Assembly (NCBI RefSeq): GCF_902506655.1
Contig: NZ_LR734808.1
Span: forward strand, 1,922,001-1,986,000
Direction of reading: 5' to 3'
Source of the DNA: Marinoscillum sp. 108
GTDB taxonomy: Bacteria > Bacteroidota > Bacteroidia > Cytophagales > Cyclobacteriaceae
DNA: 64,000 bases
Of this stretch, positions 1 through 64,000 are shown one piece after another. Position 1 is the stretch's first letter. Each line of letters opens with the position of its first letter. The notes beneath the pieces were generated by a model. It made no database searches. It was not told the origin of the DNA and saw nothing but the letters and a program-made list of their open reading frames with translations. The position numbers and the translations under genes were made by a program.

Positions 1-624
1 GGTAAGCCGTGCATGGTCATAAAATGCCAGGCGATTTGCAAAAGCGAAAAGGTTGTGCGCAAGAGCTACCCCAATAAAGGGAATTCCGACACAAATATGC
101 CCTAGAATGAGTTGTTCAGCAATGGCCTTGGAGAACACAAAGCAGTCGAATCCCGGATGCTTTTTACCCTTTAATAAATACATTTCCGACACCTCCTTAT
201 TGGCATATCCCCACGGTATTCTCCGCCTGTTGATAATCACCGCATCATTCCCCTTACGAATCTGCTCGCTCACGAAATCATAAAACGAAGGCTGTAGTGC
301 AATATCCATATTGGTATAAATGTAGTAGTCCCCATTGAGTTTTACAGCCTCAGCCAGGATATCTGCTATCAACGGATAACGCCTCTTTGGATTAAAATCG
401 CCAAAATCCAACACCGATCGGGATAGATTGGGGAGTTCGGTCATATATTTGGGGAGAGGGCTCACATCTTCAGAATATCGGGTCGCACAAACCCTCACTT
501 TCAGATGCCCTGTACCGTGAGTCAGGGCATTGGCAATACTCTGAAATGTCACCTCCTGAATGCGCTGTTGATCAGTGCTTTGGCTGTCGAAGGGATTGAG
601 TATATGGATAAGGCTAAGAGACAT
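1..624 (-). CDS. Glycosyltransferase-like protein, 3' part cut off by window edge
   Basis: An open frame starts at an ATG at 624 and runs on the minus strand off position 1, giving 208 residues without a stop. The segment GDYYIYTNMDIAL matches in layout the TNADILL and TNVDLLF segments of the two glycosyltransferase-like proteins at 11895-12848 and 12848-13876. I take it as the DxD-like metal/nucleotide-sugar motif of a GT-A fold. The gene is divergent from the ABC permease at 639, with only 14 bases between the starts. It belongs to the polysaccharide locus by position. Acceptor and donor are unknown, and the C-terminus is missing from the window. Confidence 0.6.
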   Translation of the reverse strand, partial: MSLSLIHILNPFDSQSTDQQRIQEVTFQSIANALTHGTGHLKVRVCATRYSEDVSPLPKYMTELPNLSRSVLDFGDFNPKRRYPLIADILAEAVKLNGDYYIYTNMDIALQPSFYDFVSEQIRKGNDAVIINRRRIPWGYANKEVSEMYLLKGKKHPGFDCFVFSKAIAEQLILGHICVGIPFIGVALAHNLFAFANRLAFYDHARLT

Positions 625-638
625 TAAGAACAAATGAT

Positions 639-1451
639 ATGAATACCACACGCATCACTGCCCTAAATTACACAACGCGTGAATACTTCAAACAAATTTA
701 TAAACACCGACATATCATAAGGTCGCTGGTAAGACGTGACCTGAAAATCAAATATTCCCAATCCGTACTTGGCTGGACTTGGGCATTCATACAGCCCTTA
801 ACAGCACTGATCATCTATTCCATTTTCTTCAGATATGTCTTCGACTTTCAGTTTGACAAATACCCTTACGCACTTTATGTACTCTCCGGTATTCTTCCCT
901 GGCACATGTTTAGCCAAAACCTGCACCAATCCTCCGGAGTACTACTCAGTGAGCAAGAGTTAATTAGAAAAATCGCCTTCCCTAAGTTCATTTTATTGCT
1001 AGCGAAAAGCTTCGTGAGCCTCATAGAATTAGGCTTTGGCCTGGTCCTTCTACTTACTTACCTGGCCATCCAATCAGGAATCACCTGGAACATCCTTTTA
1101 CTTCCTTGTATCGTACTCATAAACCTACTGATCAGCATGATTATCCCAATTTGGATTAGTCAGCTTTCGGTAAAAAAAAGGGATCTGCTGCACCTCGTCC
1201 CATATCTGGTTAATTTTGGAATTTGGCTAACTCCTATTTTCTACACCATCGAAAACACGCCCAAATTGCTCTCCACAATCATCTATGCCAATCCTATGAC
1301 TGGCATAACCATGACCTATCGGTGGGTACTATTCGGAGATCCTTTCCCTCTGGAGGCTCTTATTTCGCCCACCTTATGTATTGGTGTACTGTTGCTCCCC
1401 GGGATTGTTTTGTTTAAGAATTTTGATAAAAAAATAGTAGATCACATCTAA
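639..1451 (+). CDS. wzm: Polysaccharide ABC exporter, permease subunit (Wzm/TagG type)
   Basis: This 270-residue protein has the ABC-2 permease layout: an amphipathic N-terminus with the family signature RDLKIKYSQSVLGWTW at residues 33-48, then about six hydrophobic segments. Such proteins form the inner-membrane channel that moves lipid-linked O-antigen or teichoic-acid-like polymers to the periplasm. The stop overlaps the next start by one base (TAATG), coupling it to the ATPase at 1451. Length is normal for the family. The identity of the exported polymer is not visible. Confidence 0.9.
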   Translation: MNTTRITALNYTTREYFKQIYKHRHIIRSLVRRDLKIKYSQSVLGWTWAFIQPLTALIIYSIFFRYVFDFQFDKYPYALYVLSGILPWHMFSQNLHQSSGVLLSEQELIRKIAFPKFILLLAKSFVSLIELGFGLVLLLTYLAIQSGITWNILLLPCIVLINLLISMIIPIWISQLSVKKRDLLHLVPYLVNFGIWLTPIFYTIENTPKLLSTIIYANPMTGITMTYRWVLFGDPFPLEALISPTLCIGVLLLPGIVLFKNFDKKIVDHI

Positions 1452-2557
1452 TGTTGGAGGTAAACCATTTATCTAAGTCTTACAACCGTTCGGAAGTATT
1501 GAATAACGTCAGCTTCAAGCTACTGTCAGGAGATATTGTGGGCATCCTTGGTGAAAATGGTTCCGGTAAGTCAACTTTGTTAAAAATCATATCAGGTATT
1601 GTGGCACCTACTGCTGGAGATGTCCGCTACGTGGGTCAGCTTTCCAGCCTACTGGAAATAGGCAGTGGCATACAACCAGACCTCACCGGGGAGGAAAATT
1701 ACTACCTCAAAGGAGAACTTCTTGGACTCAGTCGTCCAGACCTAAAGAACAGAATCGGTGAGCTCAACCAATTTACGGAGCTCGCTCCCTGGATGAACCA
1801 CCCGGTAAAACACTATAGCGATGGTATGTATATGCGACTGGCATTCGGGATAGCCCTCACCCTGGAAGCAGATATCTACCTCTTTGATGAGATCCTGGCC
1901 GTAGGCGATACCAAATTTCAGCAGAAATGCTTCGAAACAATCATCAACCTCTCCCAGAAAGGAAAAATCATCGTGCTGGTGAGCCACAACATCACAGAGC
2001 TGGAACGATACTGTAACAGATTCATTTGGCTCAAGAAAGGGGAAGTGAGAGAACAGTCTGATAGCCCTCAGGTTTTGGACAGGTACCTCAGAGATCAACT
2101 CATGGGGAGCGACCCAAACAAGATACTGCCATGGCAGCACGCAAGTCTGGCCTTTAGCCAGCTGAGCATCACCAATGAACAAGGGGAGCAAAGGCTTACA
2201 AACACCAATGAGATCTGGTTCGCAGCAGAATTTCAAATACTGAAACCCCTCTCAGTTTTCAACGTGACCATGCACATACAGGACCATTCGGGCTTGCCTA
2301 TTTTTTCTATATCCACAAGCACATCCGCAGGTTGGATACACGAAAAAAAACCACAGAACGTAAAATTGAGCACATTCGTCGAATCAGGTTTCCTTAATGC
2401 CGGTACATATACCGTATCTTTCTACATCCAAATAGAAAGCCGTGTATTTCAGCTCAGAAATCTCTTTTTTCTGGGTGTGTCTCAATCAGAATCAGATACG
2501 CAATCACATCTATTCAGTGGGAAAATCAGAACGAATTTTCAATGGAAGCAGCTATAA
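1451..2557 (+). CDS. wzt: Polysaccharide ABC exporter, ATPase with C-terminal cargo domain (Wzt type)
   Basis: The ATPase partner of the permease at 639, 368 residues. Walker A is GENGSGKST at residues 34-42. The ABC signature appears as YSDGMYMRL, where the usual SGG is SDG, as is common in Wzt/TagH proteins. Walker B with its glutamate is IYLFDEILAVGD. Residues from about 240 to the end lie beyond the nucleotide-binding domain and fit the beta-sandwich Wzt C-terminal domain, which in O9a-type systems binds the modified non-reducing end of the polymer. That fits a cluster full of tailoring enzymes. The last 16 bases overlap the next gene. Confidence 0.9.
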   Translation: MLEVNHLSKSYNRSEVLNNVSFKLLSGDIVGILGENGSGKSTLLKIISGIVAPTAGDVRYVGQLSSLLEIGSGIQPDLTGEENYYLKGELLGLSRPDLKNRIGELNQFTELAPWMNHPVKHYSDGMYMRLAFGIALTLEADIYLFDEILAVGDTKFQQKCFETIINLSQKGKIIVLVSHNITELERYCNRFIWLKKGEVREQSDSPQVLDRYLRDQLMGSDPNKILPWQHASLAFSQLSITNEQGEQRLTNTNEIWFAAEFQILKPLSVFNVTMHIQDHSGLPIFSISTSTSAGWIHEKKPQNVKLSTFVESGFLNAGTYTVSFYIQIESRVFQLRNLFFLGVSQSESDTQSHLFSGKIRTNFQWKQL

Positions 2558-3384
2558 AACCGCCAGTATTTTTAAATGCAGACATCCAACACTCCTTTGA
2601 GGAATCAGGCTTTGTGAAGCTTCCACTATTGGAGGATCAGGAGGTGCAGCACCTGGTCAAATTTGCTGATGAAGTACTTCATCAGCCAAGACCAGTGATC
2701 GGATTTGCCGAAAAGCTGAGCTATTACATTTCCATTTTTGATAATAACGCTGACCACAAGCTAACCGTCAATAACCTGATCGGTCAACTGGTACAGTCTA
2801 AACTGAGTAATATTCTGGTGGACTATGAGACCTTCTACAGCAACTTCATGATCAAATACCCCAACAATGGTTTTCTGGAATGCCATCAGGATTTCAATCT
2901 GGTAGATGAATCGATCTACACAGCTTTCAATCTATGGTGTCCACTCATTGATACCCATGAGCAAAATGGTGGCCTTTCATTCATTCCGGGAAGTCACAAA
3001 ATCACCAACCTCTACAGGGGCCCCAACATGCCCTTTTCATTCACTACCTATAATGATCAGCTGATCAAAAAAGGGATTCCACTCCCAGTAAAGGCAGGTG
3101 AATGCGTGATTTTTGACCATAAGACTATCCATTTTTCCACGCCCAATCAAAGTAACCAAATACGCTATGCCGTACAGTCCGTGCTAAAGCCTATGGAGGC
3201 CGAATCATTACTCTACCTGTATGACTCCCACCGTGAACAGGCTATTGCTAAGAAGATCACAACCCAGTTCACAATTGAATCCGGATTTTGGTCTGAAAAG
3301 ACCGCCGAATTACCTACGCTGCATACCCGACCCTACGCCAACCCTCAACTTCAGGATGATGTACAAGCACTAATACGAGGCTAA
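2542..3384 (+). CDS. Phytanoyl-CoA dioxygenase (PhyH)-family Fe(II)/2OG oxygenase, copy 1
   Basis: First of five consecutive PhyH-type oxygenases, 280 residues. The iron ligands are in place: His115-Gln-Asp117 (CHQD) and distal His197 in KTIHFSTPN, with Arg208 suited to hold 2-oxoglutarate. FIPGSHK after the HxD motif is typical of the family. Known members hydroxylate acyl-CoA, amino-acid-derived or sugar-linked substrates. Here the position directly after wzm/wzt suggests a glycan or its carrier, which is inference. The ATG at 2542 overlaps wzt by 16 bases. No signal peptide is seen, so the protein is cytoplasmic. Confidence 0.85.
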   Translation: MEAAIKPPVFLNADIQHSFEESGFVKLPLLEDQEVQHLVKFADEVLHQPRPVIGFAEKLSYYISIFDNNADHKLTVNNLIGQLVQSKLSNILVDYETFYSNFMIKYPNNGFLECHQDFNLVDESIYTAFNLWCPLIDTHEQNGGLSFIPGSHKITNLYRGPNMPFSFTTYNDQLIKKGIPLPVKAGECVIFDHKTIHFSTPNQSNQIRYAVQSVLKPMEAESLLYLYDSHREQAIAKKITTQFTIESGFWSEKTAELPTLHTRPYANPQLQDDVQALIRG

Positions 3385-3385
3385 A

Positions 3386-4360
3386 ATGAATCCAATTTTC
3401 AAAGACAAAAAACTAGATGAGCGATTAACCACTCATGGTTATCTGAAAATCCCCCTGCTTACTCCAGCGCTGACCCAAAGCCTACTTGATCTTTATCACA
3501 GTAGTGTCCGAGGTGAAGAGGTGAAAAACTCCCAATATGGCCTTTATGTTACTTTGGAGGAATTTGATACTGAAAAAAGCCTGGAGATCGAAAACCAGGT
3601 AGAACAACTGATCTCGGACCAACTGGATCGGTATTTTGAACCCTACAAAACCCATCTGGGCGGGTACCTGATTAAAAATCCTGACCCCAATGGTTATACA
3701 TACCCACATCAGGACTGGACATTTGTAGATCACAATCATTACCGATCTGTCACCGTCTGGATAGCATTAATGCCTATTACTCAAAAAAATAGTACCCTGG
3801 GCTTTGCCAGGAACAGTATGACCACATTCACCCATCCCGTAGGCACCCCGGTGACCATCATGAAATCGGGTACCACCGGACATGAATTTACGGTATACGA
3901 GTATTTGGATTTTATAGACATACAGCCTGGTGAAGCCTTTGTTTTTGACAATAGAATCGTACACGCGGCCACTCCAAACACCAGTCAGCATTCACGCATA
4001 GCTTATGCACTCACACTATCACCCCCATCAGCTCCGCTATTGCATTATCTCTATGCGAGAAATGAAGCCGGTGAGGACGACCTGATAAAGTTGGCGGTGG
4101 ACAAGGCCTTCTTCCACGACTACACCATTGAACATGCCGACGATCTGTACGAAAGAAATGAACTCCCTAAGGGATATAGAGTATTGAGCCGTGAAAAACC
4201 GACCTGGAGCCCAATGCCATCCAGTGCCTTAGAAACTTATCTGACTGAAAATCAACTCCAAAGGAATGGGTTGTGCATATCACACCATCATACCAACCCA
4301 ACAACAGAAAAAACATCACTCACAGCACGGATAAAGCAGTGGATCTCATGGAAAAAGTAG
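3386..4360 (+). CDS. PhyH-family Fe(II)/2OG oxygenase, copy 2
   Basis: A 324-residue oxygenase with ligands His108-Gln-Asp110 in YPHQDWTFVDH, distal His193 in RIVHAATPN and Arg204. It shares HLGGYLIK and PHQDWTFVDH with copy 4 at 5274, so these two form a subgroup distinct from copies 1, 3 and 5. The C-terminus carries an extra tail of about 40 residues ending in a basic, tryptophan-containing stretch (IKQWISWKK) that could sit on a membrane. It starts one base after the previous stop and overlaps the preferred start of copy 3 by 13 bases. Confidence 0.85.
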   Translation: MNPIFKDKKLDERLTTHGYLKIPLLTPALTQSLLDLYHSSVRGEEVKNSQYGLYVTLEEFDTEKSLEIENQVEQLISDQLDRYFEPYKTHLGGYLIKNPDPNGYTYPHQDWTFVDHNHYRSVTVWIALMPITQKNSTLGFARNSMTTFTHPVGTPVTIMKSGTTGHEFTVYEYLDFIDIQPGEAFVFDNRIVHAATPNTSQHSRIAYALTLSPPSAPLLHYLYARNEAGEDDLIKLAVDKAFFHDYTIEHADDLYERNELPKGYRVLSREKPTWSPMPSSALETYLTENQLQRNGLCISHHHTNPTTEKTSLTARIKQWISWKK

Positions 4361-5277
4361 TTAGACAACCTTTCAGGAACCCTGCATATCAAGCCAAATT
4401 CGAACAGGATGGTTATGTCATATTTGACTTATTGTCAGACGCACAATTGAACCACATCAGACAGCATGTGGAAAGCACCCCTCTGCCGGACACCAAAGGT
4501 TATGGATTCAATGTGGCCATGGACAGCGAGAGTCTTAGCCTCAGAAAAGAGATTCATCATTTCCTGATCGACTTTATGCATCCAATCTCTGCCGAGATTT
4601 TAATCGACCGGGAACCCTACTCCACCTCGTATATGATCAAAGAGGCCAATAGTGGCCTGGTACCGGCGCATCAGGATTGGAGCTACACCCATGAAGAGCA
4701 ACACGCCTCCATCATGTGCTGGGTAGCCCTGGACGATGTGGATCTAGAGAATGGTGCCATGGCATTTATCCCGGGTAGCCACCAGCTTTTTGACTATAAA
4801 AGAGTGTTCCCCTTTCCATATGCCAAAACCCCCGTAGAACGGTTCAAACTTGAGCTAATGTCTTACCTCCAAATAGAACCCATGAAAGCTGGACAAGTGG
4901 TTTTTTTTAACAACAAGACCATACACGGATCATTCCCTAATAATCAACCCAAGCGGAGATATGCTTTTTGCATGAGCTTTTCGGTAACCAATGAGCCAAT
5001 ATTGCATTTCCAATTTTCAGATCCTCAAAACCTGAATCAGATCACCGAATATGAAGTGGGAAATGACTTTTTTGTAATACACAACAACGAAACTCTCACG
5101 AAGACGCTCCTCCACGAGCATGGAAACCTGAAAGATGGGACCTTGAAAAAATCGGAACCTTACTACCTTCCGGAACTCAACTGGGAGTCTTTAGAAAGCA
5201 TGCTTCATGAACGAGGAATATACCGCTCTGAAATACTACAGGAAAGATTGAGACAGTTTTTAAATAAGCAATCATGA
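4348..5277 (+). CDS. PhyH-family Fe(II)/2OG oxygenase, copy 3
   Basis: A 309-residue oxygenase with ligands His108-Gln-Asp110 (AHQDWSY), FIPGSHQ, distal His193 in KTIHGSFPN and nearby arginines 203-204. The frame is open back to an ATG at 4273, but that would overlap copy 2 by 88 bases. The ATG at 4348 gives a 13-base overlap and begins MEKVVRQPFRNPAYQAKF, which lines up with the starts of the sister proteins, so I chose it. It ends in an ATGA overlap with copy 4. The substrate is unknown. Confidence 0.83.
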   Translation: MEKVVRQPFRNPAYQAKFEQDGYVIFDLLSDAQLNHIRQHVESTPLPDTKGYGFNVAMDSESLSLRKEIHHFLIDFMHPISAEILIDREPYSTSYMIKEANSGLVPAHQDWSYTHEEQHASIMCWVALDDVDLENGAMAFIPGSHQLFDYKRVFPFPYAKTPVERFKLELMSYLQIEPMKAGQVVFFNNKTIHGSFPNNQPKRRYAFCMSFSVTNEPILHFQFSDPQNLNQITEYEVGNDFFVIHNNETLTKTLLHEHGNLKDGTLKKSEPYYLPELNWESLESMLHERGIYRSEILQERLRQFLNKQS

Positions 5278-6320
5278 GATTTATTGATCAGGATATAGAG
5301 GATCATTTTACCCGGAATGGCTACTGCAAAGTGCAAATATTGAACGGTGAACTCGTAGAAGAACTTCGCCACTTTGCTGATAAACACATATTATCAGAGG
5401 CCATCGCCAATAGTGACTATGGCATGTACGTGTCGTTGGAAGAGCAGGAAGAAAAGAAGGCGCTAATCACGGCTTTTGTAAGGGAGAAGGTAGCCCCTCA
5501 GCTTGATGCCCATTTAACAGATTTTAAAATTCACCTTGGCGGATACCTCATCAAAGCCCCCGATCAGGTAAAGTACACCTTTCCTCATCAGGACTGGACT
5601 TTTGTAGATCATGAAACCGATCATACTTCAGCTACTGTCTGGATCAGCCTATATGACATAGACCAATCCAACGGGACACTTGGCTTTCTTAAGGGGAGTC
5701 ATCGTTTTCTAAATCACATCATTGGATCGCCATCCCCGGCAGTACCTACCCCATCCATGAACAAGGAGTTGTTGATCTTTTCCCATTTAACTTTTGAAAA
5801 TGTGTCTGCAGGAGAGGCACTTATTTTCAATAATAAAACCATTCATGCGGCCATGCCCAATAAGAGCGATCTCCATCGGGTAGCTGTAGGTATTGGTATT
5901 ACCCCTAAATCAGCCGGTCTTTACCATTATTACCTCAACCCTGATAACCCAAAGGAATTCCTGAAACTGGAAGTAGAGGAATCATTCTTTCTCCGGTATA
6001 ACAATGACGACCTCATGGAATTGTACCGGGCCGGTCTCTTGCCTGAGCTCTGCAAAGTGGTGGGCAGTTCGCCTGTTAGCCAGCATCTATACCCAGACCA
6101 ATCAACTGTAGAGCAGGATATTCTAGAATATGGCAATCTTCCGAATGGCCATATCATGGATCTACAAAATCACTTTGGCCAAAACGAGCCTGCTGAGGAG
6201 CCTTCTCAGGAACCCGAAACGGAGGAGCAGTACGTGGACACTCGCACCTTTTTTCAGATGTACACCCCATTGAATATCTACCGTGAAGCGCGTTACCGAT
6301 TGACCAATTTGTGGAAATGA
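5274..6320 (+). CDS. PhyH-family Fe(II)/2OG oxygenase, copy 4, with C-terminal tail
   Basis: A 348-residue oxygenase with ligands His105-Gln-Asp107 (PHQDWTF), distal His191 in KTIHAAMPN and Arg202. It is closest to copy 2. After the catalytic core comes a glutamate/proline-rich linker (about residues 295-315) and then a tail containing YTPLNIYREARYRL. A matching stretch, YSPANIAREVYYSYL, forms the N-terminus of the methyltransferase encoded at 7189, so the tail looks like a shared docking or membrane-binding helix. Both junctions are four-base ATGA overlaps. Confidence 0.85.
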   Translation: MRFIDQDIEDHFTRNGYCKVQILNGELVEELRHFADKHILSEAIANSDYGMYVSLEEQEEKKALITAFVREKVAPQLDAHLTDFKIHLGGYLIKAPDQVKYTFPHQDWTFVDHETDHTSATVWISLYDIDQSNGTLGFLKGSHRFLNHIIGSPSPAVPTPSMNKELLIFSHLTFENVSAGEALIFNNKTIHAAMPNKSDLHRVAVGIGITPKSAGLYHYYLNPDNPKEFLKLEVEESFFLRYNNDDLMELYRAGLLPELCKVVGSSPVSQHLYPDQSTVEQDILEYGNLPNGHIMDLQNHFGQNEPAEEPSQEPETEEQYVDTRTFFQMYTPLNIYREARYRLTNLWK

Positions 6321-7183
6321 AAAGCCTTTTCAAAGACCCCCAGGTGACCCAAAAATATCAGAAAGATGGATACGTGATCCTTGACCTCCTGAGTCCTATG
6401 GAAATCAAAGCAGAGCGAGACTTTTTTTACCAACATGTACATACCTTTGACAAAGAGCCTCTGTACGAAAGTAGCAGGAACAACAGCAATCAAACCAATG
6501 ATCTCATCAACAATCACCTCCAGCAGGTTTTCCTCCATAAAACACTGGATCACATCCGAAACGCTACGGTCTATGGAGGCACTTATATGGTAAAACCTAT
6601 GGGTAGCGAAGACTATCTGCCCTTACACCAGGATTGGAGTATCGTGGAGGAAGATCAGTTCGAGACAGCATTCATTTGGTGTCCGCTCCAAACTACAGAT
6701 CAGACGAACGGGGGTCTTTTTGTGGTGCCGGGAAGTCATCATTTCTACCAAAACCGACGATCTGGAAGTTTGCCCTGTCCGAGAATTATCCCGAACCGAA
6801 GGATAAAGCCCTATGTAAAACATCTGAAAGTAAGTGAAGGTCAAGTTATTATCTATTCAGATAAGGTATTCCACGGTTCACACCCCAATACCCGCCAGAC
6901 GCCACGAATAGTGGCTACAGCTCGCCTCGTAGAACAAGGTGCCCGTCTCACCTATTACCATCGTTTGAGCAATGAAAAAGTAGGTGTGTTTTATTTTAGC
7001 AAGGACACCTACCTAAACGGAATCACCCAGCTGGTGCAAGGCAAAATACCCGATGGGCTACAGCCTGAATACCTCGAAGACTTCAGAAACGAAGAAATAA
7101 ATGAGGCTAACTTTATTCAAAACATAAAAAAACACTTACCCTCTCCTACAGTCCTGAACAGACTGGCGGCCTGGTTTGATTAA
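6317..7183 (+). CDS. PhyH-family Fe(II)/2OG oxygenase, copy 5
   Basis: A 288-residue oxygenase with ligands His104-Gln-Asp106 (LHQDWSI), VVPGSHHF, distal His186 in KVFHGSHPN and Arg197. The frame is open from a GTG at 6311, but the ATG at 6317 makes the same ATGA stop/start overlap used elsewhere in this operon and gives the N-terminus MKSLFKDPQVTQKYQKDGY, so I prefer it. Five bases separate it from the methyltransferase gene. All five copies keep their ligands, so none looks like a decaying duplicate. Confidence 0.84.
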   Translation: MKSLFKDPQVTQKYQKDGYVILDLLSPMEIKAERDFFYQHVHTFDKEPLYESSRNNSNQTNDLINNHLQQVFLHKTLDHIRNATVYGGTYMVKPMGSEDYLPLHQDWSIVEEDQFETAFIWCPLQTTDQTNGGLFVVPGSHHFYQNRRSGSLPCPRIIPNRRIKPYVKHLKVSEGQVIIYSDKVFHGSHPNTRQTPRIVATARLVEQGARLTYYHRLSNEKVGVFYFSKDTYLNGITQLVQGKIPDGLQPEYLEDFRNEEINEANFIQNIKKHLPSPTVLNRLAAWFD

Positions 7184-7188
7184 TCTCT

Positions 7189-8100
7189 ATGAGCAATCTC
7201 TTCCAACTCATCAAAACCTACTCTCCGGCAAACATTGCTCGGGAGGTATACTATTCATACCTCCGGTCAAAAGATCATGCAGCAGGAGTTGGTGAGTTTT
7301 ACAACAAACACCATCAGGATTTTCTGGAAGTTTACGGAGAGCTTATTCAGGCGTTTAGAACAAGCGATATTGATGAGATTCTGGACTACGAGCTAGAAGC
7401 AATGCAAATATCTCCAGAAATGAAAGTACTGGATGCCGGATGTGGTGTGGGCCGCCCAGCACTTCATTTTGCTCAAAAAAGTGGTGCCCAGATAGAAGCC
7501 ATCAGCATCTCACAGCGACAAATCGACTATGCAAATAACCTGAAAGGTAAATTCAATACCGGAAATGTAACCTTCACCAAACTGGACTATCACAGGATTC
7601 AGGAGTACTTTGGTAATAGCCAATTTGACCGGATCTACTTTCTGGAATCATTCGGACACTCCACCAAAAAAAAGGAACTTCTCAAAAGTGTTTGGGATGC
7701 ACTCAAGCCAGGTGGGGAAGTATACATCAAGGATCTTTTTTGCCGGGTGACAGACAGCCGAAAAGATCAGAAGGTCATCAATAGGGAGATTGCTAAAATC
7801 AATCAACAATACCACTACGAGATATCAAACCTTACACAGTTTCTGGACATGGCAAGAAAAATGGGGTTCGTTTTGAAGCTAGTGAAAACCATAGACATAA
7901 AACTTGAAGCCTTCGAAAACCTGGCAATTTCCAACAAATTCCAGGAACTCACAGGCATTTATAAGATTGAAAGTTTTGATGGGTACATTTTTCCAGTAGA
8001 CTTTCTGGAAGTAAAACTTTACAAGCCGGCTTTCAATATGGAGGAAGCTAAGGATCGCTACTTTCTACAAAACCTTTTTTACAAAAACATTCGTTCATGA
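7189..8100 (+). CDS. Class I SAM-dependent methyltransferase
   Basis: A 303-residue methyltransferase. Motif I is VLDAGCGVGRPALHFA at about residues 79-94, followed by an acidic residue at the end of beta-2 (IEAISIS) and a DRIYFLESFGH motif resembling the fatty-acyl/C-methyltransferase branch. The first 25 residues include YSPANIAREVYYSYL, closely matching the C-terminal tail of oxygenase copy 4. Position inside the export operon suggests methylation of a sugar or lipid carrier, which is inference. The last codon overlaps the following start (ATGA). Confidence 0.8.
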   Translation: MSNLFQLIKTYSPANIAREVYYSYLRSKDHAAGVGEFYNKHHQDFLEVYGELIQAFRTSDIDEILDYELEAMQISPEMKVLDAGCGVGRPALHFAQKSGAQIEAISISQRQIDYANNLKGKFNTGNVTFTKLDYHRIQEYFGNSQFDRIYFLESFGHSTKKKELLKSVWDALKPGGEVYIKDLFCRVTDSRKDQKVINREIAKINQQYHYEISNLTQFLDMARKMGFVLKLVKTIDIKLEAFENLAISNKFQELTGIYKIESFDGYIFPVDFLEVKLYKPAFNMEEAKDRYFLQNLFYKNIRS

Positions 8101-8744
8101 TCATCACACCGGACTTTGTATGGACCCACATGGCCAAGACCGGAGGCTACTCCGTGCACCGGATGATTTCGCTGGTAGGGGATGAAAACATCCAGTTAGA
8201 TCCTCTGGGTGGAGAGTGGTCAGACTACCGCCGGCATGAACCTTTTTGGATGAGGTCCGAAAAATGTGGATATGACATCACCGCGAATAAGATTAAAGTG
8301 CTGACCATACGCCGGCTGCCCGCCTGGATTTTGAGCTTTGGTGAATTCAAGAAGCGAGAAGAAGGATTTGAATTCGACCTTCAGGAGCTCTCTAAGGGAT
8401 ATTTCAAACATGAAAAACGGGACATGGTCTCCGGTGGCTTATCTGATCCCGGATCATATGACACTCATCATGCAGACGAAGCACTGGCATACTACCGACC
8501 AGAAACCATCGATCACTGGTGGAAACAGGAATCGCTGAATGAAGATGTGGTCTGTTTTCTCGGAAGATTTTACACCCTCACACCCCTCCAAATCAAACAG
8601 ATGAGCTGTTCACATGAAAATTCAAATGAATATGACCGAAACCTCGGTAAACGCTTCTCACAGAGGCAATTAGAAGAACTCTATCATAACTGCCCGCTCT
8701 GGTCCACTTATGAGCAAAAGGTATATGGGTCACTTTTGGTATAA
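8097..8744 (+). CDS. Sulfotransferase-like protein
   Basis: A 215-residue protein. Its N-terminus WTHMAKTGGYSVHRM (residues 9-23) resembles the PAPS 5'-phosphosulfate loop of sulfotransferases (HxPKTGGTS), and VLTIRRLPAWILSFGEF near residue 70 resembles the 3'-phosphate-binding segment with arginine and serine. No other P-loop family fits as well, but the protein is short and the loop is atypical (MAKTGG). If active it would place sulfate on the glycan. No sulfate-activation genes lie in the window. It overlaps the UbiA-GT gene by 35 bases. Confidence 0.55.
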   Translation: MIITPDFVWTHMAKTGGYSVHRMISLVGDENIQLDPLGGEWSDYRRHEPFWMRSEKCGYDITANKIKVLTIRRLPAWILSFGEFKKREEGFEFDLQELSKGYFKHEKRDMVSGGLSDPGSYDTHHADEALAYYRPETIDHWWKQESLNEDVVCFLGRFYTLTPLQIKQMSCSHENSNEYDRNLGKRFSQRQLEELYHNCPLWSTYEQKVYGSLLV

Positions 8745-10902
8745 ACTCCGGCTCTCGCACCCGTGGAGATACAAAGCACCCGTGCTTCTGGCCTGTGTGT
8801 ATATGGTATTTATCAAAAAACAGACCTCCTTATCAGAAATGGCACCCTGGTTGGGTTTGTCATTGGTCACTATTGTAGGTATTGCGGGCATAGGCTATCT
8901 TATCAATGATTTTTCCGACAGACAGTCAGACGGAAAAGCCGGAAAACCCAACTTCTTTATTGATACAAGCCAACTGAAGGTGGCTCTGTCAATCACTGTC
9001 CTCACTTGCTGCGCCATCGGTCCTTGGTATTTCTTTCCAATGGACAGGCTTAGCTGGGTTCTGTTTACTGGCGAACTGGTCTGCTTTATTATCTACTCCT
9101 TGCCCCCATTCAGGCTCAAAAAAAACATCTGGGTGGCTCCTATTCTGGACGCTCTATATGCCCATGTATTGCCCGTAATCCTGGCCACCCATACCTTTCT
9201 GCTCATTACTCATGCTGAATTTTCCTTCCTCCATATGGCTGCCCTTGTATCATGGCAGCTGACACTGGGCATTCGTTTGCTCATCAACCATCTGGTAGAA
9301 GACCGACCACATGATCTTTTGAATTATCACACACTGGCTACTCAGTACAGTGCCCACCGGATTCGTAGATTCCTTTGGTACACGATGTTGATAGAATTAC
9401 TTCTGTTCACATCGGTACTATTCTTCGCTTCCAACTTGTTCATTAGTATATCGACCGGCTTGGTACTGCTGGCCTTTACGCTCAAACAGAAATCACGGTA
9501 TTCTTTTGTGGAAAATGTACCTGATTCATTTTACCGCAAGCTATTAGGAGGAGGACTGACTGTCGTGCTTATCTTTACTCATGGCTCAGCCTATGTGCTC
9601 TTACTGATGATCCATATGATCCTTTTCCCTGTGGGTCAGAGCCACGAACTCCGAAAAGTACTAAGCAAGCTGTATCAAATAGGCTCCGTCATCGTCAATT
9701 ACGGTATCTATTACTTTAGAAGATTCGTTTTACGTCAATCAGAAAAACAAGCCCGCCGGGAATATTATGAGCAAGACCTAATCAATAAAACCAACCAAAT
9801 GAAGTCTGACCAACTGGGTAGCATCACTATTGCTAATTTGAATCTTAACAAGTATTCTGAAACATACATCCATGAATACAAGAATCAGTTGCCATATGGG
9901 GTAGACTTCCTCTACGGTGGCTACCCACCTGTTTTTGATGAATTTGGTCAACCATTAATTAAATCCAAAAGCTCCATCAACAGCAAGCGGCAGTTACAGG
10001 ATGCCATCGTGCAAAGACTAAACAAGACCAGATCGAGACTGGTACTGGCTCATTTTGGCCCCATGGCAGTCAGAATGCTCCCGATTTGCAGAGCTGCTGG
10101 AGTTCCCATGGCTGCCTATTTTCATGCATACGACGTTCACCACAAAGACCAATTAGAAGCGCACCTAGCGGGTTATTTAGATGTCTTCAATCATGCCCAT
10201 TTGCTCATAGGTAGCAGTCAGGAGGTGATCAAAAAACTCAATGAAATGGGTGCTCCGGAGCAAAAGTTAAAGTACCTGCCCGCATATGTCGATCTCACCC
10301 GCTTCACCTATGTCGATCATTCTTCGAACCAACCTAACCTCCTAAGTGTAGGAAGATTTGCGGATACCAAGGCTCCGCATCTGACCATATTAGCCTTTAA
10401 GCAAGTGTTGGAGGAGGTTCCCAATGCACGTCTGACCATGATCGGTGACGGTGAGCTGCTGGAAGCCTCCATATCACTGACCAAGGCCCTACAGATCGAT
10501 CATAGGGTGAGTTTCCCGGGCGCAAGATCTCCAATGGAAATTTATGAGGAAATGAAAAACAGCCGGGTATTTCTACAGCACAGCATCACCACTCCTCTGA
10601 ACCACGACAAAGAAGGCACACCGGTAGCCATCATGGAAGCCATGGCTTGCGGTCTCCCGGTTATCAGCACAGCCCATGCGGGAATAGCCGAACTCATCAG
10701 CCATGAGCAAAACGGGCTTTTGATACCAGAACTGGAAATCGCTCAGATGGCCGAACAAACCATCAGATGTTTGAAATCTGTAGAATTAAGTAAAAAGCTT
10801 GGGAAAAATGCCTCAGAAAGCATTCGCAGTAATCCTTTGATTACCGATCACATGCGGATAATCACTGAAATGATCAATCACTTTGGGCTGAAGCAAGGAT
10901 AG
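8710..10902 (+). CDS. Fusion of UbiA-type prenyltransferase and GT-B glycosyltransferase
   Basis: A 730-residue two-part protein. Residues 1 to about 310 are hydrophobic, with the UbiA first aspartate motif NDFSDRQSD (residues 66-74, NDxxDxxxD) and a candidate second motif EDRPHD (197-202, DxxxD). UbiA relatives such as decaprenyl-phosphoribose synthase join a polyprenyl chain to a sugar phosphate. After a charged linker, residues from about 370 form a group-1/GT4 glycosyltransferase, with VGRFADTKAPH and the EGTPVAIMEAMACGLPVIS donor-site motif around residue 640. The fusion suggests that making and extending a prenyl-linked sugar are coupled. An ATG at 8725 is an alternative start. The 3' end converges on the next gene by 29 bases. 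Confidence 0.78.
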   Translation: MSKRYMGHFWYKLRLSHPWRYKAPVLLACVYMVFIKKQTSLSEMAPWLGLSLVTIVGIAGIGYLINDFSDRQSDGKAGKPNFFIDTSQLKVALSITVLTCCAIGPWYFFPMDRLSWVLFTGELVCFIIYSLPPFRLKKNIWVAPILDALYAHVLPVILATHTFLLITHAEFSFLHMAALVSWQLTLGIRLLINHLVEDRPHDLLNYHTLATQYSAHRIRRFLWYTMLIELLLFTSVLFFASNLFISISTGLVLLAFTLKQKSRYSFVENVPDSFYRKLLGGGLTVVLIFTHGSAYVLLLMIHMILFPVGQSHELRKVLSKLYQIGSVIVNYGIYYFRRFVLRQSEKQARREYYEQDLINKTNQMKSDQLGSITIANLNLNKYSETYIHEYKNQLPYGVDFLYGGYPPVFDEFGQPLIKSKSSINSKRQLQDAIVQRLNKTRSRLVLAHFGPMAVRMLPICRAAGVPMAAYFHAYDVHHKDQLEAHLAGYLDVFNHAHLLIGSSQEVIKKLNEMGAPEQKLKYLPAYVDLTRFTYVDHSSNQPNLLSVGRFADTKAPHLTILAFKQVLEEVPNARLTMIGDGELLEASISLTKALQIDHRVSFPGARSPMEIYEEMKNSRVFLQHSITTPLNHDKEGTPVAIMEAMACGLPVISTAHAGIAELISHEQNGLLIPELEIAQMAEQTIRCLKSVELSKKLGKNASESIRSNPLITDHMRIITEMINHFGLKQG

Positions 10903-11731
10903 TATCCACCCGCTGTTCCCATTCCGGGTAGCCTGAAATACTCGAGATTCTGGTAAGAAACAAATCCTCAAAATCCAACCCATCAGTCCGCTGCATGTTC
11001 AGGTTGGTCATAAAACCATAGCAGCTATCCTGAAGATTCACCTGGAGGTTCACCATGTAATCACGCCTGTACCATGAAGCATTCAGAGTGGGCTGAAGTG
11101 GGCCGGAAACATAAGCAGGATTGCAAATTTCATACCCTGTATCCAGGTAAGTTTCAGGTAAATATAAGTTAGCCCAGGATGTGTCATTTATAAAATAAAA
11201 ATCATGGGTTCCCCCACTTGCCACGGCCTGAAGAAACTGAAAAAAATCACCGAGAGAATCTCCTTCAAAAAGTGCCGAATTATAATGTGCATCCTGAACT
11301 GAAACAAGCCCATCGGAGAGTTCCACCAGCGTAAGTTCGTGAGTGAATGGTGTATGCTCAATTCCAAAATTATAGGTGGCAGATTGGAAGCCCAGCTCCC
11401 GATAAACATCCCGGAGAAGGTAGCTTAACCGGCCGCATGAAATATGATAGATGGTTGTATCCATTTGCAACAGAAGATCCGATGGTAAACGCTGTCTCCA
11501 GTCAGGAAATCGCTCATCAAAGGCAATCTCAGCCGTAGGATCCAGTGCTCTGTGAGCATAAAGTGATAAGTGCCTTCTCACCACATTGACCTGATCAGAC
11601 TCCTTCATCCGATCAAATAACAGTGGATCGAGATGAAGTGCGGAGATCGTTCCCTTGCGTTCATTTTCACCAGATTCACATGCCCACTGACAAGTCAACA
11701 ACACTATAAAAAACAGGCTACCCCTCCACAT
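10874..11731 (-). CDS. Exported transglutaminase-like protein
   Basis: A 285-residue protein with an N-terminal hydrophobic signal (MWRGSLFFIVLLTCQWAC) that may be a lipoprotein signal, although the lipobox is poor. The middle shows the spacing of a transglutaminase-like triad: Cys in ISCGRLSYLLRDVYRELGF, His in THELTLVEL, and Asp in VSVQDAHYN. Such folds act as cysteine proteases or amide-modifying enzymes. It is transcribed against the polysaccharide operon and overlaps the UbiA-GT gene tail to tail by 29 bases. I do not know its substrate, and the family call rests only on this triad. Confidence 0.5.
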   Translation of the reverse strand: MWRGSLFFIVLLTCQWACESGENERKGTISALHLDPLLFDRMKESDQVNVVRRHLSLYAHRALDPTAEIAFDERFPDWRQRLPSDLLLQMDTTIYHISCGRLSYLLRDVYRELGFQSATYNFGIEHTPFTHELTLVELSDGLVSVQDAHYNSALFEGDSLGDFFQFLQAVASGGTHDFYFINDTSWANLYLPETYLDTGYEICNPAYVSGPLQPTLNASWYRRDYMVNLQVNLQDSCYGFMTNLNMQRTDGLDFEDLFLTRISSISGYPEWEQRVDTILASAQSD

Positions 11732-11894
11732 ATCGCTAAACTAATGAAGGAAAATCAAAAACTGCATGCCCTGATTTTATTCATCCGGCCGGACTCAAAA
11801 CTGTATTCCTGTTTGACAGGATACCCCAAATCATAAGTATCTTTATCCGTTCGCATACCTAATTGGTCATGCAAGCATTTCTTATTTATCATTT

Positions 11895-12848
11895 GTGAAA
11901 CAACCTACACTTAGCATTATACTTTGCGGCAGAAATGACCGATACGGCGATGACTTCATTGACCGACTGAAGCGAAGCCTTTTATGGAATGCCCAACTTG
12001 CAGCAAAACATCACATCCAGACTGAATTGGTTTTTATCAATTATCACCCTGAAGAAAATCAAAAATGCATCTCATCACTGGACATCTGGCCCACTTCCGA
12101 TTATTGGAACTCCAGGGTCATTACGGTACGGTCAGCATCCGATGCCTTTCTTGAATTCCCTGCAAAAAACATTGGGATCAGGCGGGCACGTGGACAATAC
12201 TTTCTGATAACCAATGCAGATATTTTACTTCCGGAACTGTTTTTCTACTCTTTTCATCAATGGATTAAGCAAAGCAATACTATTTATCGAGCCGACAGGC
12301 TCAACGTCTCCAGGAGATACAACACCGAAGCTGCACTGATAAACACGGCAGATGAATACTGCGTGAAAGGTGGGATTTTTTATCGCCCCCTTATGATTCC
12401 TCATGGGCTATATTCTGCACTCCTCCCTACCTATCTTGGTGCCAGGAGAGCGGTCTATTCGTGCCTCCCATTTCTCCTGACACCTAGTGAGCAATTCTTG
12501 CTCAAACACCATTTTACAGCATCTGGTGACTTCACATTGGCACATCGGGATGTCTGGCATCGCATTCAGGGGTTTAGAGAACACACTCCCATCAGTACTC
12601 ATGTTGATTCCCTATGGCTGGTCAAGGCACTGAGTCACCAAATAAACTTACAAGAACTACCAATAGCCGTCCTGCACCAAAGCCATGAAAGGCGGCATAA
12701 TTTTTCATCTCCCAGTCAGGAAATGAATCAAATGTGGTCTATTTTGCAGAACCAAATCAGCGAGTACCTCGCTACCCGCACTCCAATAGTAGACACCACC
12801 GATCAATGGGGAAACCCGGAGATCAACTACCCAGAAGATAGTATCTAA
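11895..12848 (+). CDS. GT-A-like glycosyltransferase
   Basis: A 317-residue protein starting with SIILCGRNDRYGDDF, the first-strand motif of family-2-like glycosyltransferases, followed by AKNIGIRRARGQYFLITNADILL, where TNAD is the DxD-like site. The only in-frame start after the upstream stop is the GTG at 11895. It is paralogous to the next gene: SIVAASRNDNHGGD and TNVDLLF sit at matching positions. The stop overlaps that gene by one base (TAATG). It probably adds one sugar of the repeat unit, but donor and linkage are unknown. Confidence 0.68.
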   Translation: MKQPTLSIILCGRNDRYGDDFIDRLKRSLLWNAQLAAKHHIQTELVFINYHPEENQKCISSLDIWPTSDYWNSRVITVRSASDAFLEFPAKNIGIRRARGQYFLITNADILLPELFFYSFHQWIKQSNTIYRADRLNVSRRYNTEAALINTADEYCVKGGIFYRPLMIPHGLYSALLPTYLGARRAVYSCLPFLLTPSEQFLLKHHFTASGDFTLAHRDVWHRIQGFREHTPISTHVDSLWLVKALSHQINLQELPIAVLHQSHERRHNFSSPSQEMNQMWSILQNQISEYLATRTPIVDTTDQWGNPEINYPEDSI

Positions 12849-13876
12849 TGAATCCGTATTTATCTATTGTTGCAGCCAGCCGTAATGACAATCATGGAGG
12901 GGATCTTACCAATCGCATGGAGGTGTTTTTACGCGGTTTATATCACCAGCTGAGTCAGTATCATTTACCAACTGAAATCATCATTGTGGAGTGGAACCCA
13001 CCCTCCGACCGACCCGGACTCTCGGCTATATTGCCAAAGCCACCTTCCAATGGTAACATCATACTACGAATCATTACCGTACCCTACGAAATACACGCTC
13101 AGTATAAAACCTCCAGTCATCTCCCCCTCTTTCAGATGATTGCCAAAAACGTTGGGATAAGACGTGCCAAAGCCCCATTCATTTTATGCACCAATGTGGA
13201 CCTGCTTTTTTCCAGCAAACTGGTTCATTTTTTGGCTTCAAAAAAGTTAAAAAAAGGTACCTACTATCGGTGCAACCGGTGTGACATTCCGAAAGAGATT
13301 GACTACAGTGCTGAGATCCCGGTTCTGCTGAAGTTTGCCAGAAAAAACATCATACAAAGACTCGGGAAAAATCGGCTCTACCCCAATTTCAATGGCCAGA
13401 GTAAGTGGTGGTACCACAATATTTTAACACTGGGAATGGTGTGGGGTATTGCGCTCATTAAAAGGTTCACCGAGTCCAGACTGACAACCACCATCGAAAG
13501 TGCAGACACCTGGGCTTGCGGAGACTTTACCCTCATGCATCGCGAAGACTGGGAAAAGATCAATGGCTATTTCGAATTGGATGCCTATTCAATTCATATC
13601 GACAGCCTGGCCCTTTTTGCCGCCCTGGGACAGGGTATTCATCAAAAAATACTTGCACCTGAACTGTGTATTTTTCACATTAGCCACCGAGCTGGCTGGG
13701 AACTACAGGATCCCATGCAAAAAATAAAGTTTGACATTCAAATGCCCATGCTGGACTGGAATACTGCCAAAGCCGCTTGCGAACATATGCTTAGAGAGCA
13801 AGTGGTATTACCAATCAATGGGCCAGACTGGGGTCTGCTGGGCAGGACGCTGAATGACACCACAATAACTGGATAA
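12848..13876 (+). CDS. GT-A-like glycosyltransferase, paralogue of the preceding gene
   Basis: A 342-residue protein with SIVAASRNDNHGGDLTNR at the N-terminus, AKNVGIRRAKAPFILCTNVDLLF (DxD-like TNVD) near residue 105 and WACGDFTLMHREDW near residue 220. The last matches ASGDFTLAHRDVW in the preceding protein and probably forms the acceptor side. The ATG shares its first base with the upstream TAA, so the two are translationally coupled. They may build successive linkages of one glycan. Confidence 0.68.
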   Translation: MNPYLSIVAASRNDNHGGDLTNRMEVFLRGLYHQLSQYHLPTEIIIVEWNPPSDRPGLSAILPKPPSNGNIILRIITVPYEIHAQYKTSSHLPLFQMIAKNVGIRRAKAPFILCTNVDLLFSSKLVHFLASKKLKKGTYYRCNRCDIPKEIDYSAEIPVLLKFARKNIIQRLGKNRLYPNFNGQSKWWYHNILTLGMVWGIALIKRFTESRLTTTIESADTWACGDFTLMHREDWEKINGYFELDAYSIHIDSLALFAALGQGIHQKILAPELCIFHISHRAGWELQDPMQKIKFDIQMPMLDWNTAKAACEHMLREQVVLPINGPDWGLLGRTLNDTTITG

Positions 13877-13904
13877 CCAGGAGTTGTAAAATAGATATTT
13901 GAAC

Positions 13905-14885
13905 ATGCGTAAATACATACTTGTTTGTGGAGGAAGTGGTTTTATCGGGACACACCTGATCAAAAAGCTGGTAAACGAGGGACACAAGGTACTTTCAGTA
14001 GACATTTCAAATCCCATGCATCAGGAGAGCATCAACTTTGAGTTTATTCAGGGTGACTTGAGGGACTACTCCAAATGCATGGAAATAATGAAAAACGGCC
14101 CATTTGATGAAATCTATCAACTGGCAGCAGACATGGGGGGTGCCGGGTACATATTCACTGGTGACTCTGATGCTGACATCATCACCAACAGCGCTCTGAT
14201 CAACATCAACATTCTCAAATGCTGTGTAACCTTTGACTGTAAGAAAATCTTCTATTCATCCTCTGCCTGCATCTATCCTCAACATAATCAGCTAGATGCT
14301 TTAAATCCATACTGTGAAGAATCTTCGGCCTATCCAGCCGATCCTGATAGTGAGTACGGGTGGGAAAAATTATTCAGCGAACGCTTGTATTTTTCTTATC
14401 AGAAAAATTACGGTATCGATGTAAAAGTGGCCAGGTTTCATAATGTATATGGCCCGTTTGGTGCCTGGAATAATGGTAAAGAGAAAGCGCCATCAGCCAT
14501 CTGCAGAAAAGTAGCCGAAGCTACCAACCCGGGTACCATCGAAATCTGGGGTGATGGAAACCAGACTCGTACATTTTTGTATATTGATGACTGCCTGGAT
14601 GGTGTCCAAAAGCTTATGGATTCGAACTTTCATGGCCCATACAACATTGGTTCCGAAGAGTTGATTTCCATCAATAACCTGGCCAAAATGGCCATGGAGA
14701 TTTCAGGAAAGGATTTGAAATTTGAACATATAGAAGGCCCCATGGGTGTAAGGGGAAGATCCTCGCACAACCTCAAAGTACGCAGCGACCTGGGATGGCA
14801 ACCTGAAACCTCTCTTCAGGAAGGCCTCGAAAAAACCTTTCACTGGATCAACCACCAGGTACAAGAGGCCTTGCAAACAAAATAA
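13905..14885 (+). CDS. GDP-mannose 3,5-epimerase
   Basis: A 326-residue short-chain dehydrogenase/epimerase. The NAD loop is GGSGFIG (residues 9-15). The catalytic set of plant GDP-mannose 3,5-epimerase is present: Cys122 in SSACIYP, Tyr151 and Lys155 in YGWEK, and Lys194 in GKEKAP. RFHNVYGPFGAW, GDGNQTRTFLYIDDC and GPMGVRGR also match that family closely. The product would be GDP-L-galactose (or GDP-L-gulose), a rare donor in bacteria. The frame is open from a TTG at 13899, but the ATG at 13905 gives the standard N-terminus. Four bases separate it from the next gene, suggesting an operon. Confidence 0.85.
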   Translation: MRKYILVCGGSGFIGTHLIKKLVNEGHKVLSVDISNPMHQESINFEFIQGDLRDYSKCMEIMKNGPFDEIYQLAADMGGAGYIFTGDSDADIITNSALININILKCCVTFDCKKIFYSSSACIYPQHNQLDALNPYCEESSAYPADPDSEYGWEKLFSERLYFSYQKNYGIDVKVARFHNVYGPFGAWNNGKEKAPSAICRKVAEATNPGTIEIWGDGNQTRTFLYIDDCLDGVQKLMDSNFHGPYNIGSEELISINNLAKMAMEISGKDLKFEHIEGPMGVRGRSSHNLKVRSDLGWQPETSLQEGLEKTFHWINHQVQEALQTK

Positions 14886-14888
14886 AGA

Positions 14889-15998
14889 ATGGCTAATAAT
14901 AGTATAGGATTAATAGGTCCCGGGAGACTAGGGCTGTGCGTGGCATTACTTTTAGAACAAAAAGGCTACTCCGTAACGGCCATAGAGCAGAATCAGCGCT
15001 ACCTGGAAGCTCTTCAGACCAAATCGTTTGACAGCCCTGAGCCTGAAGTAAACGAACTCTTGAGAACCAGTAAACACCTCCGGTTTTCTTCAGACCTCAA
15101 GGAGTGTCTCACAGAGGATCATGAATTGATCTTTATTTATGTACCCACTCCTGAAAATGACCAGGGATATGATCATTCCATTCTAAAGGGGGTACTGGAG
15201 GCTATCATGAACCAGGGTGAACGCAAGCATCCTGTGACCCTTGTGGTGGGGTGTACCACTTTACCTGGCTTTAATCAAACCATAGAGGAGCGACTCAAGG
15301 CACTCAATTATCATCTCGTATATAGTCCGGCATTTATCGCACAGGGCACCATAGTAAAAAACCTCCAACACCCGGATATGTTGCTTTTTGGAGCATCAGA
15401 TATGACCTATGCACTGAAAACAGAAGTCATAATGAGTCAGATAGCGCTAAATCATCCGCAAGCACATCATATGAGCCTTATTAGTGCTGAGATCACCAAG
15501 CTCGCAACCAACTGCTTCCTAACAGCCAAAATTGCCTTTGCCAATGCCATAGGTGACCTGGCCAGCCAATCAGGTGCTGATCAAAAAGCCATACTGGGAG
15601 CCATAGGCTCTGACTCCCGAGTGGGTCATAAATACCTCAGCTACGGGTATGGATTTGGCGGGCCATGTTTCCCCAGAGACAATCGGGCACTTAATTATTT
15701 TGCACGAGAGGCTGGATATACGCTGCAGATCAGTGAAGCCACGGAACGCGCCAATGAACAGCATACAGACTTTCAAATCGCTCAGTTACTTCAAACCACC
15801 AGTCAGCAGGAAGAAATATACTTTGATCACGTCACCTACAAACCAGGCACAGATATTCTTCAGGAATCACAGCAGCTCAAAATCGCCTTGGCTTTGGCCA
15901 AAGAAGGGAGATTAATCAAGGTATGTGGTTCATCTAAAGTGGTTCAGACCCTCAAGAGTACCTACGGGAATGTGTTTCGTTATGAGGTGAAAAACTGA
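14889..15998 (+). CDS. UDP-glucose/GDP-mannose dehydrogenase-family protein
   Basis: A 369-residue nucleotide-sugar dehydrogenase with Rossmann loop GPGRLGLCVA at the N-terminus, IYVPTPEND, AEITKLATNCFLTAKIAFAN and the active-site cysteine segment GFGGPCFPRDN. Enzymes of this family oxidise the sugar C6 of UDP-glucose or related donors to the uronic acid. At 369 residues it is shorter than the usual 420-450, so the C-terminal domain is reduced, and the usual lysine after the cysteine (GGxCxxKD) is arginine here. It is in the same operon as the epimerase, and its 3' end overlaps the opposing aminotransferase by 19 bases. Confidence 0.78.
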   Translation: MANNSIGLIGPGRLGLCVALLLEQKGYSVTAIEQNQRYLEALQTKSFDSPEPEVNELLRTSKHLRFSSDLKECLTEDHELIFIYVPTPENDQGYDHSILKGVLEAIMNQGERKHPVTLVVGCTTLPGFNQTIEERLKALNYHLVYSPAFIAQGTIVKNLQHPDMLLFGASDMTYALKTEVIMSQIALNHPQAHHMSLISAEITKLATNCFLTAKIAFANAIGDLASQSGADQKAILGAIGSDSRVGHKYLSYGYGFGGPCFPRDNRALNYFAREAGYTLQISEATERANEQHTDFQIAQLLQTTSQQEEIYFDHVTYKPGTDILQESQQLKIALALAKEGRLIKVCGSSKVVQTLKSTYGNVFRYEVKN

Positions 15999-17113
15999 AT
16001 CACAGCAGCCACCACCCTATCCAGCTGATCAGGCGATATTCCAGTAAATAGAGGTAGTCTCAGGAGATGCATCCCGGCGATAGAGGTGTGATGATCATCA
16101 CCAACAAACCGGCCAACCTTACTACCAAATACAGATCGATGCAACGGGAAGTAATGGAATTGTGCTTCTATACTCTGTGCGTTCAGATAGGCACGCAGCT
16201 GATCTCTGATGGATTGATCATCTAGTATCAGGTAAAATAAATGCGCGTTGTCTCCTTCTTTCAAAACAGGAGGTACCGAAAAAAATCCCTTATCCGCATA
16301 AGGCACCAATTGATCATGATACCTCCGCCAAGCGGATCTTCGGTCTGAAGTAATTCGCTCGAGATCTTCCAGTTGAGGAAGTAAAATGGCGGCCTGTAGC
16401 TCAGTGAAGCTTGCTTTCAATCCCAGTCCAACCCACTCGTAGTGAGAAGTTTTGTTCCGATCAAAATCCAGTCTATTGGTGCCCAAATTCATGAGCTTTT
16501 CTACCTGCTCTAACGAATCCTCTCCGTTGATAAGCAGTAGACCTCCTTCATGACAGGTAATGTTTTTTTGTTTCTCAAAACTAAATGCAGCATAATCGCC
16601 GAATGTACCCAGCCTACAACCCTGATGAACTGCGCCCATTCCATGGGCATTGTCTTCTATGAGCTTCAGTTGGTGTTGCCTACAAAGTTCGCGCAGTTTT
16701 ACATAGTCGGGGGCCCATCCCCCATAATTGACAGCCACCACGGCTCTCGTACGATCCGTAATGGCCTCTGATACTTTATCCGCATCAATGCAAAAATGGC
16801 TGCCCTCCACATCTACAAAAACTGGAGCCGCTCCCTGTATTACAAAAGGCACCACTGTGGACACGTGTGTAAATGAGGGGAATATGATCTCGTCCCCTGG
16901 TCTGAGATTGAGAAGAATGGCACAGGCCCCAAGCGCTGTGGTACAGGAGTCCACAAAGTAGCGCTCACCTCCAAGGTGATTGAAAAACCAACCTTCGCAC
17001 CTCCTTGTAAGACTTTTCTTCCAAAAACTATCAGACGCACTTACTACTTCATTTATATACTTATTTTGCAGATCGGTCGGCGGACCGGATACGAAAGGAA
17101 CCTCGAAAATCAT
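15980..17113 (-). CDS. DegT/DnrJ/EryC1 sugar aminotransferase (WecE-like)
   Basis: A 377-residue PLP enzyme. PGDEIIFPSFTHVSTV, VDVEGSHFCIDADKV, IEDNAHGMGAVHQG and the PLP-lysine segment AFSFEKQKNITCHEGG follow WecE, which aminates dTDP-4-keto-6-deoxyglucose. LGTNRLDFDRNKTSHYEWVGLG also fits that subfamily. It should supply an amino-deoxy sugar donor for the polysaccharide, although dTDP-sugar genes (rmlA, rmlB) are not in the window. The start at 17113 lies only 6 bases from the likely start of the divergent GT-C gene. Confidence 0.82.
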   Translation of the reverse strand: MIFEVPFVSGPPTDLQNKYINEVVSASDSFWKKSLTRRCEGWFFNHLGGERYFVDSCTTALGACAILLNLRPGDEIIFPSFTHVSTVVPFVIQGAAPVFVDVEGSHFCIDADKVSEAITDRTRAVVAVNYGGWAPDYVKLRELCRQHQLKLIEDNAHGMGAVHQGCRLGTFGDYAAFSFEKQKNITCHEGGLLLINGEDSLEQVEKLMNLGTNRLDFDRNKTSHYEWVGLGLKASFTELQAAILLPQLEDLERITSDRRSAWRRYHDQLVPYADKGFFSVPPVLKEGDNAHLFYLILDDQSIRDQLRAYLNAQSIEAQFHYFPLHRSVFGSKVGRFVGDDHHTSIAGMHLLRLPLFTGISPDQLDRVVAAVIQFFTS

Positions 17114-17119
17114 ATACCA

Positions 17120-19651
17120 TTGATAAAGCTTCGTAATCTAAAAGAAAACTCTCGGGCTTTCCAATTTCTGCTTCTAATAGCAGTAATGATCATCTATACC
17201 CAGACAATCCATTTTGATTACAATCTTGATGATGAAATCGTGGTGAGTCAGGAAGACAAATTCTCAATATCAGGGCTATATGAGTCCATTTCGTCGCCCT
17301 ACTATTCACTTGATCAGCGGATTTCCTACGGCTATCGCCCCTTAACATCGCTCACATTCTACCTGGAGTCCACCCTGCTTGGCAACAATCCTACCATTTC
17401 TCATTCCATCAATCTGATTCTATATCTCCTTGTTGTTGGGTTGATCTTTCTCCTAGGCCTCCACCTATTCAAAAATCCGCAATACGCTTTCATTCTGGCA
17501 TTGCTATTCGCTGTGCACCCCACCCACACCGAAGTAGTGGCCAGCATCAAAAACAGAGACGAACTACTGGCCCTATTGTTCGGGCTTTTGGCATTCTTGT
17601 CATTGAGATTAAAAGGTAACTGGTCAATACCCGCCACCATTGCTTGTATGATATGCTCATTGTTAGCCAAAAAAACAGGATTGGGGATTTATCTGCTCGC
17701 TCCAATTCTCCTTTACAGTTTTCACTCCAAAAGCAGCGCATTCTTTTGCAGTTTGGTGGCAGCCATGTCCGTATCCCTATTCGCTATGGCCCCTACGGCG
17801 AATGTCTCAGGATCACTTTTTTTGGTCATCATTTATCTGACAGGCATGACCCTCTTCTTTTATTGGGCACATTTTAATGATTTTAAATTCAACAAAAACA
17901 CGCTTCAGGCTGGTGTGGCATCTTTAGGTATACTGGTCGTGGCCTTCGGCATTTTTGAAAGTTTTGTCCCGCTTATCCTGGCTCTGCACATTATCCTGCT
18001 CGCCAGCTACTTTTTTTTCACCTCAGGGCAGCTCATCAAATGGGTGCTCTTTTTCAGCCTGATGATGACCAGTTTATTCACCTCGGCTTGGTATTTTATC
18101 CCCATGTGCTACGTGCTCGTGTTCAATGATTACGACAGGACAAAATGGATTTGGATACCCGGTACTCTTCTGCTTTTCTTCTCCGTTTTCCTTGTGATTA
18201 CCAGTACCAAGCCTTTTGCTATCCTCTTCACCCTGATCTACATAACTCCGCTGATCTTCGATCGCCTTAGAAAAAAATGGATACTTCTATCCTTACTATT
18301 CAGTGCGTTTCTGGCCGTCCTCATCAATTCATACGCTGGTACGAGTCTTACATATATTGTCCTACTTATATGCTTCGTGATACTCTTTTGGCTTCTCATC
18401 AATCAAAAATGGAAAAGCTCTTACCTAGGCATTCTCATCTGCTTCATAGCCCTGTCTTTTTATATTGACTCATCGGTGACTATTCTAAGTGGGTGGCTTC
18501 AGCAAACTCAAAATCTGGGAGGCACACCTCCCCAAACTTCCACCACCTACTCAGGTAGATCCCTGGATTTTATTGAGAACCCACTGGTAAACCATACACA
18601 GATTTCAGACAAACTCATGGCCATGGCCAGCACGTATGGACATTACATTTCGCAAATGATTTACCCTCATAACCTCAGATTCTACTATGGATATAATGCC
18701 ATCGATTTATTCAATCCCCCTATTGTGCTCTTATGGCTAGGAATCATCACAGGGATCATCACCCTTTTCATGAAATGCGCACAATGGCGTTCCTCTTTAT
18801 TCTTTATTCTTTTCCTGGTCGCACTATTCCCGTTTTCTAATTTGCTGGTTCCGGTAGCAGGTATTGTGGGTGATCGTCTGGTCTTCCTGCCCTCGCTTCT
18901 TTTTCTTCTGTTCATTACCTCTCTTCTGACAGAGTTCCTATCAAAATACAGTCTTGCGATCCCGATAGTCTTCATTTGTGCAGCTATGGGATATCTATCA
19001 TTTGAAAGGGCAGCTCTTTGGAAAAACAAAGAAACACTTTACTTGCATGATGCCAGTGAAAATCAGCTATCTGTAAAAGCAAACCAGTTGGCAGGAGACC
19101 TACTATATGGACAGGCCGTCAATGCACCCGAGATCAAACGTAAAAACCTACTGAAGTCCGCCCTCTCTTTCTATACGAAAGGAGCATCGGTACACGAACC
19201 ATACTATTTAAACTGGTATATGATAGGTGTTATACAGCTACAATTGACCGAATACAAGATGGCCATGGAGGCATTTAAGCGAGCCGAAAACTCACCTTAC
19301 GTTGATCAAAGCATCTACCTACAAATGGCTATATGTGCTTCATTCCTTAATGATCTGGAAACAGCTGAGATGTATTACTTACGAGCTGTTAACCACCCCG
19401 AAACCAAACTCAAGGCCTACCTCAATCTTGTGTACATCTACCTGCGAACAGATCAGCTCTCTCTGGCTCTAAGTACTAACCAAAAAGCTCTTGATGACTA
19501 TCCCGAAAACCCAAGCCTCAATGAAAACCACGCGCGAATCTATTTCAACATGGGCGACACCCTGAATACCATCAAGTATCTGGAAAATGCCATCTACTAT
19601 GGAAATGACAATGAAAGGAATTTAGAATTTCTAGAAAGCCTTCAACTCTAA
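17120..19651 (+). CDS. GT-C membrane glycosyltransferase with C-terminal TPR repeats (TMTC-like)
   Basis: An 843-residue polytopic protein with a dozen or so membrane segments. FDYNLDDEIVV in the first outer loop carries an acidic pair like the GT-C catalytic site, and LLFAVHPTHTEVVASIKNRDEL matches the loop typical of TMTC-type O-mannosyltransferases. Residues from about 670 to the end form TPR-like helical repeats. The open frame reaches back to a GTG at 16976, but that would overlap the divergent aminotransferase by 138 bases. The TTG at 17120, just before the first membrane segment, fits better. It probably transfers a lipid-linked sugar to protein or glycan in the periplasm. Confidence 0.7.
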   Translation: MIKLRNLKENSRAFQFLLLIAVMIIYTQTIHFDYNLDDEIVVSQEDKFSISGLYESISSPYYSLDQRISYGYRPLTSLTFYLESTLLGNNPTISHSINLILYLLVVGLIFLLGLHLFKNPQYAFILALLFAVHPTHTEVVASIKNRDELLALLFGLLAFLSLRLKGNWSIPATIACMICSLLAKKTGLGIYLLAPILLYSFHSKSSAFFCSLVAAMSVSLFAMAPTANVSGSLFLVIIYLTGMTLFFYWAHFNDFKFNKNTLQAGVASLGILVVAFGIFESFVPLILALHIILLASYFFFTSGQLIKWVLFFSLMMTSLFTSAWYFIPMCYVLVFNDYDRTKWIWIPGTLLLFFSVFLVITSTKPFAILFTLIYITPLIFDRLRKKWILLSLLFSAFLAVLINSYAGTSLTYIVLLICFVILFWLLINQKWKSSYLGILICFIALSFYIDSSVTILSGWLQQTQNLGGTPPQTSTTYSGRSLDFIENPLVNHTQISDKLMAMASTYGHYISQMIYPHNLRFYYGYNAIDLFNPPIVLLWLGIITGIITLFMKCAQWRSSLFFILFLVALFPFSNLLVPVAGIVGDRLVFLPSLLFLLFITSLLTEFLSKYSLAIPIVFICAAMGYLSFERAALWKNKETLYLHDASENQLSVKANQLAGDLLYGQAVNAPEIKRKNLLKSALSFYTKGASVHEPYYLNWYMIGVIQLQLTEYKMAMEAFKRAENSPYVDQSIYLQMAICASFLNDLETAEMYYLRAVNHPETKLKAYLNLVYIYLRTDQLSLALSTNQKALDDYPENPSLNENHARIYFNMGDTLNTIKYLENAIYYGNDNERNLEFLESLQL

Positions 19652-20400
19652 TGGGCCATATTTTCCAGCACCTGCTTAATTTCCGTTGCCCGCCCCAAGT
19701 TCACTACCTCTCCAATCACAATGATGGCTGGTGAACTGATGCCCGAATCAGCCACTTTCTGACTGATGGTCGCTATGGTGCCAAAAACTGACCGTTCGTC
19801 GGGTCGGCTCCCATTCTGTATGATCCCAATCGCCTCCGCTGGCCCTCTGGTGACCCGGAAAATATCAATGATCTGATCCAGTTGCTTCATTCCCATCAGG
19901 ATGACAATGGTGGCAGAAGACTGAGCGGCGAGATGAACATCCCCGGATAACTCCAGATTGGAAGTGGTGCCGGTAATCACCCAAAAGCTTTCATTGACTC
20001 CCCGCTTGGTCAGGGGGATTTCACTCAGGGCAGGCACAGACAGTGCACTGCTGATCCCAGGGATCACTTCCACTGCAATCCCATGCGCCCGGGCATGCTC
20101 CAGCTCTTCGTGCCCACGTCCAAACACAAAAGGATCACCCCCCTTCAGCCTCACAACCGTCTCGTAGCGCTTCGCATTATCTACAATCATGTCATTGATA
20201 TAGATCTGCTGGTACTGATGAATGCCAGGCTTCTTTCCTACGTAAACCAACTCACAGTCCGGACGACAATGCTTCAGTAGTTCCTTATTTACCAGGGCAT
20301 CATATAGCACCACATCAGCCTCCTGAAGCCCTCTGATGGCTTTCAGGGTGATTAATTCGGGATCTCCGGGCCCTGCTCCTATTAATAATAGCTTTGACAT
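19648..20400 (-). CDS. cobA: Uroporphyrinogen-III C-methyltransferase
   Basis: A 250-residue SUMT enzyme that methylates uroporphyrinogen III to precorrin-2, the first step to siroheme. Signatures are LIGAGPGDPELITLKA at the start, VRLKGGDPFVFGRGHEE and PGISSALSVPAL. There is no CysG-type fused dehydrogenase/chelatase, so precorrin-2 oxidation and iron insertion must be encoded elsewhere. The divergent neighbour is nirB, a siroheme enzyme, which explains the pairing. Two copies of the palindrome described at 20412 and 20455 lie between the two starts. Its end overlaps the GT-C gene by 4 bases. Confidence 0.93.
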   Translation of the reverse strand: MSKLLLIGAGPGDPELITLKAIRGLQEADVVLYDALVNKELLKHCRPDCELVYVGKKPGIHQYQQIYINDMIVDNAKRYETVVRLKGGDPFVFGRGHEELEHARAHGIAVEVIPGISSALSVPALSEIPLTKRGVNESFWVITGTTSNLELSGDVHLAAQSSATIVILMGMKQLDQIIDIFRVTRGPAEAIGIIQNGSRPDERSVFGTIATISQKVADSGISSPAIIVIGEVVNLGRATEIKQVLENMAH

Positions 20401-20411
20401 ACTTAAATTCT

Positions 20412-20429
20412 TTTCGTAAAAATACGTAA
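20412..20429. promoter_or_regulatory. Palindromic operator TTTCGTA-N4-TACGTAA (site 1)
   Basis: Arms TTTCGTA and TACGTAA are separated by AAAA, with one mismatch from the consensus. The centre is 43 bp from site 2. If used like a class II CRP/FNR site at -41.5 it would place a nirB transcript start near 20462, and a TAATAT hexamer at 20450-20455 is then in -10 position. The sequence is direct; the use is inference. Confidence 0.6.
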
Positions 20430-20454
20430 TTTATTTTTTATAAATCAAGTAATA

Positions 20455-20472
20455 TTACGTAGTTTTACGTAA
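20455..20472. promoter_or_regulatory. Palindromic operator TTACGTA-N4-TACGTAA (site 2)
   Basis: A perfect inverted repeat, arms TTACGTA and TACGTAA around GTTT. It ends 15 bases before the nirB ATG, too close to activate nirB from -41.5. For the divergent cobA gene it would put a start near 20422, 22 bases before the cobA ATG. It is the best copy of the motif in the window. Confidence 0.65.
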
Positions 20473-20487
20473 AAATAAATAGCGATT

Positions 20488-22995
20488 ATGAAAAAGGTCA
20501 TCGTCATCGGTAATGGAATGGTTGGTTATAAGTTTTGCGAAAAGCTACGTGCCAAAGCCGGCCATCAGGAGGTCTCACTCCTTGTTTATGGTGAAGAATC
20601 CGTCCCGGCTTACGACAGGGTGCATCTGAGCGAATACTTCACCAACCAGTCCGAAGAAAAACTACTCATGGCTCCGGCAGGGTGGTACGCAGAAAATGAC
20701 ATCAGCCTGAAAACAAGCCAGCTGGTGACGGAAATAGACCGGGATCAAAAAATCGTTCGCACCCACACCGGCGAAACAGAAGCCTATGACTATCTCATCC
20801 TGGCCACAGGCTCACGACCTATGGTGCCGCCCATCAAAGGAGTGGACAAAAAAGGGGTGTTTGTCTACCGGACCATCGAGGACCTGGATCAGATCATCGC
20901 CTATGCCAAAAATGTAAAACGCGGCGCAGTGCTGGGTGGCGGTCTGTTGGGACTGGAAGCTGCCAAGGCGTTGATGGACCTGAAGCTGGATGCGCAGGTG
21001 GTAGAGTTTGCCTCCCGACTCATGCCCAGACAGCTAGATGAGGCAGGATCGAATATGCTCAAAAGCAAAATTGAATCGCTGGGTATTGAAATTCTCCTCA
21101 ACAAAAGCACCAGTGAGATCCAGGGAAATGGAAAGCTGGATGGCCTGCTCTTTGCTGACGGCAGCCAACTGGATACCGATATGCTGGTCATTTCCTGCGG
21201 GATCGTTTCCCGAGACGAACTGGCCGCTCAGGCCGGACTGAAAACTGGAAAACGTGGCGGTTTTAAGGTGAATAATCAGTTGCAAACCAACGATCCGCAC
21301 ATCTATGCCATCGGAGAGGCTGCTTCATACAATGACATGGTCTACGGACTGGTGGCCCCGGGCTACGACATGGCCGATACGGTAGTGGATCAGATTTTGG
21401 GAAGCGGTCAAAAGCAATTTACCGGAGCGGATATGTCCACCAAACTCAAGCTGATCGGGGTGGAAGTAGGGAGCTTTGGAGACGCGCTGGGTGATATCTC
21501 CGGGAGTGTCCCCATCGTTTTCGAAGACAAAAACACCGGTATCTACAAGCGAATCAACCTCTCACCGGATCGTAAAAAATTATTGGGTGGTATCATGGTG
21601 GGTGACACCAGTGCCTACGGCATGCTACTCCAGATCACCCAAAATGGCATGGCGCTCCCCCCTAACCCTGAAGACCTGATACTTGGCGCAAGAGGTGGAG
21701 AATCCGGAGGAAACAGCATGATGGACCTGCCAGATACTGCTCAGATATGCTCCTGCGAAAATGTCACCAAAGACGACATTGTGGGGGCCATCAAAGACCA
21801 GGAGCTCACAGACCTGCAGCAGGTACGTACCTGTACCAAAGCCGGAACGGGATGCGGAGCCTGCTCACCCATGGTGGGCGATATCTTTACCGCCACACTC
21901 AAGTCCATGGGGCAGGTAGTCAGAAAAACGATCTGTGCCCACTTTGACTATACCCGTCAGGAGCTCTTTAGCCTGATCAAAGTAAAAGGTATCCAAAGTT
22001 TTGATGAGCTACTCGATCAGTATGGCAGTGGCGATGGTTGCGAGACCTGCAAACCGGCCGTGGCTTCACTGATGGCCAGCATCTGGAATGACCTCATCCT
22101 GAAACAGGACACCATTCAAGACACCAACGATCGCTTTTTGGCCAATATCCAAAAGGGAGGTAGCTACTCTGTGGTGCCTCGCGTAGCAGGTGGAGAGATT
22201 ACACCTGACAAGCTCATCGCCATGGGGCAGGTAGCCAAAAAATACGATCTATACACCAAGATCACTGGGGGGCAGCGCATCGACATGTTCGGTGCCCGAC
22301 TCAATGACCTCCCGGCCATCTGGCGCGAGCTGATAGATGCCGGATTTGAAAGCGGGCATGCATACGGTAAATCACTGCGCACCGTCAAGAGCTGTGTGGG
22401 CTCTACCTGGTGTCGCTATGGGCTGCATGACTCGGTCTCTTTTGCTATAGAGATAGAAAACCGATACAAAGGCATGCGCTCTCCTCACAAGCTCAAGGGT
22501 GGAGTGTCCGGTTGCAGGAGAGAATGTGCTGAAGCTCAAAGCAAGGATTTCGGACTCATCGCTACTGAAATCGGGTACAACCTGTACGTCTGTGGCAATG
22601 GTGGTGCCAATCCCCAGCACGCCAAACTCCTGGCAGGAGATATTGATGAAAAGACCGCCATCAAATACCTCGACAGATTCCTGATGTTTTACATCCGCAC
22701 AGCCGAGCCACTCAACCGCACGGCGGTATGGCTCAATAAGCTGGAAGGGGGAATTGACTACCTGCGCGAGGTGGTGGTCAACGACAGCCTGGGACTTGGT
22801 GAGGAGCTGGAAAAAGACATGCAGGCGCTCATCGCCTCCTACCATTGCGAATGGAAAGAAGCCATCGAGGATGAAGGCATGAAGGCCCGATTCAGACATT
22901 TCTCCAATTCAGACGAGCATGATCCTACTCAGCAATTTGTACCCATGCGCGAAATGAAAAAGCCCGCAGACTGGCAAACCGTAACCAAAGACTAA
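20488..22995 (+). CDS. nirB: NAD(P)H-dependent assimilatory nitrite reductase, large subunit
   Basis: An 835-residue siroheme flavoprotein that reduces nitrite to ammonium. It has an FAD/NAD oxidoreductase core (VIGNGMVGYKFCEKL at the start, GAVLGGGLLGLEAAKAL near 145) and a BFD-like [2Fe-2S] domain around 420-460 (CSCENV, CTKAGTGCGAC). A second cysteine pair follows (GDGCETCKPAVAS), then ferredoxin-like half domains and the siroheme/[4Fe-4S] ligands SCVGSTWC near 636-642 and GCRRECAEA near 675-679. Length matches family members. It starts directly downstream of palindromes 1 and 2 and is followed after 4 bases by nirD. Confidence 0.96.
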   Translation: MKKVIVIGNGMVGYKFCEKLRAKAGHQEVSLLVYGEESVPAYDRVHLSEYFTNQSEEKLLMAPAGWYAENDISLKTSQLVTEIDRDQKIVRTHTGETEAYDYLILATGSRPMVPPIKGVDKKGVFVYRTIEDLDQIIAYAKNVKRGAVLGGGLLGLEAAKALMDLKLDAQVVEFASRLMPRQLDEAGSNMLKSKIESLGIEILLNKSTSEIQGNGKLDGLLFADGSQLDTDMLVISCGIVSRDELAAQAGLKTGKRGGFKVNNQLQTNDPHIYAIGEAASYNDMVYGLVAPGYDMADTVVDQILGSGQKQFTGADMSTKLKLIGVEVGSFGDALGDISGSVPIVFEDKNTGIYKRINLSPDRKKLLGGIMVGDTSAYGMLLQITQNGMALPPNPEDLILGARGGESGGNSMMDLPDTAQICSCENVTKDDIVGAIKDQELTDLQQVRTCTKAGTGCGACSPMVGDIFTATLKSMGQVVRKTICAHFDYTRQELFSLIKVKGIQSFDELLDQYGSGDGCETCKPAVASLMASIWNDLILKQDTIQDTNDRFLANIQKGGSYSVVPRVAGGEITPDKLIAMGQVAKKYDLYTKITGGQRIDMFGARLNDLPAIWRELIDAGFESGHAYGKSLRTVKSCVGSTWCRYGLHDSVSFAIEIENRYKGMRSPHKLKGGVSGCRRECAEAQSKDFGLIATEIGYNLYVCGNGGANPQHAKLLAGDIDEKTAIKYLDRFLMFYIRTAEPLNRTAVWLNKLEGGIDYLREVVVNDSLGLGEELEKDMQALIASYHCEWKEAIEDEGMKARFRHFSNSDEHDPTQQFVPMREMKKPADWQTVTKD

Positions 22996-22999
22996 TACC

Positions 23000-23374
23000 A
23001 TGACAGAAGATATACTCGAATACAGAACCGTACTCCCAGCCCAGGTGACCACCTGGTACCCGGCATGCAGGGTGGAGGATTTCCCTAAAGATGGAGGCCT
23101 TTGTATCTCCTATAGAGGCTTGCAAATCGCCGTTTTCAATTTTACCCGCAGGCAGGAATGGTATGCCACACAAAACCTGTGTCCTCATAAGCACCAGATG
23201 ATCCTGAGTCGGGGCATGATCGGCTCAGAAGGGGATGAACCAAAAGTGGCCTGTCCCTTTCACAAAAAGACCTTTTCGCTGAAAACGGGGGCCAACCTGA
23301 ATGGCAATGAGTGTGAGCTGGCCACCTATCCGGTAAAAGTGGAAAACGGCACAGTCCTGGTGGGATTTGCGTAA
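23000..23374 (+). CDS. nirD: Nitrite reductase small subunit, Rieske type
   Basis: A 124-residue Rieske-fold partner of NirB. The ligand pairs Cys-Pro-His in NLCPHKHQM and Cys-Pro-Phe-His in ACPFHKKTF are both kept, so a [2Fe-2S] cluster can be bound, unlike some enterobacterial NirD proteins reported to lack these residues. Its last codons and stop lie inside palindromic site 3. Confidence 0.92.
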   Translation: MTEDILEYRTVLPAQVTTWYPACRVEDFPKDGGLCISYRGLQIAVFNFTRRQEWYATQNLCPHKHQMILSRGMIGSEGDEPKVACPFHKKTFSLKTGANLNGNECELATYPVKVENGTVLVGFA

Positions 23375-23384
23375 TCTTACGTAT
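23367..23384. promoter_or_regulatory. Palindromic operator TTGCGTA-N4-TACGTAT (site 3)
   Basis: Arms TTGCGTA and TACGTAT flank ATCT. It overlaps the nirD stop and lies 62 bases before the sensor-kinase start. TACTTTTA at 23413-23420 is one base off the Bacteroidota TAnnTTTG promoter element. It may give the kinase its own promoter within the nirBD transcript. Confidence 0.5.
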
Positions 23385-23446
23385 CCAGGCACGTTTAATC
23401 AGGGCAATTACTTACTTTTATGCCTTGACCTGGCTCAGGTTGACAC

Positions 23447-25237
23447 ATGGCAAAACTCAGATTTAAACGTTTAGGACTTTTTTACCTCATAGCACTTGGT
23501 TGCATCGCGCTGAGCATCGTTGTTAGCCAAATTCTGATACAGACCTCCATCAACCGTCAGCAGGATGACGCTCATGTGATCAATGTGGCGGGTCGTCAAC
23601 GGATGCTGAGTCAAAAAATCAGCAAGCTGGCCCTCAAGATAGAGCACCAAAAAGGCGAACGGCTCCAAAATATCATTGCACTAAGGGAAGCCCTGGCCCT
23701 GTGGAAGCAATCTCACGAAGGCCTCCAGTTTGGAGATGCAGAGCTGGGGCTCTCCGGGGCTAATTCCAGCATCATCATGGAGATGTTTGAGACCATTTCC
23801 CCGCACTATGAGGCTATCTACCAAAATGCACAAGACCTCCTCTCATTGCCCCCTGATCATGACGACAGCACTGCCCTACTCAGAGCGGACTATGTAAGCA
23901 CCATTCTGGCCCATGAATCTACCTTTCTGGAAGGCATGGACAAGATCGTCTTCCAATACGATGAGGAAGCTCAGAAAAAAGTACGGGAACTGAAAGAAAC
24001 CGAATATTTCCTCCTCGTCATTTCTCTACTGATCATCATCATTGAATTGATTTTCATCTTCCGGCCGCTGGCCAGAAGTGTGCGCGCCACTGTGCAGGAC
24101 CTCATGGCGTCTGAGGAATCCTCGAGAAAGATGACCCGCGAACTCTCCAAACTCTACGAGGAGTTGGGCAAGTCCTATCAGGACCTGGAGGCGGTCAATC
24201 TGGAACCGGAATCCCCCTCACTTTATGCCAGCATGAGCGCTCAGGGGGAGTTTATGTACCTCGCTCCGCGTTTTCTTCACATGATGGAATACGAAGAGAC
24301 CGAGCCACCCAAGACTTTCCAACAATTGCTCAAAAGCAGTGGATATAAAGATGATTTCATCAAAGGACTGATGCTACTGCTTCAGGAAAACAAAAACTGG
24401 ACCGGAGAAATCAGGCTCATCACTGAGCCCGGAGACTTCTGCTGGGTGGAAACTTTTCTAATACCCATCGCCATCACCGGAGAGATCAAAATGATCTCAC
24501 ATGACATCACAGAGTTCAAGGAAGCCAAGATCCGCTCCCGGGAGCTGAATAGAGAACGCATCGAAAAGTCCGTGAAAGAGCAGCAGTACCGCTCGGTACT
24601 GATCCTGGAAGGTCAGGAAGAAGAACGAAAGCGGCTCTCCAGAGAGCTACACGATGGCGTGGGCCAAATGCTCTCTGCCATGAAGCTCCTGCTGGAATCT
24701 TTCGCGCCCTCCTCCAACCCGATGAAAATGCGACTGGAAGACGCCAAGAGCCTGATGAAGAGCATCATTCAGGAAGTGCGAAGGGTCTCCTTTAACCTTA
24801 CTCCAAGCAGTCTCGACGATTTTGGGTTGGTGCCGGCCATCAAGAAATTTTGTGATGAGATCAACTCGGTGACCAAAGCGAAAGTGGAGTTTGTGAATGA
24901 AACCAGGTTTATCAACCGTCTGGAAAGCACCATTGAAACCAACCTGTACCGCATCATACAGGAGAGCGTGAATAATGCGCTGAAATATGCCAAAGCCACA
25001 CACATCACTGTGCGCTTTTCGCATAACATCAACTCGCTGAATATCCTCATAGAGGATGATGGCAAAGGATTTGACTATGACCGACTGGGAAGCAGTGGCC
25101 ATTTTGAAAAAGCCGGTCATGGAATTTTTAATATGAAAGAGCGAACTTCTTATATTGGCGGTAGTTTTAACCTGACTACCGAGCTCGGAAAAGGAACCAA
25201 AATATTTATCACATTATCCCTAGATAAAAATGATTAA
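23447..25237 (+). CDS. PilJ-type nitrate-sensor histidine kinase (NarX-like)
   Basis: A 596-residue membrane kinase with a TM near residues 10-30 and a periplasmic PilJ-like region carrying INVAGRQRMLSQKISKLAL, the kind of conserved helix that reads nitrate in NarX/NarQ relatives. The second TM is near 185-207 (FLLVISLLIIIIELIFIF), and a short coiled coil and a PAS-like domain follow around 260-360. The HisKA_3 phospho-acceptor His402 is in RLSRELHDGVGQ, and the ATPase domain ends with DDGKGFD and KAGHGIFNMKER. It overlaps the response regulator by 8 bases. Position after nirBD indicates control of nitrate/nitrite assimilation. Confidence 0.87.
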   Translation: MAKLRFKRLGLFYLIALGCIALSIVVSQILIQTSINRQQDDAHVINVAGRQRMLSQKISKLALKIEHQKGERLQNIIALREALALWKQSHEGLQFGDAELGLSGANSSIIMEMFETISPHYEAIYQNAQDLLSLPPDHDDSTALLRADYVSTILAHESTFLEGMDKIVFQYDEEAQKKVRELKETEYFLLVISLLIIIIELIFIFRPLARSVRATVQDLMASEESSRKMTRELSKLYEELGKSYQDLEAVNLEPESPSLYASMSAQGEFMYLAPRFLHMMEYEETEPPKTFQQLLKSSGYKDDFIKGLMLLLQENKNWTGEIRLITEPGDFCWVETFLIPIAITGEIKMISHDITEFKEAKIRSRELNRERIEKSVKEQQYRSVLILEGQEEERKRLSRELHDGVGQMLSAMKLLLESFAPSSNPMKMRLEDAKSLMKSIIQEVRRVSFNLTPSSLDDFGLVPAIKKFCDEINSVTKAKVEFVNETRFINRLESTIETNLYRIIQESVNNALKYAKATHITVRFSHNINSLNILIEDDGKGFDYDRLGSSGHFEKAGHGIFNMKERTSYIGGSFNLTTELGKGTKIFITLSLDKND

Positions 25238-25901
25238 AGTAGCCCTGGCCGATGATCACGAAATAGTGCGTCACGGCATCAAAATGGTATTGGAAGACGA
25301 CCCTGAGATCCAGGTAATATGGGAAGCCTCTGACGGGCAGGAAGCCGTAGAAAAAATGGACTCAGACGCCCCAGATGTGCTCGTGGTGGACATTCGCATG
25401 CCGCTGATGACCGGACTGGAAGTGACGCATCAGCTCAAAAAAAACAATGACGAGGTGAAAATCATCGTGCTCACCATGCATGATGACTCAGAGTACATCG
25501 TCAAAGCACTCGAATACGGGGCAGACGGCTATCTTCTGAAAGACACCAACAAGGCAGAGTTTAACAAAGCCGTGCACATGGTGCATAATGGACAGAAATA
25601 TTTCAGCGGAGACATCTCCACCACCATTGTGGATTTTTACAGAAATGGGGGCCCTCGTCCCGGCACCGGATCAGAACCCGGTGGATCAAATTCCGAGGAC
25701 TATCAGCTCACCAAGCGTGAAAAGCAAATCCTAAAATTGATTTATGAAGGAGTATCCAACAAGGACGTGGCTGAAACCCTTGGGAAAAGTGTCCGCACGA
25801 TAGAGACTCACCGCTTCAACATCATGAAAAAGCTGGAGGTCAATAATATCACTGAATTGTTGAAAAAAGTAGAACGCGAAGGGCTGGATAAGATGTTGTA
25901 G
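25230..25901 (+). CDS. NarL/FixJ-family response regulator
   Basis: A 223-residue regulator. The receiver has acidic residues ADDHE at the start and phospho-acceptor Asp54 in VVDIRMPLMTG. A glycine/proline/serine-rich linker (about 140-155) leads to a LuxR-type HTH: LTKREKQILKLIYEGVSNKDVAETLG with KSVRTIETHRFNIMKKL. It is the cognate partner of the kinase at 23447, whose gene overlaps its start by 8 bases. Target sites are unknown; the TACGTA palindromes fit the FNR-type regulator better. Confidence 0.9.
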   Translation: MIKVALADDHEIVRHGIKMVLEDDPEIQVIWEASDGQEAVEKMDSDAPDVLVVDIRMPLMTGLEVTHQLKKNNDEVKIIVLTMHDDSEYIVKALEYGADGYLLKDTNKAEFNKAVHMVHNGQKYFSGDISTTIVDFYRNGGPRPGTGSEPGGSNSEDYQLTKREKQILKLIYEGVSNKDVAETLGKSVRTIETHRFNIMKKLEVNNITELLKKVEREGLDKML

Positions 25902-25925
25902 TCCGGTGTTCTATGAGATTCATTT

Positions 25926-27194
25926 ATGAAAAAACTACTACCAGGTTACCTCAATACAGAAATTGTTAAATCTGAAATCAAGCGATTAGAGGTCTTTATT
26001 GGATTTTTATTGACTGGAGTAGCCTTGTCGCTCTTTATGCAGATCCGCCACTTCAACCTGATGCGGGATACCTTTCGCAATCCATTTTCCTTTCCGTTCA
26101 TCTTACTCACCGCCGCGCTGATGATCGCTTTGTTCACAGCCGGAAGGAAGTGGGTACTGAGACTCCAACGAAAGGGCCGCAGATTACCAAGAACCTATTT
26201 TTGGTATACCGTGCTTATGGAAGTCTCTATCCCTTCACTATGGCTCGTCGTGACCTCTTTGATTGAAGAAACATCTTCATTGCTAGACTCACCCATTGTC
26301 TTTGTCTTCTTTATTCTGATCATAGTCTCTTCCCTCCACCTCGATTTTTGGCTCAGTGCCTGTATGGGAATGCTTGTATCCATTTTCATTGCCTCATATA
26401 CCTATTGGGTCACAGAAACCTACCCTATCAAACTTCACCTCCCGTTGGCCATCTATTATATCCGGTCCTTCATGTTTCTGATGAGTGGTATATGCGCAGG
26501 ACTGGTAGCAAGTGAATTAAGAAAAAGGCTTACACTCACCTTTCAGGAAATACAAGCCAAAGAGCAGATAGAAGGACTGTTTAACCAACAAGTATCAAAA
26601 GAGATGGTGGAAGTGCTCAAGGAAAAGCAAGACTTTACCGCCCGATTGGATGTGACCATTATGTTTCTAGACATACGAGATTTCACTCAAAAAGTACAGC
26701 ACCTCACCGCTCAAGAAGTCAATGCTTTCCAAAATAAATTCTTTTCGCCGGTCATAGAGATAATCAATGCAAACAATGGCATTGTAAATCAGATTATGGG
26801 TGATGGGCTAATGGCCACATTTGGAGCTCCGATAAAAGACACCACCCACTACAAAAGTGCCTGGAATGCCACCCTCAAGATTTTGGATTTCCTCAAATCT
26901 TTTCGAGAGACAAACCCAGAACACCGCACACTGGACATTGGGATGGGAATGCACTGCGGCGAAGTATTGGTGGGCAACATAGGTACGGAATCGCGAAAGC
27001 AACTCTCCATATCCGGTACTCCGGTGATCATAGCCTCGCGCATAGAGCAGCTCAATAAAGAAATGGAAAGTACAGTGCTGATATCCAAAGCCCTTTTTGA
27101 TATGCTCTCAGACCACATAGACCAGCATGAAACCAAAGGAATGATCAAAATGAAGGGGTTGGACAAAGAAGTGGAAATCGTGAAAGTCTTTTAA
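25926..27194 (+). CDS. Membrane-bound class III adenylate/guanylate cyclase
   Basis: A 422-residue protein. Residues 1 to about 205 contain five or six membrane segments and an arginine-rich loop (LRLQRKGRRLPR). The C-terminal half is a class III cyclase domain: metal-binding aspartates in IMFLDIRDFTQ near residue 248, QIMGDGLMATFGAP with the second aspartate, and LDIGMGMHCGEVLVGNIG. The product (cAMP or cGMP) cannot be decided here. It follows narL by 25 bases. It converges on the HD/PycTM-like gene with 3 bases between the stops, so a functional link through a cyclic nucleotide is possible. Confidence 0.85.
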   Translation: MKKLLPGYLNTEIVKSEIKRLEVFIGFLLTGVALSLFMQIRHFNLMRDTFRNPFSFPFILLTAALMIALFTAGRKWVLRLQRKGRRLPRTYFWYTVLMEVSIPSLWLVVTSLIEETSSLLDSPIVFVFFILIIVSSLHLDFWLSACMGMLVSIFIASYTYWVTETYPIKLHLPLAIYYIRSFMFLMSGICAGLVASELRKRLTLTFQEIQAKEQIEGLFNQQVSKEMVEVLKEKQDFTARLDVTIMFLDIRDFTQKVQHLTAQEVNAFQNKFFSPVIEIINANNGIVNQIMGDGLMATFGAPIKDTTHYKSAWNATLKILDFLKSFRETNPEHRTLDIGMGMHCGEVLVGNIGTESRKQLSISGTPVIIASRIEQLNKEMESTVLISKALFDMLSDHIDQHETKGMIKMKGLDKEVEIVKVF

Positions 27195-27197
27195 ATC

Positions 27198-28448
27198 CTA
27201 ATAGGGATACGGTGCTTTAAAGAAAACTTCTGCCACCCCAAATGCCAATACTGCCACCACAAACCCAAACATGAAAATGGTGTAAGAGATCCTCAGAAGC
27301 CTGTATTTTTTACCAAGCACTACCCCCAGAAAATAGATATCCCGTATCAGGCTGGTGTAGAGGTAATCAGCATCTTTCATCATTTCCTTCATCCCCCACT
27401 CGTACTTTCCCATCTCCATTCGATGAAAATTACCAAAAAACAAAAGGTTTGTTCGCTTATTCTGTATGTCCTCCTCTGTGAAAGTCCCCTTTGACACATT
27501 GGGCAAAGTAGCCAGAATGGCAAAGACGATAGTAGAAAGACAGACCACAGTCATGAGCATAGCGGGTATGATCAGGTGCGGATATTCTTCAAGCTTCCTA
27601 AAAAGAACAGACACCAGTACCGACAGGATAATGGAATTCACTGAAATCATAATGTTGGCTTTGGTATCTGCCATAGCACTGAGCTCCAGGTGATTTTTGG
27701 AAGTAAGCCTAAACATTGTCTCCACCCCACGGGTAGGTGTGACCTCTTTTACCTTCTTTATCTTAACTTTCAGTTTTTCCACCTGAGCCTTCAGGGCTGA
27801 AACTTCATCTTCTGTGTTTTTCATCTCCATTAATTTCTCATTCACCTTTTTCAAGTTCTTCTTCACCCTTGCTGTAAATTTCTCTTTGGCATAGCCAGTA
27901 AAAAACTCATGCTCAGTAATGAATCGCTGGTTGGACCTATACCAGTCGATGTCCGAAATATTCTTACCATTCAGTCGCCGAAGCTCCTCTTGCAGCAGAT
28001 CTGCTTTGTCACAGTAGTTTTCCTCAGCCAGATGGGCCAGATCCGCATCACACAATATAGCCTGAAGATCATTTTTTGGATTCTGCGGCATTTTAGTTGC
28101 CATGATACAACCCACCACCTTCGCCGCCCGTTCATCATCGTATCCTTTTTCAGATAAAAAATCCAATGCAATTTCAGCACTTACTTCTTCATGGTTCTCA
28201 ATGGTTCGCTTGTAGCCAAGATCATGAAACCAAGCAGCCAGTTCTACTATCTCCAGCTCTTCAGAACTTACTCCAGTCTTCCGGGCAATCTCCAGCGCCG
28301 CACGCACCACCTCGCGTGTGTGGTCCACTGAGTGGTATTTGATCTCAGGTGCCAGCTCATTGTTGAGAATGTTTTCGGCAAATTGCTGGGCTTCCTTTAG
28401 TAGTTCGGATCTTTCTCCGGCCATTTCAAGTTTATCTAAGGGGTTCAA
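27198..28448 (-). CDS. HD-domain protein with C-terminal PycTM (Pycsar effector-like) membrane domain
   Basis: A 416-residue protein in three parts. Residues about 10-170 are an HD phosphohydrolase (YHSVDHTREVV, AAWFHDLGY, ILCDADLAHL). A charged coiled coil spans about 200-240. The membrane domain opens with SAMADTKANIMISVNSIILSVL and has two hydrophobic hairpins, the layout of the PycTM/DUF5706 domain found in Pycsar effectors. HD-PycTM fusions also occur widely in Bacteroidota genomes and may be housekeeping. The HD part could hydrolyse a cyclic or other nucleotide. The neighbour across the convergent junction is a class III cyclase. Confidence 0.75.
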   Translation of the reverse strand: MNPLDKLEMAGERSELLKEAQQFAENILNNELAPEIKYHSVDHTREVVRAALEIARKTGVSSEELEIVELAAWFHDLGYKRTIENHEEVSAEIALDFLSEKGYDDERAAKVVGCIMATKMPQNPKNDLQAILCDADLAHLAEENYCDKADLLQEELRRLNGKNISDIDWYRSNQRFITEHEFFTGYAKEKFTARVKKNLKKVNEKLMEMKNTEDEVSALKAQVEKLKVKIKKVKEVTPTRGVETMFRLTSKNHLELSAMADTKANIMISVNSIILSVLVSVLFRKLEEYPHLIIPAMLMTVVCLSTIVFAILATLPNVSKGTFTEEDIQNKRTNLLFFGNFHRMEMGKYEWGMKEMMKDADYLYTSLIRDIYFLGVVLGKKYRLLRISYTIFMFGFVVAVLAFGVAEVFFKAPYPY

Positions 28449-28494
28449 AATACCACATTTTCTAAATTCAGATTAATTTAAAGCATTTTATCAG

Positions 28495-29433
28495 ATGTCC
28501 ATAAATAACAATTCCCGGGGGTTATTTATTCTATTCTTAGTGATTAATCTCTTCCTATTTCTGACACTTGCCCAATCCAGCTGCTCCACCGCTTCTTTTC
28601 GAGAGCAAGCAGACAGCCTTTTTCTTATTACGGACGATGTAAATGTTTATTATAACCTAAAGATACCCGATGATAAATATTTCCTACCTTATTCACTCTC
28701 AGAGATTTCAGGAATCACTCATCTCAACGACACTCACCTCCTTTGCGTAGAGGATGAGGGCGGAAAAGTTTATGAGTATAACCTTCTCAAAAGAAAGATT
28801 ACTAACACCATCGCTTTCAGTAATCCCGGAGATTTTGAAGGGATTGAGCTTGTAGGAGACACCATCTACGTGCTGGAAAGTGATGGAGACATTTATGAGT
28901 TTACTTACACCAAACACAGCACCACCAGAGCTACAAAACACGAAAACCAACTCAGCCGAAAAAATGATACGGAGGGGTTAGGCTATAACCCATACACCGG
29001 CAGACTCATGATTGCCTGCAAAGAGGATGAGGACATAGAAGGGACAAACGCCAAAGGAAAAGCGGTCTACGAATTTGACCTTCACACAAAAAGACTGGTT
29101 ACACCACCACTTTTCGAGATTAGTAGAGAAAAAATGGATGATTTTTTTGAAGCACATAGGGATTTTGAATATGACAAGAATCGAATCAAATTTGAACCCT
29201 CAGGAATTGCGTATAATCCGCTGGACGGTCACTTCTACTTGCTCGCTTCAGTCGGAAAACTACTGGTGGTTTTGGATCGAAATGGCACCATCAAAGCCAC
29301 ATATCCCATTGCACCCAGAGTGCTCAGTCAGCCAGAGGGCATTTCCTTTTCTTCCCAGGGAGTTTTGTACATCAGCTCTGAAGGTGAAGGTGACAAAGGA
29401 TACATTCTGAAGTTTAGTCCACATAAAAAATGA
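28495..29433 (+). CDS. Exported beta-propeller protein, SdiA-regulated/YjiK-like
   Basis: A 312-residue protein with an N-terminal hydrophobic signal (FILFLVINLFLFLTLAQSSC) that may be a lipoprotein signal ending at the cysteine. The body has repeated propeller-like strands: SLSEISGITHLNDTHLLCVED, GDFEGIELVGDTIYVLES, NDTEGLGYNPYTGRLMIAC, EPSGIAYNPLDGHFYLLAS and QPEGISFSSQGVLYISSEGE. These resemble the SdiA-regulated/YjiK family, whose role is not settled. The ATGA overlap with the phosphoesterase gene at 29430 means the two are probably co-expressed. Confidence 0.7.
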   Translation: MSINNNSRGLFILFLVINLFLFLTLAQSSCSTASFREQADSLFLITDDVNVYYNLKIPDDKYFLPYSLSEISGITHLNDTHLLCVEDEGGKVYEYNLLKRKITNTIAFSNPGDFEGIELVGDTIYVLESDGDIYEFTYTKHSTTRATKHENQLSRKNDTEGLGYNPYTGRLMIACKEDEDIEGTNAKGKAVYEFDLHTKRLVTPPLFEISREKMDDFFEAHRDFEYDKNRIKFEPSGIAYNPLDGHFYLLASVGKLLVVLDRNGTIKATYPIAPRVLSQPEGISFSSQGVLYISSEGEGDKGYILKFSPHKK

Positions 29434-32400
29434 GATTACTTTTCTCCCTGTTGCTTATTGCGGTAAGTACCCTGGCCTCGGGACAGGAGGTTTCTGTCTA
29501 CCTCATCGGAGACGCTGGGGCTCCGACATCTCCAGATCGCAACCTGGATTTCTTACAAAAAATCACCAAAGAGGCAAAAGCCACAGACGTCCTCATCTTT
29601 CTGGGTGACAATCTTTATCCTGATGGCCTCCCTTCCAAAGAGGACCCTGCCCGTGGCACCATGGAAAACAAACTCAACGCCTCCCTCAACATCATGAAGG
29701 CATTCAAAGGTCGCTCAATCATTCTCCCTGGCAACCACGACTGGTCTCGTGGCGGAAAAGATGGATGGAAAAAAGTGCTCAACATGCAGCGCTATGTGGA
29801 TGAATATATGGGCACGTCAACCGTCTTCCTCCCCAGAGATGCCTGCCCCGGGCCTGTGGAGATCCCACTTACCAATGCCCTCACACTTTTGATTGTGGAT
29901 ACTCAGTACTTTCTTCATCCATGGGATAAGCCTGGTCGTGAAGATGGCTGTGAGTCAAAATCTACGGCAGAGGCACTTGAGGAGCTCGATGATCTTCTGA
30001 AAAGAAATGCGGATAAACTTGTGATAGTAGCCGGACATCATCCCATGCATAGCTATGGCCCTCATGGTGGCCAGTACACATTGAAACAGCATATTTTTCC
30101 TTTGACAGATGTAAACCGGAAACTATGGATTCCGCTGCCAATCTTGGGCAGCATTTACCCCATCTTTCGATCCGTATTTGGAAGCAGGCAAGATATCACC
30201 AACCCACGGTACAAATTGGTGCGAAATACCATGGTCAAGTCATTTGCCCAGGTGAAGGATCTGGTATATGTCAATGGCCATGAGCATTCGCTTCAGTACA
30301 TCCGCAAGGACTCTGCCCATTACATCACCAGCGGATCAGGATCCAAATCTTCCAATGTATCTGACGGAGCTAATTCCCTCTTTAGTAGTGCAAAGCGCGG
30401 CTTTGCTCAGCTCACCTATCATGCGGGAGGGTCGGTTGATCTGAAGTTTTTTAATGGCGATTTGCAGGAAAAGATTTATGACAGTCCTATCTACACAAAG
30501 AAAGTAAACCATAAATCAAATGAGATGCTTAAGGCAAATTACAGCGACAGCACCGTAGTGCGCCCGATTAGTCTCAGGTATGCCATCAAATCCAATACAC
30601 ATGAATTTTGGCTGGGAGAAAACTACAGACAACTCTGGTCCACACCAGTCTCCATGCCGGTTTTCAACATTGATCAGGAACATGGAGGGCTGGAAATTCT
30701 TAAACTGGGAGGTGGCAACCAAACCAAATCCTTGAGGCTAGAAGCAAAGAACGGCCGTCAGTACGTACTCCGATCACTTGATAAGTACACAACCAAACTC
30801 CTCGCTGCTCCGCTCTATGAGACATTGGCAGCAGACATAGTGCAGGATCAGATCTCTGCTGCTAATCCCTATGGCGTCTTTGCCATACCTCCACTGGCAG
30901 AGGCTGCGGGCATCTATCACACCAACCCACAGCTGATGTATGTGCTCGATGATCCGCGATTCGGGCCTTATCAGTCATTGTTCGCCCATATGCCGGTGCT
31001 CTATGAAGAACGTCCAAACGATGACGCGGCTTCAGAGGATTATTTTGGAGGTGGAGAAAAAATAGAAGGAACACCTGATGTGATTGCTACCATACAAGGG
31101 GATAATGATGAAGTAATCGATCAGGATTTTGCTCTTCGGAACAGACTCTTTGATATGCTGATAGGTGATTGGGACAGGCATGAGGATCAATGGCGCTGGG
31201 TACGTTTAGACCAATCGGATAAGGGACACTACTGGAGACCCATCCCCAGGGACCGTGATCAGGCTTTCTTTGTCAATGAGGGGATGATCGGCTGGGCGGC
31301 ATCCAGGAAATTTGCCCTTCCCAATACTGAGGGATTTGACGAGAAGATGGATTATCCACCCGGGTTCAATGCCAGTGCACGTTTTTTCGACCGCACCTTT
31401 TTAAATGCACTGGACTGGTCACAATGGGAGAAACAGATCGACATCCTGAATACCCGACTCACCAATGAACTGATCGACAGTGCTTTTAACGTTTGGCCAG
31501 ACACTATCCGACTCCAGGCTGCCCAAGAGACCTCCCGGATACTCAAAGCGCGAAGAGACGACATGAGAAGGTATGCCCGTATATATTATCTGTTTCTCTC
31601 CCGAGAGGTGGAAGTGGTGGGTACCAACAAACACGAATATTTTTTAGTGGAGAGAATCAGCAATGAAGCCACCCGAGTCACAGTACATAAGCGAAAAAAG
31701 GATGGAGAGGTACTGCAAATCATCTATCAGCGCACCTTCTTGAGCAGTGAAACTGAGGAAATCCGACTATACGGACTAGAGGGCGAGGATGTATTCGAAA
31801 TTAAAGGACAGGTGAAAAGCGGCATCCGGATCCGAATTATTGGCGGGGAAGACAACGACAAAATCACCGACCATTCCCGTGTAAATGGGCTTAAGCACCA
31901 CACGGTGGTTTATGACCTGAAGCAAAACACACAACTCCACCCGTCGAAAGAAACCAAATCCAGGCTAAGCAACAACATAAACGTCAATGCTTACAACCGC
32001 ACGGCTTTTGAATATGACAAACTCATCCCTCTGGCCAGTGTGGAGTTCAACTTTGATGATGGTTTGTTTTTGGGTGGTGGTTTTATTCTGACCAAAGAGG
32101 GTTGGCGCAAGGATCCCTTTGCTGCCCGGCATCAACTCAAAATCAATGGTGCGTTTGAAACCGGGGCTGTTAACCTTTATTACAACGGCACGCTAAGTGA
32201 TGTTATTGAATGGTGGGACTTGAACCTTGACTTTACTCTTCAGCGCCCATTTGGGGTATCCAATTTTTTTGGCTTTGGAAACGAATCGTCCTATGATTTT
32301 AAGGGCCAAGGTGATGCCAGTGGTTTTGAGGATGAAATTGATTTCTACCGGATCAGGTTTGAGCGTTCGCAAACTTACCTTAACCTCGCACATAGTATAG

Positions 32401-33086
32401 GAGCGAAAGGTAGTTTCAGAATGGGTCCCGAACACCTATCTTATGAGTTGGAAAATAAAATCCAGGATAGATACATACACCAACCTAATAGCGGGACTGA
32501 TCCAGAGGCCTTATACAAAAGCCATCAGTATGTAGGCTATAGGGCGGAGATAGCCACGAACACTCGCAACCATCCAGAACTGCCCACTAGCGGTGTATTT
32601 GCACAACTGATATATGGAAGTTACTATGGCCTGAATGCGCGCTCCAGAAATTTTAGTACACTGAAGGGAGAATTTATTTTCTATCTATCCACTCGCATCC
32701 CGTCCAAAGTCACCTTTGCCAATCGAATAGGTGCACAATTCAACGAGGGAAGTCTGGAATTTTTCAATGGGGCCATTTTGGACAAGGAAACTCTACGCGG
32801 ATACAGAAGAGGTCGGTTTATTGGAGAAGCTTCCCTTTATCATAATTTTGATTTACGGGCTAAACTGTTCAGTTTCAAAACCTACCTATTTCCCGCAAGC
32901 GTGGGTATTCTCGGCTTCCATGATATAGGGCGGGTTTGGCTAAAATCTGAACAGTCTGACACCTGGCATACAAGTAAAGGCTTTGGACTGTGGGTCGCAC
33001 CCCTGAATCAGTTGGTGGTCACGGCTAATATGGCATTTTCAAAGGAAGAGACATTACCCACAGTTACCTTTGGGTATCAGTTTTAG
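29430..33086 (+). CDS. Outer-membrane protein: metallophosphoesterase, kinase-like and beta-barrel domains
   Basis: A 1218-residue protein with a cleavable signal peptide ending at SGQ. Residues about 22-340 are a calcineurin-like phosphoesterase (YLIGDAG, FLGDNLYPDG, LPGNHDWSRGG, VAGHHPMHSYG, VNGHEHSLQY). Residues about 430-720 have a kinase-like pattern: GDWDRHEDQWRW and PIPRDRDQAFF resemble the catalytic and metal-binding loops of HipA/CotH/FAM20-type kinases. From about 830 the sequence is beta-strand rich and ends in TFGYQF, as outer-membrane barrels of the BamA/surface-antigen type do. Phosphatase and barrel are clear; the kinase-like reading is tentative. Confidence 0.78.
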   Translation: MRLLFSLLLIAVSTLASGQEVSVYLIGDAGAPTSPDRNLDFLQKITKEAKATDVLIFLGDNLYPDGLPSKEDPARGTMENKLNASLNIMKAFKGRSIILPGNHDWSRGGKDGWKKVLNMQRYVDEYMGTSTVFLPRDACPGPVEIPLTNALTLLIVDTQYFLHPWDKPGREDGCESKSTAEALEELDDLLKRNADKLVIVAGHHPMHSYGPHGGQYTLKQHIFPLTDVNRKLWIPLPILGSIYPIFRSVFGSRQDITNPRYKLVRNTMVKSFAQVKDLVYVNGHEHSLQYIRKDSAHYITSGSGSKSSNVSDGANSLFSSAKRGFAQLTYHAGGSVDLKFFNGDLQEKIYDSPIYTKKVNHKSNEMLKANYSDSTVVRPISLRYAIKSNTHEFWLGENYRQLWSTPVSMPVFNIDQEHGGLEILKLGGGNQTKSLRLEAKNGRQYVLRSLDKYTTKLLAAPLYETLAADIVQDQISAANPYGVFAIPPLAEAAGIYHTNPQLMYVLDDPRFGPYQSLFAHMPVLYEERPNDDAASEDYFGGGEKIEGTPDVIATIQGDNDEVIDQDFALRNRLFDMLIGDWDRHEDQWRWVRLDQSDKGHYWRPIPRDRDQAFFVNEGMIGWAASRKFALPNTEGFDEKMDYPPGFNASARFFDRTFLNALDWSQWEKQIDILNTRLTNELIDSAFNVWPDTIRLQAAQETSRILKARRDDMRRYARIYYLFLSREVEVVGTNKHEYFLVERISNEATRVTVHKRKKDGEVLQIIYQRTFLSSETEEIRLYGLEGEDVFEIKGQVKSGIRIRIIGGEDNDKITDHSRVNGLKHHTVVYDLKQNTQLHPSKETKSRLSNNINVNAYNRTAFEYDKLIPLASVEFNFDDGLFLGGGFILTKEGWRKDPFAARHQLKINGAFETGAVNLYYNGTLSDVIEWWDLNLDFTLQRPFGVSNFFGFGNESSYDFKGQGDASGFEDEIDFYRIRFERSQTYLNLAHSIGAKGSFRMGPEHLSYELENKIQDRYIHQPNSGTDPEALYKSHQYVGYRAEIATNTRNHPELPTSGVFAQLIYGSYYGLNARSRNFSTLKGEFIFYLSTRIPSKVTFANRIGAQFNEGSLEFFNGAILDKETLRGYRRGRFIGEASLYHNFDLRAKLFSFKTYLFPASVGILGFHDIGRVWLKSEQSDTWHTSKGFGLWVAPLNQLVVTANMAFSKEETLPTVTFGYQF

Positions 33087-33097
33087 GGCAAAAAGAA

Positions 33098-33122
33098 AGG
33101 AGGGGTTTATGAAGCCCCTCCT
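33098..33122. terminator. Hairpin terminator after the phosphoesterase-barrel gene
   Basis: A perfect 8-bp stem, AGGAGGGG at 33098-33105 and CCCCTCCT at 33115-33122, with a 9-base loop, 12 bases after the stop at 33086. No T-run follows on the plus strand. The minus strand reads a T-rich run after the stem, so it may also end transcription of the moa operon. Confidence 0.55.
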
Positions 33123-33423
33123 AATCACCGCCTAACCAATCTGCGTCGCGAATGCGACTGATTGTTCTTAAATATTTTCGAAACGTTTGACTTTTAGTTG
33201 TCAGTAGTATCCTGTCTATCGAACAGTATAACGTTATGTAGATTTTTTCGTTCACCCTTAGCTCTAAATTGATGAGCGATTAAAATCTTATAAAGCAAAT
33301 TTGAAGTTTTCCGGGTAATTAATTGGTCTGGTTGCGTTGAATGACAACTTTAACTGCATGAACGACCAATATCCTTCCGTTAACAAGAATCAGGTTCCCC
33401 CCCTCAAATCCCTTCTAACCCTT
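33123..33423. other. Intergenic stretch without a recognisable gene
   Basis: About 300 AT-rich bases between two convergent operons. I see one short hairpin (GTCGC at 33145-33149 with GCGAC at 33154-33158), no convincing reading frame, no TACGTA palindrome and no RNA family I recognise. Confidence 0.5.
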
Positions 33424-34581
33424 TCAATAGTACCAAACGGGGATTTCAACTCCTTTATTGTGGGTACCAGGAGATAAAAAAACGAGCCCATTGCCCAGGG
33501 CAAAAGAGTGCAGCATCGAGGAACTCTGCTTATCCAGAATGGTAGCAACCCCCTCCTCCACTTTCGCGCGGTAGAAAGTAGGCCTTGCTCCCCGCACTTC
33601 AAAATCGTGACCGAGTCTCACCCTTTCAGGAACCTTTGCAGCCCCACCCAAAAACTGATGAATAAGTGGGGTCACATAAAGATAAAAGCAGGTCAGCGAT
33701 GAGGCGGGGTTTCCTGGGAGCGCATAGACAAACTGGTGCTTTCTTTTCCCAAAAAAGAGGGGTTTTCCAGGCTTTTGATCCACTTTATAAAATAACTCCT
33801 CCACTTCATTCTGGGCGAGCGCTTCCTTGACAAAATCATAATCACCCACCGAGATGCCGCCACTGATCAGGAGAATATCCGCCTCATCAAGCAGGTCACG
33901 GATTGCACGACTGGTGGATTCCAAATCGTCTGTCACCTTTGTTACTCCGGTGACTTCCACAGGCAACTGCTGCAAAGCCGCCTGGAGGGAACCTCCGTTG
34001 CTCTCATAAATCTGGCCCTCCCCCAACGGCTCCCCGGCTGTGACCAGCTCATTTCCTGTAATCAGAATGCCCACACGTGGCCTTGCGAAAACCGACACAC
34101 TGGTAATTCCTAAGGAAAGTAACATGCCTACGGTCGCGGCATTGATGTAGTGCCCTGCCTGAAACACTTCCTGTCCCTGGCGGATTTCTTCACCTTTTAT
34201 TCTCACATTAGCTCCTGCGGCGGGTATTTCCGTAAGGGAAAGTGCATGACCCTCCACAAGCGTTTTTTCCTGCATAATCACGGCCGTGGTACCTTTCGGT
34301 ACCCTGGCACCGGTAAAAATTCGCGCGGCCTGTCCAGGGGCCAATGTTAGTTCACTTTGACTGCCCGCAGCCACCTCACCAATGATCCGGTACGTATCAG
34401 ACTCCCCACACAGGGCATAGCCATCCATCGCTGAGTTGTCAAATACAGGGATGTCCATTGGGGAAACCACCACATCTGCCAGATGTAAACCTACAGCCTC
34501 AGAAAGGTAAACGTCCTGCTTCACCCTGACCGGGCGCTGCTTCGCAATGCGTTCAAATGCCTCTTCGATGCTTACCATCAC
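33424..34581 (-). CDS. moeA: Molybdopterin molybdenumtransferase
   Basis: A 385-residue enzyme that inserts molybdate into adenylylated molybdopterin. Signatures include MDIPVFDNSAMDGYAL near the start, IFTGARVPKGTTAVIMQE, ISGGISVGDYDFVKEAL and VYALPGNPASSLTCF. Length is typical. It is the last gene of a minus-strand Mo-cofactor operon, and its start overlaps the moaA stop by 4 bases. Confidence 0.95.
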   Translation of the reverse strand: MMVSIEEAFERIAKQRPVRVKQDVYLSEAVGLHLADVVVSPMDIPVFDNSAMDGYALCGESDTYRIIGEVAAGSQSELTLAPGQAARIFTGARVPKGTTAVIMQEKTLVEGHALSLTEIPAAGANVRIKGEEIRQGQEVFQAGHYINAATVGMLLSLGITSVSVFARPRVGILITGNELVTAGEPLGEGQIYESNGGSLQAALQQLPVEVTGVTKVTDDLESTSRAIRDLLDEADILLISGGISVGDYDFVKEALAQNEVEELFYKVDQKPGKPLFFGKRKHQFVYALPGNPASSLTCFYLYVTPLIHQFLGGAAKVPERVRLGHDFEVRGARPTFYRAKVEEGVATILDKQSSSMLHSFALGNGLVFLSPGTHNKGVEIPVWYY

Positions 34582-35552
34582 CCGCCTATTGATATCATGG
34601 ATCGGTTTTCTTCATAATGCGACTGCTCCATCACTTCCATACCATCCCGGGAAAACTTCTTCCCTTTGATGGCTTCAAAGATCAGCGGTTTCAAATCCGC
34701 CTGAGCACGGTGCGGGGTTAGCAGATCCGTTTCTGCGGTCGCAAAAAGACAATTTTTCATCTTCCCATCGGCCGTCAGGCGAATCCGATTACATCCCTCG
34801 CAAAAGGGCTTGGTGATGGTGCTCACCACCCCGAAAGAGCCCTGAAAACCGGGCACCTGATAATTGGAAGAAGTACTGTGCGCCGGATCCTGTTGCTTTT
34901 GTGGCTCACCAAAATGGTGGCTCACTTCTTTCAAAATTTCCTCTTCGCTTACGCCCTTGCTCCAATCCCACTGATTGCCTTTGAAAGGCATAAACTCTAT
35001 AAACTTAACGTTGATGTTTTTATCTCTGGTTAGCCCCACAAAGTCTTTGATTTCCGCATCATTCACTCCCTTGATCAGCACAATGTTCAGTTTGATCTGA
35101 AACCCACGCTTCAGCGCCTCCTCTATATTGGCCATGATCCGCGGAAAGTAATCACGCTTGGTCATATAAAGTGCCTTGGCCTGGTCCAAAGAATCCAGGC
35201 TGATATTGATCTTTTTAAGGCCAATTCTTTCGAAGAGATCAAAGTATTTGTCCAGCAAAATCCCATTGGTCGTCAGCTTAAGCGTGACCGGAAGCTTTGA
35301 CAGCTCCTCGATAAGGTAAGCAAAGTTTTTGCGCACGAGCGGCTCCCCACCTGTAAGCCTGATGGTGTCCACCCCCAATTCTGTAAACTGCCGGGCAATG
35401 GCAATGATTTCCTCCAGAGACATCAGGTGGTCCTTTTCCGTAAGCTCAATCCCTTCCTCTGGCATACAGTAGAAGCAGCGCAGATTGCACCGATCCGTCA
35501 CAGAGATGCGCAGGTAATTATGCTTTCGTCCAAAAGTATCGGTGATGTTCAT
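34578..35552 (-). CDS. moaA: GTP 3',8-cyclase (radical SAM)
   Basis: A 324-residue radical-SAM enzyme that begins Mo-cofactor synthesis from GTP. The N-terminal cluster motif is CNLRCFYC (CxxxCxxC). The second cluster cysteines are in PFCEGCNRIRLTADGKMKNC, and DTIRLTGGEPLVRKN is the SAM-binding GGE motif. The C-terminus ends in MISIGG, giving the terminal Gly-Gly typical of MoaA. The start touches the stop of the moaC-moaB fusion. Confidence 0.96.
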   Translation of the reverse strand: MNITDTFGRKHNYLRISVTDRCNLRCFYCMPEEGIELTEKDHLMSLEEIIAIARQFTELGVDTIRLTGGEPLVRKNFAYLIEELSKLPVTLKLTTNGILLDKYFDLFERIGLKKINISLDSLDQAKALYMTKRDYFPRIMANIEEALKRGFQIKLNIVLIKGVNDAEIKDFVGLTRDKNINVKFIEFMPFKGNQWDWSKGVSEEEILKEVSHHFGEPQKQQDPAHSTSSNYQVPGFQGSFGVVSTITKPFCEGCNRIRLTADGKMKNCLFATAETDLLTPHRAQADLKPLIFEAIKGKKFSRDGMEVMEQSHYEENRSMISIGG

Positions 35553-36451
35553 CAGTCGTGTCCCCCTCCTTTCAATACATGGAAGATATGAAACAACCCG
35601 GGGAATACCGCATCCATGGCCTCCGTAGCTCCGGCCGTGGAGCCGGGTACTGCCAATATCACCTGCCCTTTTCTGATTCCGGCCAGAGACCTGGAGAGCA
35701 TGGCAAAAGGCATTCGCTCCTGACCATACCTCCTCATGGTTTCCTCCACACCATTGAGGCGTGTTTCCAATAGTGGAGCGATGGTATCGGGTGTCTGGTC
35801 TCTGGGACCTGCCCCTGTACCCCCGGTGAATATGAGCAAGGCAGCCTCATTCCTTTCTATTATCCCCCTGATTTGATCTGGCTCATCGGGGATCACGCGG
35901 TAAGTAATGTCCGTCAAACCAAAACCCTTTAGTCTCTCGCAAATGGCTTTTCCCGCCCGATCTTCCTTTTCGCCAGCGGAAATGGAATCTGAGCAAACCA
36001 CCACCTGGGCGGTGATCCCTTTGGTTTGTGGTGGATTGGAGGACTTTCCACCCTTTTTGGATATCAGCTTGATGTGATGGATCTCCACTCCTTTGTCTAC
36101 CGGCTTGAGCATGTCATACATATTCAGCGCCACTATACTAGCCCCATGCATGGCTTCCACCTCCACACCCGTTTTGTAAATGGTCTTAACGGTCATCAGT
36201 ATTTTGATCTCCAATCCGGAAATTTCATACGTTATGCCTGTAAACTCTATGGGCAATGGGTGACAATCGGGCAAGAGATCGGGTGTTTTCTTCACTCCAA
36301 GCAGCCCCGCCGCCCTGGACATTTCAAATACATTCCCTTTGGGGATGGCCCCTTCGTGGATCATCCGAATGGTCTCCTCCGAGCTCACCTTCACGATGGC
36401 CTGCGCCGTGGCGATTCTAAGTGTATTTGATTTATGTGTAATATCTACCAT
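35552..36451 (-). CDS. moaC: MoaC-MoaB fusion (cyclic pyranopterin monophosphate synthase / molybdopterin adenylyltransferase-like)
   Basis: A 299-residue two-domain protein. Residues 1-145 are MoaC (MVDITHKSNTLRIATAQA, LPDCHPLPIEF, VEVEAMHGASIVALNMYD). Residues about 155-299 are MoaB/MogA-like (VVVCSDSISAGEKEDRAG, LLIFTGGTGAGPRDQTPDT, VILAVPGSTAGATEAM). The frame continues upstream to 36535, but the ATG at 36451 gives the normal MoaC N-terminus. It joins the step that makes cPMP with the adenylylation step before MoeA. Fusions of this type are known in Bacteroidota and elsewhere. Confidence 0.93.
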   Translation of the reverse strand: MVDITHKSNTLRIATAQAIVKVSSEETIRMIHEGAIPKGNVFEMSRAAGLLGVKKTPDLLPDCHPLPIEFTGITYEISGLEIKILMTVKTIYKTGVEVEAMHGASIVALNMYDMLKPVDKGVEIHHIKLISKKGGKSSNPPQTKGITAQVVVCSDSISAGEKEDRAGKAICERLKGFGLTDITYRVIPDEPDQIRGIIERNEAALLIFTGGTGAGPRDQTPDTIAPLLETRLNGVEETMRRYGQERMPFAMLSRSLAGIRKGQVILAVPGSTAGATEAMDAVFPGLFHIFHVLKGGGHD

Positions 36452-36476
36452 ATGTATTTTTTGAATCCTACAGGGC

Positions 36477-36926
36477 TTATCCGCCTGTATTCGTCTTCCA
36501 CTGATGCCCCTGATCCTCAAAAATCTCCTTCCCAAACAATGGCACCCGGGCCTTGATCTGCTCTACAAAATATTCGCAGGCCTCCATAGCCGCTTTTCTG
36601 CGGGGAGAGGAAGTAAACACATAAAAGCATAACTCTCCCACCGCAATGAGGCCGGTACTGTGATAAACATGTGCGCAGGTGAGCTCATATTTAGCGAAAG
36701 CTTCATCTCTGATTTCCGTATAAACAGCATTGGCCATGTCATGGTATGCCGTGAACTCAATAGCCGCCACCCGTTGACCGTTTACCTCATCCGCACGAAC
36801 CTGCCCCAGAAAGATCGAATGTGCTCCGATGCTGGTCTTGCTCTGATGATTAGCCACAGAGGTGGCCAGTTTTTCAGGAGGTATGGGCCCTTCTACGAGC
36901 AGTTCTTTTGGAGGCTTATTTGACAT
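36477..36926 (-). CDS. moaE: Molybdopterin synthase catalytic subunit
   Basis: A 149-residue MoaE: SIFLGQVRADEVNGQRVAAIEFTAY near residue 45, HSTGLIAVGELCFYVFTSSPRR, the catalytic lysines in EQIKARVPLFGKEIFEDQGHQW. It transfers sulfur from MoaD thiocarboxylate to cPMP. The ATG at 36926 replaces a longer open frame from 37025 because it gives the family N-terminus. It overlaps the moeB end by 11 bases. Confidence 0.92.
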   Translation of the reverse strand: MSNKPPKELLVEGPIPPEKLATSVANHQSKTSIGAHSIFLGQVRADEVNGQRVAAIEFTAYHDMANAVYTEIRDEAFAKYELTCAHVYHSTGLIAVGELCFYVFTSSPRRKAAMEACEYFVEQIKARVPLFGKEIFEDQGHQWKTNTGG

Positions 36927-37689
36927 GTGTAAATGATTGAAGGTGAGAAACGCAGGTTTTGGCCAAAGCCACTTGTTCTTCCTTTCGGGAAAATGAAAGC
37001 TGCGAGGATGTCCATTGCAACGCATTTAAAATCAACAGCTGGCCTGACAGCACACCTGGAATATCCAGTAACACTTTGATCGCCTCCATAGCCATGATGG
37101 AGCCAATTACTCCGGTGACAGGACCCAAAACACCCGTTTCAGCACAGCCAAACCCGGGACGATCCTGCTGCGGGAAAAGACACCTGTAAGTGGGGCCTTC
37201 CTGGTAATTGAATACAGAGACCTGACCCTCATGCCTGAATACCGACCCAGAAACGAATGGTCGGCCCGTGATGACCGCTGCATCATTGATGAGGTACCGG
37301 GCATCAAAATTATCCGTACCGTCAATGATCAAATCAAAATCCGGAAACAACTTCAAAGCCAGCTCCAAATTGAGAAACTCTGTATAAGCGCTGATTTTCA
37401 CCATCGGATTGAGCTTTGCCAGCTGAGCACCGGCCACAGTGCTCTTGTCGCTGCCCACATCTTCTGATGTATATAAGGTTTGTCGGTGGAGGTTACTCAG
37501 GGAAACCTGATCTCCATCCACGATGCCTATGTGTCCGACACCAGCGCCTACAAGGTATTGCAAAACGGGGCAGCCAAGCCCTCCGGCACCAATCACCAGC
37601 ACCTTCGATCGGGTGAGACGCTCCTGTCCCTCCTCGCCTACTTCGGTGAGTGTAAAGTGTCGCTGGTATCGTTCGTAATGTTCGTTCAT
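36916..37689 (-). CDS. moeB: MoaD-activating adenylyltransferase (MoeB/ThiF family)
   Basis: A 257-residue E1-like enzyme: nucleotide loop VIGAGGLGCPVLQYLVGAG, SNLHRQTLY arginine motif, LIIDGTDNFDARYLIND and the catalytic cysteine candidate in GCAETGVLGPVTG. The CxxC zinc pairs of E. coli MoeB are not kept (TYRCLF has one cysteine and the C-terminus lacks a pair), and no rhodanese domain is present. Its neighbours moaD and moaE support MoaD rather than ThiS as partner. Confidence 0.88.
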   Translation of the reverse strand: MNEHYERYQRHFTLTEVGEEGQERLTRSKVLVIGAGGLGCPVLQYLVGAGVGHIGIVDGDQVSLSNLHRQTLYTSEDVGSDKSTVAGAQLAKLNPMVKISAYTEFLNLELALKLFPDFDLIIDGTDNFDARYLINDAAVITGRPFVSGSVFRHEGQVSVFNYQEGPTYRCLFPQQDRPGFGCAETGVLGPVTGVIGSIMAMEAIKVLLDIPGVLSGQLLILNALQWTSSQLSFSRKEEQVALAKTCVSHLQSFTHVK

Positions 37690-37922
37690 CCGCCAGAAAA
37701 TGGTGGTAAAATGGCTATTTCATCTCCCTTGCGCAGAACCGATACCCTCTCCGCGAGCTTCTGATTCACAGAAACCTGGCATGGGACCAGTTTCATCGCC
37801 GGGTATTTTTCATTCAGTTCCTCCAGTAAATCACCAACCGTCTCCGCCGGGGATTCCAGCCATTCATCAGGCTTGCCCGTGATTTCCGAAAGAATGCCAA
37901 AATATTTGAGGTTCATCTCCAT
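37686..37922 (-). CDS. moaD: Molybdopterin synthase sulfur carrier subunit
   Basis: A 78-residue ubiquitin-like carrier ending in PPFSGG, the Gly-Gly that is adenylylated by MoeB and thiocarboxylated. KYFGILSEITGK and VGDLLEELNEKYP are typical. I start it at the ATG at 37922, which overlaps the upstream TGA by one base. In-frame ATGs at 37946, 37931 and 37916 are alternatives. Confidence 0.88.
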   Translation of the reverse strand: MEMNLKYFGILSEITGKPDEWLESPAETVGDLLEELNEKYPAMKLVPCQVSVNQKLAERVSVLRKGDEIAILPPFSGG

Positions 37923-38647
37923 CACATCCATATTAATTTCAAGCACGCCAGTGCCAGCACAAACGAAAGCGCCTGTCGCAGACGCACTTCATTAAACCTA
38001 AAGCTACCGAGGTAACTTCCCAAAAATCCACCGCAAATTGTCACAACAATCAACGGTAAAATCTGTGCAGAGATCTGCAGCCCATTGCTGTAATCACCTG
38101 CCAGTCCGGCCAGTGAATTGATCCAAATGAAAAGAGCCGAAATGGCCGCTGTTTGTTTCACGTCGGCCCAGCCGAGGAGCAGGATCACCGGACTCAGCAA
38201 AATACCGCCCCCTATACCTATGATACCCGAGAAGAAACCAATGCAGAGACCCACCAACATGGCCAACACCCTGGATGGGCTTTGAGCCTCTTTTTGCATC
38301 TTACCAAAAACCCCCAGCATTCTGAGCACTGCGAATATCAGGAGCACCCCCAGAACTTTCCTGTAGATATATGGATCCAGATCGATCATGCCGCCTATAA
38401 AAGCTGCCGGAATGGAAGTAATCACAAACCAGCCAAATAGTCCCGGTTTGAAGTAGCCATTCCGATAAAAGTGGATGAATGACACACCCGCCACGAAGAG
38501 GTTGAGCACCAAAGCCGTGGGCTTCATCACTTCCGGTGAAAAACCATACAAGGCCATGATGGCCAGGTACCCACTGGCACCTCCGTGCCCTACGGATGCA
38601 TAAAGGGCAGACACCAATAGCAATATGAATAACAGGCCATAGTCCAC
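37922..38647 (-). CDS. TauE/SafE-family membrane transporter
   Basis: A 241-residue protein with about seven or eight membrane segments and the family motifs VGHGGASGYLAIMALYGF and GIIGIGGGILLSPVILLLGWADVKQTAA. TauE/SafE proteins export sulfite or other small anions. The start is a GTG at 38647. It is the first gene of the moa operon and shares a promoter region with the FNR-type regulator; palindrome 4 sits about 50 bases upstream. Its cargo in this setting (sulfite, nitrite or molybdate) is open. Confidence 0.82.
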   Translation of the reverse strand: MDYGLLFILLLVSALYASVGHGGASGYLAIMALYGFSPEVMKPTALVLNLFVAGVSFIHFYRNGYFKPGLFGWFVITSIPAAFIGGMIDLDPYIYRKVLGVLLIFAVLRMLGVFGKMQKEAQSPSRVLAMLVGLCIGFFSGIIGIGGGILLSPVILLLGWADVKQTAAISALFIWINSLAGLAGDYSNGLQISAQILPLIVVTICGGFLGSYLGSFRFNEVRLRQALSFVLALACLKLIWM

Positions 38648-38697
38648 ACTGCAATTATACGTAATATGAGAGAATAATGTAGATCATCTCAATATTT

Positions 38698-38715
38698 CTA
38701 CGTATTTTTACGTAA
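38698..38715. promoter_or_regulatory. Palindromic operator CTACGTA-N4-TACGTAA (site 4)
   Basis: Arms CTACGTA and TACGTAA flank TTTT. At -41.5 on the minus strand it would set the moa-operon start near 38665, with TATTCT at 38676-38671 as -10. For the regulator gene it lies 29 bases before the ATG, suiting autoregulation. A further single TACGTA is at 38658-38663. Confidence 0.6.
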
Positions 38716-38744
38716 TACTACTTACACACTAAAGACTCCTCGTT

Positions 38745-39443
38745 ATGGATTGCTTAAGCTGTACCAACGCACAATGCATCATCAAAAAGAACGCTCACTT
38801 CGACAAGATGCACGGCTACATGGAGAAAAAATCGACCCTGGTATGCAAGAAAGGGCAGAATTTTATCATTGAAGGGGCTCCAGTACACGGACTCTACTTC
38901 ATCCGGGAAGGTAAGGTAAAAGTGGCTAAAACCGGATTGAATGGAAAAGAGCAGATTGTACGGTTTACCCGGAACGGAGAAACCATTGGTCATCGGGGGT
39001 TTGGAGCCGGACAATTTTATCAGATAAGTGCCGTAGCTCTTCAAAAAACAACTTTGTGCAACTTCTCGACAGAAACCATGAAGGGCATGCTCATGGAAGT
39101 CCCCACCCTCACCTATGACCTGATGACCTTCTATGCCGAGGAGCTCAACCGCAGTGAAGCCAAGGTGAAAAAGTTTGCCCAGATGACTGTAAGGGAGAAG
39201 GTAATTGATGCTCTCCTGTACGTAGAACGCAAGTTTGGGCGCACAAAAGGCATCATCAACGTGCAACTGTCACGAAAGGAAATCTCTGACTTTGCAGGGA
39301 CCACCGAAGAGCAGGTCATCAGGACACTCTCTGGCCTACGCAAAGACGGGTTGATCGAAACTCCGGGCAAAGGAATTTGCATAAAAGACGTAGAACTACT
39401 TAGAAAAGAAATCTCGGAGCATAATTATTTTATCGACAGCTAA
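38745..39443 (+). CDS. FNR-type Crp-family transcription regulator with Fe-S cysteines
   Basis: A 232-residue Crp/Fnr protein. N-terminal Cys3, Cys6 and Cys11 (CLSCTNAQC) line up with the FNR cluster motif (CxxCx5C there, CxxCx4C here). Cys105 in TTLCNFSTETM lies 94 residues on, as FNR Cys122 lies 93 after Cys29, so a [4Fe-4S] sensor is likely. The C-terminal HTH is SRKEISDFAGTTEEQVIRTL; Glu189 and Arg193 match the FNR DNA-contact residues, but the serine between them is Ile192, so a changed half-site is expected. It is divergent from the moa operon and is the best candidate to bind the TACGTA palindromes. Confidence 0.86.
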   Translation: MDCLSCTNAQCIIKKNAHFDKMHGYMEKKSTLVCKKGQNFIIEGAPVHGLYFIREGKVKVAKTGLNGKEQIVRFTRNGETIGHRGFGAGQFYQISAVALQKTTLCNFSTETMKGMLMEVPTLTYDLMTFYAEELNRSEAKVKKFAQMTVREKVIDALLYVERKFGRTKGIINVQLSRKEISDFAGTTEEQVIRTLSGLRKDGLIETPGKGICIKDVELLRKEISEHNYFIDS

Positions 39444-39473
39444 TGACCACATATTCTGTCACTTAAAGAGCAT

Positions 39474-39498
39474 AACCTGCCAAATGGCAGGTTTTTTT
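39474..39498 (+). terminator. Rho-independent terminator of the FNR-type regulator gene
   Basis: An 8-bp perfect stem AACCTGCC (39474-39481) and GGCAGGTT (39486-39493) with loop AAAT, followed by a T-run to 39498, 30 bases after the stop. Confidence 0.9.
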
Positions 39499-39572
39499 AT
39501 GGGATAAAAGAATGATTTAACCTGCCTGCTCAACACCAATTATTATTTCACCAGGGTCTAGGTTTGCAATAA

Positions 39573-39590
39573 ATACGTAATAATACTTAG
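39573..39590. promoter_or_regulatory. Palindromic operator ATACGTA-N4-TACTTAG (site 5)
   Basis: Arms ATACGTA and TACTTAG flank ATAA. The right arm carries the same TACTTA variant as site 6. It lies 40 bases before the porin ATG, and another single TACGTA is at 39597-39602. It should control the porin-nrt operon. Confidence 0.55.
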
Positions 39591-39630
39591 TTAAAATACG
39601 TAGCAATTAAAAGCCAAACAAATCGAGACC

Positions 39631-40896
39631 ATGAAAAAAACCATCTACCTAATCGCGCTAATTGTTGCCCTTACATGCGTAGAGGCCACAGCGCAAATGA
39701 CCATCTCAGCGGAGGTTCGTCCACGTACTGAATTCAGAAATGGATTTAAGACCCTCACCGAAGACTCAAAAGACGCTTCCTTTTTCACCGAGCAGCGCTC
39801 ACGCCTCTATCTCGACTATGCGGATTCAGCTTTCAAGTTCAGAGTTTCCTTTCAGGACATCCGCATTTGGGGAGAAACCACTCAGATTTTCAAAGAAGAA
39901 TATGGCAAAACCTTTCTCAGTGAAGCCTGGGGACAATACTATTTCACCCCAAGCCTTTCTGTCAAAGTAGGCCGCCAGATCATCTCCTACGACAACCAAA
40001 GGTTTCTGGGAGGACTGGAATGGGCTCAGCAGGGCCGAAGACACGATGCACTCCTGCTCATGTATGAGCAAAACAAGACTAAGCTATACTTCGGGCTGGC
40101 CTACAATCAGGATGATGACGTGCCGGAGCAGGCCTTTCTTCAGGCCCCAGGCGCAGGATACTATAGTGTAGGGGGCAGTTACAAGACCTTTCAATACGGC
40201 TACTTCAATAAAGGATTTGAAAATGGGTCGCTCTCACTACTGGCCTTCAATGCCGGCTATCAAAACCCGGACACCACGGTATCCTTCAAGCAAACCTGGG
40301 GCGTGGTAGCCTCTAAAAAGCTCGCTGGTATCAGCCTGGCAGGAGATTTCTACTATCAGACCGGCGAACTGGGTAAAAATAAAGTGAACGCCTTGCTGGC
40401 TGGCATCAACGCCACCTTTACTACCCCGATCACTCCCCTGACCTTCGGTGTGGAGTATATCTCAGGCAAAGACGATGACGACACGTCTTCAGACATTACC
40501 GCTTTCAGCCCCGACTTTGGAACTAACCACGCGCACAATGGCTACATGGACTACTTCTTTGTGGGGCCAGCCAATGGCTCTGTGGGAGTCACTGACCTGT
40601 ATCTGAAGACCAGCTTCAATGTGGCGGGTGGGGCACTCAAAACCAACATCCATCAATTCATGACCGGGTCTACCCAGCTGGATACCGAAGGTCAGGAACT
40701 CTCTAAAACCATGGGCACCGAGGTGGATCTGGTGTTCATCAAAAAACTCAAAGGCGGAGTGGTCTGGAATCTCGGATACTCTCAAATGTTTGCATCCGAC
40801 ACCATGGAAGCACTCAGAGGTGGTGACAAAAGCGCACTGCAATGCTGGGCCTGGACCATGATCACTTTTAAGCCTACATTCTTCACATCTAAATAA
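39631..40896 (+). CDS. Outer-membrane beta-barrel porin, alginate-export-like
   Basis: A 421-residue protein with a signal peptide ([22 protein letters not shown]) and a strand-rich body: [51 protein letters not shown] and [11 protein letters not shown] at the end. The opening resembles Alginate_exp-type barrels. As the first gene before the nitrate ABC transporter, 8 bases upstream of nrtA, it probably lets nitrate cross the outer membrane. Specificity is inferred from position only. Confidence 0.72.
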
Positions 40897-40904
40897 TCAG
40901 ACTT

Positions 40905-42293
40905 ATGAAAAAATTAACCAATCATATACTCCTACTCCTGGCAGCCGCTATCATGGTATCCTGCTCGGGTAGCGACGCGAAAAATCAAAGTACTGATGTA
41001 GTTTCAGCAACAGAATCAGGAGCTTCTGCTTTGCTCATCGAGAAGCCACAGCTCACCTTCGGTTTTATTAAACTGACGGACATGGCTCCTCTGGCCATCG
41101 CCAAGGAATTGGGCTATTTCGAAGATGAAGGCTTGTTCGTCACCATCGAGGCACAATCCAACTGGAAGAACGTGCTGGACCGGGTCATAGACGGTCAGCT
41201 GGATGGCTCTCATATGCTGGCAGGTCAGCCCATAGCTGCTGGTGCCGGGTTTGGCCGCCAGGCTGAGCTGGTCACCCCATTTTCCATGGACCTCAACGGC
41301 AACGGGATCACCGTTTCCAATGAAGTGTGGTCGAAAATGAAGCCCAATGTACCATTGGATGAATCCGGAAAGCCGATCCATCCCATCAAAGCTGATGCGC
41401 TGGCCCCGGTGGTGAAAGAATACAAAACAGCAGGTCGCCCTTTCAAAATGGGCATGGTGTTCCCGGTATCTACGCACAACTATGAGATCAGATACTGGCT
41501 GGCTGCCGCGGGCATCCACCCAGGACTGTACACTGCGGACAACATCCAGGGGCAGGTAGACGCAGATGTGTTGCTATCGGTAACACCACCCCCACAAATG
41601 CCCGCTACACTGGAGGCTGGTACCATCTACGGATACTGTGTAGGTGAACCCTGGAACCAGCAGGCTGTATTCAAGGGCATTGGGGTACCCGTGGTGACCA
41701 ACTACGACATCTGGAAAAACAATCCCGAGAAAGTATTTGTGATGACCAAAAAGTTTGTGGAGGAGAATCCAAACACGGCGATAGCCGTCACCAAAGCCCT
41801 CATCAGGGCAGCCAAATGGCTCGACACACCCGGCAACAGGCCTCAGGCCGTTGGCATCCTTTCCATGCCCGCCTATGTGGGTGCAGACTCAGTGGTGATC
41901 GCCAACTCCATGACGGGCACCTTTGAGTATGAAAAAGGTGACAAACGCAGCATGCCGGATTTCAACGTATTCTACCGGTACAACGCCACGTATCCGTTCT
42001 ACTCAGACGGCATCTGGTTCCTCACTCAAATGCGAAGATGGGGGCAGATACCGGAAAGCAAGCCCGCAGACTGGTACCACAGCACCATCAAGGACATTTA
42101 CCGCCCGGATATTTGGTCGAAAGCCGCCAAGATACTCGCCGAAGAGGGCAAGATTCCAGCAACGGACATTCCTGAGACAGACGGGTACAAGCCCGCCACC
42201 AGTGATTTCATCGATGGCACTACTTACAACGGCAAAGACCCGATTGGCTACATCAATAGCTTCGGCATTGGCAACAAAGACCAAAGCCTGTAA
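40905..42293 (+). CDS. nrtA: Nitrate ABC transporter, substrate-binding lipoprotein
   Basis: A 462-residue NrtA/CmpA-type binding protein with lipoprotein signal ending at [11 protein letters not shown]. The core reads [42 protein letters not shown] and [21 protein letters not shown], as in the nitrate/bicarbonate binders. It captures nitrate or nitrite in the periplasm for the permease at 42416. Nitrate rather than bicarbonate is inferred from the neighbouring nitrate reductase. Confidence 0.9.
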
Positions 42294-42353
42294 CCAAACA
42301 CTCACCACTCCTCTGAGTGGACTCAAAGTATAAAAACATAGACGTTGGTGTCT

Positions 42354-42379
42354 TGAGGGCTCGGCTCGTCCGGCCCTCA
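42354..42379 (+). other. Strong hairpin between nrtA and nrtB
   Basis: Arms TGAGGGC (42354-42360) and GCCCTCA (42373-42379) enclose a second stem CGG (42362-42364) with CCG (42370-42372) and loop CTCGT; one T is bulged. No T-run follows. It may protect the 3' end of nrtA mRNA or weaken read-through into nrtB. Confidence 0.5.
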
Positions 42380-42415
42380 CCACCAGCGCTCATTTTTCAC
42401 TCATACACCAACGCA

Positions 42416-43513
42416 ATGAAAAATAAATCAATCAAAACCGTCCGATTCCTAGGACTCGGATTTCTGGAGCCGCTCATTCGCCTCTTCAGTGGTGAAGAGC
42501 CCGCTAGAAATGGAAAGCTCTTTGCCAAAAAAGCCTTGCTGCCCCTGTTTTCGATCATCCTTTTCATCGGCCTCTGGCACATAGGTGCCACGGCACTCTA
42601 CAACAGTGAGGCGGCAGTCCGCATAGAAAAAGCCCGCGAAGAGCAAGGTGAAGCTGCAGCGACGGCCATGAAGGAATGCATAACCTCAGGAGATGTGTCC
42701 TGCCAGCCCAACACCCTCCCTTCACCCACCAAGGTCTATCAGGCCTACCTGGCGCTTTGGCAGGATCATTTGGCCATTGCCCAGAAAAAATCAGACTTCA
42801 AAACCCGTGTGTCTGCCACCAATGCCCAGCGGGAAGCACAGGGCCTCGCACCCATCACCTACACCGGACGACCTTCCTTTCTGGATCAGGTGGGTACCAG
42901 CCTGAAAACGGTGGCTGCCGGATGCCTGCTGGCCATGCTGGTGGCCGTGCCCATCGGTATCATCATGGGCCTGAGCAACTCCCTGCGGACTTCATTCAAC
43001 TGGCTGATCCAGATTTTCAAGCCCGTGTCTCCGGTCGTGTGGCTGCTGTTGGTTTTTATGATTGTAAAAACGGTCATTACAGACCCCAGCATGGATAAGT
43101 CCTTTATCATCTCTTTTATCAGCGTGGGCCTCTGCGCCATGTGGGCCACCCTGGTCAATACCAGTATGGGGGTGGCCACTGTAGACAAGGACTATATCAA
43201 CGTAGCCCGGGTACTCAAGCTCAACATCGCTCAAAACATCTTCAAAATCATCCTGCCTGCCTCGCTTCCTTTGATTTTCACGGGGTTGCGCATCACTGTA
43301 TCAGTGGCCTGGATGGTCCTCATCGCCATAGAGCTGCTGGCACAGAGTCCGGGGCTCGGGTCTTTCGTCTGGGAGGAGTTTCAGAATGGCGCCAATGACT
43401 CCAACGCCAAAATCATCGTGGCTATGTTCATCATTGGGCTGATCGGTTTTCTGCTTGACAGGATCATGCTCAGCGTACAAAATCTTATGAGTTTCAACAA
43501 AGGCATCGCATAA
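42416..43513 (+). CDS. nrtB: Nitrate ABC transporter, permease
   Basis: A 365-residue binding-protein-dependent permease. The first TM is near residue 40. A hydrophilic insert of about 100 residues (including [19 protein letters not shown]) precedes the main TM bundle, and the EAA loop is in [31 protein letters not shown]. The frame is open from a GTG at 42317, but the ATG at 42416 gives a sensible N-terminus and leaves the hairpin region untranslated. The large insert is longer than in cyanobacterial NrtB and should face the periplasm. Confidence 0.88.
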
Positions 43514-43515
43514 TC

Positions 43516-44400
43516 ATGGCACTACTGGAATTAAAAAATGTATCTAAATCATTTGGCAGCGGGCCTTCACAGATAGATGTCCTCTCAGACATCAACCTTT
43601 CGGTTCATGAGGGCGAGTTTGTGGCCATTGTGGGGTTTTCAGGAAGTGGAAAAACCACCCTGATCAACCTGATCAACGGACTGCTTTTTCCCGACAAGGG
43701 GGAAGTGCTCCTTCACGACCAGCGCATCACCGGACCGGGGCCCGACCGGGGCGTGATTTTTCAAAACTACTCCCTCCTGCCCTGGCTATCGGTCTATAGC
43801 AATGTGAAACTGGCTGTGGATGAGGTATTCACCCACCTCTCCAAAAAGGAAAGGGCTGCCCATACCGACCAATACATCGATATGGTGAACCTCACTCCGG
43901 CACGGGACAAAAAGCCCTCTGAGCTCTCGGGCGGCATGCGCCAGCGGGTATCCGTGGCCCGGGCACTGGCCATGAACCCGGAGATTCTGCTGATGGATGA
44001 ACCACTCAGCGCACTGGACGCACTGACGCGTGGCTCCCTTCAGGAAGAGATCATCAAAATATGGAGCCAGGACAAAAAAACCGCCATCCTCATCACCAAT
44101 GATGTGGACGAAGGGATACTCATGGCAGACCGGATCATCCCGCTCACTCCCGGACCAAAGGCAACGCTGGGGCCTGAGTTTAATGTGCCTTTTGACAGGC
44201 CGCGAGACGTCACAGAGATCAACAAGGATCCCGAATACAAAAAACTAAGAAACGAGATCCTGGAATACCTCATCGAAGTTGGCGCCACCAGAAGGCAGGT
44301 AAGCGATCAGAAATACATCCTGCCCGACCTGCAGCCTACCATGCCCGGAAGGATCATCTTCAAGAAGAAAAAGAAAAAAGAAACCGTCAAATATTTCTAA
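43516..44400 (+). CDS. nrtC: Nitrate ABC transporter, ATPase 1
   Basis: A 294-residue ABC ATPase: Walker [10 protein letters not shown], signature [15 protein letters not shown], Walker [16 protein letters not shown]. Unlike cyanobacterial NrtC it has no fused binding-protein domain; the C-terminus is instead a short basic tail ([13 protein letters not shown]). It pairs with the second ATPase at 44412 as a heterodimer. The nrtC name follows gene order only. Confidence 0.84.
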
Positions 44401-44411
44401 AACACACAGCC

Positions 44412-45230
44412 ATGCAAGCACAACTTAAAGACATCATCGAACTGGTTCCGGAGACCGCCGAAAAGCCCAATATGCTGGTCTGTGAAGACCTTCGGAAAGT
44501 ATATCCCACACCCAAGGGCGACTATGTGGTGCTGGACGACCTTCAGCTCTCCATCAGGCAAGAGGAGTTTGTCTCCATCATTGGGCACTCCGGCTGTGGT
44601 AAGTCCACGCTGCTCACCATGATCGCCGGGCTCAACGACATCAGCGGTGGCAAAATCTATGTAGACCATGATCAGGTGCGTGATGCCGGGCCAGACCGGG
44701 CCGTAGTGTTCCAGTCGCCCAGCCTACTGCCCTGGCTCACGGCCATGCAAAACGTCATGATCGGGGTGAAACAGGTCTTTCCCGGAGCCTCCAGAGCCGA
44801 AAAGGAGGAAATCTGCAAATACTACCTGGACAAGGTGGGCCTGGGCAATGACTTCCACAAACGTGCTACCGACCTTTCTCAGGGCATGCAGCAGCGGGTG
44901 GGCATCGCGCGCGCCTTTGCGTTGAAGCCTAAAGTCCTCCTCCTCGACGAGCCCTTTGGGATGCTGGACTCCCTCACCCGCGGAGAGCTGCAGGATGTAT
45001 TGCTGGAAATCTGGCAAAAAGAAAAGATCACGGCCGTGGCCATCACCCACGATGTGGACGAGTCCATCTTCCTGGCGGATCGGGTGATCATGATGACCAG
45101 TGGGCCCTATGCCAAAATAGGAGATGAACTCACCATCCCCTTTGAGCGACCCAGAAACCGCAAGGCCGTACTCGAGCACCCGGAGTACTACGACTACCGG
45201 GCGTATTTACTGAATTTTTTGAATCATTAA
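44412..45230 (+). CDS. nrtD: Nitrate ABC transporter, ATPase 2
   Basis: A 272-residue ABC ATPase: Walker A GHSGCGKST, VVFQSPSLLPWLTAMQNVMIGV, signature LSQGMQQRVGIARAF, Walker B VLLLDEPFGMLDSLT. It fits NrtD and is the second ATPase of the importer. The signature is LSQGM in place of LSGGM, as in other NrtD-like proteins. It is 11 bases after the first ATPase. Confidence 0.86.
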   Translation: MQAQLKDIIELVPETAEKPNMLVCEDLRKVYPTPKGDYVVLDDLQLSIRQEEFVSIIGHSGCGKSTLLTMIAGLNDISGGKIYVDHDQVRDAGPDRAVVFQSPSLLPWLTAMQNVMIGVKQVFPGASRAEKEEICKYYLDKVGLGNDFHKRATDLSQGMQQRVGIARAFALKPKVLLLDEPFGMLDSLTRGELQDVLLEIWQKEKITAVAITHDVDESIFLADRVIMMTSGPYAKIGDELTIPFERPRNRKAVLEHPEYYDYRAYLLNFLNH

Positions 45231-45254
45231 ATCCACTACTTAAACCATCCAACC

Positions 45255-46154
45255 ATGAAAAAATACACTTCCAAATACCTTAGCGTCCTGGGCATTCTCA
45301 CCCTGGTGATACTGGGCAGCCAGATCCTGATGCAGCAAACCATCTCAGGCAGTGAATCTGACTCCCGGATTATCAACATCTCTGGTAGACAAAGGATGTT
45401 GAGCCAAAAAATCACCAAGGCTTCCCTTAAACTTAAGGCCGCCGAAAATGAGCGTGAATTCAGTGTGGCCAAAACCGAACTCCGCGAAGCCTATGAGCTA
45501 TGGGTACAGTCACACCACGACTTACAGTTTGGAAGTAAAGAGATTAACATCATAGAGATGAACGGAAATGAAGACCTCACCATCCTCTTTAAGGACATAG
45601 AGCCTCATTTTCAAACCATCAAAGAAGCTTCCGGCATATTGATCGGCATGAGGTATGAAGACATGTCCAATCCCGACAAATTCTCCATCATCAGGCAAAG
45701 TATTACTGAAATCACCGCCACAGAGGCCACTTTTCTGAACCTGATGAACCAGATCACCTTTCAGTACGACAAGCAGGCACATGCCAAAATTACCAAACTG
45801 TCTACCACAGAGTATTACCTCCTGGGATGTACACTTATTCTGATTTTGCTGGAAATATTCTTCATCTTCCGTCCCATACTGATGGATGCTAAAAGAAAGG
45901 AAAGTCTCATCTCAGAGCTGAGTATCCTCAGGGCTGATGAACAGTCCTTCTCTTCAGAACAAATCGGTCTGGCCAATCGCAGAATAAAAGAACTCAGGAA
46001 AGTGGCCCTTCAGCTAAAAGAAGAACTCACCGAAAAACACAAAGCCTACACCCTGAAGACCACCGACCAAATGATGGAAAACCTACGGCTCAAAGCCGCT
46101 CTGGAAGAGTATCAGGCCACGTCAAAAAAAACCTCATCTTTTGCCTCTAGGTAG
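45255..46154 (+). CDS. Stand-alone PilJ-type nitrate-sensor-like membrane protein
   Basis: A 299-residue protein with the same front half as the histidine kinase at 23447: TM near residues 7-25, INISGRQRMLSQKITKASLKL (compare INVAGRQRMLSQKIS), SHHDLQFGSKEIN, then TM YYLLGCTLILILLEIFFIF. The cytoplasmic part is only a coiled coil of about 90 residues, with no kinase, HAMP or methyl-accepting domain. It lies at the end of the nrt operon, so it may sense nitrate and act on the transporter or titrate the kinase. Confidence 0.75.
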   Translation: MKKYTSKYLSVLGILTLVILGSQILMQQTISGSESDSRIINISGRQRMLSQKITKASLKLKAAENEREFSVAKTELREAYELWVQSHHDLQFGSKEINIIEMNGNEDLTILFKDIEPHFQTIKEASGILIGMRYEDMSNPDKFSIIRQSITEITATEATFLNLMNQITFQYDKQAHAKITKLSTTEYYLLGCTLILILLEIFFIFRPILMDAKRKESLISELSILRADEQSFSSEQIGLANRRIKELRKVALQLKEELTEKHKAYTLKTTDQMMENLRLKAALEEYQATSKKTSSFASR

Positions 46155-46164
46155 TCATAAAGCA

Positions 46165-46198
46165 AGTCCTGACAGGTTTTCCACAACCTATCAGGACT
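46165..46198 (+). terminator. Hairpin at the end of the nrt operon
   Basis: A 14-bp stem with one mismatch: AGTCCTGACAGGTT (46165-46178) and AACCTATCAGGACT (46185-46198), loop of 6 bases. No T-run follows, so termination may be partial. Confidence 0.6.
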
Positions 46199-46247
46199 CC
46201 CCTATTCCCAACCTCCTTGCTTTGATTAAATAGATTACGTAAAATAT

Positions 46248-46265
46248 TTACGTATTATTACTTAA
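46248..46265. promoter_or_regulatory. Palindromic operator TTACGTA-N4-TACTTAA (site 6)
   Basis: Arms TTACGTA and TACTTAA flank TTAT. The centre is 41.5 bases before 46298, the start expected from the promoter element at 46284. Extra single TACGTA words occur at 46236-46241, 46280-46285 and 46306-46311. Confidence 0.65.
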
Positions 46266-46283
46266 TTATTCTAGGTAATTACG

Positions 46284-46291
46284 TAGTTTTG
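46284..46291 (+). promoter_or_regulatory. Bacteroidota-type -7 promoter element of narK
   Basis: TAGTTTTG matches the TAnnTTTG consensus of Bacteroidota housekeeping promoters exactly. Transcription would begin near 46298, 25 bases before the narK ATG. Confidence 0.6.
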
Positions 46292-46322
46292 AAAAACATC
46301 TGAACTACGTAATTATTTTAGC

Positions 46323-47675
46323 ATGGAAACAACTCAATCAGGAAAAGCCAAAAGAATAGAACTATTTAACCTCCGCTCCATCAACATGCGGGTATTTCAC
46401 CTGACCTGGCTGGCGTTTTTCCTCTGTTTCTTCGGGTGGTTTGGTATCGCACCTATGCTCTCCATCGTCCGTGATGACCTGGGCATTACCACCGATCAAA
46501 TCGTCAACACCAACATGATTGCCGTGGCATCCACGGTCTTCATGCGGCTGATCATAGGTTGGTTATGTGACCGTATAGGCCCTAGAATCACTTATACATG
46601 GTTACTGATCCTGGGTTCCATTCCGGTCATGATGATCGGAATGGCCCAAAATTATGAGCAGTTCCTCATCGCCCGTATGTTTATCGGAGCCATTGGCGCT
46701 GCGTTTGTCATCACACAGTTTCACACTTCGGTGATGTTTGCCCCCAATGTGGTAGGCACCGCCAATGCCACCACCGCAGGATGGGGAAACCTGGGCGGCG
46801 GAGTGACCCAGCAGGTCATGCCCGTGGTATTCGCAGGGGTACTGGCCTACGTAGGAGCAGAGCACCTGGCCTGGAGGTATGCCATGATCGGCCCGGGAGT
46901 GCTCCTTTTCGTCATGGGCTTCGTTTATTACCGTTTCACACAGGACACTCCGGAGGGCAACTACAAAGACCTGCCCAACATCAACAAAAAGAAAAGCGAG
47001 GCAAAGGACTCGATCGGTACGGTATTGAAAGACCACAGGGTGTGGGTACTCTTTCTTATCTACGGGGCCTGCTTCGGAGTAGAGCTTATCGTCAACTCCA
47101 AAGCGGCGCTGTACTTCACGGACTACTTCGACATGGACATTAAAACGGCCGGTTTGATCGCAGGCCTATTTGGCCTGATGAATCTCTTCGCCCGATCCCT
47201 GGGTGGCTATTTTGGAGATCGCTTTGGCAAAATCGGCGGACTCAATGGCCGGGTGAAATGGCTGTTCGTAGCGCTCTTTATGGAAGGTCTTGCCCTGATC
47301 CTTTTTTCCAGAATGGATACCATCCCCCTCATCATCATGTCGCTCATTTTCTTCAGCCTCTTTGTACAAATGAGTGAAGGTGCCACCTACAGTGTAGTGC
47401 CCTTTATCAATAAGAAGGCGCTAGGAATGGTCTCGGGCATCGTAGGCGCCGGAGGCAACGCGGGGGCTGTGGCCGGCATGCTTTTGTTCAAAAAACAACT
47501 CACAGGCCTGGAGTGGACAGACTCCTTCTACGTACTCGGTTTTATCGTTCTCGGGGTTTCGTTTTCGTCTTTCCTGGTTCGGTTTACCAAAAAGGCCGAG
47601 GTAGCCACTCCGGCAGCCAACAAAGAAGTCACCGTAGAGAAACACCTTCAGCCCGAATTAGCAGAAGCCATTTAA
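46323..47675 (+). CDS. narK: Nitrate/nitrite transporter, MFS (NarK/NrtP family)
   Basis: A 450-residue, 12-TM major-facilitator protein. The nitrate signatures are visible: AAFVITQFHTSVMFAPNVVGTANATTAGWGNLGGGVTQ in the fifth/fourth helix region, and GMVSGIVGAGGNAGAVAG near residue 370. NarK proteins import nitrate or exchange nitrate for nitrite. It starts under palindrome 6 and is followed after 18 bases by the nitrate reductase gene, so the two form a transport-reduction unit. It is the second nitrate uptake route in the window. Confidence 0.92.
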   Translation: METTQSGKAKRIELFNLRSINMRVFHLTWLAFFLCFFGWFGIAPMLSIVRDDLGITTDQIVNTNMIAVASTVFMRLIIGWLCDRIGPRITYTWLLILGSIPVMMIGMAQNYEQFLIARMFIGAIGAAFVITQFHTSVMFAPNVVGTANATTAGWGNLGGGVTQQVMPVVFAGVLAYVGAEHLAWRYAMIGPGVLLFVMGFVYYRFTQDTPEGNYKDLPNINKKKSEAKDSIGTVLKDHRVWVLFLIYGACFGVELIVNSKAALYFTDYFDMDIKTAGLIAGLFGLMNLFARSLGGYFGDRFGKIGGLNGRVKWLFVALFMEGLALILFSRMDTIPLIIMSLIFFSLFVQMSEGATYSVVPFINKKALGMVSGIVGAGGNAGAVAGMLLFKKQLTGLEWTDSFYVLGFIVLGVSFSSFLVRFTKKAEVATPAANKEVTVEKHLQPELAEAI

Positions 47676-47693
47676 TCACCTAAAGAATATCAC

Positions 47694-50600
47694 ATGTCAC
47701 AAAAATGGGAAGAATCACATAAGACCGTATGCTCCTACTGTGGAGTGGGGTGTGGCATTGTGGTCTCCAAGGACAAGAAAGGTCGCCTGAAGGTAAAAGG
47801 GGATGAATCTCATCCTGTAAACAAAGGCATGCTTTGCTCCAAGGGAATGAACCTTCACTACACGGTGATGGATCAGAGTGACCGGCTGCTGAAGCCGGAA
47901 ATGCGCTGGAGCAGACGCCACCCCATGGCTGAAGTGAGTTGGGATACCGCCATCGGTCGTGCTGCGGCCGTTTTCAAGACTTTTATCAAAGAGCACGGGC
48001 CCGATAGCGTCGGGTTTTATGTTTCCGGCCAGTGCCTTACGGAAGAGTACTACCTGGCCAATAAGCTGGTGAAGGGCTTTCTGGGTACGAATAACATAGA
48101 CACCAACAGCCGCCTATGCATGAGCTCCGCTGTAGTAGGATATAAAGAAACCTTAGGAGACGATACGGTACCCATCTCCTACGAAGACATAGAACTATCC
48201 GATTGTATCTTCATAGCCGGAGCAAATCCGGCGTGGTGTCATCCCATCCTTTTCAGAAGGATAGAAAAACACAAAGCAGACAATCCGGATGTCAAAATTA
48301 TTGTAGTAGATCCTCGGGTGACCGATTCCTGTGGCTTGGCGGACCTGCATTTGCAGGTCCAGCCGGGCACAGACATGTTCCTCTTTCATGCCATCGGCAA
48401 GTACCTCATAGAGCAAAACATGGTGGACGAGGAATTTATCCGAAAGCACACCAACGGGTTCGAAGCGTATGCGCATGAGATCAAATCCAGGTCGCTGCAG
48501 GAGTATGCAGCCATCTGCCGAGTGCCCATCGACTCCATCATTGAGGCGGCCAGGATCATTGGCCAATCCAAAGGATTCATCACCATGTGGGCCATGGGGC
48601 TTAACCAGAGTACTGCAGGGGTCAACCAAAACCTGGCGCTTATCAACCTTAGCCTGATCACCGGAAAAATAGGAAAACCAGGCTGCGGACCGTTTTCACT
48701 CACCGGACAACCCAACGCCATGGGCGGAAGAGAAGTGGGCGGACTCTCCAACCTGCTGGCAGCTCATCGAAACCTCGCCAACCCCACGCACCGCAAGGAA
48801 GTAGCCGACTTCTGGGGAGTAGATGCCATTCAGGGAAAACCGGGGCTTACGGCCACAGAGATGTTCGAATCACTGAAGTCTGGCAAGATGAAAGCCATCT
48901 GGATCATCTGCACCAACCCATCAGTGAGTATGCCCAATGCCCGGCTAGTAGATGAGGCCCTCAAAGCCGCCAAGTTTGTGATCGTTCAGGACATTTCCAG
49001 AAAAAGTGACACCACCCAATATGCCGACCTGCTGCTACCTGCTGCGAGCTGGCTGGAGAAGGAAGGCACCATGACCAACTCCGAGCGACGCATCTCTCAT
49101 TTGGCTAAAGTGGTGGACGCACCAGGAATGGCGCTTCCTGACAGTGAAATTCTTATTCGCTTTGCGAAAGCAATGGGCTTTCACGGATTTGATTTCAACA
49201 ATCCGGCTGAGGTCTATGAAGAGTATACCCGCCTCACCAAAGGCACCAGTATTGATGTTTCAGGGCTTTCCTATCACAAGCTGAAGCGTGCGGGATCGAT
49301 CCAATGGCCGGTACCTTCAAGTGACCATCCCGGCACCCCCCGACTCTTCGAAAACGGGAAGTTTCTCACACAAGACCAAAGGGCCAACATCCTGGGGACG
49401 GGAGCACAAACGGCCCACGAAGAACCCTCAGAAGACTATCCGCTCATTCTCACCACGGGCAGGATCAGGGATCAGTGGCACACCATGACCAAGACCGGGA
49501 AAGTAGCCAAACTTAAAAAGCACATCGATCGACCCTTTTTGGAAATACACCCCGACGATGCAGACTTCAGGGACATCAGGGATGGAGATCCGGTGCGCAT
49601 CTACAACGACCGGGGCGATGTACAGGTGGCGGCCAAAGTCACTGCCAGCATCAAGAAAGGGGTGGTATTTCTGCCCATGCACTGGGGGAAGAAACTCAAC
49701 ATCGACCTGTCCCGAGCCAACAACCTCACCAGTGAGGCTGTAGACCCCAAATCAAAACAGCCCGGGTTCAAGTTTTCCGCTGTGGAGGTGTTGCGCCATC
49801 TGATTCCCCGAAGGAAAATAGTGGTCATAGGCGCCGGAGCAGCGGCCTATCGCTTTGTCAATACCTACAGGGACTTCAATCAGGAAGACGAGATCCATGT
49901 ATTCTCCAAAGAGAAATGGCCATTTTACAACCGGGTACTCCTCCCCGACTATGTGAACGAGACCAAAAAATGGGAAGACCTGGTGAAGTACACGGAGGCC
50001 GAACTGGAAGCACTCAACCTTCACCTGCATCCGGCCAACCCCATCATCCGGATCAACAGAGAGGACAAGACCCTGGTGGATGACAGAGGCGACACGCACA
50101 GCTATGACCTCCTCATCATGGCCACCGGTAGCCGGGCATTTATTCCGCCCAATGCACCTATGCACCTACCCGGTGTCTTTACCATGCGCGACCGTGAAAA
50201 TGCCGATGACCTCAAAAAACAACTCTGCCCCGGCAGCAATGTACTGGTGATTGGCGGGGGCCTCCTCGGGCTGGAACTGGCAGCTGCCTTTACAGAAATG
50301 CAGGTGAGCGGAACCATCGTACAGCTGGGCTCCAGACTCATGGAACGCCAGCTGGACCCTATGGCCAGTGCCATGCTGCGTGAATATGTGCAGGACCTGG
50401 GGGTGCGCATCTTCACCAACGATGAGGTGGTGGACATCACCGAGAATGAAGACAAGCTCCTGCAAGTCACCCTCAAAAGTGGCAATAGCCTCCTCATGAA
50501 TGCCGTGGTGTATGCCATAGGCACCAGGCCTAATACCCAGCTGGCCATCGATGCAGGACTGAAGTGCGGGCGTGGGGTGAAGGTCAATGACTACCTCCAG

Positions 50601-51203
50601 TCCAGTGATCCTGACATCTTTGCGCTGGGAGAAATTGCTGAGCACAACCAAAGGATGAACGGCATCACAGCCGCAGCGGAGCAGCAGGCGGATATTTGTG
50701 CCCGTTACCTGGCTGGCGACCCGTCTCACCATTACTCGGGCACCACCCCAATGAACATCCTGAAGTTCCCCAGTCTGGATCTCTGCTCCGTGGGCACACC
50801 CGAGATCCCCGTCAATGGGAAAAACTACAGTGAGATCACCTTTCTGGATCGGGAAGCACTCTATTACAAAAAGTGCATCATTCACAACGACAAGCTGGTG
50901 GGTACTATCCTGATGGGCGATAAGGCCGAATTTGCTGAGTACAAAGAACTCATCGAGAGTGGTACAGAGCTCTCCGACAAGCGCCTGCAACTCCTGCGAT
51001 CTGGTGGCACCCCAGAGCCGGTGAAAGGAAAGCTGGTCTGCTCCTGCAACAACGTGGGAGAAGGAAACCTTCTGGAATCCATTGCTTTGGGGAATGACAC
51101 CCTCAATAAACTCTGCCAGGCATCCGGAGCGGGTCTTGGGTGCGGAAGCTGCAAATCAGAAGTCAAACGATTAATCGATCGGTCTTTGGAGGCGGTCACA
51201 TAA
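47694..51203 (+). CDS. nasA: Assimilatory nitrate reductase fused to NAD(P)H-type flavin module and BFD [2Fe-2S] domain
   Basis: A 1169-residue enzyme in three modules. Residues 1 to about 700 are the Mo-bisMGD catalytic part with the [4Fe-4S] ligands CSYCGVGCGI and GMLCSKG and the C-terminal molydop-binding segment (ILTTGRIRDQWHTMTKTG). About 706-1100 is a NirB/NasC-like flavoprotein (IVVIGAGAAAYRFVNTY, VLVIGGGLLGLELAAAF, VYAIGTRPNTQLAID). About 1114-1169 is a BFD domain (CSCNNV, GAGLGCGSCKSEVKRL). In Klebsiella-type systems NasA carries the Mo centre and BFD domain and NasC the flavin; here one chain could pass electrons from NAD(P)H to nitrate. Confidence 0.92.
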   Translation: MSQKWEESHKTVCSYCGVGCGIVVSKDKKGRLKVKGDESHPVNKGMLCSKGMNLHYTVMDQSDRLLKPEMRWSRRHPMAEVSWDTAIGRAAAVFKTFIKEHGPDSVGFYVSGQCLTEEYYLANKLVKGFLGTNNIDTNSRLCMSSAVVGYKETLGDDTVPISYEDIELSDCIFIAGANPAWCHPILFRRIEKHKADNPDVKIIVVDPRVTDSCGLADLHLQVQPGTDMFLFHAIGKYLIEQNMVDEEFIRKHTNGFEAYAHEIKSRSLQEYAAICRVPIDSIIEAARIIGQSKGFITMWAMGLNQSTAGVNQNLALINLSLITGKIGKPGCGPFSLTGQPNAMGGREVGGLSNLLAAHRNLANPTHRKEVADFWGVDAIQGKPGLTATEMFESLKSGKMKAIWIICTNPSVSMPNARLVDEALKAAKFVIVQDISRKSDTTQYADLLLPAASWLEKEGTMTNSERRISHLAKVVDAPGMALPDSEILIRFAKAMGFHGFDFNNPAEVYEEYTRLTKGTSIDVSGLSYHKLKRAGSIQWPVPSSDHPGTPRLFENGKFLTQDQRANILGTGAQTAHEEPSEDYPLILTTGRIRDQWHTMTKTGKVAKLKKHIDRPFLEIHPDDADFRDIRDGDPVRIYNDRGDVQVAAKVTASIKKGVVFLPMHWGKKLNIDLSRANNLTSEAVDPKSKQPGFKFSAVEVLRHLIPRRKIVVIGAGAAAYRFVNTYRDFNQEDEIHVFSKEKWPFYNRVLLPDYVNETKKWEDLVKYTEAELEALNLHLHPANPIIRINREDKTLVDDRGDTHSYDLLIMATGSRAFIPPNAPMHLPGVFTMRDRENADDLKKQLCPGSNVLVIGGGLLGLELAAAFTEMQVSGTIVQLGSRLMERQLDPMASAMLREYVQDLGVRIFTNDEVVDITENEDKLLQVTLKSGNSLLMNAVVYAIGTRPNTQLAIDAGLKCGRGVKVNDYLQSSDPDIFALGEIAEHNQRMNGITAAAEQQADICARYLAGDPSHHYSGTTPMNILKFPSLDLCSVGTPEIPVNGKNYSEITFLDREALYYKKCIIHNDKLVGTILMGDKAEFAEYKELIESGTELSDKRLQLLRSGGTPEPVKGKLVCSCNNVGEGNLLESIALGNDTLNKLCQASGAGLGCGSCKSEVKRLIDRSLEAVT

Positions 51204-51245
51204 ATGTATCTTTGTTCCATCTTTTCTGGTAATTAGCATTCAGAT

Positions 51246-52670
51246 ATGCAGGTAAAAGACTTAGTGAGAATATTTGTAAAGGGTGGGATCATCTCGCCGG
51301 GAGATTTCCTGAAAACCCTGCTGGTAGCCGAAAAACTAGGTGCCTCCCACCTTCACTTTGGATCCAGACAAGACATTCTCTTTGCTGCCAAAGAGAAGAG
51401 TAAGGCCATTTTGGATGAAACCTTTCAGTCCATCCATACGGAGTATGAAATCAATACTTTTGAATACCAAAACATCCTGAGTTCCTATGTATCACAGGAT
51501 ATTCTGCCGGGAAAGCAATGGCTGGCTTCTCATATTTATCACTACATCCTCAACGGGTTCAACTACCGCACTCGCCTCAGGGTCAATGTGGTAGACCCCT
51601 CGCAAAGTCTGGTGCCACTCTTCACCGGGCAGGTCAACTTCATTGCTTCCAATCTTGAGAATTACTGGTATGTATACCTGCGCCTCAAACGCATCCAGGA
51701 TACTCCCTGGCAAATGCCCCTGCTGGTCTATACCGAGGATCTGGTAAAAGTGGCACAGGCCATTGAAAATGAGCACCTGCATGAGCGAGCAGATACCTAT
51801 CAGGAAATATTCACCTTTCTGACAGAAAACGTGCAGATGAACACACAGCCTGTCACCGAAAACCTGGTGCTCCCTGAGCCTCATTTCCCCTATTACGAGG
51901 GCATCAACCGGCTGGCCGATGGAAAATACTGGCTGGGACTGTATTGGCGGGACAACAAGTACCGCATCTCTACCCTCAAAGCCATCATGGAGCGTTGTAT
52001 CGAGACGGAAGTGGGTAAAGTGACCCTCACACCCTGGAAATCTTTTGTCATTAAAGGCATTTTTGAAAAGGATCGCATCGGGTGGGAAAAGCTCATGGGC
52101 AAATTTGGGATGAATCTGCGCCACAGTTCCCTGGAGCTCAACTGGCACCTGCCTGCATTGGATCAGGAGGCTTTGGACCTGAAATTTTATCTGATCCGCG
52201 AGCTGGACAAACAAGACATCAGCACGTATGGCCTTACCTTTACGATCAAGACCTCACCCGATATCATTCTGTTTACCTCGGTGGTGATAGAAAAATCCGA
52301 AAGCGGTGTATCGGAGAGTTACAACATTCTCTTTAGCAAAAACTTCAATCCCAACCTCACGGACTATCATTACTATGCCAGAGATGTACATAAGTCAGTA
52401 TTGGCATCCCTCATTTTGGAGCTGAGTCTGGTGTATTACGAAAACCTGGATGAGGAGAAGGCAGTCTCCCCCAAAGTAAAGTCCATCATAGACAACATCC
52501 AGAAGGAGCTCTATCAATGTGTACACTGCCAGACGGTCTACGACAGTGAGTTTGGAGATCCCGAAGCTGGGATCAAACCCGGTACACCCTTCGCAGCTGT
52601 GGGAGCAGACTACATCTGTCCTACGTGCGGCGGCAACAAAGAAGGTTTTACAAAAATGAGCCTCGGCTAG
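51246..52670 (+). CDS. Rubredoxin fused to a siroheme-reductase-like fold lacking siroheme cysteines
   Basis: A 474-residue protein. Two halves resemble the ferredoxin-like/catalytic repeats of sulfite and nitrite reductases: FLKTLLVAEKLGASHLHFGSRQDI at the start, and VGKVTLTPWKSFVIKGI near residue 258, a counterpart of the vrlTPwq segment of NirB/CobG proteins. However, the only cysteines are one in MERCIETEVG and four in the tail, so the Cx5C...Cx3C siroheme/[4Fe-4S] set is absent. The tail is a rubredoxin: YQCVHCQTVYD and YICPTCGGN. Following nasA by 42 bases, it may deliver electrons to nitrate or nitrite reductase. I recognise no named family. Confidence 0.72.
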   Translation: MQVKDLVRIFVKGGIISPGDFLKTLLVAEKLGASHLHFGSRQDILFAAKEKSKAILDETFQSIHTEYEINTFEYQNILSSYVSQDILPGKQWLASHIYHYILNGFNYRTRLRVNVVDPSQSLVPLFTGQVNFIASNLENYWYVYLRLKRIQDTPWQMPLLVYTEDLVKVAQAIENEHLHERADTYQEIFTFLTENVQMNTQPVTENLVLPEPHFPYYEGINRLADGKYWLGLYWRDNKYRISTLKAIMERCIETEVGKVTLTPWKSFVIKGIFEKDRIGWEKLMGKFGMNLRHSSLELNWHLPALDQEALDLKFYLIRELDKQDISTYGLTFTIKTSPDIILFTSVVIEKSESGVSESYNILFSKNFNPNLTDYHYYARDVHKSVLASLILELSLVYYENLDEEKAVSPKVKSIIDNIQKELYQCVHCQTVYDSEFGDPEAGIKPGTPFAAVGADYICPTCGGNKEGFTKMSLG

Positions 52671-53217
52671 TATCCCGGTCTTCCCGGGTGTTCACATTCA
52701 CCAGAAACCCGGCACTCCCTTCAATGGCTTTGGTGGCACATTTTTTCAAAATATCCTGCAGACTGTACACTTCCTTGCGGATGGCACGCTTCAGCACAAT
52801 AAAGGCTCCGGGATTGTAAATGGTGAGGGTGGTCTCATAAAATCTGCTCTCAGGATGCTGATAGGTGATGATATCATATTCCGGAGCATTGGCTGAGATC
52901 AACCCGGTGACAGCTTCAGGTGTTAATCCCATGAGGTCACATGCCACCACCAGCCAGCTGGACTTAGCGTCCTCAGCGATAGCCGTGGCCAGTCCGCCGA
53001 TGGGTCCAATCTGATCATATGCATCTACCAGTTTGTTATAAGTATCCGGGATCACTTCAGCTTGTCGCTCATTACAGGAAATATAAACGGGGAGTCCCTG
53101 GGCGGTTAACATCTCATACAGGTGTTGATACTGTGGAGCACCATTGTCTTCCAGCAGGTATTTCTCTTCACCCATCCGGGAGCTTCCTCCCCCGGTAAGT
53201 ATCAGGCATTTTATCAT
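52648..53217 (-). CDS. mobA: Molybdenum cofactor guanylyltransferase
   Basis: A 189-residue nucleotidyltransferase that turns Mo-molybdopterin into the guanine-dinucleotide form needed by NasA. The P-loop-like start is LILTGGGSSRMGEEKYLL, and GPIGGLATAI plus VACDLMGLTPE follow the family pattern. The frame is open from 53244, but the ATG at 53217 gives the family N-terminus MIKCLILTGGG. Its 3' end overlaps the rubredoxin-fusion gene tail to tail by 23 bases. Confidence 0.88.
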   Translation of the reverse strand: MIKCLILTGGGSSRMGEEKYLLEDNGAPQYQHLYEMLTAQGLPVYISCNERQAEVIPDTYNKLVDAYDQIGPIGGLATAIAEDAKSSWLVVACDLMGLTPEAVTGLISANAPEYDIITYQHPESRFYETTLTIYNPGAFIVLKRAIRKEVYSLQDILKKCATKAIEGSAGFLVNVNTREDRDTSRGSFL

Positions 53218-53347
53218 TTCAAAAAAGGCAGTTATTTGGCACACATGAGCTCTAAAAAAATGGAGCTTGGTGATGAATTTACCTCATTTTTCTGAAAAGC
53301 AAGAAATTTGATTCCTCAAAAGATCGGATGGACTTCTATCACAAACC

Positions 53348-55114
53348 CTACAACTTGAAATCATGAAGATAGGTGGCCTGCAAAGTGCTGGACATATAGA
53401 CCAGCGGTGCATTCCAATTGATGGCCACCTCGTTGGTAGAGTAGCTGCATTCTTCATCCAGATAGCATCTTGCCGGATGGGACATCATGTATGCCTGTCG
53501 CCCGCAATCATCATTGACGTTCCTTGGATTGGGACCACCCACCAGCATGCCTGGCACAGGTGCTTCCACGCCATCTGAAGCCGACGGACGGTGATGAACC
53601 TTTTGCGGAGACAAAGAACCTTCTCCGGTCACAAAGCAATACCCGGTGGCATTTCTTCCCAGCACATAGTCCAGACCCGAAAGTGCGGCCTCATAAAATT
53701 CCCGGTTTCCAAATAGCCGATAGGCATTAATCAGCACCATCCCCTGATTGAGAATCTCAGAATTGCTCCCCCAGGTAAACTCATCGAGTGTAATTTTATA
53801 GGGAGCCGTCCGCCAAACGTTGGTCAGTCTGTCGGCTATGACCATCAACTGATCTGAGGATTGTTTATTGAGTTTTTCTGAGACGCCCATTCTGGCCGAG
53901 GACAGTGAGATGAGTCCAAGTGTCTCCACAGACGCCCAACTCGGTACCCTGAAGATCTGAAAGTCGTCTATCGTGATGCCCTCCATATAAATATCCCTGC
54001 CCGTGGCCAGGTACAGCTCTGTGGACGCCCAAAAGAACTCATCCCGAAAATCAAGATCGCCATACCCTCCGGTGGAAATGGCCGGATGACCAGCCATCGC
54101 TACATTCGGGTTTTCAAAAGGCACTCTGGAATTTACAGAGGCCCATCGCCAGGCTTTTTCGGCTTTTTCCAGTAGCTGGGCAGCATATGCCGGATGGGTG
54201 GCCCGAAACAATACGGATGACTTGGCCAAAACGGCCGCAAAGTCCAGTGTGGCGGCTGTACCTTTCGCTACTACATAGCGCTCACCAGTAGCCTCTGATG
54301 GTGATACAAAATTTTCAAAACTGGCTGAGGTGGTCTTGTGATACACCCCTCCGTCTTCAGGATCCTGCATGGACTCCATCCAGCGAACGTTCCACATAAT
54401 TTCATCCAGCAGGTCTGGTACCTGGTTGTCGCTCTCGGGCAGATTCCAGGTGAGAGAGTCAAAAAGACCCGAATTGTGCTGATATGCAGAGATCAGTGTA
54501 TAAGTGGCAATCCCGGAATTCACCACGTACTTATTGTAGTCACCTGCATCGTACCAGCCATATGGTGTGGAGATGACCGTACCCGCTGGCCGTGAGGAAC
54601 TGGCCGCACTGGCATGTACATACACCAGGGTGTCGGGATGCGCATATCCGCGGTGATAAATCCCCGAGTGGCTGGGATCAAGTGATGTGGAGGCCCGATT
54701 GTAATAGTAAGACTTAGAAGCGCTCTTGACAAGTTCCAGATAAGGGGTATGAGAAATCTCAAAAAAGTGGGAGACCGTTTCTCCACATTGAATCCGGTAG
54801 GTCCCGGACTCATTAAAAGCACTAAAATCAGCGATGGCTACTTTTTCGCCTGATTTATTCCAATATTTTGTCTCCAATAGCACCCCTTCAAAAACAGGTT
54901 CATTGGAGGAATTGATTAATGAGAAATTATTGCTGGTTGGTTCTACGATTGCGGCTTGTTTTTTGGCATGCTGCAAATAACCAATCTGATTGATACGTAT
55001 GTCCGGAGTGACTTGCTCGATGTTTTGACTTTTGACCATGCAGCCAACGATCGATCCAAAAACCGACATCAATAAAAGTAAACGAGCTCTTCTGATAATA
55101 TTTCCCATTGACAT
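53348..55114 (-). CDS. Glycoside hydrolase family 9 glucanase lipoprotein
   Basis: A 588-residue GH9 enzyme: lipoprotein signal LLLLMSVFGSIVGC, an N-terminal Ig-like domain (IRINQIGYLQHAKKQAAIVE) and an alpha/alpha-barrel with GWYDAGDYNKYVVNSG carrying the catalytic aspartates. DNQVPDLLDEIMWNVRWMESMQ follows, and the C-terminal segment YSTNEVAINWNAPL carries the acid glutamate. GH9 members cut cellulose and related beta-1,4 or mixed-linkage glucans. The frame is open from 55189, but starts at 55114 or 55108 sit right before the signal peptide. As the last gene of the PUL it is separated by a hairpin from the IPT protein. Confidence 0.88.
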   Translation of the reverse strand: MSMGNIIRRARLLLLMSVFGSIVGCMVKSQNIEQVTPDIRINQIGYLQHAKKQAAIVEPTSNNFSLINSSNEPVFEGVLLETKYWNKSGEKVAIADFSAFNESGTYRIQCGETVSHFFEISHTPYLELVKSASKSYYYNRASTSLDPSHSGIYHRGYAHPDTLVYVHASAASSSRPAGTVISTPYGWYDAGDYNKYVVNSGIATYTLISAYQHNSGLFDSLTWNLPESDNQVPDLLDEIMWNVRWMESMQDPEDGGVYHKTTSASFENFVSPSEATGERYVVAKGTAATLDFAAVLAKSSVLFRATHPAYAAQLLEKAEKAWRWASVNSRVPFENPNVAMAGHPAISTGGYGDLDFRDEFFWASTELYLATGRDIYMEGITIDDFQIFRVPSWASVETLGLISLSSARMGVSEKLNKQSSDQLMVIADRLTNVWRTAPYKITLDEFTWGSNSEILNQGMVLINAYRLFGNREFYEAALSGLDYVLGRNATGYCFVTGEGSLSPQKVHHRPSASDGVEAPVPGMLVGGPNPRNVNDDCGRQAYMMSHPARCYLDEECSYSTNEVAINWNAPLVYMSSTLQATYLHDFKL

Positions 55115-55293
55115 GGTTGATTTCGTCTCTGATTCAACGCCAGAGATCATTTCGTCACTGCTTAACAGACCTTTATGAATCATCAGCAAGGTGACGCGAC
55201 ATCCCAGAATCGCGCCACACTATACCAATGATAAGAAATAATACAGGTCAAAAACTGACCAAGATCTTGCCGGTAATACCGGAATGAAAGAGC

Positions 55294-55318
55294 CACACCG
55301 GAGGCTGTCTCCGGTGTG
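55294..55318 (-). terminator. Hairpin between the PUL lipoprotein genes and the GH9 gene
   Basis: A perfect 10-bp stem, CACACCGGAG (55294-55303) and CTCCGGTGTG (55309-55318), loop of 5, 15 bases after the minus-strand stop at 55333. The T-run is short, so it may only reduce read-through into the GH9 gene. Confidence 0.65.
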
Positions 55319-55332
55319 AGCTCATAATTAAT

Positions 55333-57363
55333 TTAATTGAAGCCTACCCGATCCACATAGATGGTGGTGCCGGTCACACCTTCTACTTTGAAAATCCATC
55401 TGGTCACATTGGCGAGGTTCACATCAGGATAGTTAGATAGGTCCAAATTGAACTCCGTCCAGGCGCCTTCCGTGATAGTCACCGCGTTATAGTTACCCCA
55501 AACATCTGATCCGTCCGAGCCCAAAATGGCAGCAACTGATGCTCCGTTGGTACCAGGGCCTCCATAAATGGCAAACGAAAGCACACTCATACCGCTAGCA
55601 TCCACACCGGTCATACCTCCGGCAGAAACTCCGCCATCACTGGCTGTAGAGAACTTCCAGGAAACACTACCAGCATAGGCTTGCTCAGTATTGGCATTAT
55701 CCGAAACATCTGTATTCCAGCTCCAGTCTCCACCACCAAAGTTGACACTCTCGTCAAACATATCTATAGCTAAAGGTTTGGGGCCTCCCAGGTCAAAGCC
55801 GACACGATCCACATAAATGGTAGTACCGGTCACGCCTTCTACTTTGAAGATCCATCTGGTGACATTCGCCAGATTGACATCCGGATAGTTGGCCAAATCA
55901 ATTTCAAACTCAGTCCACTCACCTTCGGAAATGGTAACAGAATTATAGTTGCCCCATACATCTGCTCCATCAGATCCAAGAATGGCCGCCAATGAAGCTC
56001 CATCTGTACCCGGACCACCGTATATCGAGAAGGCAAATACGTTCATTCCTGTGGCATCTACACCAGACATACCTCCGGCAGACACCCCACCATCGCTGGC
56101 TGTGCTATACTTCCAGGATTTACTTCCAGAATAGAATTGCTCAGTACTGGCATTGTCAGACACATCAGTATTCCAGCTCCAGTCTCCTCCTCCGAAGAAT
56201 ACCTCATCATCATACAAGGTAAGACCCAATGGGGCCGGACCAGCTCCAGGCACTACCACATTCACACCCAGATTAGCCGAATAGCCATGAATGGTGGTAT
56301 AGGTAATACCCCCAGACTTGGTCCCCTCCGGCACACTCAGTACGATTTCAGTGGGGCTGTGGCTCACGAAATTAGCCGCAGCAATAGGGTCTACCGATGG
56401 CAGAGACAGCTGAGCCACCAAATCAAGATCGGTACCAGTGATGGTCAGATTGTCTACACCTGGCACTGCCACAGCCGGAGCTGCTGCTGTACCTATAGGC
56501 AATACGATGGTCAGCGACTGAGAGGTCACTACACTTACTGGTGATAATTGATTCAAGGTGAGTGTTCCTTTCAAAGTCATGGCAGGTACTGCCACCACAA
56601 TCTTACTCGCCGCCTGGCTCACAAAGTTGTCTTTGGTGACGGTAAGATCTCCACCAAAACCAATAGAAGTCACCAGGTCCAAATCCGTACCATTGATGGT
56701 CAGGTTCTCTGTGTGTCTCACTGCTGTAGGACTCAATGAAGTCACTGCAGGCAGGGTCACGACCAATTCATTCTCAGAAGCAAAAGTCAATGGATCTGTA
56801 CCTCCTGAACTAAAGATCAGGAAGCCGGTCTGAGCCTCCATGGGCACTTCCACCACCAACTCGGTCAGTGACTGACTCACAAACTCCTCTACCAATAAGC
56901 CATCCTTGAAAGTAACGCTCTCTACCCAGTTTAGCAGATCACCGGTCACCGTAATGGTGGATCCAGGCCGTGCCTCAGCAGTAATAGAAGTAATCGTCAC
57001 CGGTACCTCAAAGCTCAGAGGTGATTTGGTCTCAATATCTCCGTCTTTAGTTTTGAGTGTTACCAAACCAGCTTGCGCTGCCTTAGGAACGGTAATCTCA
57101 ATCAAAGTAGAAGATTTGGTCAGGAAATCTGTGATTTCTATCTCCGGCTGCAGCACGATGGCCGACACTTTGTCCAGATTCAGACCAATGAATTTAATGG
57201 TATCCCCATGCCTAACTCCGGACGGTCCGTAGCTCAGTAGCACCACTTCACTGCCCATGGTATCCTCCTCTTCGCAGGACATCAGCAAACCACTTGCGCC
57301 CAGGATGCATACCAGCGCTAGCGACAGTATGTTCAGACTATTTATATATTTTATCAATTTCAT
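55333..57363 (-). CDS. Surface lipoprotein with IPT/TIG domains and duplicated C-terminal binding module
   Basis: A 676-residue lipoprotein (LGASGLLMSCEEED). Residues about 40-375 are four IPT/TIG-like domains; phrases such as VRHTENLTINGTDLDLVTSIGF recur. Residues 379-530 and 531-676 are two almost identical modules with FGGGDWSWNTDVSDN and TRWIFKVEGVTGTTIYVDRVGF, resembling a galactose-binding-like/CBM fold. In PULs such proteins bind the glycan beside SusCD (SusE/F role). It is third after susD in the minus-strand operon. Confidence 0.82.
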   Translation of the reverse strand: MKLIKYINSLNILSLALVCILGASGLLMSCEEEDTMGSEVVLLSYGPSGVRHGDTIKFIGLNLDKVSAIVLQPEIEITDFLTKSSTLIEITVPKAAQAGLVTLKTKDGDIETKSPLSFEVPVTITSITAEARPGSTITVTGDLLNWVESVTFKDGLLVEEFVSQSLTELVVEVPMEAQTGFLIFSSGGTDPLTFASENELVVTLPAVTSLSPTAVRHTENLTINGTDLDLVTSIGFGGDLTVTKDNFVSQAASKIVVAVPAMTLKGTLTLNQLSPVSVVTSQSLTIVLPIGTAAAPAVAVPGVDNLTITGTDLDLVAQLSLPSVDPIAAANFVSHSPTEIVLSVPEGTKSGGITYTTIHGYSANLGVNVVVPGAGPAPLGLTLYDDEVFFGGGDWSWNTDVSDNASTEQFYSGSKSWKYSTASDGGVSAGGMSGVDATGMNVFAFSIYGGPGTDGASLAAILGSDGADVWGNYNSVTISEGEWTEFEIDLANYPDVNLANVTRWIFKVEGVTGTTIYVDRVGFDLGGPKPLAIDMFDESVNFGGGDWSWNTDVSDNANTEQAYAGSVSWKFSTASDGGVSAGGMTGVDASGMSVLSFAIYGGPGTNGASVAAILGSDGSDVWGNYNAVTITEGAWTEFNLDLSNYPDVNLANVTRWIFKVEGVTGTTIYVDRVGFN
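55336..56229 (-). repeat. Tandem duplication encoding two near-identical carbohydrate-binding-like modules
   Basis: Two adjacent units, 55774-56229 (residues 379-530) and 55336-55773 (residues 531-676), share long identical peptide stretches such as NYPDVNLANVTRWIFKVEG. DNA identity is high but not complete, with many third-position changes. Confidence 0.85.
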
Positions 57364-57387
57364 ATCTGTAATAGTTATTTAAGAATC

Positions 57388-58620
57388 CTAAAGCTCTACT
57401 ATCCGCACATTGTCGATATAGATTTCAAAGGGAGAGTTGTCCGCCGAAGGTGCTCCAAGCATCCAGAAACTCAAACTGCCTGTGTTGTCCATATTGAACT
57501 TGTTAGCAGACTCTGTGTACACCACATCACCACTGTCGTTGGTATTCATGTTGTATTTGAATTCAGTGATCGGAATGGTCACAGTAACCCACTCACCTCC
57601 AGAGTCTACAGCACCACCGGCTGATTCCCATGGTCCCCAGACCGCTCTTGGGTTGAGGTCGTTGCTCCAGATCTCATTGTTACCCCCATTGTTCCATGGC
57701 GCAAAGCAGATGTTCAAATAAGAGGCATCCCAGGTGATGATCTTCGCTTCAAATTTCAGCGCATAGTTTTCAGGTTCTCCAGGGATAAGACTGCCCTCAG
57801 GACGGCCATTTCCCTGACCCCAAAACTGGGATTCATAGTGATTGTCACCCAATGGTCCCTCCTCACGAGGGGCATCGGCGCTATAGGTACCGCTCAACTT
57901 CAGGTAGTTACCATCCAGACTGTGATCGTCCGTCACATACAAACCTGGTCTCCAGCTACCATCTGCGTTCAGATCGTCGTAGTTCAGGAAGATGTTTCGC
58001 TGATCTCTGTAATGAAAACTGGTCTCAGTAGTCCCAAAGTTTGTTTGGATGGTCAACGGACCCGGTGCAGCACCCTCAGGTATGGTTACCTCCAGGGTAT
58101 TCTGATCTACTACCTCCACTACGGCTTCAGCCCCGCCTGTGAAAGTCACAGTCATTGGCTCAAAAAAGAAGTCCCCAGTGATCACAGTGGTAGCTCCTAC
58201 GGAAGCATACTCGCTAACCATGGCCACAGGCATAGGCTCAGAAATTTCCACCACAAACTTGTGAGACAAAGTAGATCCATTAGAAAAAACCAACCTCAAG
58301 TCATTGGTCACCTCAGAAGGCGCCCTGCTTGGCAGGTTGACAAGGATACTTTTGTTGGTCACGTAGGTAGGAATGACGACTGCTTCCAGGTCATTGAACC
58401 ACACCTCTCTGGTACCGCCCAGGTTTTCACCCATAATGGCCACCAGGTCTCCAAGAAAAGCTCCTACCAAAAGAGAATCTGAGCTTTCCGGATTGGTCAC
58501 CCTCACGTAGTGAATCACCGGCTCTCCGCCTTCACTGTCTTCACATGAAGTCACGGTCATCAATCCCAGCAAAATCACCGGAATCAAGAATGTGAATATT
58601 TTTTTATCTAAAATTTTCAT
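57388..58620 (-). CDS. PUL surface glycan-binding lipoprotein with IPT/TIG domains
   Basis: A 410-residue lipoprotein (IPVILLGLMTVTSCEDSEGG) with two TIG-like domains (residues about 30-205: MGENLGGTREVWFNDLEAVVIPTYV, VGATTVITGDFFFEPMTVTF) and a C-terminal glycan-binding-like region ending FEIYIDNVRIVEL. The frame is open to 58653, overlapping susD, but the ATG at 58620 precedes the signal directly. It takes the SusE-like place after susD. Confidence 0.82.
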   Translation of the reverse strand: MKILDKKIFTFLIPVILLGLMTVTSCEDSEGGEPVIHYVRVTNPESSDSLLVGAFLGDLVAIMGENLGGTREVWFNDLEAVVIPTYVTNKSILVNLPSRAPSEVTNDLRLVFSNGSTLSHKFVVEISEPMPVAMVSEYASVGATTVITGDFFFEPMTVTFTGGAEAVVEVVDQNTLEVTIPEGAAPGPLTIQTNFGTTETSFHYRDQRNIFLNYDDLNADGSWRPGLYVTDDHSLDGNYLKLSGTYSADAPREEGPLGDNHYESQFWGQGNGRPEGSLIPGEPENYALKFEAKIITWDASYLNICFAPWNNGGNNEIWSNDLNPRAVWGPWESAGGAVDSGGEWVTVTIPITEFKYNMNTNDSGDVVYTESANKFNMDNTGSLSFWMLGAPSADNSPFEIYIDNVRIVEL

Positions 58621-58645
58621 TTTGCAATTCGCTTTAATACAAGAA

Positions 58646-60319
58646 TTATTCAAAAATCCACTCTACAGGCTCCTCTGACAATCTAGGGTTGGCCACCACT
58701 TCATTTTCGGGAACTGGCAACTCCATGTCAGCAGCAGAGATGACCACAGGGCTGTCTGGCTCCACCACCTCATAAAATGCAGGGTTGTTTTCATCAGCCT
58801 GTGTAGCGCCATCTATGGCCTCTACCCTATAAGCTCTTTCCTGATCATTCAGATAATCAAGTGCCTCTGAGGGTGATCTTCTGTAGAAGCGTTTCACGTC
58901 GAACCAGTTGATTCCTTCCGCTCCAAACTCCATTCTTCTCTCTGTGAGAATGTCCAAGAAAGAAATGGAAGTCCTTGGATTCAAGCCCGCACGAGCTCTG
59001 ATCTCGTTGAAATAGCCAAGTGCTTCACTATTGGTGGTGCTTCCGGCTGCTCCCAGAGTAGCTTCTGCGAAAATCAGGTAAACATCTGCCATTCTCAGCA
59101 TGTACTGGTTCAGTGGGGATGCCTGATTGATCACACTCGCTCCGATATCATCCTGGCTTCCTACCACATACTTCTTGATGTTGTTGCACACAGGAGATTT
59201 GTATTCCAGCTGATTGCCATCCTCATCTCTACTCACAATTTCGTAGAGGTAGCCACCTTCATCTGTGTTCATGTCCGGATAGAAATCGCCAACGGACATA
59301 AATATCCATGGCTGTCTTTTATCCAAAATCACGCTATCCAAATTACCATCATTGGCATCCATGGCTCTTACATAGTCATACGTCATGGATTTGCCACCAC
59401 CCCAGGCCTCACTGTTGCCAGTGATGATACTGCTACGGGCAAATACCGCCTGACGACTGTTACCAGTACCCCACGCGCCTGAAATCCACTGCAATGCAAA
59501 CAATGACTCAGAATTGTTGTCGTTCTCTGGCTTGAAGAGGTCTTCGTAGTTCGCCATCAGGGCATAGTCACTATTTTGGATCACATCCTTGGCTAGTGCT
59601 GCTGCTTCTGCAAAGTTGGCTGATGAGTTAGGATCTGAAAGGTCAGACGCCTGAGTCAGTTTTACTTTGGCCAACATCCCTTTGGCACTCCAAGAGGTTA
59701 CTCTTCCAGGGCTATCTGATGTGGGCAGGTGTTCTGCTGCATACGCGAAATCGTTGGCTGTATACTGAAGCACACTCTTATAGGTGTTTCTGGGCAGCTT
59801 ATAGTCACCTCCTGCGATGATCGAAGCAGGATCTTCCACGATCGGAACATCACCCCAATATTCAGCCAGGAAGTAGTAGGCCATTCCTCGGAAGAATCTG
59901 GCCTCTGCCAGACCTGCATTGATGTCTGCTTCAGGCACCCCGTATCCGCCAGCTATCCTTGGCATATCTGCCAAAATCACATTGGTACGTGCTATGATAG
60001 AGTAAAGACTCGCCCATGAGTTGGAAACAATACTATTGGCAGGAGTAAAAGTGAAGAAGAAAAACTGTCCTTCATCCTGATAATCCTGATACATGTCTCC
60101 AGACAAGCCATCGCCAGCCGCCCATGAAAACTTATCGTTGAAATTGAACCATGGCCGACCGTAAAGTGTGGCTGTCACCGTTCTGATTTGCTCCTTGTTC
60201 TGATAAAACCCATCCAGAACAGGGTTGTCCTCCGGAAGTACTTCCAGAAATTGCTCACCACATGAGCTCATAGCGAATATGAGTACCGTGGCTATATAAA
60301 ATTTAATTGCTCTTTTCAT
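58646..60319 (-). CDS. susD: SusD/RagB-family surface lipoprotein
   Basis: A 557-residue SusD-like protein: lipoprotein signal VLIFAMSSCGEQFLE, TPR-rich fold with EARFFRGMAYYFLAEYWGDVPIV near residue 140, and the C-terminal LDILTERRMEFGAEGINWFDVKR segment typical of the family. It caps the SusC barrel and hands over oligosaccharides. It lies 32 bases after susC. Confidence 0.94.
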   Translation of the reverse strand: MKRAIKFYIATVLIFAMSSCGEQFLEVLPEDNPVLDGFYQNKEQIRTVTATLYGRPWFNFNDKFSWAAGDGLSGDMYQDYQDEGQFFFFTFTPANSIVSNSWASLYSIIARTNVILADMPRIAGGYGVPEADINAGLAEARFFRGMAYYFLAEYWGDVPIVEDPASIIAGGDYKLPRNTYKSVLQYTANDFAYAAEHLPTSDSPGRVTSWSAKGMLAKVKLTQASDLSDPNSSANFAEAAALAKDVIQNSDYALMANYEDLFKPENDNNSESLFALQWISGAWGTGNSRQAVFARSSIITGNSEAWGGGKSMTYDYVRAMDANDGNLDSVILDKRQPWIFMSVGDFYPDMNTDEGGYLYEIVSRDEDGNQLEYKSPVCNNIKKYVVGSQDDIGASVINQASPLNQYMLRMADVYLIFAEATLGAAGSTTNSEALGYFNEIRARAGLNPRTSISFLDILTERRMEFGAEGINWFDVKRFYRRSPSEALDYLNDQERAYRVEAIDGATQADENNPAFYEVVEPDSPVVISAADMELPVPENEVVANPRLSEEPVEWIFE

Positions 60320-60351
60320 TTTTGAATACTTTTAGATTCTAAAATCTCAGC

Positions 60352-63300
60352 TTAGAAAGTAATGCTGGTTCCCAATGTGACCACTCTTGGAGATGGGTAT
60401 CTTCCCATGTCCACATTCTGCAACAGTGCATTTTGGTTGAAAGCACCGATCTCAGGATCAAGTCCTGTGTAGTTGGTGAATGTGTAAAGGTTCTGAGCAT
60501 TTACATACACACGCATTGAGCTTACTTTCACTTTGTTCAACATACCTTTTGGCAGCTGGTAAGACAAGCTTACGTTCTGAAGACGCAAGTAAGATCCATC
60601 TTCGATCCACCTGTCAGACATACGGTCGTTGGTGTTGTTGTCTGTAGGAGAAAATCTCGGGATATCTGTTCCCGGATTGGCCAGTCTGATGTCATCAGGG
60701 TTTGTCATGTCAGCATCAGGATCATCAGGATTGATGAACTCTACACGAGCTCTGTTCACCACTGTAGCCGCCTGGTTGTTGTTGAGACTTGACATTCCTT
60801 CGTTTCTCACACGCTGGAAGTTCAGGATTTTACCACCATAAGAACCTGTGAAGTATACATTCAGGGTGAGCCCCGCATAAGAGAATGTGTTGTTGATACC
60901 TCCAGTAAACTTAGGGTTAGGGTTTCCGATGCTGGTCTGGTCGTTTACATCGATCACACCGTCTCCGTTCAAGTCTTTGAACTTCTGATCTCCTATCCAT
61001 ACTCCATCACGCTGATGAATGAGGTTTTGATTGCCCTCTATGGACTGATCATCCACCTGTGTAGGGGAGTTTCTGATGTCCTCAGCATCTGTAAAGATTC
61101 CATCTGTCTGATATCCGTAGAACGATCCGATAGGGTTACCTGACGTTGTGCGCGTCACTGTCTGGAAGCCGGCATACCAGTAAAGGTTCTGAGTATATGG
61201 CTGATCGATGTTCAGTACCTTGTTTCTGTTCATTGTATAAGCGATATCTGTTGTCCATGAGAACTTGTTCGCCTCTATGTTTCTGGTGTTCAAAGAAATC
61301 TCGATTCCTTTGTTTTCCATCTGGCCCACATTGTAATAGGGAGCCCCTATATCTCCTCTGATAGAAGCAGGAATGGAAGTCAATTCCAGCAAAAGATCTC
61401 TCGACTGTCTGTTGTATGCATCCACGGTCAGGTCGATACGGCCTGCCCATAATGAAAGGTCCACTCCAAGGTTCATTTGTCTTGACGCTTCCCATTTCAC
61501 ATCGGGGTTAGCAAACCTTGAGTTTCTACTACCAGTACCTATCCAGGTATTTTCTGTGGTTAGACCTGAGCCGTAAGCATAGTTGGCAATGCTCTGGTTT
61601 CCTACCTCACCATATCCCAAACGCAATTTCAAATCTGAAAGCACCTTGGATTTAGGCATAAACTCTTCGTTCATCACTCTCCACGCAAATGAAGCAGATG
61701 GGAAGAATCCATATTTATTATTAGGTCCGAACCTCGATGATCCATCATAACGACCTGTCACGGTGAAGAGGTATTTATCAGACAATATGTAGTTCAGTCT
61801 CGTATAGTATGAAGACAAGGTATTCGCTCCCTGATAACCGCCAATTGGGTTGGCAGAGTTTTGTCCCTGGTTAGGAGTAGTAATGTTCTCATCTACAAAA
61901 CCTGTCTTCTGAAAACTTGAACCTCTGTAGGTACTTTTCTGAGCTTCCTGTCCGAGCAGTGCGGTGAAATCGTGAATTCCAGACTGCAGGGTGTAAGTGA
62001 AATAGTTTTTCACCAGCCAGAAATCTCCAGTGCTCTCCGATTGGTTAAGGCTGTTCACATCATTGGAAAGTACCCCCCACTGATAGGTAGGATGAAAAGC
62101 TCTGTTCAATGAGTGGTTTTTGCTGATACCGTACTCTGTTCTAAATTTAAGACCTTTCATCAATTGCAGGTCCGCGAAGAAGTTGGCATACAGTTGCTCT
62201 CTTTCAAGCGTGTTATTTCTCATCAAAGCCAATGCCACCGGGTTGGCGCCTATTTCTGCTGAGTTAGCAGTAGGTCCCGCAAAATTGCCATCCAAATCCC
62301 GAACAGGTACTGCAGGAGACATCACCAATGACTGGGCGATTACACCATCTCCACCGTCATTCAGGGTGATGACCTCATCAATATCGGCATAAGAAATACT
62401 TGTTCCCACCTTAGCCCACTCGTTGACTTTGGCATCTACATTCAATCGCATAGAAACTCTTTCGAATCCTGAGCCGATGATGATTCCATCCTGAGAAAAA
62501 TATCCTCCTGACAAGGCATAAGTAAAGGCGTCATTACCACCAGCAAACGACATCTGATGACTCTGCATTGGCGCTACCTCAAACACCTCTTCCTGCCAGT
62601 CTGTACCTTCTCCCAATATGGATGGATCCAGGAATCTTTCATTCACATTGATTCCGTCAATCTCGGTGCTCACCGAATTCTGAAATTCAGCGTATTCACG
62701 CAAATTCATCATGTCTACCTTTTTAGGCAATGACTGAAAAGCATAATAACCATCATAGGTGATCATGGCTTCTCCGGACTTCCCTCTTCGGGTAGTTACC
62801 ATCACCACTCCATTGGCTGCTCGTGAACCGTAGATGGCAGTGGCCGAAGCATCTTTCAACACTTCTATACTTACAATGTCATTGGGGTTGATAGCGGCCA
62901 AAGGATTCACCTTATTTTGACCATTGGCTCCACCTGACCAGTCGAAACCAGTGATGGTAGGACCACCGCCATCGATAGGAATACCATCGATTACGTACAG
63001 AGGCTCATTGCCTCCACTCACCGAACTGGTACCACGTATACGAATAGAAACGGCTCCACCTGGAGCACCCGAGTTTTGGTTCACCTGTACTCCGGCGATT
63101 CTACCCTGAAGTGCCTGGTCCATGTTGGTGACCACCGTACCTCTGAGTTTGTCTCCTGAAATAGAAGCTACAGCTCCGGTCAGGTCACTCTTCTTTTGAG
63201 TACCATAGCCTACCACCACTACTTCTTCCAAAGTGGAGATGTCTATGTCCAAAGTCACATCAATACTCGACCTGGTTCCGACAGGGAATTCCTGTGTCTT

Positions 63301-63585
63301 AAAACCAACAAAAGAAACCACGAGGGTAGCGTCCTCCGGGACACTAATCTTGTAGTTGCCATCAATATCTGTGATGGTTCCGTTTGTTGTACCTTTCACT
63401 AAGACTGTCACCCCCGGAAGAGTGCTGCCATCTTCTCCCGAAGTAATCACTCCGGAGATTGTTCTTTCCTGACCGAATGCTGTGGTTACACTCAGCGAGA
63501 GGGTAAGGAAAGTCATGAAACAAACTCCCATTAATCGCTTAATAGAACTTTGAATCATTTCACTTCTACTGTAAACCTTTCTCAT
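60352..63585 (-). CDS. susC: SusC/RagA-family TonB-linked outer-membrane transporter
   Basis: A 1077-residue TonB-dependent importer. A signal peptide ends at TTAFGQ, and then comes a carboxypeptidase-regulatory-like domain (ISGVITSGEDGSTLPGVTVLVKG). A TonB-box/plug region follows (VVVGYGTQKKSDLTGAVASI, IRIRGTSSVSGGNEPLYVIDG), then a beta-barrel ending in LGTSITF. There is no FecR-type STN domain, so control is probably not by an anti-sigma pair. An in-frame ATG at 63558 (MIQSSIKRL) is an alternative start. First gene of the PUL operon. Confidence 0.95.
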   Translation of the reverse strand: MRKVYSRSEMIQSSIKRLMGVCFMTFLTLSLSVTTAFGQERTISGVITSGEDGSTLPGVTVLVKGTTNGTITDIDGNYKISVPEDATLVVSFVGFKTQEFPVGTRSSIDVTLDIDISTLEEVVVVGYGTQKKSDLTGAVASISGDKLRGTVVTNMDQALQGRIAGVQVNQNSGAPGGAVSIRIRGTSSVSGGNEPLYVIDGIPIDGGGPTITGFDWSGGANGQNKVNPLAAINPNDIVSIEVLKDASATAIYGSRAANGVVMVTTRRGKSGEAMITYDGYYAFQSLPKKVDMMNLREYAEFQNSVSTEIDGINVNERFLDPSILGEGTDWQEEVFEVAPMQSHQMSFAGGNDAFTYALSGGYFSQDGIIIGSGFERVSMRLNVDAKVNEWAKVGTSISYADIDEVITLNDGGDGVIAQSLVMSPAVPVRDLDGNFAGPTANSAEIGANPVALALMRNNTLEREQLYANFFADLQLMKGLKFRTEYGISKNHSLNRAFHPTYQWGVLSNDVNSLNQSESTGDFWLVKNYFTYTLQSGIHDFTALLGQEAQKSTYRGSSFQKTGFVDENITTPNQGQNSANPIGGYQGANTLSSYYTRLNYILSDKYLFTVTGRYDGSSRFGPNNKYGFFPSASFAWRVMNEEFMPKSKVLSDLKLRLGYGEVGNQSIANYAYGSGLTTENTWIGTGSRNSRFANPDVKWEASRQMNLGVDLSLWAGRIDLTVDAYNRQSRDLLLELTSIPASIRGDIGAPYYNVGQMENKGIEISLNTRNIEANKFSWTTDIAYTMNRNKVLNIDQPYTQNLYWYAGFQTVTRTTSGNPIGSFYGYQTDGIFTDAEDIRNSPTQVDDQSIEGNQNLIHQRDGVWIGDQKFKDLNGDGVIDVNDQTSIGNPNPKFTGGINNTFSYAGLTLNVYFTGSYGGKILNFQRVRNEGMSSLNNNQAATVVNRARVEFINPDDPDADMTNPDDIRLANPGTDIPRFSPTDNNTNDRMSDRWIEDGSYLRLQNVSLSYQLPKGMLNKVKVSSMRVYVNAQNLYTFTNYTGLDPEIGAFNQNALLQNVDMGRYPSPRVVTLGTSITF

Positions 63586-64000
63586 AAAATTGACATTTTA
63601 AAAAAATCAAAATTCATTACCATTTAGTTGTTAACACTTCAAAAAAGCATACTTCGTGTATTCGACTTTTATCGAATAATCAATATTAAGCGTTAGCAAA
63701 CTCCCTTAGGTGCATCATTTGCTTACAAAAGGGTATCAAAATGTAAAAGTGTAATTTTGAGTACCTAAAAGCCCTTTTAAGGCTTGAAACGGACATTCTC
63801 AATTGTATTATTCGAAGGAATAGCGCGGCGGTGAATTGGGATATTCTACAACTAAGGGGCAAAAAAAAGAAAATTCGTTACTGAAAACGCTTGCTCATTG
63901 AAAAATCAATAGCTATTAGGTCGAAATACTGCCAAAGCTGTCCGAAGGGGTATGAAATGTTGATATTAGGGCTACTTTTCGCCCTTTTGGGCAGTGGCCT
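63586..64000. other. Upstream region of the PUL operon, no gene seen
   Basis: 415 AT-rich bases to the window edge. It should contain the susC promoter (minus strand), but I find no exact TAnnTTTG element. Small hairpins are at 63769-63785 (AAGCC/GGCTT) and 63981-63992 (GCCC/GGGC). No convincing reading frame or regulator gene is present. Confidence 0.5.

Follow-up and report, generated by a model that had tools for sequence, protein, structure and literature searches.

In the ABC-dependent export of the Escherichia coli O8 and O9a polysaccharides, WbdD modifies the chain end with methyl or phosphate groups, and Wzt, which has a C-terminal domain of its own type, recognises that end. The operon analysed here, from Marinoscillum sp. 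108 (a stretch of 64,000 nucleotides, hereafter the window), resembles that system in combining Wzm, a methyltransferase and a Wzt whose C-terminal part is Wzt_C-like, but differs in that this array and its relatives add three to seven PhyH oxygenases. The methyltransferase is present and conserved in the window locus; an end modification is not visible in sequence, and no match to a WbdD-type kinase was found among the window proteins scanned.

PhyH enzymes working on oligosaccharides are known from antibiotic pathways, in which EvdO1, EvdO2, AviO1 and HygX are the oxidative cyclases of orthosomycins and aminoglycosides. They share the PhyH fold with the array proteins, and EvdMO1 is a precedent for a methyltransferase-oxidase fusion, but these enzymes serve antibiotics and not exported envelope glycans. 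In PDB 6ec3, which we take to be EvdMO1 (table name 'Methyltransferase domain-containing protein'), the match to an oxygenase comes at the C-terminal end (residues 359-460 of 471), whereas fusions in relatives of the window locus have PhyH first and then the methyltransferase; with the domain order reversed, we rejected assignment to an EvdMO1-type bifunctional class. Several copies also give recurrent weak matches to NCBIfam TIGR04324 and TIGR04436 ('sporadic carbohydrate cluster 2OG-Fe(II) oxygenase'), of which TIGR04324 belongs by name to carbohydrate clusters, but all scores (19.5-35.1 bits; at most 28.5 bits for the window copies) lie far under the cut-offs of 150 and 200.

In Xanthomonas citri, the PhyH gene XAC3597 lies within a putative LPS cluster with wzm/wzt (PMC3130047). 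In the accessible portion of that paper, one of three table values of the XAC3597 mutant is marked as changed (84.8), and the gene is not among the seven LPS-associated bdp genes named there (PMC3130047); both points count against the glycan-tailoring reading given below. The likeness is a PhyH gene with wzm/wzt and an envelope-linked mutant phenotype; unlike the window, the X. citri cluster, compared by description only, names one PhyH gene and no ordered array (PMC3130047). The first-pass annotation knew of no export system with five such enzymes. Searches of the open-licence PMC literature likewise listed no paper whose title or abstract describes several PhyH genes at a Wzm-Wzt locus, but the case is not singular among genomes, as relatives hold three to seven PhyH domains.

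The wzm-wzt operon and its five PhyH genes

The window operon, probably one for the synthesis and export of a surface sugar, is arranged as follows.

639..1451, + strand: Wzm-type ABC-2 permease (Pfam ABC2_membrane 35.3 bits, cut-off 26.9; NCBIfam galactan_ABC_perm match far under cut-off)
1451..2557, + strand: Wzt-type ATPase (ABC_tran 70.3 bits) with a C-terminal Wzt_C-like domain at residues 235-328
2542..3384, + strand: PhyH copy 1, group A (PF05721 80.2 bits); keeps HxD and is, in trees, the sister of an HxN clade found in other loci
3386..4360, + strand: PhyH copy 2, group B by trees (PF05721 49.7 bits)
4348..5277, ATG at 4348, + strand: PhyH copy 3, group B (PF05721 88.3 bits); without counterpart in the Marinoscillum furvescens array
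5274..6320, + strand: PhyH copy 4, group B (PF05721 52.2 bits); C-terminal YTPxNIYREARYRL module at about residues 330-347
6317..7183, ATG at 6317 with alternative GTG at 6311, + strand: PhyH copy 5, group C (PF05721 67.1 bits)
7189..8100, + strand: class I SAM methyltransferase (Methyltransf_31 54.6 bits); its N-terminal start is a YSPxNIxRE module, as in copy 4
8097..8744, + strand: conserved 215-residue protein without Pfam or NCBIfam match (L040 ortholog, 58%)
8710..10902, + strand: fusion of a UbiA-type prenyltransferase (UbiA 30.4 bits, cut-off 34.2) and a GT4 glycosyltransferase (Glycos_transf_1 119.2 bits)
11895..12848, + strand: conserved protein with a GRND/SRND start, without Pfam family, with orthologs; glycosyltransferase-like by eye only
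12848..13876, + strand: second member of the GRND/SRND-type family (69-75% to same-genus orthologs)
13899..14885, + strand: NAD-dependent sugar epimerase/dehydratase (Epimerase 153.4 bits)
14889..15998, + strand: UDP-glucose/GDP-mannose dehydrogenase family protein (UDPG_MGDP_dh 95 bits)
15980..17113, opposite (-) strand: DegT/DnrJ/EryC1-type sugar aminotransferase (240.4 bits)

The wzm and wzt genes are neighbours, each above its Pfam cut-off, while the Wzt_C match falls slightly under its own (28.4 versus 30.4 bits; E 1.8e-6). Directly behind them lie the five adjacent PhyH genes that the first-pass annotation had described, all intact and scoring 49.7-88.3 bits against PF05721 (cut-off 22). 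Its statement that all five overlap holds for three of the four junctions (by 13, 4 and 4 nt) but not for copies 1 and 2, which lie 1 nt apart; copy 1 in turn starts inside wzt and shares its last 16 nt. Further downstream, the 215-residue protein starts with HMAKTGG, presumably a P-loop-like segment reminiscent of sulfotransferases, and the same locus (L007) carries a KAS III/GT2/GNAT module and sugar-nucleotide genes.

In the five-copy alignment, copies 2-5 are 23-25% identical to copy 1, and the HxD...H triad and trailing arginine noticed earlier in every copy are indeed invariant in all five (H115, D117, H197 and R208 in copy-1 numbering). From fold and residues, the copies are predicted Fe(II)/2-oxoglutarate-dependent oxygenases and would be catalytically active. 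Across 122 PhyH domains of the window and of loci related to it, the HxD position holds Asp in 104 and Asn in 18, and the downstream arginine is present in 120. In chlorinating enzymes (TIGR01762), HxA or HxG replaces HxD; the window copies retain HxD, for which reason we rejected a halogenase reading, and they score at best 36.2 bits against that profile (cut-off 226.3).

Nor is chance clustering a sensible explanation for the array, since it holds five of the six PF05721 matches in the whole window genome. A PF05721 search of 118 same-order genomes, the window genome included, gave at least one match (E<=1e-8) in 65; by eye, and among the matches listed, the window genome is the only one of these with at least three matches within 15 kb.

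Kinship of the copies and recurrence of the array

The subgroups proposed in the first-pass annotation (copies 2 and 4; copies 1, 3 and 5) were examined in a tree and topology test of 44 domains from ten sources, from which three rows that were long or otherwise odd had first been removed. Copies 2 and 4 do share one 9-row clade (100/100), whereas a clade of copies 1, 3 and 5 with their same-genus orthologs was rejected (AU p 4.9e-72), and copy 3 grouped with copies 2 and 4 in an 18-row clade (100/99). By group, the window array thus consists of A, B, B, B and C plus the methyltransferase.

For every copy, an ortholog occurs in one or both of two same-genus genomes. That the copies are redundant recent duplications, raising enzyme dose or drifting, would fit the relatedness of copies 2 and 4, the two copy-4 type genes in genome G003 and the M. 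furvescens array without copy 3, but we consider it highly improbable: across the three genomes the copies are 47-62% identical to their own orthologs versus about 20-38% to paralogs, the catalytic residues are intact in all five, and the groups follow one another in much the same order in loci whose titles name several Bacteroidota orders. Judged by these identities, the five array oxygenases are long-diverged paralogs, and their one-to-one orthology and largely fixed order argue for separate, non-redundant steps for each copy.

To survey arrays in other genomes, we scanned 84,980 species genomes with an alignment of copies 2 and 4 and their orthologs (A3); 99 stretches fitted a pattern and 24 loci were confirmed, of which 21 were left once duplicates were removed. 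Because this narrow alignment was the query, the 24 loci are skewed to group-B genes, and the presence of group B in all of them carries no information. Two genome searches scored at most seven and at most five candidates per genome, so that their counts are lower bounds. Against the glycan-tailoring reading given below, L042 has one PhyH relative and L087 two adjacent PhyH genes, with no match to our locus models beside either.

The PhyH array is not a local oddity but recurs as sets of three to seven in other Bacteroidota: 20 of the 21 non-duplicate loci hold three to seven PhyH domains, and the titles of array-bearing loci span several orders of the phylum. Gene order in the scan loci is largely conserved as Wzm - A - B - F - D - G(+methyltransferase) - Wzt, with F immediately before D in all 11 loci that have both, D immediately before G in 11 of 11, and in 12 of 14 the methyltransferase after G, either fused to it or as the first or third gene downstream. 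Both same-genus genomes have the locus order of the window, and in another family L041 has a reduced locus with Wzm, Wzt, one PhyH-methyltransferase fusion, UbiA-GT4 and GRND. These recurrent, ordered sets suggest a dedicated oxidative finishing line.

Link to export and candidate targets

A glycan-export context, as claimed earlier, is supported, with wzm-wzt beside the array in the window and the two same-genus genomes and Wzm within the fetched stretch of 15 of the 20 non-duplicate arrays (immediately before a PhyH gene in 14 of the 15); Wzt is found in 12 of the 20. The first-pass annotation had proposed to look for wzm-wzt with at least three PF05721 genes; against a strict export link, four arrays have no Wzm in the fetched stretch (L065, L079, L081 and L082). 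At E<=1e-8 the genomes of L065 and L079 gave no Wzm, an absence that is weak evidence in draft genomes, and those of L081 and L082 each have one weaker Wzm, before a Wzt, that has no 40-mer in common with the array stretch. Since four arrays have no Wzm in the stretch and two of the genomes gave no match, Wzm-Wzt may not be an obligatory partner. Arrays free of glycan genes had been named as the observation that would speak against a glycan role; these four loci approach it without being clear instances, and L081 has a gene resembling, by eye, a family-32 glycosyltransferase.

With moderate confidence, we read the array as an oxidative tailoring cassette, in which the PhyH enzymes and the adjacent methyltransferase modify a lipid-linked surface glycan before Wzm-Wzt export; overlapping operon genes, largely conserved order, fusions, Wzm linkage, glycoside-acting structural relatives and the position of XAC3597 in X. 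citri support it. The glycan, or a single residue within it, would be modified at the cytoplasmic face of the membrane, and each paralog would carry out its own step, be it hydroxylation, oxidation, epimerisation or ring closure. All five copies would act on one molecule, this molecule would be the exported glycan, and modification would precede export; glycosyltransferase and sugar genes point to a polysaccharide. Less firmly still, the modification could serve as a terminal cap or export tag; the action in series and the reading by the Wzt C-terminal domain that the first-pass annotation suggested are likewise conjectural.

Comparisons of sequence and fold place among the nearest solved structures the glycoside-acting SnoK, SnoN, AviO1, HygX and EvdO2, at TM-scores (0.37-0.62) that are modest and do not discriminate sharply. 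PhyH-methyltransferase fusions occur in L040/L061, L041, L068, L071, L072, L074 and L076, and in the L071 fusion the methyltransferase part, the one searched, matches sugar and small-molecule O-methyltransferases among others, including 6uv6 ('D-glucose O-methyltransferase') and MitM. By motif scan, a YTPxNIxxE-type module is common to the C-terminus of copy 4 and the N-terminus of the methyltransferase; in the AlphaFold2 model of copy 4 (mean pLDDT 89.5), the tail helix 332-347 has a pLDDT of about 60-67. This module may be a docking element that brings the two enzymes into a single complex or to the membrane.

The Wzm-less arrays retain a methyltransferase and a UbiA-type gene (Pfam match in L079 and L081, our own model only in L082, NCBIfam prenyltransferase matches under cut-off in L065), and the target could therefore be a prenyl lipid or other metabolite. 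The PhyH enzymes might then oxidise the lipid part, that is, a polyprenyl or isoprenoid carrier or a UbiA-type product, and Wzm-Wzt would export the modified glycolipid. The classical PhyH substrate is an isoprenoid acyl chain, and UbiA is fused to a glycosyltransferase in the window and L041; as a separate gene above cut-off it is found in L071, L079 and L081, UbiA and GT4 being two genes in L071. We regard a lipid target as fairly unlikely, however, given the glycoside-acting enzymes among the nearest solved relatives, the sugar genes in the window and many relatives, and the lack of a match above curated cut-off to any isoprenoid-specific oxygenase family. A quinone pathway was also considered, given UbiA and an MqnE gene on L098, and set aside; L098 overlaps L081, as does L099.

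It is quite improbable that the PhyH enzymes work, as in aminosugar pathways, on precursors still free before glycosyl transfer, either nucleotide sugars or the KAS III/GNAT acyl group. Sugar-nucleotide genes and the KAS III/GT2/GNAT module do accompany the array, in L062, L064, L066, L070, L071 and L072 as in L007, but L041 has its PhyH-methyltransferase fusion by Wzm-Wzt and no KAS or GNAT model match in a 15.6-kb stretch, and late tailoring fits the coupling with exporter and methyltransferase better.

The HxN clade and the wider family

The counterpart of copy 1 has HxN for HxD in all 18 scan loci possessing that gene; both histidines and the arginine are kept and the metal-binding Asp is changed. 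Unexpectedly, these proteins are conserved on par with their neighbours by amino-acid identity, the measure used because dS was saturated in five of seven pairs, including both HxN pairs, and gave no dN/dS estimate for the HxN domain. In 9 of the 18 loci the HxN protein is fused to a group-B oxygenase, and the structure model of a fused HxN-HxD protein is of moderate quality only (pLDDT 72.6, pTM 0.51), with low confidence beside the first site. An auxiliary partner exists in the Fe/2OG fold, namely TlxI of TlxI-TlxJ (PMC12141560), and this heterodimer of an auxiliary and a catalytic protein (PDB 7VBQ) is a fold match of copy 4. TlxI is described, in the accessible part of the source, as without the 2OG-binding arginine (PMC12141560), whereas HxN proteins keep it together with both histidines and have the Asp altered. 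The HxN member may have no catalytic role and pair with the group-B oxygenase in a heterodimer, or it may be an enzyme whose iron site is altered.

More tentatively, and with considerable doubt, the loci could represent an oxidative assembly line, found across the Bacteroidota, for a glycan that is exported, with a fixed set of three to seven PhyH paralogs of which one turned into a conserved HxN protein, window copy 1 being its HxD-bearing counterpart. The HxN clade is a natural test case for the function of a 2-His-Asn PhyH protein. To our knowledge, the chemistry of environmental Bacteroidota surface glycans is poorly known, and from a conserved cassette of several oxygenases one would expect sugars or glycolipids that are heavily oxidised and that gene annotation alone would miss. 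Marinoscillum furvescens DSM 4134 (L062), a named cultured carrier with four copies, makes this question experimentally accessible.

The oxygenase array and its locus

Five tandem genes for PhyH proteins (PF05721), numbered copies 1 to 5 in gene order, lie within a glycan-type locus spanning window positions 639-17113:

639-1451, Wzm
1451-2557, Wzt
2542-7183, the five PhyH genes
7189-8100, class I methyltransferase
8097-8744, a 215-aa protein without a Pfam match
8710-10902, UbiA-GT4 fusion
11895-13876, two proteins of one family beginning S(I/V)xxxRND..GGD, without a Pfam match
13899-17113, sugar epimerase, UDP/GDP-sugar dehydrogenase and DegT aminotransferase

All five copies are intact and score above the PF05721 cut-off, and, as the first-pass annotation had read, they keep the HxD...H iron triad and a trailing arginine; its description of the genes as overlapping holds at three of the four junctions and fails at the first, which has a 1-nt gap. 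The genome carries one extra PF05721 match, and one of 14 control genomes has a match. Upstream in this genome lie a KAS III gene, assigned by family search, and GT2-like and GNAT-like genes, named from reading the sequence only. In L007, the fetched stretch of this genome, about 9.6 kb (~7640-17260) is masked as N; this part separates the KAS III gene from a large gene that, by eye, is repeat-rich and adhesin-like. L041, from another family, also holds a member of the conserved S(I/V)xxxRND..GGD family (4839-5894) and a UbiA-type prenyltransferase fused to a GT4 glycosyltransferase (5905-8169); these two are separate genes in L071.

The proposed subgroup of copies 2 and 4 was recovered in a 9-row clade (support 100/100), and a wider group B (18 rows, 100/99) takes in copy 3 beside them. 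The other proposed subgroup, copies 1, 3 and 5 with their same-genus orthologs, was rejected (lnL 144 worse, AU p 4.9e-72) in a test on 44 domains drawn from ten sources, after removal of three rows that were long or odd. Copy 1, of group A, is sister of a group found elsewhere (97/97 in the 44-domain tree, 96 in a 122-domain tree), and copy 5 forms a separate group. Paralogs share ~20-38% identity, compared with 47-62% for orthologs (copy 1, 57 and 56%; copy 2, 62 and 51%; copy 3, 56%, in G003 only; copy 4, 58, 55 and 47%; copy 5, 55 and 51%).

These orthologs come from two of the five other same-genus genomes searched, the remaining three giving no match at E<=1e-3. Marinoscillum furvescens DSM 4134 (G001) has copies 1, 2, 4 and 5; the other genome, G003, has six domains overall. 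One of its contigs holds fused copies 1 and 2, copy 3 and one copy-4 type, while a second carries another copy-4 type and a fusion of copy 5 with the methyltransferase. With limited candidates scored per genome, at least four of 295 family genomes (E<=1e-18) and at least two of 395 phylum genomes (E<=1e-25) match, the window genome counted in each. The fourth family match (G017) has one PhyH gene and the second phylum match (G372) two adjacent ones, with none of the other locus models within 20 kb of either. Occurrence of the locus is sporadic.

A strict YTPxNIxxE-type pattern occurs 16 times among 391 ORFs, a set that counts duplicate loci (L061-L063): in 11 cases it sits at the C-terminal end of a group-B protein, copy 4 (5274-6320) among them, in two at the N-terminus of a methyltransferase, including that at window 7189-8100, and in three as the linker in PhyH-methyltransferase fusions (e.g., L041 8184-10094). 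The copy-4 model places this module in a C-terminal helix, with moderate confidence only, and it may have a docking or membrane role.

Array loci across species genomes

Copies 2 and 4 together with their orthologs, a query biased towards group B, picked out 24 loci among 84,980 species genomes; 21 were kept, L061-L063 duplicating G001 and G003. By title, 20 are from Bacteroidota and one from Vicinamibacteria (L084, a single PhyH gene). Within the fetched stretches, 3-7 PhyH domains occur at 20 of the 21 loci, and 15 of these 20 arrays hold Wzm, which directly precedes a PhyH gene in 14. Wzt lies in the stretch of 12 arrays and a methyltransferase in 16, the exceptions being L069 and L080, on short contigs, and L075 and L078, on contigs that are not short.

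Based on tree groups (122 domains, quick method) and the locus map, the usual gene order is (E) - Wzm - A+B - F - D - G(+MT) - Wzt, where MT is the methyltransferase. F and D are adjacent in all 11 loci with both, as are D and G (11/11). In 12 of 14 cases G is either fused to the methyltransferase or followed by it as the next gene or the third. The order differs in L066 and L080 (B before A), L077 (A after Wzt), and L071 and L072 (without F and D); L064, Wzm-Wzt-B-B-G, resembles the window. On a 5.65-Mb contig of genome G711, one of the ten genomes matched by the HxN-HxD fusion described below, with group labels from best BLAST matches, the order is Wzm - A - H+B - F - D - G - MT - Wzt, followed by a PhyH gene on the opposite strand and the GTm, GNAT, GT2 and KAS genes. 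Other genes also occur in or beside arrays: a weak copper type II monooxygenase match between array and methyltransferase (L067 13710-15158; 25 bits, cut-off 30), two genes between array members, one DNA cytosine methyltransferase-like by eye (L072 11547-13575), and type I restriction genes right behind the array (L079 12999-17758).

Wzm is absent from the stretches of L065, L079, L081, L082 and L080 (a 5.5-kb contig). A Wzm alignment searched against seven genomes matched in five and gave no match in the draft genomes of L065 and L079; the L081 and L082 genomes have one weaker match each, beside Wzt, on stretches with nothing in common with the array stretch. The arrays of L065, L079, L081 and L082 keep a UbiA-type gene and the methyltransferase without nearby Wzm, which is evidence against a strict export link. 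Radical SAM/SPASM genes occur in L065 and L081, one L081 protein scoring 153 bits against NF033640 (cut-off 170). Since a protein near the array of L072, an exporter-type locus, scores 382 bits against the same model, there are hints that exporter-type and exporter-less loci are connected. Twitch/SPASM-first radical SAM proteins were seen near arrays at L072 6746-8023, L065 11850-13421, and L081 14706-16235 and 16703-18241.

The HxN clade

Of the 122 domains in the tree, 18 have Asn in place of the metal-binding Asp (HxN) and retain both His and the Arg. These coincide with the group-A genes present in 18 of the 21 loci, at these positions:

L066, 6389
L067, 9071
L068, 8127
L069, 4294
L070, 8235
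L071, 9098
L072, 9107
L073, 9083
L074, 662
L075, 8227
L076, 9074
L077, 16005
L078, 8194
L079, 9033
L080, 1703
L081, 8248
L082, 8250
L083, 2070

They make up the clade to which window copy 1 is sister. The three same-genus group-A genes, window copy 1 among them, retain Asp. Nine of the 18 HxN domains are fused to a group-B domain, and an HxN-HxD fusion was matched in 10 of 87 genomes of L071's family, a count that includes L071's own and some genomes already among the 24 scan loci. The clade is as conserved as its neighbours (mean identity over six loci 72.5%; B 66.2, F 74.3, D 67.8 and G 52.2%; E 61.1% over five loci). Later loci added 17 unique domains: eight HxD, five truncated without a readable motif, and four HxN, from two G711 stretches (same genome), G747 and a distant L115 protein. 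The last (G730:C340, ORF 1489-2373) is a distant PhyH protein whose motif reads HQN and whose surrounding sequence does not resemble the clade's. The HxN clade is an unexpected subfamily. The best PDB sequence match of one HxN domain is PHYHD1 (E 3e-6), followed by EvdO2. An auxiliary partner is known in the PhyH fold, TlxI (PMC12141560), which differs from the HxN proteins in the residue lost.

Precedents and meaning

Copy 4 was modelled from a 30-row alignment with a mean pLDDT of 89.5. Its high-ranking Foldseek matches include SnoK, an alpha-KG oxygenase (8zyb), SnoN, MysH, AviO1, HygX, TlxIJ and EvdO2 (TM-scores 0.37-0.62); MysH, PHYHD1 and SnoK lead by sequence. These matches are compatible with small-molecule or glycoside chemistry and are not decisive. 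The closest published precedent found is XAC3597 of the Xanthomonas citri LPS cluster (PMC3130047), and the nearest for several PhyH enzymes acting on one oligosaccharide is the orthosomycin enzymes (PMC10338323). The oxygenase set is real, conserved and largely ordered, in a putative glycan-export locus. Judged from gene content and order, the PhyH array locus would represent a new form of ABC-dependent glycan export.
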